This document shows positions 1 through 35,375 of a stretch of DNA of 35,375 nucleotides, one piece after another. A program made the position numbers and the translations under genes. The notes below the pieces were generated by a model. That model was not told the DNA's origin. It did no database searches and was given only the letters and a program-made list of their open reading frames with translations. How positions within the stretch are numbered: position 1 is the stretch's first letter; each line of letters opens with the position of its first letter. Source of the stretch: Candidatus Hydrogenedentota bacterium. GTDB taxonomy: Bacteria; Hydrogenedentota; Hydrogenedentia; Hydrogenedentales; CAITNO01. Location: NCBI GenBank assembly GCA_903822375.1, contig CAIJOU010000393.1:1-35375 (forward strand), written 5' to 3'.

Positions 1-11
1 CTACCCAAAAA

Positions 12-761
12 GTGAAGGTTGAGATTGAGTCCGACCCAAACAACTTTCGAGTTTCCCTTATGAAGCGTCAAGATAACGCTGGTCTCCAAGAAGGCGTGCG
101 AGAACAAGTAGAAAAGAGCGTAGTCATTTCGGCAGGGACGATCAGTTTCGATTACGGTGAGCCTCGGGTCTTTCTGAGCCGTGTTGGGAAGATTCCGGTG
201 ATTCTCCTGGACAACGTTTCGGGTGGCAACTGTCCGAATGGTGGAACGTTTATTGTGGTGTCTCTTGAGGCGGACAACATGCTTCATGTTGTAGGAACTG
301 CGGTGCCAACTTGGTGGGATGATAATGAGCCGTTTGAACTCATCTATTTTTACGATATTCTTGGATTGAATCCGTGGGTAGGTGGTAGCTTATCCCCGTA
401 CGTAAGAATCTACCTTAAGATAAGTAATGGAAAGCTTACGCCTGACAAGGAGAAATGCATAGCCAAGTGGAAGAGCACGATATTAAAGGAGGAGGGGAGG
501 CTACGCGAGAAGTTACTGCTAGAATGTGGCTTAGACAAAATCGCTTACAGGTTTTCATTTATTTTGGAGAAACTGCTGATTGACTACCTAAACGGAAAGG
601 GGGAAGAAGCTTGGCTAAACTTCCAGACCAATCTTAAGCCTCTTCTAGATAAGAATGGCGAACTGGTAACCCATGAGAGCATCGAGAAAGCAGGGTACAC
701 ATCAACGGAAATTGAGGACTATCTGCGCAAGAAAATGTCAGGGCAATGTAAAGACAGTTGA
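12..761 (+). CDS. Hypothetical protein, possibly 5'-truncated by the window edge
   Basis: I do not recognise this 249-aa protein. The ORF begins with GTG at position 12, but the frame stays open to base 1, so the true start may lie outside the window. It has no signal peptide or obvious membrane segment. The N-terminal half is rich in beta-type sequence and contains a tryptophan pair (PTWWDDNE). The C-terminal half is charged and helical (KEEGRLREKLLLECG). Its codon use is visibly AT-richer (many AAA, TTA, ATA and AAT codons) than the GC-rich genes that follow, which suggests recent acquisition. It is followed by a short imperfect hairpin, and the next gene begins 170 bp later. No function is proposed. 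That it is a real gene is fairly likely, given its length and the absence of a better frame. Confidence 0.6.
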   Translation: MKVEIESDPNNFRVSLMKRQDNAGLQEGVREQVEKSVVISAGTISFDYGEPRVFLSRVGKIPVILLDNVSGGNCPNGGTFIVVSLEADNMLHVVGTAVPTWWDDNEPFELIYFYDILGLNPWVGGSLSPYVRIYLKISNGKLTPDKEKCIAKWKSTILKEEGRLREKLLLECGLDKIAYRFSFILEKLLIDYLNGKGEEAWLNFQTNLKPLLDKNGELVTHESIEKAGYTSTEIEDYLRKKMSGQCKDS

Positions 762-781
762 ATCTGAGATTCGATGAAGGC

Positions 782-811
782 CTGTCTCATAACCCAAAGG
801 TCATGGGACAG
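782..811 (+). terminator. Weak hairpin after the first gene
   Basis: CTGTCTCAT and ATGGGACAG can pair over 9 bp, one of them a G-U pair, around a 12-nt loop just after the stop at 761. A pyrimidine-rich stretch follows rather than a clean T-run, so this is at best a weak terminator. The rest of the 170-bp gap (762-931) shows nothing else I can name apart from the downstream ribosome-binding site. Confidence 0.25.
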
Positions 812-931
812 AGTCCTTTCCCTATCAACCTTGACTCCAGATTCCCGCTTGAACGAGCGCTCGGATTCTGAAAGCCGCGACCAACAGTCGTAGGCGTGGC
901 CGATTTCCCCTTCTGAAACGATAGGAGTTGC

Positions 932-2311
<1,380 letters not shown>

Positions 2312-2346
2312 TCCTCCGTCCCGCCGCTTTCCTGGTCAGCGCGTTT

Positions 2347-4611
2347 TCAGCGCACAAAGAACACGCGGTCGACGAACAGGTTGTCGACCTCGGCCGGATT
2401 GTTCATGGGCGCCACCCAGATGTACATGCCGTCGTTGAGTTGATGTGTCCCAAGGTCAATCACGGCGTACTTGTCCTTCGTTTCCTCTATCGTCGACACC
2501 CGCTGGGCAACCGGGACCTTTGCCTTTTCATCGTACAGCCCGAGCATGCACGCATTGCCCTTTTGCACCCTGGCATCGCACCGGAGCACCACATAACAGT
2601 GAACGGGGCCCAACGCGGCAAAGTCCGCTGAAACGGCGTACTGAACGGCCCACTGCGTGTGGTTGGCGGGCATGCGGGCCGCCTTGCCGTCGGATGCCGC
2701 GGGGTCGTCGGCAATCTGGGACCAGTTGCCCTGGCCGGCCAGGCGAAACTCGTTGTCCTGAATATCCACCCACTGGTCTTCGGTCAGGTTCTTGCACTGC
2801 TCCGGCGGCGGGGCCTGCGCCCGGAATCTTGCGCGCAGGTCTGATTCGAGTTCCTTGAACGGACGGCCCTCGGCGTATTGTCCAACGTTGAAACTGTTGC
2901 AGGTCTTGATGAATTCCTCGCATGCCGCAACGGGGTCGGATGGCCCCGAGAACGGTTGGTTGCGCAGACGCGCGGACCGTTTCAACTCCGTATAGCGGTT
3001 CAGCCAGGCATAATCAAGCGGCAGCCGGGCCCGCCGGACCCGCGCACTCAGGGCAGGGTCGCCCGCGACGGCCTTTTCCGCCTGGGCAAACAACGCCACA
3101 GCTTCGTTGAGGTCGCCCAGTTCCAGCCACGCGGAGGTGTCCGCCGCGTAGCAGTGCATGGCGGCGCCTGAACGCGAGACCGCGTCGTGCATGCGGTCGA
3201 TGTAACGGCGCAACGGCCATGCAGCGGGGCCGTAGTAGCCCGAGAGAAACTCATCGATAAGGGCGTTGGCGTCGCGGGAGGGCTCCCACATGAGATGGGC
3301 CAGCAGCCACGCGCGCAATTCGACGAAGTCGCCGCAGGACGAGCCCGCGTCGCCCTGCTCGAAAAGGCCGGCCGCCTTGTTGGCCACAAAGCACCGGATG
3401 TTGGGCGCAAGCACCTGAAGGTTGGGATGGGGCAGCAGGTATTGCGCGAAATTGGTCACGTAGTCCCAGATGTACAACTGGCCCGAGATGGAACTCCACG
3501 TTTCGATATCGCGCTTGAAATCGGCGTTGGCGGGCCCTGTGGCCAGCGGTTCGGGAAAGGTGCATTCGATGGAGCACAGACGGACGATGACGTTTTCGCG
3601 GGGCCGCGTGATTCCCGGGGCCTTGCGGGTGTACTGGTAGGCCAGCGTCTCCACGAGAACGTCGGGGAACTCCTTTTGAATCCGTTCGGCCACGCTGTTC
3701 ACAAAGCGCAGCAACAGGCCGGAAGGCGCACCCTCCTCCTTTTCAACGGCGGCGCAGGCGGGGCACTGGCAGTTGCCGGCGCAGTCATTCTGCGCGATGG
3801 AAATGATTCCGGCCCCGGGGTCTTTCCGGATCCATTCGAGGGCGTTCTTGACCAGTTCATCCTGCACGGCGGGATTGGTCAGGCACAACTGCGCGCCTTC
3901 TGAAACCCGCTTCCCGTCAATCTCGCTGTACCATTCCGGATGCTCCTTGAAATACTTAGCGGGGGGGAGCAACTGGTAGAACGTGTGGCACCAGCCGAGG
4001 ATGCTGTAATGACCGCCCTGTTCGGGCGGGATGCGATCAAAATGGCCGTTGCACTTGCTGCGCGAGGCGAATTGACCGTCGAATGCGTCCCGGTAGAAAG
4101 CCTCGCGGTAAAGGAGCTTCGGCGTGTACACCTTCTCGATTCGCGGAATCTCCAGCGTCGGCTTTGATGGAATCGTGCTTTCCGTGGACGACCACCAGCG
4201 GCAACCCACCACGTCTTCCAGAAAGGTGTAGACCGCATAGAGCGTCCCGCGGGGCCGGCCGCCGGACAGCAACAGGACGTCGCCGTCGGTCTTGATCACA
4301 ATGCCGTCATGCTTGAGTGTCGCCAAATCCAACTGCGGCAGGACGACGTGCACCCGCGGGCTTTGCCCCACGACAATCAGTTTGCCTACGGTGGGTGCGG
4401 CACGCTCCTCCTGCAACGGCAGTGTTGCGCCCGTCACCTGCTTCAGAAAGGCCTGCAACTCGGTCGCCGCAGTACGTTCCGCCGGAATCGCCCCGTCGGC
4501 CACCACAATGGTGTACTCCGATACGCCTTCGCGCGTCAGGAGCAACGCGTCCGCCCTGCATGAAATAAGGAACAGGGAAACGATGGCGAGAACCGCCGCA
4601 ATAATACGCAT
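2347..4611 (-). CDS. DUF4838 domain lipoprotein with GH20-like N-terminal domain
   Basis: This 754-aa protein starts with a lipoprotein signal (lipobox LISC, Cys18), so it is probably anchored in the envelope. Residues about 25-150 resemble the small alpha/beta domain found before the catalytic barrel of GH20 hexosaminidases and alpha-glucuronidases (FLKQVTGA, LIVVGQSPR, DDGV-like KHDGIVI). The central part matches the DUF4838 pattern: WWSSTESTIP, HPEWYSEIDGKR, LCLTNPAV and the Cys-rich NDCAGNCQCPAC segment. The C-terminal 150 residues look like a beta-rich accessory domain. The family is inferred to act on glycans, but no substrate can be assigned. AGGAGGG lies 9 nt upstream of the ATG. The DUF72 gene lies 96 bp upstream on the same strand, so co-transcription is possible. 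Confidence 0.87.
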   Translation of the reverse strand: MRIIAAVLAIVSLFLISCRADALLLTREGVSEYTIVVADGAIPAERTAATELQAFLKQVTGATLPLQEERAAPTVGKLIVVGQSPRVHVVLPQLDLATLKHDGIVIKTDGDVLLLSGGRPRGTLYAVYTFLEDVVGCRWWSSTESTIPSKPTLEIPRIEKVYTPKLLYREAFYRDAFDGQFASRSKCNGHFDRIPPEQGGHYSILGWCHTFYQLLPPAKYFKEHPEWYSEIDGKRVSEGAQLCLTNPAVQDELVKNALEWIRKDPGAGIISIAQNDCAGNCQCPACAAVEKEEGAPSGLLLRFVNSVAERIQKEFPDVLVETLAYQYTRKAPGITRPRENVIVRLCSIECTFPEPLATGPANADFKRDIETWSSISGQLYIWDYVTNFAQYLLPHPNLQVLAPNIRCFVANKAAGLFEQGDAGSSCGDFVELRAWLLAHLMWEPSRDANALIDEFLSGYYGPAAWPLRRYIDRMHDAVSRSGAAMHCYAADTSAWLELGDLNEAVALFAQAEKAVAGDPALSARVRRARLPLDYAWLNRYTELKRSARLRNQPFSGPSDPVAACEEFIKTCNSFNVGQYAEGRPFKELESDLRARFRAQAPPPEQCKNLTEDQWVDIQDNEFRLAGQGNWSQIADDPAASDGKAARMPANHTQWAVQYAVSADFAALGPVHCYVVLRCDARVQKGNACMLGLYDEKAKVPVAQRVSTIEETKDKYAVIDLGTHQLNDGMYIWVAPMNNPAEVDNLFVDRVFFVR

Positions 4612-4707
4612 GATGCCGATCCCTCCTTTTTGTGGAGCGCTAACGTCAGGGGGAAAAAGAGTGCGATGCGAACCCGTCTTCCAGCGGACATATTACCCGA
4701 AACAGTT

Positions 4708-5532
4708 CTACGAAGAAAGTGAACCCGCCTGATTGAAACTGTCCCGGATCAGCGCCAGGGTGTCCGGCGCATACCCCGCATAGTGGTTGTTCACATAACC
4801 GAAGACGGGAAAGCGGCGCTCGATAAGTTCCTTCAGGCGCGGCACCCATTCGTCCACCTCGAGCCGCCGATCCACAATCGTTTCATTCCAGGTCGTGGTG
4901 AGCTTCTCGGTCGCGTAGCGGTCACCGAGCCAGCGGACATACGCGAAGGGGCCGGTCAGGACCCCTTCCCTGGCAAACAGCTCTCTGGGCCGATACATCC
5001 ACGGATGGTCGATGAGCGCCAGGGCAACGCCGCGTTCGGCCAACAGTTCAAACAGCGGTTTCCCGAGCCAGGTCTTGTTGCGGATTTCAACGGCCCACTG
5101 GAAACCATCCGGCAGCGAGGCCAGAAACGGTCCCAAACGCCGCAGCAGTTCGTCTTTCGTCATGCCACTGGCCTTGGAGAAATAGGGGAGTTGGAACAGA
5201 ATCGGGCCGAGACGCGGACCGAGAACTGACATGACGTCCAGAAAAGCCTTCAACTCTCCCCCGCACTGGACAAGACATTTCTCGTGGGTAATGACCTGGG
5301 GCGCCTTGGCGGCAAAGATGAACGCCTCCGGCGTGCGGTCCCGCCAGCCTTCCACGACGGACTTGCGGGGCGTGGCGTAGAAGGTGGCGTCGATTTCCAC
5401 GGTGTCCAGCTTGCGGGCGTATGCGGCGATGAACTCGGCCGGAAGAGTTCCCGGCGTGTAGAATTTGCCGACCCAGTCGGGGCAACTCCAGCTGGAAGTG
5501 CCGAGACGGAGAAGAGACCTGTTGGCGTTCAT
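4708..5532 (-). CDS. DUF72 (YecE-like) family protein
   Basis: This 274-aa protein is of the DUF72 family, which adopts a TIM-barrel fold and has no firmly established biochemical role. Family hallmarks are the N-terminal GTSSWSCPDWVGKFYTPG, the strand VEIDATFYATP, and the RNKTW / DHPWMYR / YVRWLG segments, with a C-terminal YVNNHYAGYAPD. The length is normal for the family and the protein appears complete and cytoplasmic. AAGGAG lies 10 nt upstream of the ATG. The mobile palindromic element ends about 50 bp upstream of its start, so its promoter region may have been altered by that insertion. Confidence 0.88.
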   Translation of the reverse strand: MNANRSLLRLGTSSWSCPDWVGKFYTPGTLPAEFIAAYARKLDTVEIDATFYATPRKSVVEGWRDRTPEAFIFAAKAPQVITHEKCLVQCGGELKAFLDVMSVLGPRLGPILFQLPYFSKASGMTKDELLRRLGPFLASLPDGFQWAVEIRNKTWLGKPLFELLAERGVALALIDHPWMYRPRELFAREGVLTGPFAYVRWLGDRYATEKLTTTWNETIVDRRLEVDEWVPRLKELIERRFPVFGYVNNHYAGYAPDTLALIRDSFNQAGSLSS

Positions 5533-5571
5533 GGCGAAAGTACTCCTTACTTAACAACGTCTGCAAACCCG

Positions 5572-5580
5572 CCCCTGTTC
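5572..5580. repeat. Left copy of 9-bp target-site duplication
   Basis: CCCCTGTTC directly abuts the left terminal inverted repeat of the MITE-like element. The identical nonamer abuts the right terminus at 5892-5900. Confidence 0.75.
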
Positions 5581-5657
5581 CGAATGGCACTGACTTGGGA
5601 CGAAATGCCGTTGTTTCGCACTTTCAGCGCTTTTATGTTCTTTCGGTTCCGGCTTCC

Positions 5658-5702
5658 CAGGGCGTTGCTCCGGGCTGTCTTGTTAAGCGCCTTCGGCGCG
5701 CA
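5658..5702 (+). repeat. Twin-hairpin repeat unit, copy 1
   Basis: An imperfect stem, CCCAGGGC-GTT-GCTCCGGG, is followed by CTGTCTTGTTAA and a second hairpin, GCGCC-TTC-GGCGC. The layout is the same as that of the inverted copy at 5773-5817. It forms part of the left half of the MITE-like element. Confidence 0.7.
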
Positions 5703-5772
5703 GAATGAAGCGACCACTGACGCCCGGAAGGCCCACTGTCCTCGGGCGGAATGTTCAGAGTTCCGGTCCTCC

Positions 5773-5817
5773 GGCCCGGAGGGCCAAAACATGACAGCCC
5801 GGGGCAACGCCCCGGGT
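5773..5817 (-). repeat. Twin-hairpin repeat unit, copy 2 (inverted)
   Basis: Read on the minus strand this is CCCGGGGC-GTT-GCCCCGGG, then CTGTCATGTTTT, then GGCCC-TCC-GGGCC. The spacer is conserved relative to copy 1. The second stem has changed sequence on both arms (GCGCC/GGCGC against GGCCC/GGGCC), so pairing is retained. Confidence 0.7.
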
Positions 5818-5891
5818 AATGGCGATACCCAATCCCCCCACCCGCCCTGAAAAGGCGAAACAAGCCTGTTTCCTTGCGCCAGTGCCATTCG

Positions 5892-5900
5892 CCCCTGTTC
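5892..5900. repeat. Right copy of 9-bp target-site duplication
   Basis: CCCCTGTTC follows the right terminal inverted repeat and matches the left copy at 5572-5580 exactly. Collapsing the two copies would restore a plausible empty site. Confidence 0.75.
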
Positions 5901-6083
5901 CAAAGTCCTCAATGGATATACCATGCCAGGCTGTCAAACAGGGAATCACGACCGGCGGCATAGCCCGTGCTTTAGGATTGTTATGAATTTTGCGGATCGG
6001 ATCTTATTGCGAAAAGCCGGGCGGGTAGTTTACCGTAGCGTCCAGTGCCATTGCCGTTGAAACAAGAAAACCGGAGGTTTTTC

Positions 6084-7280
6084 ATGCCCGTCGACGACAA
6101 GCGTTTTCGCGTCCTGGTGGTGGACGACACGGCCGAGAATGTGGATGTCCTTGCCGGCATTCTCACGGAGCACTTTCGTGTCAGCGTCGCCCTCGACGGC
6201 GCCAAGGCGCTGAAGATTGTCCGGAGTGACACCCCCCCCGACCTGATTCTGCTCGACGTCATGATGCCCGAAATGGACGGATACGAGGTCTGCCGCCGCA
6301 TCCGGGAGAACCCGGACACGCGCGACATCCCCGTCATCTTTGTGACGGCGAAGGCGGAAGTCGAGGACGAGACCAGGGGCTTTGAACTGGGCGCCGTTGA
6401 TTACATCACCAAGCCCGTCAGCCCGCCCGTTGTGCTGGCCCGCGTGAGAACCCATCTTCTCCTGAGGGAGTCGCGGTGCCGGATGGAAGACCTGTCGCGG
6501 AAACTGGCGCGGTACCTTCCCCCCCAGGTGTACCGCTCTATTTTTGAGGGCAAACAGGACGCCCGCATCGGAAGCAGCCGCAAGAAGCTTACGGTGTTCA
6601 TGTCCGACATCGTCGGCTTCACCAAGAAGACCGACCGTATGGAGGCCGAAGACCTCACCGCGCTGCTGAACAGCTATCTCAACCGCATGACCAGCATCGT
6701 GCTTGCGCACGGGGGAACCCTGGACAAGTACATTGGCGATGCAATTCTCGTATTCTTCGGCGACCCGGAGTCGAAGGGCGTGAAGGAGGACGCCGTCGCA
6801 TGCACAGCGATGGCACTCGACATGCGCGCGGCCGTCGATGAACTGTGCGTTGACTGGCGGAACCAGGGCCTCTGCAACAGTTTTGAGATCCGGATGGGAA
6901 TCACCACGGGCACCTGCACGGTCGGCAATTTCGGAAGCGAAGAACGGATGGACTACACGATTATCGGAGGGCAGGTGAACCTCGTCAACCGGCTTCAGGG
7001 CGCTGCAGTCCCCGGTGAGATTCTTGTCGGACCCGAAACTTTCGCCCTCGTCGGCGATGTGTTCCAATGTGCCAGGAAGGAGCCGATTCATGTGAAGGGC
7101 TTTGACGAGCCCGTGCAACCCTACCAGGTTGTCGGCGTTCGTTCGTGCGTCGATGACGAAAGCAGGATCGAAGACTCCCGCAAAGGCTTTGCGCTGTCGC
7201 TTGACCCCACGGCAGTCGCCCTGGAAGATCGCAAGTTGGTTGTTGAGAAGCTGCGCGCGGCCATTTCCAGTCTGCATTAG
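6084..7280 (+). CDS. Response regulator with class III adenylate cyclase output
   Basis: The N-terminal REC domain (about residues 6-125) has the acidic pair VVDD, phospho-acceptor D58 (LILLDVMMPEMDG) and the KPVS lysine. A class III nucleotide cyclase domain (about 165-340) follows. It has metal-binding D175 (MSDIVGF) and D219 (KYIGD), the adenine-selecting K215/D290 pair (DKYIGD, MDYT), and the transition-state N299/R303 (VNLVNR). The set is complete and points to ATP, so the product should be cAMP. The ORF track starts at a GTG (6045), but ATG 6084 is preceded by CCGGAGG at ideal spacing and gives a normal REC N-terminus, so I use 6084. The hybrid kinase follows after 206 bp. Its REC closely resembles that of the HD-GYP protein at 12305, suggesting a shared phospho-donor. 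Confidence 0.93.
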   Translation: MPVDDKRFRVLVVDDTAENVDVLAGILTEHFRVSVALDGAKALKIVRSDTPPDLILLDVMMPEMDGYEVCRRIRENPDTRDIPVIFVTAKAEVEDETRGFELGAVDYITKPVSPPVVLARVRTHLLLRESRCRMEDLSRKLARYLPPQVYRSIFEGKQDARIGSSRKKLTVFMSDIVGFTKKTDRMEAEDLTALLNSYLNRMTSIVLAHGGTLDKYIGDAILVFFGDPESKGVKEDAVACTAMALDMRAAVDELCVDWRNQGLCNSFEIRMGITTGTCTVGNFGSEERMDYTIIGGQVNLVNRLQGAAVPGEILVGPETFALVGDVFQCARKEPIHVKGFDEPVQPYQVVGVRSCVDDESRIEDSRKGFALSLDPTAVALEDRKLVVEKLRAAISSLH

Positions 7281-7486
7281 ACCGGGCCCGGTTCGACCTC
7301 CGCGGGGTGACGCATTCCCGTGACACAGACAGGCGGGCCCGTTTGGAGAATTGCAGGGAGCGCGCCGCCCAAAGGCCGTCCAGACGCAATGGCGGCCCTG
7401 TGGCAGAACAATGACGTGCGCGAATTGATGGAATTATCCCGGTCCGCCACCGGGCCGCCGCTTCCCCGGCTTGAAAGGAAGAGTCC

Positions 7487-10400
7487 ATGACCATTGCACG
7501 GCGTTTAATCGTTCTGGTGGCCGTACCCCTGCTGGCCCTCGTTGGCCTGGGCGTCTTTACCCGGACCGAACTGGAGGGGATCGGGACGCGCAGCCAGTTC
7601 ATGGCCGGAACACAAATAGACAGTCTCGCAACTCTGGGCAACCTGTCCCGGACTTTCGCGGAACTGCGGGTGGATGTTGGAAGCTACCTGCTGAACCGTG
7701 ACGAATCTGAACGGGACCGGATTCGGGCGGCGTTCGCCGCCGACAAGGCGGCATTCAGCCAACTGCTCCGCGAGTACGAAAACTCGCAAACCTCGGACGC
7801 GGAGGACCGTCGCCTGCTGCATGAATATCAGAAATCGAGCGCGCAATGGGTCGCCGACGCCGAGAGAATAATGTCCGCAGTCAACGGGGAAGACAAGGAC
7901 GAGGCCGCAGCGGCGACGTTCCGTCTTCGAACAGAATTGGGCAGCCGCCTCAACGCGATATCGGGCGAATGGATTCAGCACAACGAACAGCTGGCCAAGA
8001 ATGTCGGCGGGTTGGTGCTCGCTTCCATCGAAGTTTCCCTGCGGCGAATACTTGTCGCCGTCGGCGGCACTTTGGTTCTGGCGGCACTTCTCGGATGGCT
8101 GACATTCCGCAAGATCGTGCACCCGATCCGCGCGCTGGAAAGCTCCGTCAAATCCATCGCCTGCGGCGAATACGCCAAAGAGGTTCCCTTTGCGAAGGGC
8201 GCCGATGAAATCGGCGATCTGGCGCGCTCGGTGGAGGTGCTCAAGCAGGGCGCGGCGGCAATGGAGGAACAACGGTGGGTCAAGTCCAACGCGGCGAGAC
8301 TCAGCGGCAGTCTGCAGGGTGCCGCCTCGCTGGACGAATTCGGCCGCCAATTGATATCCGGGCTCGTACCCGTGCTCGGGGGCGGTGTCGCCGGCTTCTA
8401 CGCGGTGGAAAACGACAGCGACCGCCTGCGGCGCGTCGCAGGCTACGGGCTGGCCGAAGACGCGCAAACGGCGGACTCCTTCCTGCCGGGCGAGGGACTG
8501 GTCGGCCAGTGCGCGGTGGAGCGCAAGCCGGTCACGCTCGCCAATCTGCCCCCCGCCCACTGCCGAATCGACTCCGGTCTGGGACAGTCCGCACCGACCC
8601 AGGCGGTGGCATGCCCGCTGCTTTCCCGCGACACGCTTCTGGGCGTGGTTGAGTTTGCCTCATTTCGAGCACTGACGGCGAAAGAGCAGGCGCTGCTCGA
8701 CGAACTGCTGCCGGTGGCGGCGATGGGCCTGGAGATTCTCCAGCGCAACCTGCGCACGCAGGAACTCCTGCTGCAAACCCAGGAACAGGCCCGCCAGCTT
8801 GAGGAGCAGACCGAAACGCTGACGCAGTCGCAGGGAGAATTGCTCGCCCGGCAGCACGAACTGACGGCCCAGCGCGCGTACCTGCGCACCAGCGAGGAGC
8901 GCACGCGCCAGATCCTCGACTCCGCGTCGGAGGGCATTTTCGGCATGGACACCGAAGGCTGCGTCACCTTTGTGAATCCGGCGGCGTGCCGCATGCTGGG
9001 GTTCAGCGCGGAGGAACTCGTCTTCCAGTCCGCACACACCCTTATCCACCATCACCGGCCCGACGGCAGCGAGTACCCGAGGGAGGAATGCCCGATGTTT
9101 GCCGCCTACACCCGCGGCGAGGCGAGCAGGATTGACGATGAGTTTCTCTGGCGCAAAGACGGCACGGGATTCTCCGCCGAATACGGCGCCATGCCAATTC
9201 TCAAAGACGGCGAGATTGTCGGCGCCGTCATCAGCTTCAGCGACATCACCGATCGGAAGCGGCAGGAACTGGCGCTGGCGGCCAGCGAACGCAAGATTCG
9301 CAACATTCTGGCCACGTCCAACCAGGGCTTCTGGCTGATTGACAATGACTCCGGCACATTGGATGTGAACGACACCATGTGCAGGATTCTGGGTCGGTCC
9401 CGGGAGGAGATTCTGGGACGGACCCCCCTGGACTTCGCGGATGAGGAGAATCAGCAGATTTTCAAGGAGAACCTCGCAGCGCGCGCCAAGGGCGAGTCCG
9501 GCAGCTACGAGGTCTCCCTCAGCCGGCCGGACGGAACGCAGGTGCCATGCCTGCTCAGCGCAACCCCGCTGTTTGACGACAACGGACAAAAGATCGGGGC
9601 GTTTGCGCAATGCGCCGACATTACGGACATGAAACGGATGGAAAAGGAGGTCCGCCACCAGAACTTTCTTGCCGACCAGGCACTGGATCTCGCCAAGGCC
9701 GGGTACTGGCATGTTCCGCTGGACGGCTCGGGTTGGTACAACTCCTCTGAACGGGTCGTGTGCATCAATGGCGATATCCCAAGCCCCGACAACCGCTACC
9801 ATCTGGACGAGTGGGCGGCCCATGTTGCCGAAGGCGACGAGGCCGCCGCCAAGGCGACCCTGGACAACTTCAACGCCGCCGTGGCGGGAACCATCCCCAT
9901 CTACGACACCATCTACGCCTACAAGCGGCCCGTGGACGGGCGGGTTGTCTGGATTCACGCGTTGGGGCATGTTGTCAGGGACGCGAACGGAAGACCCACC
10001 GACATGTTCGGCGTCAACCAGGACATTACCGACCTCAAACAGCAGGAAGAGGAGCTTCTTCAGGCAAAGAGCGAAGCCGAGGAGGCAACGCTGATGAAGT
10101 CCATGTTCCTGGCGAACATGAGCCACGAGATCCGCACCCCCATGAACGCCGTCATCGGCATGGCGCACCTGGCGCTCAAGACCAATCTCACACCAAAACA
10201 GCGCGACTATGTGAGCAAGGTTCACAGTGCCGGCATATCGCTGCTCGGCATCATCAACGACATTCTTGACTTCTCCAAAATCGAGGCGGGCAAACTGGGC
10301 ATCGAAACCACCGACTTCCGCCTGGACGAGATGCTTACCTCGGTGGTCAACCTCACGGGACAGAAGGCGCACGAAAAGGGCCTCGAATTCCTGATCGACG

Positions 10401-12295
10401 CCCCCTCGTCGGTTCCCCAGTATCTCAGGGGCGACCCGCTGCGGCTGTCGCAGATACTCATCAATCTGCTCGGCAACGCGATCAAGTTCACCGAAAGCGG
10501 GGAGATCCGGCTCAAGATCGAACTGCTTGAGCAGACCGGTGACCGCCTCGAACTGGAGTTCACCGTTCAGGATACGGGCATCGGCATGACGCCCGAGCAG
10601 GCCGCGAAACTCTTCCAGCCCTTCACCCAGGCCGACATGTCCACCACGCGCAAACACGGCGGCACCGGCCTGGGCCTGACCATTTCACGCCGGCTCGTGG
10701 AGTTGATGGGGGGCCGGATCTGGTTCCAAAGCGAGCCCGGATCCGGCAGTTCATTCCACTTCACCGTGAGGGTGGGCCTCGGCGCGGAAAAGGTGGCCAA
10801 ACGGATTATCCCCGGCGTGTTCGACCGCCTCAAAGCGCTCGTGGTGGACGACAATTCGGCCGCACGCGAGATCATGGTGGATTCGCTGGCCCCCGTCGTC
10901 CATCACGTCGATGCGGTCAGTTCCGGCCCCGAAGCCCTCGCCGCCGTCACCGAGCAGGATGCGGGCGAACCCTATGACGTCATCTTCATGGACTGGCGCA
11001 TGCCCGGCATGGACGGGATAAAGACCGCCCGGCTAATCAGGCAAAACACGTCGCTGCGCAAGCGACCCTCCATTATCATGGTCACGGCCTTCGAAAACGA
11101 GGAGATCCGCGAAGAGGCGGAGTCGATTCCGGTGGATGACTTTCTCATCAAACCGGTAACGAAATCCATGCTCGTGGACAGCCTTGTGAACGTTTTCGCG
11201 CCGAACCGTGAGGCGTCGGGCGAGGTCCAGACCGCCGCCCGGGAGCAGGGACTCAGCCTGGGCGGCGCGCGGATCCTCCTTGCGGAAGACAACGACATCA
11301 ACCAGCAAATCGCCATGGAACTGCTGGCGGGCGTGGGGGCCGCCATAGATGTGGCCAACAACGGGCAGGAGGCCGTTGAAAAGCTGTTTGGCGCCGCACA
11401 GCCTTACGACCTCCTCCTCATGGACCTGCAGATGCCCGAAATGGACGGATACCAGGCCACGGCAAAAATCCGTTCCGACAACCGCTTTGCCAAGCTGCCC
11501 ATCATTGCAATGACCGCGCATGCCACGGTCGAAGAACGCCAGCGCTGCCTTGATTCCGGAATGAATGACCACATCTCCAAACCCATCGACCCGGTCGCAA
11601 TGTATGCCACGCTTGAGCGTTACTATCGCGTTGCCGCCCCGCCCGAGAAGTCCCGGCCGGCGGCGCCCGCAGCCTCTCCGGCGTCCCCGCCCGAAGTGCC
11701 CGAGATAGCGGGCCTGGACACCACGGACGGGGTCAGGCGCGTTGCCGGAAACACAAGGCTCTATCTCAGTCTGCTTCGTCGTTTTGCGGCACAGCAGGCT
11801 GACACAACGGTCCGTATTGCCGAACACCTGACACAGGGCGACAGGGCCACCGCCGAGCGCCTCGCCCACACGCTCAAGGGAGTCGCGGGCAACATCGGCG
11901 CGGGCGTGGTGCAATCCCGTGCCTCCGACCTGGAGGCCGCCATACGGGAAGGGCGTCCGGCCGAAACCACCACCCGCTGCCTGGAGGAAGTGCAGCAGGC
12001 GCTGGGCCCGCTCGTCCTGGCCATCAAGAATGCGCTGCCGCCGGAAACAGTCACCCCCGGCCCGGCCGTTGAGATCGACTGGACCGAGGCAAAGCCCCTT
12101 GTTGCACGGCTGGACACGCTGCTCGCGGAATACGATGCCGAGGCTTTGGACATGTTCTCCGCATCCGCAGAGTTGCTCCGCGCCGTTCTGGGCGCGTCGG
12201 CCGCCCCGGTCGAGCATTCGCTGCGCGACTATGACTTCGAAACGGCACTGTCGCTGTTGCGCGAGGCAAGAACCCGCATTCCCGAACTGGGTTAG
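7487..12295 (+). CDS. Large hybrid sensor histidine kinase with two REC domains and Hpt
   Basis: This 1602-aa membrane kinase carries a whole phosphorelay. The order is: TM1 (about 8-25), periplasmic helical sensor region, TM2 (about 187-207), HAMP (208-256), GAF (about 278-418), coiled coil rich in Gln/Glu (about 421-472), PAS1 (475-594), PAS2 (602-723), PAS3 (735-858), HisKA with H880 (MSHEIRTPMN), HATPase_c (about 981-1095, with NLLGNAIKFT and GTGLGLTISRRL), REC1 with D1169, REC2 with D1313, an Ala/Pro linker, and Hpt with H1461 (AHTLKGVAGN). All phospho-sites are intact, so the kinase is probably active. It is followed after 9 bp by the REC-HD-GYP gene, clearly the same operon. Hpt is expected to pass phosphate to the stand-alone REC proteins on either side. 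The stimulus is unknown; one periplasmic and up to four cytoplasmic sensory domains could feed in. Confidence 0.95.
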   Translation: MTIARRLIVLVAVPLLALVGLGVFTRTELEGIGTRSQFMAGTQIDSLATLGNLSRTFAELRVDVGSYLLNRDESERDRIRAAFAADKAAFSQLLREYENSQTSDAEDRRLLHEYQKSSAQWVADAERIMSAVNGEDKDEAAAATFRLRTELGSRLNAISGEWIQHNEQLAKNVGGLVLASIEVSLRRILVAVGGTLVLAALLGWLTFRKIVHPIRALESSVKSIACGEYAKEVPFAKGADEIGDLARSVEVLKQGAAAMEEQRWVKSNAARLSGSLQGAASLDEFGRQLISGLVPVLGGGVAGFYAVENDSDRLRRVAGYGLAEDAQTADSFLPGEGLVGQCAVERKPVTLANLPPAHCRIDSGLGQSAPTQAVACPLLSRDTLLGVVEFASFRALTAKEQALLDELLPVAAMGLEILQRNLRTQELLLQTQEQARQLEEQTETLTQSQGELLARQHELTAQRAYLRTSEERTRQILDSASEGIFGMDTEGCVTFVNPAACRMLGFSAEELVFQSAHTLIHHHRPDGSEYPREECPMFAAYTRGEASRIDDEFLWRKDGTGFSAEYGAMPILKDGEIVGAVISFSDITDRKRQELALAASERKIRNILATSNQGFWLIDNDSGTLDVNDTMCRILGRSREEILGRTPLDFADEENQQIFKENLAARAKGESGSYEVSLSRPDGTQVPCLLSATPLFDDNGQKIGAFAQCADITDMKRMEKEVRHQNFLADQALDLAKAGYWHVPLDGSGWYNSSERVVCINGDIPSPDNRYHLDEWAAHVAEGDEAAAKATLDNFNAAVAGTIPIYDTIYAYKRPVDGRVVWIHALGHVVRDANGRPTDMFGVNQDITDLKQQEEELLQAKSEAEEATLMKSMFLANMSHEIRTPMNAVIGMAHLALKTNLTPKQRDYVSKVHSAGISLLGIINDILDFSKIEAGKLGIETTDFRLDEMLTSVVNLTGQKAHEKGLEFLIDAPSSVPQYLRGDPLRLSQILINLLGNAIKFTESGEIRLKIELLEQTGDRLELEFTVQDTGIGMTPEQAAKLFQPFTQADMSTTRKHGGTGLGLTISRRLVELMGGRIWFQSEPGSGSSFHFTVRVGLGAEKVAKRIIPGVFDRLKALVVDDNSAAREIMVDSLAPVVHHVDAVSSGPEALAAVTEQDAGEPYDVIFMDWRMPGMDGIKTARLIRQNTSLRKRPSIIMVTAFENEEIREEAESIPVDDFLIKPVTKSMLVDSLVNVFAPNREASGEVQTAAREQGLSLGGARILLAEDNDINQQIAMELLAGVGAAIDVANNGQEAVEKLFGAAQPYDLLLMDLQMPEMDGYQATAKIRSDNRFAKLPIIAMTAHATVEERQRCLDSGMNDHISKPIDPVAMYATLERYYRVAAPPEKSRPAAPAASPASPPEVPEIAGLDTTDGVRRVAGNTRLYLSLLRRFAAQQADTTVRIAEHLTQGDRATAERLAHTLKGVAGNIGAGVVQSRASDLEAAIREGRPAETTTRCLEEVQQALGPLVLAIKNALPPETVTPGPAVEIDWTEAKPLVARLDTLLAEYDAEALDMFSASAELLRAVLGASAAPVEHSLRDYDFETALSLLREARTRIPELG

Positions 12296-12304
12296 GGGGG
12301 CGCC

Positions 12305-13462
12305 ATGCTTGAAACCGGCAACGTACTGGAAGCTCCGACCATCCTCGTTGTGGACGACACCCCGGACAATCTCACGGTGATGAGCGGCCTGCTCAAAGAC
12401 CTCTACAGGGTGAAACTCGCCAGTTCGGGGGAACGCGCCCTCAAGATCGCCGTATCCCCCACTCCGCCGGACCTGATACTGCTCGATATCATGATGCCCG
12501 GCATGGACGGCAGCGACGTGTTGCGGCAACTCCGCACAGACACGCGGACTCGAGACATTCCCGTGATCTTTCTTACCGCCAAGTGCGAGGCGGAGGATGA
12601 GCGTTCCGGGCTTGAGTTGGGCGCAGTGGACTACATCACGAAACCCGTCAGTCCGCCCATCGTGCTGGCACGGGTCAAAAACCATCTCGACCTCAAGCGC
12701 ATGCGCGACTTTCTCCGGTCACAGAATGCGTTTCTGGAAAAGGAGGTGGCCAGCCGCACGCAGGAGATCAAGGCCATTCAGGACGTCACCATAGTCGCCC
12801 TGGCATCCCTTGCGGAGACCCGGGACAATGAGACGGGCGGCCACATCCGCCGAACCCAGTTGTATGTGCGCACCCTGGCCTGCAGGCTCCAGAGCCATCC
12901 GCGCTTCGCATGGTTTCTGACAGACGCCACCGTGGACCTCCTTTACAAATCGGCCCCGCTCCACGACATCGGCAAGGTGGGCGTGCCGGACAGCGTGCTG
13001 CTCAAGCCGGGGCGGCTGACCGCTGAAGAGCGGGAGGTCATGAACACGCACACAACGCTCGGCCGCAACAGCATCGAACAGGCCGAAGCGCAGCTCGGCA
13101 TCAGGGTGGGATTCTTGACGATGGCCAAGGAGATTGCACTGTCACATCAGGAGAAGTGGGACGGCAGCGGATACCCGCAGGGTTTGTCCGGTCACCAAAT
13201 CCCCATTTCCGCCCGGCTCATGGCGCTGGCCGATGTTTATGACGCCCTCATATCAAAGCGCCTGTACAAGCCGGCCTTCCCCCATGACAGAGCCCGTGAA
13301 ATCATTGTTGACGGCCGGGGGACCCATTTCGACCCCGATGTTGTCGACGCGTTCCTCGGGGCGGAGAACGAGTTTCGAAGCATCGCCGGCGAGCATGCCG
13401 ACCACGGGCAGGCCTTCGACCCCGCAGAAGGGCCGGATTCAGACCGTGCACTGAACAAATAG
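12305..13462 (+). CDS. REC-HD-GYP cyclic-di-GMP phosphodiesterase
   Basis: This 385-aa response regulator has a REC domain (about 12-130, phospho-acceptor D61 in LLDIMMPGMDG), a short coiled linker, and an HD-GYP domain (about 155-350). The metal-binding HD pair is H220/D221 (HDIGKVGVPD) and the GYP signature is HQEKWDGSGYP at 281-291. The motif is complete, so c-di-GMP hydrolysis to pGpG/GMP is the expected activity. The ATG lies 9 bp after the stop of the hybrid kinase, indicating co-transcription and probably coupled translation. The REC is strikingly like that of the cyclase at 6084 (shared VVDDT, TRDIPVIF, LGAVDYITKPVSPP), as expected for paralogues phosphorylated by the same Hpt. Confidence 0.94.
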   Translation: MLETGNVLEAPTILVVDDTPDNLTVMSGLLKDLYRVKLASSGERALKIAVSPTPPDLILLDIMMPGMDGSDVLRQLRTDTRTRDIPVIFLTAKCEAEDERSGLELGAVDYITKPVSPPIVLARVKNHLDLKRMRDFLRSQNAFLEKEVASRTQEIKAIQDVTIVALASLAETRDNETGGHIRRTQLYVRTLACRLQSHPRFAWFLTDATVDLLYKSAPLHDIGKVGVPDSVLLKPGRLTAEEREVMNTHTTLGRNSIEQAEAQLGIRVGFLTMAKEIALSHQEKWDGSGYPQGLSGHQIPISARLMALADVYDALISKRLYKPAFPHDRAREIIVDGRGTHFDPDVVDAFLGAENEFRSIAGEHADHGQAFDPAEGPDSDRALNK

Positions 13463-13464
13463 AA

Positions 13465-13497
13465 CCGCCGGGATGGGGAGTCAATCCATCCCGGCGG
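13465..13497. terminator. Strong hairpin between convergent genes, probably bidirectional
   Basis: CCGCCGGGATGG and CCATCCCGGCGG form a perfect 12-bp stem around a 9-nt loop, 2 bp after the stop of the HD-GYP gene. The prepilin-like gene ends 38 bp beyond on the other strand. The plus-strand side continues CTGTTCTA and the minus-strand side TTCTATTTG. Neither has a long T-run, but the position between convergent stops fits a shared terminator. Confidence 0.7.
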
Positions 13498-13534
13498 CTG
13501 TTCTACGATGCAGCTTCCCTGTCTGGAAAAAGCA

Positions 13535-14509
<975 letters not shown>

Positions 14510-14562
14510 GATAACTCCTTTTCAGATGTTGGTTAACGACTGAATTCGACGCATTGCGAATA

Positions 14563-14578
14563 AGCAAGAGTTGTGCCA
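14563..14578 (-). promoter_or_regulatory. Sigma54 (-24/-12) promoter upstream of the prepilin-like gene
   Basis: Read on the minus strand the sequence is TGGCACAACTCTTGCT, against a consensus of TGGCACGN4TTGCW. The invariant GG and GC are separated by exactly 10 nt, and only the position after TGGCAC differs. The start of transcription would fall near 14552, about 43 nt before the ATG at 14509. The preceding gene on the same strand encodes a GAFTGA-containing sigma54 activator. Confidence 0.85.
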
Positions 14579-14768
14579 TGACTTCGCGTGCCGGCACTCA
14601 GTGTGCCCTCAGGAATACAAAAGGGGGCTGGTGCGAGGGACAGTAAAAGAAGGGATGAAAACAGCCAAGATGACCACACTTTGGTCGAAGCACGCCGCAA
14701 GCCGGCCTTGAATGCTCATTCTTTGCGCGGCGGCGAAGACCCGGAGTTGGTGTGGGAATTCTGCTGTC

Positions 14769-14782
14769 TTGCAGAAATGCAA
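14769..14782. promoter_or_regulatory. Putative activator-binding inverted repeat, site 1
   Basis: TTGCAGAAATGCAA is a TTGC-N6-GCAA inverted repeat about 200 bp upstream of the sigma54 promoter, a typical enhancer distance for NtrC-family regulators. It matches site 2 (read on the opposite strand) at 13 of 14 positions, including the spacer, and both copies are preceded by TC. Confidence 0.7.
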
Positions 14783-14802
14783 CCGTCCGGAGCACCCACC
14801 TC

Positions 14803-14816
14803 TTGCGTTTCTGCAA
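14803..14816. promoter_or_regulatory. Putative activator-binding inverted repeat, site 2
   Basis: On the minus strand this is TTGCAGAAACGCAA. The palindrome extends to CTCTTGC/GCAAGAG (14800-14819). It is centred 34 bp from site 1, close to three helical turns. It begins about 15 bp after the regulator's stop codon, so a hairpin role in the mRNA is an alternative. There is no T-run, and the near-identity to site 1 favours protein binding. The rest of the gap 14510-14833 contains a GTGCCGGCAC palindrome (14588-14597), meaning unknown. Confidence 0.65.
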
Positions 14817-14833
14817 GAGACGGGGAGATCGAC

Positions 14834-16213
14834 TCAGGAAGCGGAGCGTTCAGGATCACGCGCATTGACGCCCAAATCGGCGAGCTTCCGATAGAGCGTG
14901 GACGGGTTAATGTTCATGCGGCGGGCCGCCTCTTCCTTGTTGCCGCCGCACTCGGCAATCACGCGGGACAGAAAGTCGAGTTCAAAGAAACGGACCGCGC
15001 TCCGCAGGTCATCGGGCGCGGATGTGTGCACGGCGTCAAGACCGCCAGACATGTTTTCAGGCAGTTCGGCCGGCGTAATGTATCCGCCGCGGCTCAAAAT
15101 CATGGCGCGTTCGATGACGTTGCGCAGTTCGCGCACGTTGCCCGGCCACGCGTAGGCCAGCAGGCAACGCATGGCGTCCTGGGTGAGGCCAAGACATTGC
15201 CGCTTCAACTCACCGTTCAGTTTCTGCACCAGATGCTCCACCAGCGCGGGGATGTCCGAGCGACGCTCGCGCAGGGGCGGTATCGGGATCTCAAACACGG
15301 CGATTCGGAAATACAGGTCCGTGCGAAAGTGACCGGTTTCAGCAAGTTTGCGCAGGTCTTTGTTTGTGGCGGCAATGATGCGGGCACCGAGTGATTTCAG
15401 CTTGGAACCGCCGACCGGCATGAACTCTTTCTGTTCGAGCACGCGCAGCAGTTTGGCCTGAAGCATAAGGGGCATTTCACCGATCTCGTCGAGAAGGATT
15501 GTGCCGTCACCGGCGAGTTCAAAGAAGCCGGAACGGTCTCCCACGGCGCCTGTGAACGCGCCGCGCACGTGGCCGAACAGTTCACTTTCCAGAAGCGCTT
15601 CCGGAATGCCGGCGCAGTTTATGGCAACGAAGGGTTTGTCTTTCGTGCCGCCCAGGCCATGAACGGCGCGCGCCGCAAGTTCTTTACCCGTGCCTGATTC
15701 ACCCGTAATCAGCACCGTGCTGCGGGTGGCGGCCACCTCGCCGATGTGGCGCATGGTGGCCTTCATGGACTCGCTCTGGCCCACTATGGGCAGCGATTCC
15801 GTGCTGCGCGACACCTGCCGGCGGAGCACCTGCACCTCGCGGGTCAGTTCCTTGAGTTCGGCGAGACGCCGGACTTTGCCGATGACATCCTCAAAGACGA
15901 TGGGCTTCATGACATAGTCGCACGCGCCTTTTCTGAATGCGGTAATCGCCGTGTCCAGGTCGGCATGGGCGGTCAGCATGATCACGCGCAATTCGGGCCT
16001 CAACCGCATCATGCTGTCAAGCGCGTCTATGCCGCTCATGCCGGGCATCATGATGTCACAAAGGACAATGTCGGGGTCCCACTCTTCCAGGATGGCCAAC
16101 CCCAGTTCTCCCGAAGGGGCGGTGCGGCACTCCATGCCCCGCAGGCGCAACAGTCCGGCCAGATCCTCCCGGAACAACTCTTCGTCGTCTATGAGCAAGA
16201 CCTTTGTTGTCAC
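14834..16213 (-). CDS. NtrC/PilR-type sigma54-dependent response regulator
   Basis: This 459-aa regulator has REC (1-120, phospho-acceptor D53, LCDIMMPG), a sigma54-interaction AAA+ domain (about 143-370) and a Fis-type HTH (about 405-450, [20 protein letters not shown]). Walker A is GESGTGKE at 171-178, and the GAFTGA loop that contacts sigma54 is intact at 218-223. When phosphorylated it should bind enhancer DNA and drive open-complex formation by sigma54-RNA polymerase. It overlaps the upstream kinase gene by 4 nt (ATGA), so the two are translationally coupled. Downstream lie two matching inverted repeats and a sigma54 promoter for a prepilin-like gene, closely paralleling PilSR control of pilA in Pseudomonas. 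The cognate target is inferred from this context. Confidence 0.95.
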
Positions 16214-17868
16214 GCAACGTCTCCGTTTGGGGCAGATGGCGAAAGCGACGATGGCTCGGTCACGGGGAGCAGAACGCGAAAGCAGGCGCCGCCTTCGGGA
16301 CCGTTTTCAAAAACGATCCCGCCTCTGTGGCTCGTTATGATCGATTTGGCGATGTTGAGGCCCAGCCCCATCCCATCGGACTTGGACGTGTAAAAGGCGT
16401 CAAACATCTTACTTTTCGCCTCTTCCGTTATGCCTGTTCCCGTGTCGCGAAACGCCACTTCGGCCATCTGTCCGGCAACGCGGGTGCTCACCGTCAGCGT
16501 CCCGCCATCCGGCATGGCCTCAAGCGCGTTCAGCCCGAGATTCAGGAAGACCTGAATCAACTGATCGGACGTCGCTGTCACTGTGGGTGAAACAGTCGCA
16601 AGTTCCATGCCAATGTGGCAGCGCTTGGCGCGTTCGTGAAAGCGAACCACATCCAATGCATCCGACACCAGAGCGTTGACGCTGCACACCGTCGGCTCCA
16701 GGCGCGGCGGATGCGAAAAGCGGGCCACCCCGTAGACAATGCGGGAGATCCGTGAAATCTGCTTCTGCAGAACGTCGAAGCTTTCAGTCCAAAGTGCCGG
16801 GTCGTCATTCTCCTGCATCAGACTGAGCCGGGTGGAAAGGGAGGCTAGCGGATTGCCGATTTCATGCGCCAAACCCGCCGCCACAACCCCCAGCGTCGCC
16901 AGTTTGCTGGAACGCAGCAGTTCGACTTCCTCGCGTTTGCGGTCTGTGATGTCGAGGCCGAAGGAAATCGTGCCCGTTACGCGGCCTCCTTCAATGACTT
17001 CGCTGTTGCTCCATGCAATTTGGCGGTCTTCGCCGGACTTTGTCAGTATTGGCCCTTCCAGATGTTTTGGTATTCCTTTTGTCAGGCTGACCAGAAGTTT
17101 TTCTTTCGCGCCCGGATAACGGTCCGGCGGCATCAGCGTGTCGAACCAGCCGCGCGCCTCAAGCTCTTCGTGGGTGTAGCCGGTGATGCGTTCAGCCGTC
17201 TCGTTGAAGACCCGGAGCTTTCGTGCGTTGTCCAGACCGATCACAATGACATTTGCCGTGTGAATCAGGTTTTCCGCGTAATCGCGCGCCGCCTGCGCGT
17301 TCTGTTCGGCGAGTTTGCGCTGCCGCATTTCCTCAAGCAGGCCCTCGTGCTTTACCTGAAGGCTTGCCCAAGAATCCACCAGGCCGCCCATCGCGTAGTA
17401 AAGCCCCGCGAACAGGAGAAATATGCCGCCGACCAGGGAGAACCATCTCAAGTTGCCGCGGATCAGGGAGTTGTTGCCCACGACCACCCAGTTGTCCAAT
17501 GCACGAACGTCTTTCGTCATGTCCAGTATAACCGTCATGACGAGGAAAATCCCGGCAAGAATAAGGACGTTGCGCACATAGGGTTTTTCCGGCACCGACC
17601 TAATCAACAGTATGGCCGGCATGTTCAAGATTACAACGGCGAACAGTGTCATTACATTCGAGACGAACGGCGGGTGCCAGAACTGGTCAATGAAATGGCC
17701 GGCCAACTCAATGGCAAGGGCGACAACGATGGCAACCGTGATACGCTGTGTCATCTTGGCGGGTGCAAACCATAAAAACGGGGTGCTCCGATGCGGTTCC
17801 GGTGCCTTCGGAGGGACCGGTTCGGGGGTTCGTCCAGTCGGAACAGGTGCTACGTGGTTCGATTGCAT
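16210..17868 (-). CDS. Membrane sensor histidine kinase (PilS/NtrB-like)
   Basis: This 552-aa kinase has a Pro-rich N-terminus and four hydrophobic segments in the first 200 residues (around VAIVVALAIELAGHFI, TLFAVVILNMPAILLI, ILAGIFLVMTVIL and WFSLVGGIFLLFAGLYYA). A PAS domain follows (about 200-320, VIVIGLDNARKLRVFN to FGLDITDRKR). HisKA carries H335 (AGLAHEIGNPLASL), and HATPase_c has its N box (NLGLNALEAM) and G boxes (DTGTGI, GMGLGLNIAKS). All catalytic motifs are present. It has no large periplasmic domain, so sensing is probably within the membrane or through PAS, as in PilS. Its stop overlaps the start of the sigma54 activator, its obvious partner. The ATG is preceded by GAGGGTGA. The 77-bp gap upstream (17869-17945) shows no promoter I can defend. 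Confidence 0.93.
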   Translation of the reverse strand: MQSNHVAPVPTGRTPEPVPPKAPEPHRSTPFLWFAPAKMTQRITVAIVVALAIELAGHFIDQFWHPPFVSNVMTLFAVVILNMPAILLIRSVPEKPYVRNVLILAGIFLVMTVILDMTKDVRALDNWVVVGNNSLIRGNLRWFSLVGGIFLLFAGLYYAMGGLVDSWASLQVKHEGLLEEMRQRKLAEQNAQAARDYAENLIHTANVIVIGLDNARKLRVFNETAERITGYTHEELEARGWFDTLMPPDRYPGAKEKLLVSLTKGIPKHLEGPILTKSGEDRQIAWSNSEVIEGGRVTGTISFGLDITDRKREEVELLRSSKLATLGVVAAGLAHEIGNPLASLSTRLSLMQENDDPALWTESFDVLQKQISRISRIVYGVARFSHPPRLEPTVCSVNALVSDALDVVRFHERAKRCHIGMELATVSPTVTATSDQLIQVFLNLGLNALEAMPDGGTLTVSTRVAGQMAEVAFRDTGTGITEEAKSKMFDAFYTSKSDGMGLGLNIAKSIITSHRGGIVFENGPEGGACFRVLLPVTEPSSLSPSAPNGDVA

Positions 17869-17945
17869 AAGCTCACCCTCGCAGTGCTAATCACCGCCAT
17901 TGGCTTCAGGCTCTCGCCGGCCCGTGAGGTTTTCTGGAGCCAAGC

Positions 17946-19361
17946 CTATTTCATTTCGCTCAGGAGTTTCCGAAAGTCGGGGTTGACGTCCAGTATATGG
18001 CCGGCGGCCCCGCGCAGTTTGTCGATCTGGTCCCGTTTCAGCTTGAACGCTGTTGGGATGCTGTTGAGATAGCTTCGCTCTGCCTCGTCTGGAACCCGGT
18101 CAAAGTCAACCTCAACGAAGTGGTACTCAAGGTCTTTGCCCGCCAGTTCCGGGAAATGCTCGGGAACGGCGTCCTTGCCGTACAACTGGGTTATCCGCGC
18201 GTTTAACTGGCGCTGCTCCGCAGACTGGCTGATGTAGGACCTCATCAGGGCGAGTTCCGCGTCGGTGAAATTGCCCAACGGCGCCGAGGTCGCAACGCCA
18301 AGCACCTTGAGCAGGCTAAGCCCTTTTCCCTTGACATCCCAGCCAGTTCTTCTGTTTTCCGCCTTGGCGTTCACTGTAATGACGACGACCTTCCTGGTCG
18401 CCATGTTCTTGAGCGGAACGCTCGCCATGTCACCCGGGAAGTTGCCGCTTATGATTTGCAGAACGGGCAGAAGACCGAGGTTGTCGGAGACGCCGCCGTC
18501 ACACAGGTGCACAAACGAGCGGCCCGGTTTGATGTAGGTGTCGGTTTCCAGCGCATATCTGTACCGAAAACTTCCAACATTCTTGCGTTCCAGTTCCTCC
18601 ACCATCCAGACGGGAGGAACATAATCGTCTTTCTTGGGATAGTTCCGCAGGGTCATTGGGGCGAGCAATCCCGGAAACGACGCGGACGCCGCCACCGCAT
18701 TGCCAACAGGGTAACTGGCCAGGTCGGAATAGAGCAGGTCAAACTGCCGCTGGGTGAAATCAAAGCGGCTTCCCATTTCTGCATCGGTGGAATTGAGCAC
18801 GATGAAGGGCCGCCGGTTCAGCTTCAACAGGTCCGAGAAGGTCTTCTTCTCAAAAATATCCCTGCTGAAGTCGTCGCCCAGCATGTCTGAGCGCCCATAC
18901 AGGGGCGAGGCGAGTTTCGGCCAGTTCGTGGGCGTGAGGACCTGCTTGATGAGATTGCCCTGGATGTTCTTGTACAGGACCTTGTCCGGAAAATCCTCAA
19001 ATATCCGGTCCCCGAAGAGGCCGAAATAGGCGGCCGGAAGGCTGCCGCCGGACACGGAGGAGATGACATCCACCTCATCCAGCAGACGGCGCCGTTTCCC
19101 TTCCCACACAATCTCCGTGTCGTGCAGCTTCTCGAGCACCCCATAGCAGAATGCGGCGGCGCGCGTGCCGCCGCCGGAGAAAGTCAAAACCACGAGCAGA
19201 CTGTCGGAGTTGTTCTCACCGGGCGCGATGTTCGCATAGCGGTAACCGGCACCCTGCACATAATGGTCCATCGGCTTGTTCTGCACGGGAATCGTGTTGC
19301 AGCCTGTCAGGGCCAGCGCCACCCATAGGAGCACGCAGGTGTGAACAGTCTTTCGAAGCAT
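17946..19361 (-). CDS. Patatin-like phospholipase lipoprotein
   Basis: This 471-aa protein has a lipoprotein signal (lipobox LTGC, Cys21), so it is likely envelope-anchored. The patatin domain begins near residue 55. It has oxyanion-hole glycines 63-65 (SGGGTRA), nucleophile S104 in SSVSGGS, and catalytic D288 in CDGGVSDN. The first Gly of the canonical G-x-S-x-G is Ser here; as I recall, related patatin lipoproteins also vary at this position. The Ser-Asp dyad is intact, so lipid acyl hydrolase (phospholipase A or lysophospholipase) activity is likely. AGGAG lies about 11 nt before the ATG. The gene follows iolG after 115 bp on the same strand and may be the last gene of that transcript or independent. 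Confidence 0.9.
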   Translation of the reverse strand: MLRKTVHTCVLLWVALALTGCNTIPVQNKPMDHYVQGAGYRYANIAPGENNSDSLLVVLTFSGGGTRAAAFCYGVLEKLHDTEIVWEGKRRRLLDEVDVISSVSGGSLPAAYFGLFGDRIFEDFPDKVLYKNIQGNLIKQVLTPTNWPKLASPLYGRSDMLGDDFSRDIFEKKTFSDLLKLNRRPFIVLNSTDAEMGSRFDFTQRQFDLLYSDLASYPVGNAVAASASFPGLLAPMTLRNYPKKDDYVPPVWMVEELERKNVGSFRYRYALETDTYIKPGRSFVHLCDGGVSDNLGLLPVLQIISGNFPGDMASVPLKNMATRKVVVITVNAKAENRRTGWDVKGKGLSLLKVLGVATSAPLGNFTDAELALMRSYISQSAEQRQLNARITQLYGKDAVPEHFPELAGKDLEYHFVEVDFDRVPDEAERSYLNSIPTAFKLKRDQIDKLRGAAGHILDVNPDFRKLLSEMK

Positions 19362-19391
19362 GGTGCCTTCTCTCCTGTTGCCCTACAACGG

Positions 19392-19416
19392 CGCCGGTTC
19401 TTCGACGAATCCGGCG
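19392..19416 (-). terminator. Possible hairpin after iolG
   Basis: CGCCGG and CCGGCG pair, extended by TTC/GAA with one bulged base, in the 115-bp gap between iolG and the patatin gene. There is no T-run on the minus-strand exit side, so termination would be partial at best. A REP-type or incidental hairpin is possible. Confidence 0.25.
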
Positions 19417-19476
19417 GGCAACACAATAATCATGGTTCTTTATGGGCCGATGAGAGCACGCTTTTCCTAATCGGGG

Positions 19477-20502
19477 CTATCTTTCCTCGATCTCGTCCAG
19501 GCGAACCGGCCGGTTTTCTTCATGAGAGCGGCGGGCGGCGATGCCCAGGGCCACGGCCGCGCGGCCGTCCACGCCGGTGACCGGCGTCGGGGTTCCATCC
19601 AATACCGCATCCACAAAGGCGGCCATCTCCACGAGGAAACTGTCGAGGTAGCGATCCATGAAGAAATTGAGGGGCAGGTCGCGATGCACGGTCGTTGCGT
19701 CGCTGATGACCGCGGTGTTGGGGTGGTTGTTGCTCACCGTCGCACCGCCCGCACTGCCCAGCACCTCCACGCGCTGGTCATAGCCGTAGACCGCCTTGCG
19801 GCTGTTGTCGATGACGCAGAGCAGCCCGCCGGCAAATTTGAGCGTGACCAAAGCGGTATCCAAGTCGCCCGCTGCGCCGATGGCCGGGTCCACCCGCACC
19901 GCACCCGCCGCGTACACCTCCTCCACCTCGTCACCCGCCAGGAAGCGGGCCATGTCGAAGTCGTGGATGGTCATGTCCAGGAACATGCCGCCCGAAACCT
20001 TGACGTACTCAATGGGCGGCGGTCCGGGATCACGGCTGATGATATGGAGCAGATGGGGCTCGCCGATTTCCCCGGCAAGAATGGCCTTGCGCACGCGCGC
20101 AAAATTGGCGTCGAAACGACGGTTGAAACCAATCTGGAGCTTGACGCCCGCCTGCTCCACCGCGTCCAGCGCCGTGTCGATCTCCTTGAGCGTGCGCGCG
20201 ATGGGCTTCTCGCAGAAGATCTGCTTGCCCGCCTTGGCCGCTTCCTCGATCATCGTGGCGTGCAGGTCCGTTGGCGAGCAGATAACCACCGCATCGATGG
20301 CGGGGTCGTTCAGCACTGCAAGATGGTCCGCCTCGACCCGGTCCACGCCGAGCCTTTTACCGAATTCCTGCGCCGCCGCCAGATTCACGTCCGAAATGGC
20401 CACCAAACGCGCGCGGGGAATACGGTAAGCGATATGTTCCCCGTGCACCTTGCCAATGCGCCCAACGCCAATCAGTCCAACATTCAATCGCTGCTGTGTC
20501 AT
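19477..20502 (-). CDS. iolG: myo-Inositol 2-dehydrogenase
   Basis: This 341-aa Gfo/Idh/MocA family enzyme is cytoplasmic with no signal. The NAD-binding motif is LIGVGRIGKVH (10-20), the EKP motif with catalytic K99 is at 98-100 (FCEKPIAR), and the D176-x3-H180 catalytic pair is in LDMTIHDFD. It oxidises myo-inositol to scyllo-inosose, the first step of the inositol pathway. The assignment over other family members rests on length, IolG-like sequence and co-location with iolA, B, C, D and E. GGAG sits 7 nt before the ATG, inside the last codons of the iolE-like gene. The two genes are separated by a single base, so translation is likely coupled. Confidence 0.92.
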   Translation of the reverse strand: MTQQRLNVGLIGVGRIGKVHGEHIAYRIPRARLVAISDVNLAAAQEFGKRLGVDRVEADHLAVLNDPAIDAVVICSPTDLHATMIEEAAKAGKQIFCEKPIARTLKEIDTALDAVEQAGVKLQIGFNRRFDANFARVRKAILAGEIGEPHLLHIISRDPGPPPIEYVKVSGGMFLDMTIHDFDMARFLAGDEVEEVYAAGAVRVDPAIGAAGDLDTALVTLKFAGGLLCVIDNSRKAVYGYDQRVEVLGSAGGATVSNNHPNTAVISDATTVHRDLPLNFFMDRYLDSFLVEMAAFVDAVLDGTPTPVTGVDGRAAVALGIAARRSHEENRPVRLDEIEER

Positions 20503-20503
20503 G

Positions 20504-21433
20504 TTATAACTCCAGTGTCTTCAGATATTCGCGGTTTCTGCGGGCGCTCTCTTTGGGCGCGCCCATGCCCGGCAGCACATCCTGCTCGACAGTTATGAAC
20601 CCATTGTATGCCCGGTCACGAAGCCATTGCGTGGTCCAGGGGAAATCCACGCAGCCTTGGCCCAGTTCGCAGAAGACGCCTTTGCCCACGGACTGGAAAT
20701 AGTCCCAGCCTTCGGCGGTCGACTGCGCGGCCACCTTGGGCTCGCAGTCCTTGTAGTGCATGTGCGTGATGCGGTCGGCAAAACGCTCCAGACCTGCACG
20801 GGTCAGGCTGCCGTCGCGGTCGCCCGCGCCGAAAGCGTAGTGTCCCGTGTCGAAAACAAGGCCCAGCAGTTCGGGACTGGTTCGCTGAAGGAGGGCGTCA
20901 ATCTCTTCGGGCGTCTCCACATAGCCCGCGCAGTGATGGTGGAAGCCGACGGGCAGCCCCGTGGCCTCGCGCACCGCGCGCGCGACGGTCTCCACGCCCT
21001 TGGCGAAGAGGGCCCAGCCCGCGTTGCACAGGCCCATAGCCGCCGTCACGCGCCCGGCGTTTTCCGTGCGCTGGGCAACGCTGCCGTTGTCATCGGCGAG
21101 GATGATCATCGGCGCATGGTCGGGCGACGCCGCACCGGCCAACAGCCGGGCCACACGCACGGCCGCTTCCGCGCCGGCCGCATGCGCGGCCTCGCTGCAA
21201 AAACGGACGGGCACGAAAGCGCCGACCATGGTAATCCCGCGCGGCTCCAGCACGGCGCGCAGCGCGGCGGGTTCGGTGGGCATGAAGCCCCAATCGCCGA
21301 ACTCGGTGCCGCGGTAACCCGTTTCGGCCAGTTCGTCGAGCATGCGCTCGCAGGTGAGCGGCTGGCCGCTCAGCCCTTCGAATTCCAGGCTGCCCCAGGA
21401 GCAGGGCGCATTTCCGACGCGAATCGAAGTCAT
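20504..21433 (-). CDS. iolE: Inosose dehydratase/isomerase family TIM-barrel protein (iolE-like)
   Basis: This is a sugar phosphate isomerase/epimerase-type (AP endonuclease 2-like) TIM barrel of about 309 aa. The N-terminal GNAPCSWG is typical of inosose-processing members. Candidate metal ligands and substrate residues appear in GFHHHCAGY, VFDTGHYAF, HMHYKDCEP and TVEQDVLPG. The expected role is dehydration of 2-keto-myo-inositol to the trihydroxycyclohexane-dione substrate of IolD. An inosose isomerase (IolI/IolH-like) cannot be excluded, but no other IolE candidate is present in the cluster. The ORF track begins at ATG 21442. ATG 21433 has AAGGG at 9 nt, while the first ATG abuts that motif, so 21433 is preferred. 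Confidence 0.82.
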   Translation of the reverse strand: MTSIRVGNAPCSWGSLEFEGLSGQPLTCERMLDELAETGYRGTEFGDWGFMPTEPAALRAVLEPRGITMVGAFVPVRFCSEAAHAAGAEAAVRVARLLAGAASPDHAPMIILADDNGSVAQRTENAGRVTAAMGLCNAGWALFAKGVETVARAVREATGLPVGFHHHCAGYVETPEEIDALLQRTSPELLGLVFDTGHYAFGAGDRDGSLTRAGLERFADRITHMHYKDCEPKVAAQSTAEGWDYFQSVGKGVFCELGQGCVDFPWTTQWLRDRAYNGFITVEQDVLPGMGAPKESARRNREYLKTLEL

Positions 21434-21480
21434 AAGAACCATCCCTTGGGTCCGAACCTATCTCGCCGACATTGCCCACC

Positions 21481-21589
21481 CCGTCATTGCGAGGAGGGCT
21501 CCAGCCCGACGTGGCAACCTCTTGAAACCACAACACGACATCCGGGTCAGCGCGAGCAAGAGATTGCTTCGCTGCGCTCGCAATGACGG
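21481..21589. repeat. 109-bp palindromic dispersed repeat with 13-bp termini
   Basis: CCGTCATTGCGAG (21481-21493) is repeated exactly, inverted, as CTCGCAATGACGG (21577-21589). An internal pair, GGCAACCTCTTG and CAAGAGATTGC, also matches with one difference. This GTCATTGCGAG..CTCGCAATGAC pattern is a type of palindrome I recognise as occurring in many copies in unrelated bacterial genomes. It lies in the 277-bp gap between iolA and iolE. Confidence 0.75.
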
Positions 21590-21597
21590 ATTAACCT

Positions 21598-21648
21598 CGT
21601 TCCCAAGTTGTGCTTGGGAACGCACTTATCCGCGAAGTTGCACTTCGC
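21598..21648. repeat. REP-like twin hairpin
   Basis: A perfect 10-bp stem, CGTTCCCAAG/CTTGGGAACG (21598-21622, 5-nt loop), is followed after 9 nt by GCGAAGT-TGC-ACTTCGC (21632-21648). The GTTCCCAAG hairpin is a familiar dispersed bacterial repeat. It directly follows the 109-bp palindrome. The pair could attenuate or stabilise the iol transcript. Confidence 0.7.
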
Positions 21649-21710
21649 AAGCGCAATAATGTGAACGCGGCTGGCCGCCGCGTCCACTTTGACGCGCAGT
21701 TATCGCTTTC

Positions 21711-23183
21711 CTAGAAATGCCGGCTCCATTCCTTGGGCCAGCGCTCGACGACCACTTTCGTCTCGGTGAAGAACTCCACGGCGTGCTCGGCCTGCCCATG
21801 GAGATCGCCGAAGAAACTGTCGGCCCAGCCGCTGAAGGGGAAGAAGGCCATGGGCGCGGCAACGCCGATGTTGACGCCGATGTTCCCGGCCCGTGCTTCG
21901 GTCCTGAACCGGCGGGCGGCGGCGCCGCTGGCGGTGAATATGCAGGCCATGTTGCCGTAGGCCCGATCATTCACCATGGCGATGCCCTCTTCCAGCGTCT
22001 CGGCGTGCATCAGGCTGAACACGGGGCCGAAGATCTCCGTCCGGGCGATTTCGCCGTGGTGCGACACGTCGTCCAGCAGGGTCGGGAAGACGAAATACCC
22101 CTTCTCGAAACCCGGCACCTTTTGCCCGCGCCCGTCCACCAGTGCCCGTGCGCCCTCGGCCTCGGCAACGCCGATGAGGCGCTCGATGCGGGCCTTGCTC
22201 TCGGCGCTGATCACGGCGCCCGTCTCCGCGTTCTCGTCCAACCCGTAACCCACCCGGCGCGCGCGGGTCACCGCACTAAAACATTCCCTGAATTCATCGC
22301 GCGCCCCGCCGATGGTGATACCCGTTGAAAGCGCAAGACAGCGCTGGCCCGCGCAGCCGTAGGCCGAATCGGCCAAAATGCGCGTGGCTGTTTCCATGTC
22401 GGCATCGGGCATAATCAGCACCGGATTCTTGGCACCGCCCTGGCACTGCGCCCGCTTGCCGTTGGCCGCAGCGCGCGCGTAGATGGCCCGCGCGGCGGCG
22501 GTGGAGCCGACCATGCTGATCGCGCGTATTTCCGGATGGTCCAGAATGGCGTCGACGGTGGCTTTGCCGCCGTTCACCAGTTGCAGCACGCCCGGGGGCA
22601 GGCCAAGCTGGTCCACCAGTTCAAACACGCGCTGCTGGGTCACAGGACATTTCTCGCTCGGCTTCACGATGAAGCAGTTGCCGGTGGCGAGCGCGTAGGG
22701 CAGGAACCAGAACGGGATCATGGCCGGGAAATTGAAGGGCGCGATCATCGCCGCCACGCCGATGGGCTGGCGGAACATGTGCTCGTCTATGCCCTGCGCT
22801 ATATCCTCGTTGTTGCGCCCCTGCATGAGCATCGGGGTCCCGCAGGCCACCTCGACGTTCTCGATGGCGCGGCGCAGTTCCCCAAGGCTTTCCTTGTGGG
22901 TCTTGCCGCATTCCTCGGTGCAGGAACGGGCCAGCGCATCCAGGTTATCCTCCAGCAACTGTTTCAGCTTGAAGAGATACTGGATGCGGTCGGGCGCGGG
23001 AACCCTGCGCCAGGCCGGAAACGCCGCCGCCGCCGCGCGGGCCGCCAAGTCCACCTCTTCCCCGGGGGAAAGCGGCGCGTCCACGATGTGCTCCGCGGTG
23101 CCGGGGTTGATGACGGGCAGGCATTCTGCCGCCCCGGAAGCGACCCACTGCCCGTTAATGTAATTCAACAAACGCTTGGCCAT
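21711..23183 (-). CDS. iolA: CoA-acylating (methyl)malonate-semialdehyde dehydrogenase
   Basis: This 490-aa enzyme of the ALDH superfamily is of the MMSDH subgroup. It has the N-terminal YINGQWV, the [22 protein letters not shown] segment typical of MMSDH (PFNFP near residue 150), KPSEKCP, the GS..G-type VGSTAAAR, and catalytic C282 in AGQRCLA. MMSDHs lack the general-base Glu of hydrolytic ALDHs, having QGGAKN where others have E-L-GG-K, as seen here ([10 protein letters not shown]). It converts malonate semialdehyde to acetyl-CoA and CO2, the last inositol-specific step, and may also act in valine/thymine breakdown (MmsA). It starts with ATG at 23183 behind a weak GGGAAAG. It lies 60 bp after iolD, and that gap holds a 7-bp tandem array. 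Confidence 0.93.
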
Positions 23184-23214
23184 AGTTTTCTTTCCCGCGT
23201 ACTTCTTTGACTTT

Positions 23215-23242
23215 CTAGACCCTAGACCCCAGACCCTAAACC
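23215..23242. repeat. 7-bp tandem array (CTAGACC-like, four units)
   Basis: CTAGACC, CTAGACC, CCAGACC and CTAAACC lie head to tail, immediately after the iolD stop (23244-23246 on the minus strand). They leave only about 30 bp before iolA. Confidence 0.75.
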
Positions 23243-23243
23243 C

Positions 23244-25112
23244 TCAAAAGTAGTACCGTTCCTTGGCGCGCATCTCTTCCCATCCTTTACGGGCTTCACG
23301 CACCGACTCCATTTCACTGACTTCCGCCACGGGCACATCCCACCAACTGTCGTAGCCGGGCACGTTTACATAGCGGTCGTTTTGGATGTAAATCACCGTG
23401 GTCTTGTCGATCGTTTCCGCCGTCTTGATGGCCGCCGCAAAGTCGTCATAAGTCTTGCACTCGATGACATGCGCGCCGAGGCTGCGGGCGTTGGCCGCCA
23501 AGTCCACCGGAAGCACCTCGACGTTCTCGCCAACCGCGTCGCCGGGAAGCACGTCGTCCTGCGGGTAGACATAGCGCGTCGCAAAGCCTTCCTGGCCGAG
23601 CGAGCGGCTCAGCGAGCCGATGCTCTTGTATCCGAAGTTGTCAAAGATGATGATGGTCAGCTTAAAGCCTTCCTGGATCGACGTGACGATTTCGGAATTC
23701 ATCATGAGGTAGCCGCCGTCACCCTGCATGATGTACACGTCGCGGTCGGGTGCGGCCATCTTGACGCCCAGCCCGCCGGCAATCTCGTAGCCCATGCAGC
23801 TGTAGCCGTATTCGAGGTGGTAGTTCTTCGGGTGGCGCGAGCGCCACAGCTTGTGCAGGTCGCCCGGCAGCGAACCCGACGCGCACACCATGATGCTCTC
23901 GGGCTTGCCAATCTCGTTTACCGCGCCGACCAGTTCGCCCTGGCTGGTCAGCGGCGTGTTGCGGATGGCGTAAATGCGGTCCACCTCGGCTTCCCAGGCG
24001 TCGTGCAGCTCGCGCGCCTTGGCCTGGTAGGCGGCGTCGGTCTGGGAGCCGGCAAGCGCCTCGCCCAAATCCTCGAGCACGGCGCGGGCATCGCCCAGCA
24101 CCGGCATGGCGGAGTGCTTGTTCGCGTCAAATTCGGCCACGTTGATATTGATGAAGCGCACGTTTGGATTCTGGAACTGGGTCTTGCTGGCGGTGGTGAA
24201 ATCGCTGTAGCGCGTGCCGATGCCGATGACCAGGTCCGCCTCGAGCGCGATGGCGTTGGCTGCGCTGGTTCCCGTCACGCCGACGGCGCCCAGATTCAGC
24301 GGATGGTCATAACGCAGGCTGCCCTTGCCGGCCATCGTCTCGCCGACGGGAATGCCGGTCTTTTCGACGAACGCCTTGAGTGCGTCGCAGGCGTCGCTGT
24401 AGATCACGCCGCCACCCGCCACGATCATCGGGCGTTTCGCGCCGCGAATCCACTCGGCCGCGCGGGCGAGCGCCGCCTTGTCGGCACGGACGCGCGGTAT
24501 ATGCCAGACCCGCTTGTTGAAAAAGTCTTCCGGATAGTCATAGGCCTCGGCCTGCACGTCCTGCGGCAGCGCCAGGGTCACCGCACCCGTATCGGCGGGG
24601 CTGGTCAGCACGCGCATCGCCTCGGGCAGCGCGCAGAGAATCTGGTCGGGCCGGTTGATGCGGTCCCAGTAACGGCTGACCGGCTTGAAGCAGTCGTTGA
24701 CGGAAATGTCCTGGCTGTGCTCCGATTCGAGCTGCTGAAGCACCGGAGCCACGTTGCGACGCGCGAAGATATCGCCCGGCATGAGCAGCACGGGCAGCCG
24801 GTTGACGGTCGCTCCCGCCGCGCCGGTAATCATGTTGGTTGCGCCCGGACCGATCGAGGACACGCAGGCAAAGGTCTGCAGGCGGTTCTTCATCTTGGCG
24901 TAGCCCGCCGCCGCATGCACCATGGCCTGTTCGTTGCGGATCTGGCGATAGCGGAAATCGGGGTTCTGCTGCAGTGCCTGCCCGATGCCCGCCACGCAGC
25001 CGTGGCCGAAGATGCCGAAGCATCCGGCAAAGAGCGGCTGCTCCACCCCGTCCCTCTCCGAGTATTGATTCTTCAGAAACAGAATCACTGCCTGCGCCAT
25101 TGTCATTCGCAT
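23244..25112 (-). CDS. iolD: 3D-(3,5/4)-trihydroxycyclohexane-1,2-dione acylhydrolase
   Basis: This thiamine-diphosphate enzyme of 622 aa opens the inositol ring to 5-deoxy-glucuronate. The N-terminal ThDP pyrimidine-binding domain has catalytic E61 (RNEQAMVHAAAGYAK). The central domain carries RADKAALARAAEWI and IVAGGGVIYSD. The C-terminal domain has the GDG..NF ThDP-Mg motif (MQGDGGYLMMNSEIV to FDNFGY, about residues 460-490). The IolD-specific opening FGIFGHGCVAGIGQAL is clear. The ORF track starts at 25145, but AGGAGGT (25119-25125) stands 6 nt before the ATG at 25112 (MRMTMAQAV), which I take as the true start. It is separated from iolC by a 265-bp repeat-rich spacer, unusually long for this operon. 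Confidence 0.95.
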   Translation of the reverse strand: MRMTMAQAVILFLKNQYSERDGVEQPLFAGCFGIFGHGCVAGIGQALQQNPDFRYRQIRNEQAMVHAAAGYAKMKNRLQTFACVSSIGPGATNMITGAAGATVNRLPVLLMPGDIFARRNVAPVLQQLESEHSQDISVNDCFKPVSRYWDRINRPDQILCALPEAMRVLTSPADTGAVTLALPQDVQAEAYDYPEDFFNKRVWHIPRVRADKAALARAAEWIRGAKRPMIVAGGGVIYSDACDALKAFVEKTGIPVGETMAGKGSLRYDHPLNLGAVGVTGTSAANAIALEADLVIGIGTRYSDFTTASKTQFQNPNVRFININVAEFDANKHSAMPVLGDARAVLEDLGEALAGSQTDAAYQAKARELHDAWEAEVDRIYAIRNTPLTSQGELVGAVNEIGKPESIMVCASGSLPGDLHKLWRSRHPKNYHLEYGYSCMGYEIAGGLGVKMAAPDRDVYIMQGDGGYLMMNSEIVTSIQEGFKLTIIIFDNFGYKSIGSLSRSLGQEGFATRYVYPQDDVLPGDAVGENVEVLPVDLAANARSLGAHVIECKTYDDFAAAIKTAETIDKTTVIYIQNDRYVNVPGYDSWWDVPVAEVSEMESVREARKGWEEMRAKERYYF

Positions 25113-25118
25113 GGACCG

Positions 25119-25125
25119 ACCTCCT
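25119..25125 (-). promoter_or_regulatory. Ribosome-binding site deciding the iolD start
   Basis: AGGAGGT on the minus strand lies 6 nt upstream of the ATG at 25112. The longer ORF start at 25145 lies upstream of this site and would add 11 residues not expected in the family. Confidence 0.85.
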
Positions 25126-25189
25126 GGTGTTTTGTCCCTGGCCATCGCCGCAATTAACCGAAGTTGAAGTTCAAGAACGTTCCGGAGCC

Positions 25190-25355
25190 CCGCCCCGAAG
25201 GGCGGCAGACAACCCGGCTATTATGCCGAACGGGCGGGCCAAAATCATACCATTTCCGAGGCTTGGGAATGGCTCCGTTTTGGGCTTGGGCCGCAGAATC
25301 TTGGAGTGCGGCGTCGTTCCGCCGCACTCCACAGGGGCCGCACGTTCACGTGCGG
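25190..25355. repeat. Cluster of GC-rich hairpins in the iolC-iolD spacer
   Basis: The hairpins in order are CCGCCC-CGAA-GGGCGG (25190-25205), a CCATTTCC/GGGAATGG pair flanked by CCAAAA/TTTTGG, a perfect 11-bp stem GGAGTGCGGCG/CGCCGCACTCC (25303-25330), and CCGCACGT-TC-ACGTGCGG (25338-25355). The GGAGTGCGG core recurs in the palindrome at 33759-33858. This fills most of the 265-bp gap and looks like inserted dispersed-repeat DNA. Confidence 0.65.
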
Positions 25356-25377
25356 TGCAGATTCTCCAAATCGAACC

Positions 25378-26406
25378 TCACAGGCCACCCCGAGTCTCGA
25401 CAAACTCCATCACCTCGTCCCAGGTGGGCATGAAGTTTGCGCAGCCGTGCTTCGTCACGACGATCGCGCCGCAGGCCGCGCCCAGCCGCCCCGCCTTGCG
25501 CCAGCCCATCCCGCGGATATGCCCACAGATGAAACCGGCCGCGAACGCGTCGCCCGCGCCCAGGATGTTGTAGACCTCGACGGGATAGCCCGGCGCGTCT
25601 ATTTGCTCGACCCCGCCGTTATCCCGCTTGACATGAACCCTCGCACCGTCGGCGCCGCGCTTCTGCACCAGCGCCTTCGGGCCCAGCGCAAGCAACCCCT
25701 CAATCCCCGCGTCCACGTCGCCCGCGACCTTGGTATCCGACACCTGCGAATGAGTCAGCGTGATCTGCGCGGGGTCGCGCAGCATCGCCGCGTTAATCTC
25801 GTCGTCCGTACCCAAAACGATGTCCACCAGCGGCAGGATGGCACGTGCCGTCACGCCAAAAGCACGCGGGTCGTGCCATTGGTCCGGCCTAAAGTCGATG
25901 TCGAAGACCACTTCGGCACCGGCCGCGCGCGCCTGTTCCGCCGCGAAGAAGGTGGCGCTGCGGCTGGGCTCTTTGCAGAGATTCGTTCCGGCAAACTGGA
26001 ACACTTTGCACCGCGTCACCGGGGCAGCCAAGACATCATCAATGGTCAATTCGATGTCCGCGCAGTTGTCTCGGTAATAGACCAACGGGAATCGGTTCGG
26101 CGGTTCAATGCCCAGCACCACGGCGCTCGTCCGGTGGCCCGGCTTGCGCGTAATGAAGCCGGTTTCCACGCCTTCCTTTCCCAAGAAATGCAGGATGAAG
26201 TCGCCGACCGGGTCCGGGCCCAGCGCGGTCAGCGCGACGGTGTTCATGCCCAGCCGCCGCCCGCCCACACTGATGTTCAACGGCGATCCGCCGACATAGG
26301 CCGCGAACTTGGTAATCTCCACAAAGGGCGCGCCGACATCGTCGCTGTACAGGTCAATGGACGAACGGCCCATGTGTACGGAATCAAATAGCGTTTCTTG
26401 TGTCAT
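25378..26406 (-). CDS. iolC: 5-Dehydro-2-deoxygluconokinase
   Basis: This PfkB/ribokinase-family kinase of 342 aa phosphorylates 5-dehydro-2-deoxygluconate at O6. It has the N-terminal MGRSSIDLYS typical of IolC, the glycine motif YVGGSPLNISVGGRRLG, FDIDFRPDQW, VLGTDDEI, and the PfkB signature GAGDAFAAGF with catalytic base D286. The ORF track begins at GTG 26427. ATG 26406 has GGGGAG 6 nt upstream and gives the normal N-terminus (MTQETLFDSVHMGR), so it is preferred. It follows the hepT gene by 38 bp. Confidence 0.95.
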   Translation of the reverse strand: MTQETLFDSVHMGRSSIDLYSDDVGAPFVEITKFAAYVGGSPLNISVGGRRLGMNTVALTALGPDPVGDFILHFLGKEGVETGFITRKPGHRTSAVVLGIEPPNRFPLVYYRDNCADIELTIDDVLAAPVTRCKVFQFAGTNLCKEPSRSATFFAAEQARAAGAEVVFDIDFRPDQWHDPRAFGVTARAILPLVDIVLGTDDEINAAMLRDPAQITLTHSQVSDTKVAGDVDAGIEGLLALGPKALVQKRGADGARVHVKRDNGGVEQIDAPGYPVEVYNILGAGDAFAAGFICGHIRGMGWRKAGRLGAACGAIVVTKHGCANFMPTWDEVMEFVETRGGL

Positions 26407-26444
26407 AAGGGGCTCCCCTCGGCACACGACTTCATTCGGAAATG

Positions 26445-26927
26445 TCAGAGGTGATGCCTGCTTACGTAGTTATTGATCTCACACGTGAACGAAAGAATAA
26501 CCTTTTCAAGATCTTCGACCAGCGTACGCATCTTGCTCCACTGCAATTCATGCAGATAGGCGTGACGGAACAGATGCCGGAAACTGAGATACTCCCCAAG
26601 ACTAACGTGCAGTTCCTTGCTGAGAATGGCTGGCCGTCCGCCAATGGGGTTCGCGAGCGTGTTCAGAAGAGCGGTGTGCCACATGAATGATTTGGAACGC
26701 AGATCCGCGTCAGCCCCTTCATTTTTGGCAACGTGGGTCAATATGCGCTCCATAGACGTGTACGCGGAGTGGAGAAGTGCAGACAGTGCATCCAATTCCT
26801 CCATTGACGGGTAATCGCGCAGGCTCCTTGCGATGAGTTCGCGCCTTGACCCAATGAGGACGTCGAGTCGCTTTAGTTCAGACGCGATCAGGAGATCCAA
26901 GTCATGCGACACGCAGGAAATCTCCAT
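26445..26927 (-). CDS. hepT: HepT-like HEPN ribonuclease toxin
   Basis: This is a 160-aa all-helical HEPN-domain protein. The HEPN active-site motif R-x4-H-x-Y is present as R117..H122..Y124 (RHLFRHAY), the form found in HepT RNase toxins. In the characterised system the partner MntA AMPylates this Tyr to neutralise the toxin. It overlaps the MNT nucleotidyltransferase gene by 26 nt, the usual two-gene arrangement. The protein is somewhat longer than common HepT proteins and I cannot identify its subfamily. An inactive HI0074-type partner is an alternative, though the intact motif argues against it. It sits between iolC and iolB on the same strand, which is unusual for a toxin-antitoxin gene. 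Confidence 0.8.
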   Translation of the reverse strand: MEISCVSHDLDLLIASELKRLDVLIGSRRELIARSLRDYPSMEELDALSALLHSAYTSMERILTHVAKNEGADADLRSKSFMWHTALLNTLANPIGGRPAILSKELHVSLGEYLSFRHLFRHAYLHELQWSKMRTLVEDLEKVILSFTCEINNYVSRHHL

Positions 26928-27180
26928 GCTCTTTCAAGTAATCCAGGGCCGGGCCGGACTCATCCAAATCCACGACATCCGCCGGGATCGACAGGGCGCA
27001 GAGCACCTCCCCCACTGCGCGGTAAAAATGCTCGGGCGGCATGCCGCGAATAGCCAAATCCACATCGGATTCGGGTGCCGCTTCACCACGCGCGTGCGAG
27101 CCAAAAAGATATACCTCCTGAGCGCCATGGCGAAGCAAAATGGCTACCGCTTTGTCAATCTCGGCGCTAATGTTTTCCAA
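26902..27180 (-). CDS. mntA: MntA-like minimal nucleotidyltransferase antitoxin
   Basis: This 92-aa MNT-domain protein has the polymerase-beta-type signature G27-S28 (LFGSHARGE) followed by D39-V-D41 (PESDVDLAI). A likely third acidic residue is D71 (VVDLDE). These are the metal- and ATP-binding residues for AMP transfer. MNT proteins paired with HEPN partners act as antitoxins that AMPylate the toxin. Translation appears to start at TTG (27178-27180), preceded by GGAG at 9 nt. No early ATG is available in this frame, so a TTG start is needed. It lies 64 bp downstream of iolB and overlaps hepT. Confidence 0.83.
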   Translation of the reverse strand: MENISAEIDKAVAILLRHGAQEVYLFGSHARGEAAPESDVDLAIRGMPPEHFYRAVGEVLCALSIPADVVDLDESGPALDYLKEHGDFLRVA

Positions 27181-27244
27181 GGTTGTAATCTCCAGTCTTT
27201 CTTCCTATACAGCCATTATAGCACGGGCCGCGATGGCTTCCGCG

Positions 27245-28135
27245 TCAATACAGCGGTAGACGCCCATCGACGCCCCGGTAGTTCTCCTTCACCCAACTGT
27301 ACCGAGGATCGTCCCGGGCCATGAGGCTTTGCGCGCTGCCCGCGAGCACGTTTAGATAATAGGTAGTATAGCCCGGCGCGCTGACCACGGGATGATAACC
27401 CTCCGGCACCAGCACGGCACAACCGTCCCGCGCAAGCATGACCGCGTCAATCGGGAACCCGGCCTGATGCAGCGGACAACCCTCATCGGTGTAGACCCGC
27501 TGAAAGGCGTAGCCTTCCGGCGGATTAATCCGGTAATAGTACACCTCTTCGAGGTCGGCCTCCAGAAGATGGCCCGCCTCGTCCAGCGCATGCACGTCGT
27601 GCTTGTGCGGCGGATAACTGCTCCAATTCCCGCCCGGGGTGTAGACCTCGACCAGCACCAGCCTGTGCACCGGCGAACCGGGCGGCAGCAGATCGTTAAT
27701 CTGCCTGGTCACGTTGTCGCCGCCACGCAATCCAATGCGAACGGTGTCGGGCTTGATGAGCCAAGGCTCGTGGTCTTCATCTGTGGGACACCAGGTTGCG
27801 GCGAATTCCCCCGCTTCTTCCGCCGTTACGCTAAAGGCCGTGTGCCGCGGCAAATACAACGCGTGCGCCGCACCCTCAAAGGGTGAGCGTCGCCCGCCGA
27901 TGCCGGTCCATGTGCCTTTGTCCGATTCGACCGTGTAGCGTCCGCTGAGATTCACGAATGCCAGTTCGTTCTCACCGGTCTCAAAACTCCAAGATTTGCC
28001 CGCCTCCAATTTCCGGACCTGGAAAGAAATCAACTCCCAGTCGGCACTCTCTGGAGTAATCGAAAGGCTCAATCCTGGATCTTCCGGGTGCCGGGGAGGG
28101 CTTACTGTCAGGTTCTCTGCGTTGTACTGCTTCAT
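27245..28135 (-). CDS. iolB: 5-Deoxy-glucuronate isomerase
   Basis: This 296-aa two-cupin protein of the IolB/KduI-like type isomerises 5-deoxy-D-glucuronate to 5-dehydro-2-deoxy-D-gluconate. Family features are the N-terminal LEAGKSWSFETGENELAFVNLSG region, and the metal site SSYPPHKHDVH with the later acidic EEVYYYRINPPEGYAFQRVYTDE and GYHPVVSAPGY segments. The length is slightly above the usual 270 or so. It overlaps the upstream aldolase gene by 4 nt (ATGA) and has only a weak Shine-Dalgarno (GGGAAA), so translational coupling is likely. Confidence 0.95.
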   Translation of the reverse strand: MKQYNAENLTVSPPRHPEDPGLSLSITPESADWELISFQVRKLEAGKSWSFETGENELAFVNLSGRYTVESDKGTWTGIGGRRSPFEGAAHALYLPRHTAFSVTAEEAGEFAATWCPTDEDHEPWLIKPDTVRIGLRGGDNVTRQINDLLPPGSPVHRLVLVEVYTPGGNWSSYPPHKHDVHALDEAGHLLEADLEEVYYYRINPPEGYAFQRVYTDEGCPLHQAGFPIDAVMLARDGCAVLVPEGYHPVVSAPGYTTYYLNVLAGSAQSLMARDDPRYSWVKENYRGVDGRLPLY

Positions 28136-29160
28136 TGTGCGTTTCCCATGGTTCTTCCGACAGACTTCAGTTCCTCACACGCCCGTACCACGCGTGCCGC
28201 CATGCCTCCGCGCCCCTTTTCCAACCAAGTGCTTGCGAGATAATCCTGTTTCACGCCCACTTCTCCGTCGACCATCAGCACTCCGGTATAGCGGGTGAAC
28301 ATGTGGTCCGCCACAGCGCGGGTTAGCGCATACTGGGTGTCGGTATGGATGTTCATCTTGACCACACCATAATCAAGCGTCTCGTGTATCTGGGCTGTTT
28401 CCGTTCCGGAGCCCCCGTGAAACACCAGCCACATGCGGGAATCTTTTCCGTGGCGGGCCATTACCGCCTCCTGACCTTTTTTCAGGATCTTCGGCATCAG
28501 TTTCACATGTCCCGGCTTGTAGACGCCGTGCACATTGCCGAAGGTGGCCGCGAGCATGAAACGGCCGCCCTCTACCCTGCTCAGCGTTTCATAAACCTGC
28601 AGCATGTCTTCCGGCGTGGTGTAAAGCTTGGCATTCGGCGCGCCCGTGATTCCGTCTTCCTCGCCGCCAACAACGCCCGCCTCCACCTCCAGGATTATCT
28701 CGTTGTCGCGGCAAAGCGAAAGCAACTCTTCCGCGATGCGCAGGTTTTCGCCCATGGGCAAATCACTGCCGTCGTACATGTGGCTGTGGAACAGATTTGG
28801 CAGGCCCTCTGAACGGCGGCGTGCCGTCTCGGCAATGAGTGGTTTCAAGAAGGAATCCACTTTCGACGTGGGACAGTGATCAGAATGGATGGCCACATAG
28901 ACCCCGACTTTTTCGGCGACCCGGCGCGCATGCTCCGCCAGCGTGATTGCCCCCAGCACCGGATCTTTCGCCGGGCCGGAAGAATGCATTCCCGCAGCGA
29001 CGGAGATTTGAACAATGCCGTCGCTTTGCGCCTGGACAAAGCCCTCAATGGCGGCGTTGAGACTGGTCAATTCCAGCACGTTGATTGCCGGATAGGCAAA
29101 GCCCTCCGACAAAGCCCGGTCAAGCATCCGGACATACATGGCATGGTCGGCTACCGGCAT
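28132..29160 (-). CDS. iolJ: Class II aldolase, probable 6-phospho-5-dehydro-2-deoxygluconate aldolase
   Basis: This 342-aa class II (zinc) fructose-bisphosphate aldolase-family protein has a zinc and catalytic region at HSDH (92-95), the acidic segment ILEVEAGVVGGEEDG, ATFGNVHGVYKPG with a zinc His, FHGGSGT, and VKMNIHTDTQYA for phosphate and substrate binding. It resembles the longer FbaA-like subgroup rather than the short B. subtilis IolJ. It is placed first in the inositol cluster and overlaps iolB, so cleavage of DKGP to DHAP and malonate semialdehyde is the likely role. Housekeeping FBP aldolase activity is the alternative. The ORF track starts at 29175, but GGAG lies 6 nt before the ATG at 29160, which I prefer. 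The symbol reflects context, not certainty. Confidence 0.85.
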   Translation of the reverse strand: MPVADHAMYVRMLDRALSEGFAYPAINVLELTSLNAAIEGFVQAQSDGIVQISVAAGMHSSGPAKDPVLGAITLAEHARRVAEKVGVYVAIHSDHCPTSKVDSFLKPLIAETARRRSEGLPNLFHSHMYDGSDLPMGENLRIAEELLSLCRDNEIILEVEAGVVGGEEDGITGAPNAKLYTTPEDMLQVYETLSRVEGGRFMLAATFGNVHGVYKPGHVKLMPKILKKGQEAVMARHGKDSRMWLVFHGGSGTETAQIHETLDYGVVKMNIHTDTQYALTRAVADHMFTRYTGVLMVDGEVGVKQDYLASTWLEKGRGGMAARVVRACEELKSVGRTMGNAQ

Positions 29161-29196
29161 GATGCTCTTCTCCATGATGCGGCGAAGCCATGAATA

Positions 29197-29231
29197 ATTA
29201 GGAATTGGGAATTAGGAATTAGGAATTTCGA
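29197..29231. repeat. 7-bp tandem array (ATTAGGA-like, about five units)
   Basis: ATTAGGA, ATTGGGA, ATTAGGA and ATTAGGA are followed by a degenerate ATTTCGA. The array lies between the HzsA-related gene and the aldolase gene, in the only gap ahead of the inositol cluster. It is the second heptameric array in the window. Confidence 0.75.
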
Positions 29232-29251
29232 ATGCATGTGCAGGGAAATCA

Positions 29252-32200
29252 TCAGTGGTTTCGTGCCGGTTGAGTCGCCGGGATTTGAGACTCTTTGACG
29301 GGTCCAGTTTCCGCAGACTGCCTGAATGAAATCAAATCGCGCCGCGGATTCGCCCATGCCTTCGAAACGGCGGCGTTTACGAGGTTGAGTGCAAGTGTAT
29401 AGTCCGGGTCTTCCGCATTGGCGTAGATGGCTTGCGTGCATACCTTCCGTCCCTGCGGCGATTGGCCGCGCGGCGCCGCCAAGAAAAGACTCTGTTCGGG
29501 ATGCTTCAAGTCTATCCAGTCGAGTCTCGTGACCTCGTCCGGTTCATGGCAGGCCGCGCAACGCCGTTCATGTATCTGGCGGAGTGCCCCGAGCAGTTGC
29601 TTGTCGGCGGCCAAGTCGTAGGCGGCCTCCGCGGGGCGCTTGTTCACAAAGCGGTCGTGATAGGGCGCGTTGGCGTCAATCCACATGGTCAGGCGCAGCC
29701 GCTCGTCCTCGGTGAGTTTCACCTTGCCGGGATGCTTCTCGTCGTCCAGAACGGCGACAAGCCTGCTCTTGCGGGAACCGTAGGCCCCGGACGGCGTGAT
29801 GCTGGCATCCTGCGCGCGCGCCGCGGACATGGAAATCAGGTTCTTCGTCAGGATGGTCTCATACGCACGGTTGTGCCCGTAGCCGGCCACCTGTTCGTCG
29901 AAAGAGATCAACCCCCCGGAGAAATCCAGCCCGCCGGCGGGCTTGAGGCCCCCGTGACACTTCACGCAGTTTCTGTCGAGGACCGGTTGCACATCTCTCA
30001 AGAAACTAATCGGCTGGTCCCCCCAGGGAGCCGGAAGCATGGAATCCGAACCGTTCCTCAGCGCCGCCGTGGTCTTTTCTCCGGGCTGCACGGGCGCACC
30101 GGCCCGGGATTCGTGGCAACCCGCACAGCCGCGAACCTCTCCCGGTTGGAAACTGACAAAGGACCGCATCCGCCGCAGTTCCATGCGGTTTTCGTCAAGT
30201 AGTTGGAAATACACCGCCGTATCGGCGGGAACATGGAAACGCACGCTCCCGTCCGGCTGCACCGGCACGTCGCCGAGAATGCGAATCGGTGTCCAGTTGG
30301 TCAGGTTCTTCCGCTCCGCACCCGGTCCGGCGTAGCGGTGATCCTCGCCGTAGCGTTGCCCGCCGGTCTCATTGTCGTAGGGCCAGCCTATCGGCTCGGC
30401 AATTCTCAGATAGCGAATCTTGTCCGCCGGAATGTCCGGGCTGCCGTGGGCGATGTCGTTCACGATGCACAGCGCCCCGTTTGCCGCCATGTTCGTTCCG
30501 TCCGGAAGCACGGACGGAAGCGGCCTTGGGCGCAGGGGAATGGGTGAGAAACAGGAAATGGCCGGGTCGCGGCAGATCAGCTCCTTGTTCCCATAAACGT
30601 CCACAAAGTACAGCCCATAACCGGCAGGTTCGGTGCTCTTGCTGCCGTGGGTGTACGACACCAGGAAGCTCTTTTCGGAAAGGGGCCAGGGCGTGCCGTA
30701 GAAGCCGTCGTAGTCGGACACGCCGCCCTCGGGCACGGGCACGCCGTCCATGCCCCCCTCCGGGGGATTGATGTTCGGCGTCACAATGCCGATGCCGCGC
30801 GGTTCGTTAATGCCCATGCGGTGGTCAAACACCACCAACGGCCCAACGGGAAGGGTGTGATGGCCCGCCGCAATCGCCACCAGTTTGCCGCTGCCCGGTA
30901 TGGACCGGGTCTCCTCCAGCGCCCAGGGATTGACAAAATGCTGCTTGAAGATCGCGTCGGCGCCCGTTCCGTCCGGCCGGATCACCCAGGGTGACTGAAT
31001 AAAGGCCCAACTCCGCTCGTGATATTCCCAGCGGGTGTAGGCGATCACGCCGTTGTCCAAACAGTGCGGCAGATAGTCGCCGTCCTTGTTCGCGCTGAGC
31101 CGGCGGATACCGCCGCCGTCCGGTCCCATCACGTAAAGGTTGCAGCTCGTCTCGTCCTTGTCGTACTCGTTGCATTGGAGCGAAGTGCCGCAGCGCTCCG
31201 AGACAAAGACGATGTCGCCACCGGGCGTATAGGTCGGGTCCAGGTCGCTCCATTCACCGGAGGTCAACTGGCGGACACTGCCGTCTTCCAATCGCAGTTC
31301 GAAGATGTGAATGGGCTCCACTTCCCGGCGGAGCCGATAGCTCTGTGCGCGGTCCAGCCAACCCTCCGGCGGATTCTCGCTCTTCGCGCGCGCATAGCCA
31401 AACACGATGCGGCTGCCGTCATACCACAGGTCCACCCCGTGCACATGGCCCGGTCCCAGGGCGTTGTTGAGCAGTGCGCGAACCGTGACGGCGGGCGTGT
31501 CCGAAGGCTTGTCCCGAAGGTCGGCAAGGAAGACGAAGAGCCCATGGCTCTCAGGACCGGACGAGAGCACACAGAGGTCTCCCCCGGGTTTGGAGACCCA
31601 GGGCATGTGGTTCAGGCAGACATCGGGATAGGTTTCCTGGGTGAACCGCTTGACGAACAACAACTGCTCGAAATCCAGCAACGGGTTGCGCAGCACCAAC
31701 CCCCGAAGTATCCAGCGAACGTCGAGATAGATCCCACGGAGAGTTTCCGCGGAAACATCTGCGGGCAAAGCGGCTAACCGCGCTGCCATGGCGTCCAGTT
31801 CAGTCACAGAGGAGGAGACATCAATTCCCTGCTCTTGAAGGCGGGATGCCTCCCTACGCGCGCGGTCAAGGTATACGGCAACCGGATACTCCACCGGAAC
31901 GGTTGCTTTTGCCGTGGACCAGGGACTCAGGCTGCACTGGTCTGCGGGCCGGCCCAGCGCGAGATTTTTCGTGTCGTCTCCGAGCGCGTAGACCTCGACT
32001 TCGTCGAGATGCAGAAAGATGGGCGCGGAGCTGGGAATGACCAGCCGGAGGTGCCGGGTCTTCAATCCCTGGTCGCCGAAGGAGACTTCGAGGGGCGGGG
32101 CGCCGCTGATTCCGCCGAAATGATGCCCCTTATTATCATGGCATAGCGTCCAGTCTTTGCCGTCGCTGGACGCGAATACCTGCAACGTGTCCGCATTGTG

Positions 32201-32566
32201 CAGACCGGGCGCATAGTCAAGCCGGTTGTAGACGACAACCCGCCCGATAGTCTTCTCCTCGCCCAAGTCCACCTGCCACCAGGGGTTGGCCTCCTGGCCC
32301 GTGTGAAATCCGTAGGCACCGTTCTTGACGCCGTCGCAGGCACCCGCCGCATCCGACTGGGTTGTCACGGGACGCTGGAGACTGAGAATCCAGTCGTCTT
32401 CCACCAGCTTTCGCAGCTCGCCCGCAATGGAACTGCGGTCTTGCGGATGGCTAAGGCAGGGGTCGGGCAATGGGGGCACCCGGTCGGCGGCAAACGCCAT
32501 TGTGGACAGGTTCAGCAAGACCAGCCAAAGGACTGCGATTCTCGGCAAAACACTTCTATGCGACAT
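29252..32566 (-). CDS. Exported discoidin / beta-propeller / multihaem protein (HzsA-related)
   Basis: This large exported protein is 1104 aa from the chosen start. It has a Sec signal peptide (SVLPRIAVLWLVLLNLSTMAFAA), a discoidin/F5-8C-like carbohydrate-binding domain (about 72-192, ending LDEVEVYAL), a helical linker, and PD40/TolB-like propeller repeats (about 440-520, DPTYTPGGDIVFVSERCG). The C-terminal part has three CxxCH haem-attachment motifs: C814-H818 (CAGCH), C867-H871 (CVKCH) and C1003-H1007 (CAACH). This layout resembles HzsA-related and Planctomycete cytochrome-type proteins. Real hydrazine synthesis is not implied. Start choice: ATG 32566 gives a standard signal peptide with AGGA at 8 nt. 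ATG 32611 has a stronger AGGAGG but only 2-nt spacing and a 24-residue n-region. The ORF track runs to 32677. Redox or sugar-oxidising roles are possible but unproven. Confidence 0.85.
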   Translation of the reverse strand: MSHRSVLPRIAVLWLVLLNLSTMAFAADRVPPLPDPCLSHPQDRSSIAGELRKLVEDDWILSLQRPVTTQSDAAGACDGVKNGAYGFHTGQEANPWWQVDLGEEKTIGRVVVYNRLDYAPGLHNADTLQVFASSDGKDWTLCHDNKGHHFGGISGAPPLEVSFGDQGLKTRHLRLVIPSSAPIFLHLDEVEVYALGDDTKNLALGRPADQCSLSPWSTAKATVPVEYPVAVYLDRARREASRLQEQGIDVSSSVTELDAMAARLAALPADVSAETLRGIYLDVRWILRGLVLRNPLLDFEQLLFVKRFTQETYPDVCLNHMPWVSKPGGDLCVLSSGPESHGLFVFLADLRDKPSDTPAVTVRALLNNALGPGHVHGVDLWYDGSRIVFGYARAKSENPPEGWLDRAQSYRLRREVEPIHIFELRLEDGSVRQLTSGEWSDLDPTYTPGGDIVFVSERCGTSLQCNEYDKDETSCNLYVMGPDGGGIRRLSANKDGDYLPHCLDNGVIAYTRWEYHERSWAFIQSPWVIRPDGTGADAIFKQHFVNPWALEETRSIPGSGKLVAIAAGHHTLPVGPLVVFDHRMGINEPRGIGIVTPNINPPEGGMDGVPVPEGGVSDYDGFYGTPWPLSEKSFLVSYTHGSKSTEPAGYGLYFVDVYGNKELICRDPAISCFSPIPLRPRPLPSVLPDGTNMAANGALCIVNDIAHGSPDIPADKIRYLRIAEPIGWPYDNETGGQRYGEDHRYAGPGAERKNLTNWTPIRILGDVPVQPDGSVRFHVPADTAVYFQLLDENRMELRRMRSFVSFQPGEVRGCAGCHESRAGAPVQPGEKTTAALRNGSDSMLPAPWGDQPISFLRDVQPVLDRNCVKCHGGLKPAGGLDFSGGLISFDEQVAGYGHNRAYETILTKNLISMSAARAQDASITPSGAYGSRKSRLVAVLDDEKHPGKVKLTEDERLRLTMWIDANAPYHDRFVNKRPAEAAYDLAADKQLLGALRQIHERRCAACHEPDEVTRLDWIDLKHPEQSLFLAAPRGQSPQGRKVCTQAIYANAEDPDYTLALNLVNAAVSKAWANPRRDLISFRQSAETGPVKESQIPATQPARNH

Positions 32567-32780
32567 GATTCCGGTCCTGCTAAGTTCGGAGCGGTCAAGA
32601 GTCAGATTCATCTCCTCCTGCCTGCAACAAGGTTGCCCCGGCTCGCTGCTCCCAATGGGGTCCGACAGGGACATCATTATGTGGGTGGTCAGTCACTACA
32701 TTCAATTTCCCGCAAATGCGGGAGCTTGAATTTCAAAATGTTTTGTATGACACTGTCATTGTTGGAGATTGCTTCTGCCC

Positions 32781-32857
32781 GCCGTAACGCAGGCGTCCCG
32801 CCTGCCTTGTGTCTTGTTTCCTCCATCAGGACAGGGCAGGCGAGACGCCCGCGGCAC
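32781..32857. repeat. Inverted pair of dispersed repeat units
   Basis: Plus-strand CGCAGGCGTCCCGCCTGCCTTGT (32788-32810) is mirrored by a related unit read on the minus strand (CGGGCGTCTCGCCTGCCCTGT, about 32833-32853). Each unit is itself palindromic (GCAGGCG..CGCCTGC). It lies between divergent genes, about 40 bp before the PLC-like gene, within a 329-bp gap (32567-32895) that otherwise shows only the AT-rich stretch 32690-32760, where promoters could lie. Confidence 0.6.
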
Positions 32858-32895
32858 GCAATCGGCAAAAGAACTACAAAAAGGAATTTGCGGAA

Positions 32896-33723
32896 ATGAG
32901 GACACTGTTTAGACTTTCCCTGCTTTCCCTGCTGGTGCTCCTGCCGGCCCTAGCGGGCGCGGACACGGCTGCGATCATTCCCCTTGAGCGCGCCCATTCG
33001 CACAATGACTACACCCGCACGCGGCCGCTGCTCGACGCGCTGGACGTGGGCTTCTGCAGCATTGAGGCGGACATTTATCTGGTGGACGGTGAACTGCTCG
33101 TCGCGCACGACCTGAAGGCCGTACGCCCGGAGCGCACGCTGCGCGCCATGTACCTCGATCCCCTGCATGAGCGCGTGAAGAAAAACGGCGGGCGCGTTTA
33201 CCCCGGCGGACCGGTTGTGACACTGCTGATCGACATCAAAGACGACGGCCCAACAACCTACGTCCGCCTGCGCGAGGTGCTCAAGGAGTATGCGGACATG
33301 CTCACGTCCTTCACTCCCGAAAGCGCCAAGCCCGGCGCGGTGACCGTCATCATCACGGGCAACTGCCCCCGTGACGTCATGGCCGCCGAAGCCACGCGCC
33401 TGGCTGCCGTGGACGGACGCCGGGCCGACCTGGACAGCGATGTGTCCGCCAATCTGATCCCGTGGGTCAGCATGGACTGGAACACCGTGTTCAAATGGAA
33501 GGCAAAGGGGGACATGCCCGCGGACGAGGCGGCGCTTCTGCATGACATGGTCGCAAAGGCCCATAACAAGGGGCGGCGTATCCGCTTCTGGGCATTGCCC
33601 ACGCCCGCCGTGTCCTGGCCGCTGCTTTATGACAACGGCGTCGATCTGCTCAACGCCGACAACCTCCCCGCACTGCAGAAACTCCTGCTCGAACGCATGG
33701 ACAAGAAGAGCGCCTCGAAATAG
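32896..33723 (+). CDS. Exported PLC-like phosphodiesterase (GDPD/PI-PLC superfamily)
   Basis: This 275-aa protein has a signal peptide (residues 1-22, LFRLSLLSLLVLLPALAGA). The TIM-barrel phosphodiesterase superfamily is indicated by H34/H36 (RAHSHNDY), the metal pair E57-x-D59 (SIEADIYL), H71 (LLVAHD) and LLIDIKDD. This matches the AIM6-like / GDPD-like group and includes the two catalytic histidines. It may cleave a glycerophosphodiester or phosphatidylinositol-type substrate outside the cytoplasm, but the exact substrate is not readable. The ORF track starts 29 codons upstream inside a dispersed repeat. ATG 32896 with AAGGA about 10 nt upstream and a clean signal peptide is clearly better. 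It converges with the pfkB-like gene across a palindromic repeat. Confidence 0.85.
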   Translation: MRTLFRLSLLSLLVLLPALAGADTAAIIPLERAHSHNDYTRTRPLLDALDVGFCSIEADIYLVDGELLVAHDLKAVRPERTLRAMYLDPLHERVKKNGGRVYPGGPVVTLLIDIKDDGPTTYVRLREVLKEYADMLTSFTPESAKPGAVTVIITGNCPRDVMAAEATRLAAVDGRRADLDSDVSANLIPWVSMDWNTVFKWKAKGDMPADEAALLHDMVAKAHNKGRRIRFWALPTPAVSWPLLYDNGVDLLNADNLPALQKLLLERMDKKSASK

Positions 33724-33758
33724 ACGAGAACGCCTTGGATGAACCGGGCACGCCCCCC

Positions 33759-33858
33759 TGTGGTGCGGCGGCAATCCGCCTGCGGCGGAAGCTTTGGCTC
33801 ACATTGCGCATCGAACCAGCCAAAGCGGTGTCGCTTTGCGCTCTGCCACCGCACTCCA
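33759..33858. repeat. About 100-bp imperfect palindrome between convergent genes
   Basis: The outer arms, TGTGGTGCGGCGGCA and TGCCACCGCACTCCA, match at 12 of 15 positions, and an inner pair GCTTTGGCT / AGCCAAAGC (33791-33799 / 33818-33826) is perfect. It starts about 36 bp after the PLC-like gene and ends 20 bp before the pfkB-like stop. It is a dispersed repeat that could also act as a bidirectional terminator. Confidence 0.65.
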
Positions 33859-33877
33859 AAACGCGCGTTGCCCCGTG

Positions 33878-34735
33878 TCAGAACGTCACGTCGGCCAGAC
33901 TGCCCGTGAATGGGCCAGGCTTTTCCATTTTCAGCGAAGTGACCGCCGCCGCAAAGCTGCAGGCTTCCGCCGGGGTGTGGTTCTGGCGCCAATAACAGTA
34001 CGAGGCGAAGCAGGTGTCCCCGCGCCCCGTCCTGCCGGACAGGTTTCGCGGTGTGAAGGGGGCTGCATAGATTTCGCCGTCCACGCACACCAGCACTTCA
34101 CTGCTGTGCGTGAGCATGACCTCTTTCGCGCCCCACGAGGCGAGGATCTTCGCGGCGCGCCGACGGTCGGTCTCTCCTGTGAGGGTCTCGGCTTCCGCAT
34201 GGTCGGTTTTGAGGTAATGGACCGCCGCGATCACTTCTTTCTTGTTGTCCCAGTCGCGAAAGACCATGGGGCCGTTGTCATTCACGCGCATGAACCCCTG
34301 GGCGTCAATGGCGACTTTTCCGCGTTCGCACATCTCCAGTACGAACGGTTCGGGAAACTCGCCTTTCATCAACCCGCCAAGGTAATAGACGTCCGCACTG
34401 ACATCCCGCGGCACGTCGTCCAGCGTAAAGGGGTCCACCATGCCGAGTGCTTCACAGGTGCGCCGGTCACGGTCCGCCGTGTGATAGGTGTTCCGGATGG
34501 ACGTCGTGTGCTCGGATTCACGGAACTTGTGCGGCACGCCGTATCGCTCGAAAACGTCCAGCGCCGAGCAGTCATCGGGGTTGAGCTTGGTCACCGCCAG
34601 AATATTGGCGCCGAGATGCCTGACCGCCACCGAGGAATACACCACCGCACCGCCGATGGAATACTCTGTGTCTTCCGGCGTGATAATGATGTCTTTGGAT
34701 ACGGCGCCGAGAATCAGCAAATCATAATGGGGCAT
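33878..34735 (-). CDS. PfkB-family carbohydrate kinase
   Basis: This 285-aa ribokinase-family protein has N-terminal YDLLILGAVSKDII, the di-Gly substrate motif YSIGGAVVYSSVAVRHLG, an acidic residue in HYLKTDHAEAETL, and the C-terminal signature GRTGRGDTCFASY with catalytic D240. The usual GAGD is GRGD here, which is tolerated in divergent family members. The substrate is unknown. Unlike iolC it lacks the DKG-kinase features. The ORF track begins at 34774. ATG 34735 has AAGGA at 9 nt, matches the domain start, and avoids overlapping the upstream transporter gene, leaving a 5-bp gap. The close spacing suggests an operon with the organophosphate transporter. Confidence 0.87.
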   Translation of the reverse strand: MPHYDLLILGAVSKDIIITPEDTEYSIGGAVVYSSVAVRHLGANILAVTKLNPDDCSALDVFERYGVPHKFRESEHTTSIRNTYHTADRDRRTCEALGMVDPFTLDDVPRDVSADVYYLGGLMKGEFPEPFVLEMCERGKVAIDAQGFMRVNDNGPMVFRDWDNKKEVIAAVHYLKTDHAEAETLTGETDRRRAAKILASWGAKEVMLTHSSEVLVCVDGEIYAAPFTPRNLSGRTGRGDTCFASYCYWRQNHTPAEACSFAAAVTSLKMEKPGPFTGSLADVTF

Positions 34736-34740
34736 GGGTT

Positions 34741-35375
34741 TCAGTCCTTCGCCTTTACATTCCACAGGAGGCATGCGAGCGCCACCGAAACGACAGCCGC
34801 GCCCAGCCAGAACAGGAAGACACTGTTGAAGTCATGGGTGAGCCTGCCGTCCACCGTCGACGCGCCCGCCTCAATCAGTTTGCCGCTGACCTTGTCCTGC
34901 AAAGCGGCGCCGAGATAGCTGAACATGCCAACCACTCCCATGGCCGCGCCGCTGGCCCGCTTCGAGCAAATGTCAATCGCAATGAGCCCGCCCACAAACA
35001 CAAGCAGGCCGCCAAGTCCCAGGCCGAACAGGGCGATACCGGCCAGATGCGACGGGTGAAACTTTGCGGTCACCTTCAGTTGCTTGGGCAACTCCTCCAC
35101 GGCGCATCCCGTCCAGAAGAGATACCAGCGGTCATTCTTGATCAGCCACACCGCGTTCTCGTCAATTTTCGCCTTCTCGTCCTTTTTCGCCTCGTGGAAC
35201 TCCGCTGTTGCCCGGGCGGGAAGCTGAATCTGTTTCTGGCGGAAGATTTCACGCAATGAGTCATCCACCGGACCCGCCTTCAACGCCGCCTTCCGCGATC
35301 CCCGCTTCCGCGAACTCGGCAAGTCCGAGCTGGAAACCCTGAAGCTCTCCATCTCGGTTCTGACCCCCCTGGTCC
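34741..35375 (-). CDS. MFS transporter, organophosphate:phosphate antiporter type, 5' end outside window
   Basis: Only the C-terminal part is present. The frame is open to the right edge (base 35375), so the Met at 35352 is not the start. After a charged cytoplasmic or loop region (KKDEKAKIDENAV) come at least three membrane segments: LAGIALFGLGLGGLLVFVGGLIAI, a segment around AAMGVVGMFSYLGAALQ, and VFLFWLGAAVVSVALACLLW. The motif DICSKRASGAAMGVVGMFSYLG is typical of the GlpT/UhpT (OPA) family C-terminal half. The likely substrate is a phosphorylated sugar, glycerol-3-phosphate or a similar organophosphate exchanged for Pi. The large charged insert before the C-terminal segments is atypical. 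It is followed after 5 bp by the PfkB-type kinase. Confidence 0.8.
   Translation of the reverse strand, partial: TRGVRTEMESFRVSSSDLPSSRKRGSRKAALKAGPVDDSLREIFRQKQIQLPARATAEFHEAKKDEKAKIDENAVWLIKNDRWYLFWTGCAVEELPKQLKVTAKFHPSHLAGIALFGLGLGGLLVFVGGLIAIDICSKRASGAAMGVVGMFSYLGAALQDKVSGKLIEAGASTVDGRLTHDFNSVFLFWLGAAVVSVALACLLWNVKAKD

Follow-up and report, generated by a model that had tools for sequence, protein, structure and literature searches.

A probable sigma54 circuit dedicated to a single DUF1559 prepilin gene in Hydrogenedentota

DUF1559 proteins form a huge, poorly understood pilin-like family that is present in dozens of copies per genome. In the window, the whole 35,375-nucleotide stretch of a Candidatus Hydrogenedentota contig analyzed here, one such gene lies beyond the genes of a histidine kinase and a sigma54 regulator, which raises the questions of whether this pair controls it and how far any such control reaches into the family. 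On the minus strand the order is histidine kinase, sigma54 regulator, two dyads, a -24/-12 promoter and the DUF1559 prepilin gene, and each element of this layout, which had been predicted from the DNA letters, was found in its place:

16210 to 17868, minus strand: sensor histidine kinase, 552 amino acids, with about four predicted transmembrane (TM) segments, PAS, HisKA and HATPase_c
14834 to 16213, minus strand: sigma54-dependent response regulator, 459 amino acids, with a receiver, an AAA+ domain carrying GAFTGA and a Fis-type helix-turn-helix (NPSTLYRK)
14801 to 14818, minus strand: enhancer-like site 1, TCTTGCAGAAACGCAAGA, with one mismatch to TCTTGCA-N4-TGCAAGA; the congeners keep the site
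14767 to 14784, minus strand: enhancer-like site 2, GGTTGCATTTCTGCAAGA, with the core TTGCA-TTTC-TGCAA at 14782 to 14769
14563 to 14578, minus strand: sigma54 -24/-12 promoter, TGGCACAACTCTTGCT (GG, 10 nt, GC)
14552, minus strand: predicted transcription start, 12 nt past the C at -12, placed by the promoter spacing
14515 to 14520, minus strand: ribosome-binding site AAGGAG, read in the sequence
13535 to 14509, minus strand: DUF1559 prepilin, 324 amino acids, with N_methyl, the N-terminal part of DUF1559 and a C-terminal H-X9-DG motif

Both signaling proteins are intact, with the GAFTGA motif (present in the translation, as predicted), Walker A, the receiver aspartate and the HisKA histidine all in place, and the GTG start of the regulator overlaps the kinase stop codon as GTGA. 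The regulator matches Pfam Response_reg, Sigma54_activat and HTH_8; this domain set with GAFTGA, together with rpoN in the genome and the -24/-12 promoter of the target gene, is that of a sigma54-dependent NtrC-type response regulator. The prepilin scores above the cut-off for both N_methyl (45.3 bits) and DUF1559 (PF07596, 37.1 bits) and carries the H-X9-DG motif. The inverted repeats had been described as 34 bp apart, and their starts are indeed separated by that distance; they are oriented oppositely and have the palindrome arms in common, the core of site 2 reading TTGCATTTCTGCAA on the minus strand (14782-14769) and TTGCAGAAATGCAA on the plus strand. The GG-10 nt-GC spacing, also correctly noted, puts the transcription start at 14552 and leaves the predicted 43-nt leader before the prepilin ATG at 14509. 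The prepilin gene forms a single-gene unit, since the gene that follows it (HD-GYP, 12305-13462, plus strand) is convergent. The promoter is the sole perfect consensus match within the window, which means little by itself since a scan of the genome returned 10 such places against 6 for a reversed control. The list from that scan includes a PII-like (glnB) gene with, by eye, a putative ammonium transporter gene 1 kb further on. PII-like and ammonium transporter genes are textbook sigma54 targets, and rpoN is present in all three genus genomes.

The arrangement is conserved. Two Candidatus Hydrogenedentes metagenome-assembled genomes (MAGs) served as congeners, AlinenLipids_bin-3554 (G001) and Loclat_bin-18389 (G002), whose regulators are 81 and 86% identical to that of the window. 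In both, two dyads follow straight after the regulator gene, and then come a promoter (TGGCACAAGTCTTGCT and TGGCATCACTCTTGCT, respectively) and a DUF1559 gene; site 2 is degenerate in each, with TGCG replacing TGCAA. In G001 the first set is followed immediately by another one, made up of a dyad pair, a promoter and a DUF1559 gene, and a search of 68 genomes of the phylum with the dyad-pair pattern yielded one more pair in G002 (contig C678), likewise in front of a DUF1559 gene with a sigma54 promoter. These two additional pairs were found by pattern alone and sit away from the end of any regulator gene. Dyads, promoter and DUF1559 gene recur in G067, a member of another family, where the promoter is imperfect (TGGCACCCTCTTTGCG). 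Conservation of the repeats at orthologous loci, one of the conditions set for the original prediction, thus holds in both congeners and in G067. This supports the predicted self-contained circuit, in which sigma54 and twin enhancer-like sites serve a DUF1559 prepilin gene. What we see are intact proteins, sites, promoter and a single-gene target, the whole arrangement being conserved. On C678 the dyad-controlled gene adjoins another DUF1559 gene (L194, at about 1850) with its own near-perfect sigma54 promoter, TGGCACAACTTTTGCT, and no recognizable dyads, which may share its neighbor's enhancers.

What members share is the palindrome TCTTGCA-N4-TGCAAGA; its center differs among them. The first half-site GCA is identical in 27 of the 27 listed sites, a constancy that is partly selection, since the arms were the criterion by which the sites had been chosen. 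The motif originally put forward for the regulon, TTGCAGAAAYGCAA, fails: its exact matches in the 6.25-Mb host genome are the two known sites only, and among relatives the central AGAAAY is not kept and only the palindrome arms matter. A scan of the three genus genomes (about 21 Mb) for the 18-bp palindrome with at most one mismatch returned six places, five of them at DUF1559 genes and the sixth (C739) inside another reading frame, where about 1.7 were expected by chance and a reversed control gave none. If DUF1559 upstream regions make up about 0.4% of the genomes, five of six has a rough chance probability of P ~4e-12, a value to be read with the motif having been derived from four of the five places and the fifth found by pattern. 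Neither simulated sequence (1.49 Mb) nor the surroundings of 68 other activators, used as control loci (734 kb), contained a dyad pair of the quality seen in the window. Pattern matches beyond the genus and G067, in G036, G018, G042, G051, G021, G060 and G020 were few and off consensus, and we took them as chance or repeats; in G051 (C3, C8, C10 and C135) about 45 bp of TTGC/GCAA palindromes recur nearly identically and look like a dispersed repeat.

Taken together, and as far as sequence comparison can tell, these data make it likely that one DUF1559 prepilin gene has a sigma54 circuit of its own. By analogy with NtrC-family biology, the membrane kinase would respond to a signal and phosphorylate the co-encoded NtrC/AtoC-type regulator. 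As the sites and the regulator clade strictly co-occur, we infer that the regulator binds the two TCTTGCA-N4-TGCAAGA palindromes, which are separated by about three turns of the helix. The DNA would then loop across about 200 bp to sigma54-RNA polymerase at the TGGCAC-N5-TTGCT promoter, where the regulator ATPase would open the promoter and allow the prepilin to be made. Among members the distance from site 2 to the promoter ranges from 123 to 279 bp, which suits looping rather than a rigid contact.

How far does this control reach? There are 60 DUF1559 matches in the host genome and 54 and 55 in the congeners, and of 52 readable DUF1559 genes in the host only the window's own has the dyad pair upstream. 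One other gene of the host genome (C648; L028, G000) has a good sigma54 promoter alone, TGGCACGGATGTTGCG, 49 nt before its start and without dyads; it is perhaps served by another activator. We therefore rejected general sigma54 control of DUF1559 genes: dyad control is special to one branch of the family and not a general rule. The expectation that the locus would provide a regulon motif for finding further members holds to the extent that five DUF1559 genes are found in the genus, but the yield is not large, with 1 of 52 upstream regions in the host genome. A wider regulon, in which the prepilin gene is just one of several genes under the regulator, is rather unlikely. It would accommodate the further DUF1559 genes with sites or promoter in G001 and G002, and the fragmented host assembly (6.25 Mb, 83% complete, 967 contigs) may lack other targets and sites; however, the pattern scan found no other dyad pair in the host genome, the genus-wide motif marks DUF1559 genes only, save for the one place inside another reading frame, and the Cyc2-like gene that is the apparent target in some relatives was not detected in the genus.

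The regulator and its sites also occur outside the genus. Regulators 50-66% identical to that of the window are encoded in members of further Hydrogenedentota families (G067, G031, G040 and G023) and, at 50-60% identity in those that carry another phylum's label, in MAGs labeled Planctomycetota (L090, L091 and L094), KSB1 (L095), Bacteroidetes (L093), Ignavibacteria (L097), Krumholzibacteriota (L098) and bacterium BMS3Abin03 (L096). In our tree the window regulator and these relatives form one clade (support 100/98). Within it, high-quality dyad pairs are present in the window genus, G067, L090, L091, L094 and L095; weaker pairs, 33 bp apart, were recognized by eye in L093, L096 and L098, and a single dyad in L097. 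The targets differ. Behind the control region of L090, L091, L094, G040 and G023 lies a gene whose product opens with a sequence like AIPTFARKYQTSCATCHEAFPRLNG; the L090 product has no match in Pfam, NCBIfam or PDB. The Cyc2 signature consists of AXPXFAR[Q/K][T/Y], CXXCH and PXL, followed by an outer-membrane barrel (PMC8406198); the AIPTFARKYQTSCATCHEAFPRLNG-type targets fit the three motifs and are therefore probably fused cytochrome-porins. L093, L096 and L097 have as their target a cytochrome c followed by a predicted outer-membrane protein, and L098 has a protein with CXXCH; the contigs of L095, of G031 and of a second G002 locus end before the target. The inspected operons with a Cyc2-like target continue with cupredoxin, Fer4_5 and cytochrome c proteins. 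The G023-type Cyc2-like gene was detected in 2 of the 68 Hydrogenedentota genomes searched, G040 and G023, and in neither the window genus nor G067. A short gene precedes it in these two, between promoter and Cyc2-like gene (MRHIQNISSS... in L082 of G040; MKHIETISRA... in L084 of G023). The Ignavibacteria locus L097 carries a second Cyc2-like gene, AIPSFSRQTNLPCSTCH (6929-8263), about 3 kb from the regulator.

The DUF1559-wired members, that is, the genus and G067, with G031 whose contig ends early, form a clade (100/99) inside the cytochrome-wired group. The simplest reading of this tree is that one Hydrogenedentota clade exchanged its cytochrome target for DUF1559 in a single step while retaining the DNA code, the direction of the switch being read from one tree and few loci; the regulator clade and its DNA code would then be older than the prepilin wiring. 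In the genus, the RegB/PilS-like membrane sensor of the kinase would have been replaced as well.

The kinases suggest this second change. That of the window combines an AtoS-like transmitter with a membrane part common to congeners only, which differs from that of the relatives and lacks the GGxxNP motif. A simple hydropathy count gives the relatives' kinases 3-7 TM segments; their membrane part contains conserved histidines, and they carry GG(I/L)ENP(L/M), or GGAANPF in G067. These motifs resemble the quinone-binding heptad of RegB, GGXXNPF (PMC8191878), and RegB/RegA regulates iron-oxidation genes in Acidithiobacillus (PMC5506826). In contrast to RegB/RegA, however, the kinase partner here is a sigma54 activator rather than RegA, and the RegB-type heptad in a six-TM domain is absent from the window kinase itself. 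A more specific scenario, which we regard as tentative and rather unlikely, is that a quinone-sensing regulator of outer-membrane electron-transfer proteins, its DNA code preserved across phyla, was rewired to a DUF1559 prepilin, and that the prepilin serves the physiology of the cytochrome-porin it replaced, in contact or electron exchange with extracellular surfaces.

The pair had originally been called PilSR-like, and PilS-PilR of Pseudomonas indeed offers a parallel as two-component, sigma54-dependent control of a type IV prepilin-like gene, pilA (PMC6058289). A true PilSR system, in which the kinase senses membrane pilin and the regulator controls the major type IV pilus pilin, would explain a prepilin target with sigma54, and some relatives' kinases weakly match 6TM_PilS (L096 above the cut-off, L095 and L098 just below). 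We nevertheless consider it improbable and rejected PilSR membership, as the kinase membrane domain and the DNA sites both fail. Neither the window kinase nor the congener kinases match Pfam 6TM_PilS, and they have about four TM segments, whereas PilS has six (PMC6058289); no PilR-type TGT-N10/11-A(C/G)A site was found in 14510-14833 at the target promoter; the target is a DUF1559 protein, not PilA; the regulator has AtoC as its top curated match, under the AtoC cut-off; and regulators of the same clade elsewhere lie upstream of cytochrome genes.

The NtrC/AtoC-family systems that work with sigma54 (AtoSC, NtrBC and ZraSR) share with the locus the domain order, GAFTGA and a -24/-12 promoter preceded by paired enhancers. 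Among curated families the pair matches AtoC and AtoS best, but its proteins score under every curated cut-off (regulator to AtoC, 425.5 bits against 714; kinase to AtoS, 226.8 bits against 646), so AtoSC membership is not supported at these cut-offs, and the target and DNA code (TCTTGCA-N4-TGCAAGA) are different. The LuxO enhancers of Vibrionaceae (TTGCAWWWTGCAA) likewise pair TTGCA/TGCAA half-sites upstream of sigma54 promoters, but their center is 3 bp as opposed to 4 bp here and the LuxO targets are small RNAs (PMC10162802); nothing indicates that the window regulator is a LuxO, its curated LuxO score falling far below the cut-off.

An unrelated dimeric repressor or activator could instead bind the dyads, with the neighboring regulator acting elsewhere. 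We judge this very improbable: the sites accompany the regulator clade across phyla and are absent at the 68 other activator loci, and the code appears to drift together with the protein, the dyads of G040 and G023 reading TTCGC..GCGAA (TTCGCA for the half-site) where the recognition helix is HHSTLYRK and NLSTLYRK, respectively, as against N(P/A/S)STLYRK in others, although these are two cases. It is scarcely probable that the dyads act at the RNA level, as hairpins that terminate or process the transcript behind the regulator gene, for although site 1 could fold a 6-7 bp stem just past the regulator stop codon, no T run follows the stem, pairs front target promoters away from the regulator end in L090 (2.2 kb off), G001 and G002 C678, and base identity is kept beyond complementarity, with several sites having arms broken on one side.

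The dedicated circuit would give one DUF1559 branch its own regulator, a precise DNA code and a route to an on-switch in the laboratory. Responses to salt, cold and heat have been described for some DUF1559 genes of Rhodopirellula, and our literature search returned no paper combining DUF1559 and sigma54. A 2025 computational survey of sigma54 regulons reports COG2165 as enriched in Planctomycetia and so gives an earlier hint that sigma54 may control pseudopilin-like genes in a related group, but the passages available to us mention no regulator, enhancer or DUF1559 gene and no Hydrogenedentota (PMC12316311). Sigma54 control of pilins is already known from PilSR; the unexpected part is the target switch, and a conserved code with a changed target would be a clean example of regulatory rewiring. 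The same code flags Cyc2-like cytochrome-porin operons in MAGs of several phyla, and a limited literature search found no description of how these operons are regulated.

Further features were noted in passing. In the host genome (G000:C407; L043 and L044) two perfect sigma54 motifs lie 2.3 kb apart, each shortly before an anti-sigma-type ATPase-like gene. The window itself carries, on the minus strand, an inositol-catabolism-like cluster (19477-29175) with Gfo/Idh/MocA, an IolE-like TIM barrel, aldehyde dehydrogenase, a TPP enzyme, a PfkB kinase, KduI/IolB and a class-II aldolase, within which a HepT-like protein is encoded (26445-26927, minus strand). A 1141-amino acid protein (29252-32677, minus strand) combines F5/8 type C with HZS_alpha (the middle domain of hydrazine synthase alpha), weakly matches a cytochrome, and is probably not a hydrazine synthase. 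On the plus strand, 7487-13462 encodes a 1602-amino acid hybrid kinase (PAS, GAF, two receivers and Hpt) followed by the HD-GYP response regulator that converges with the prepilin gene.
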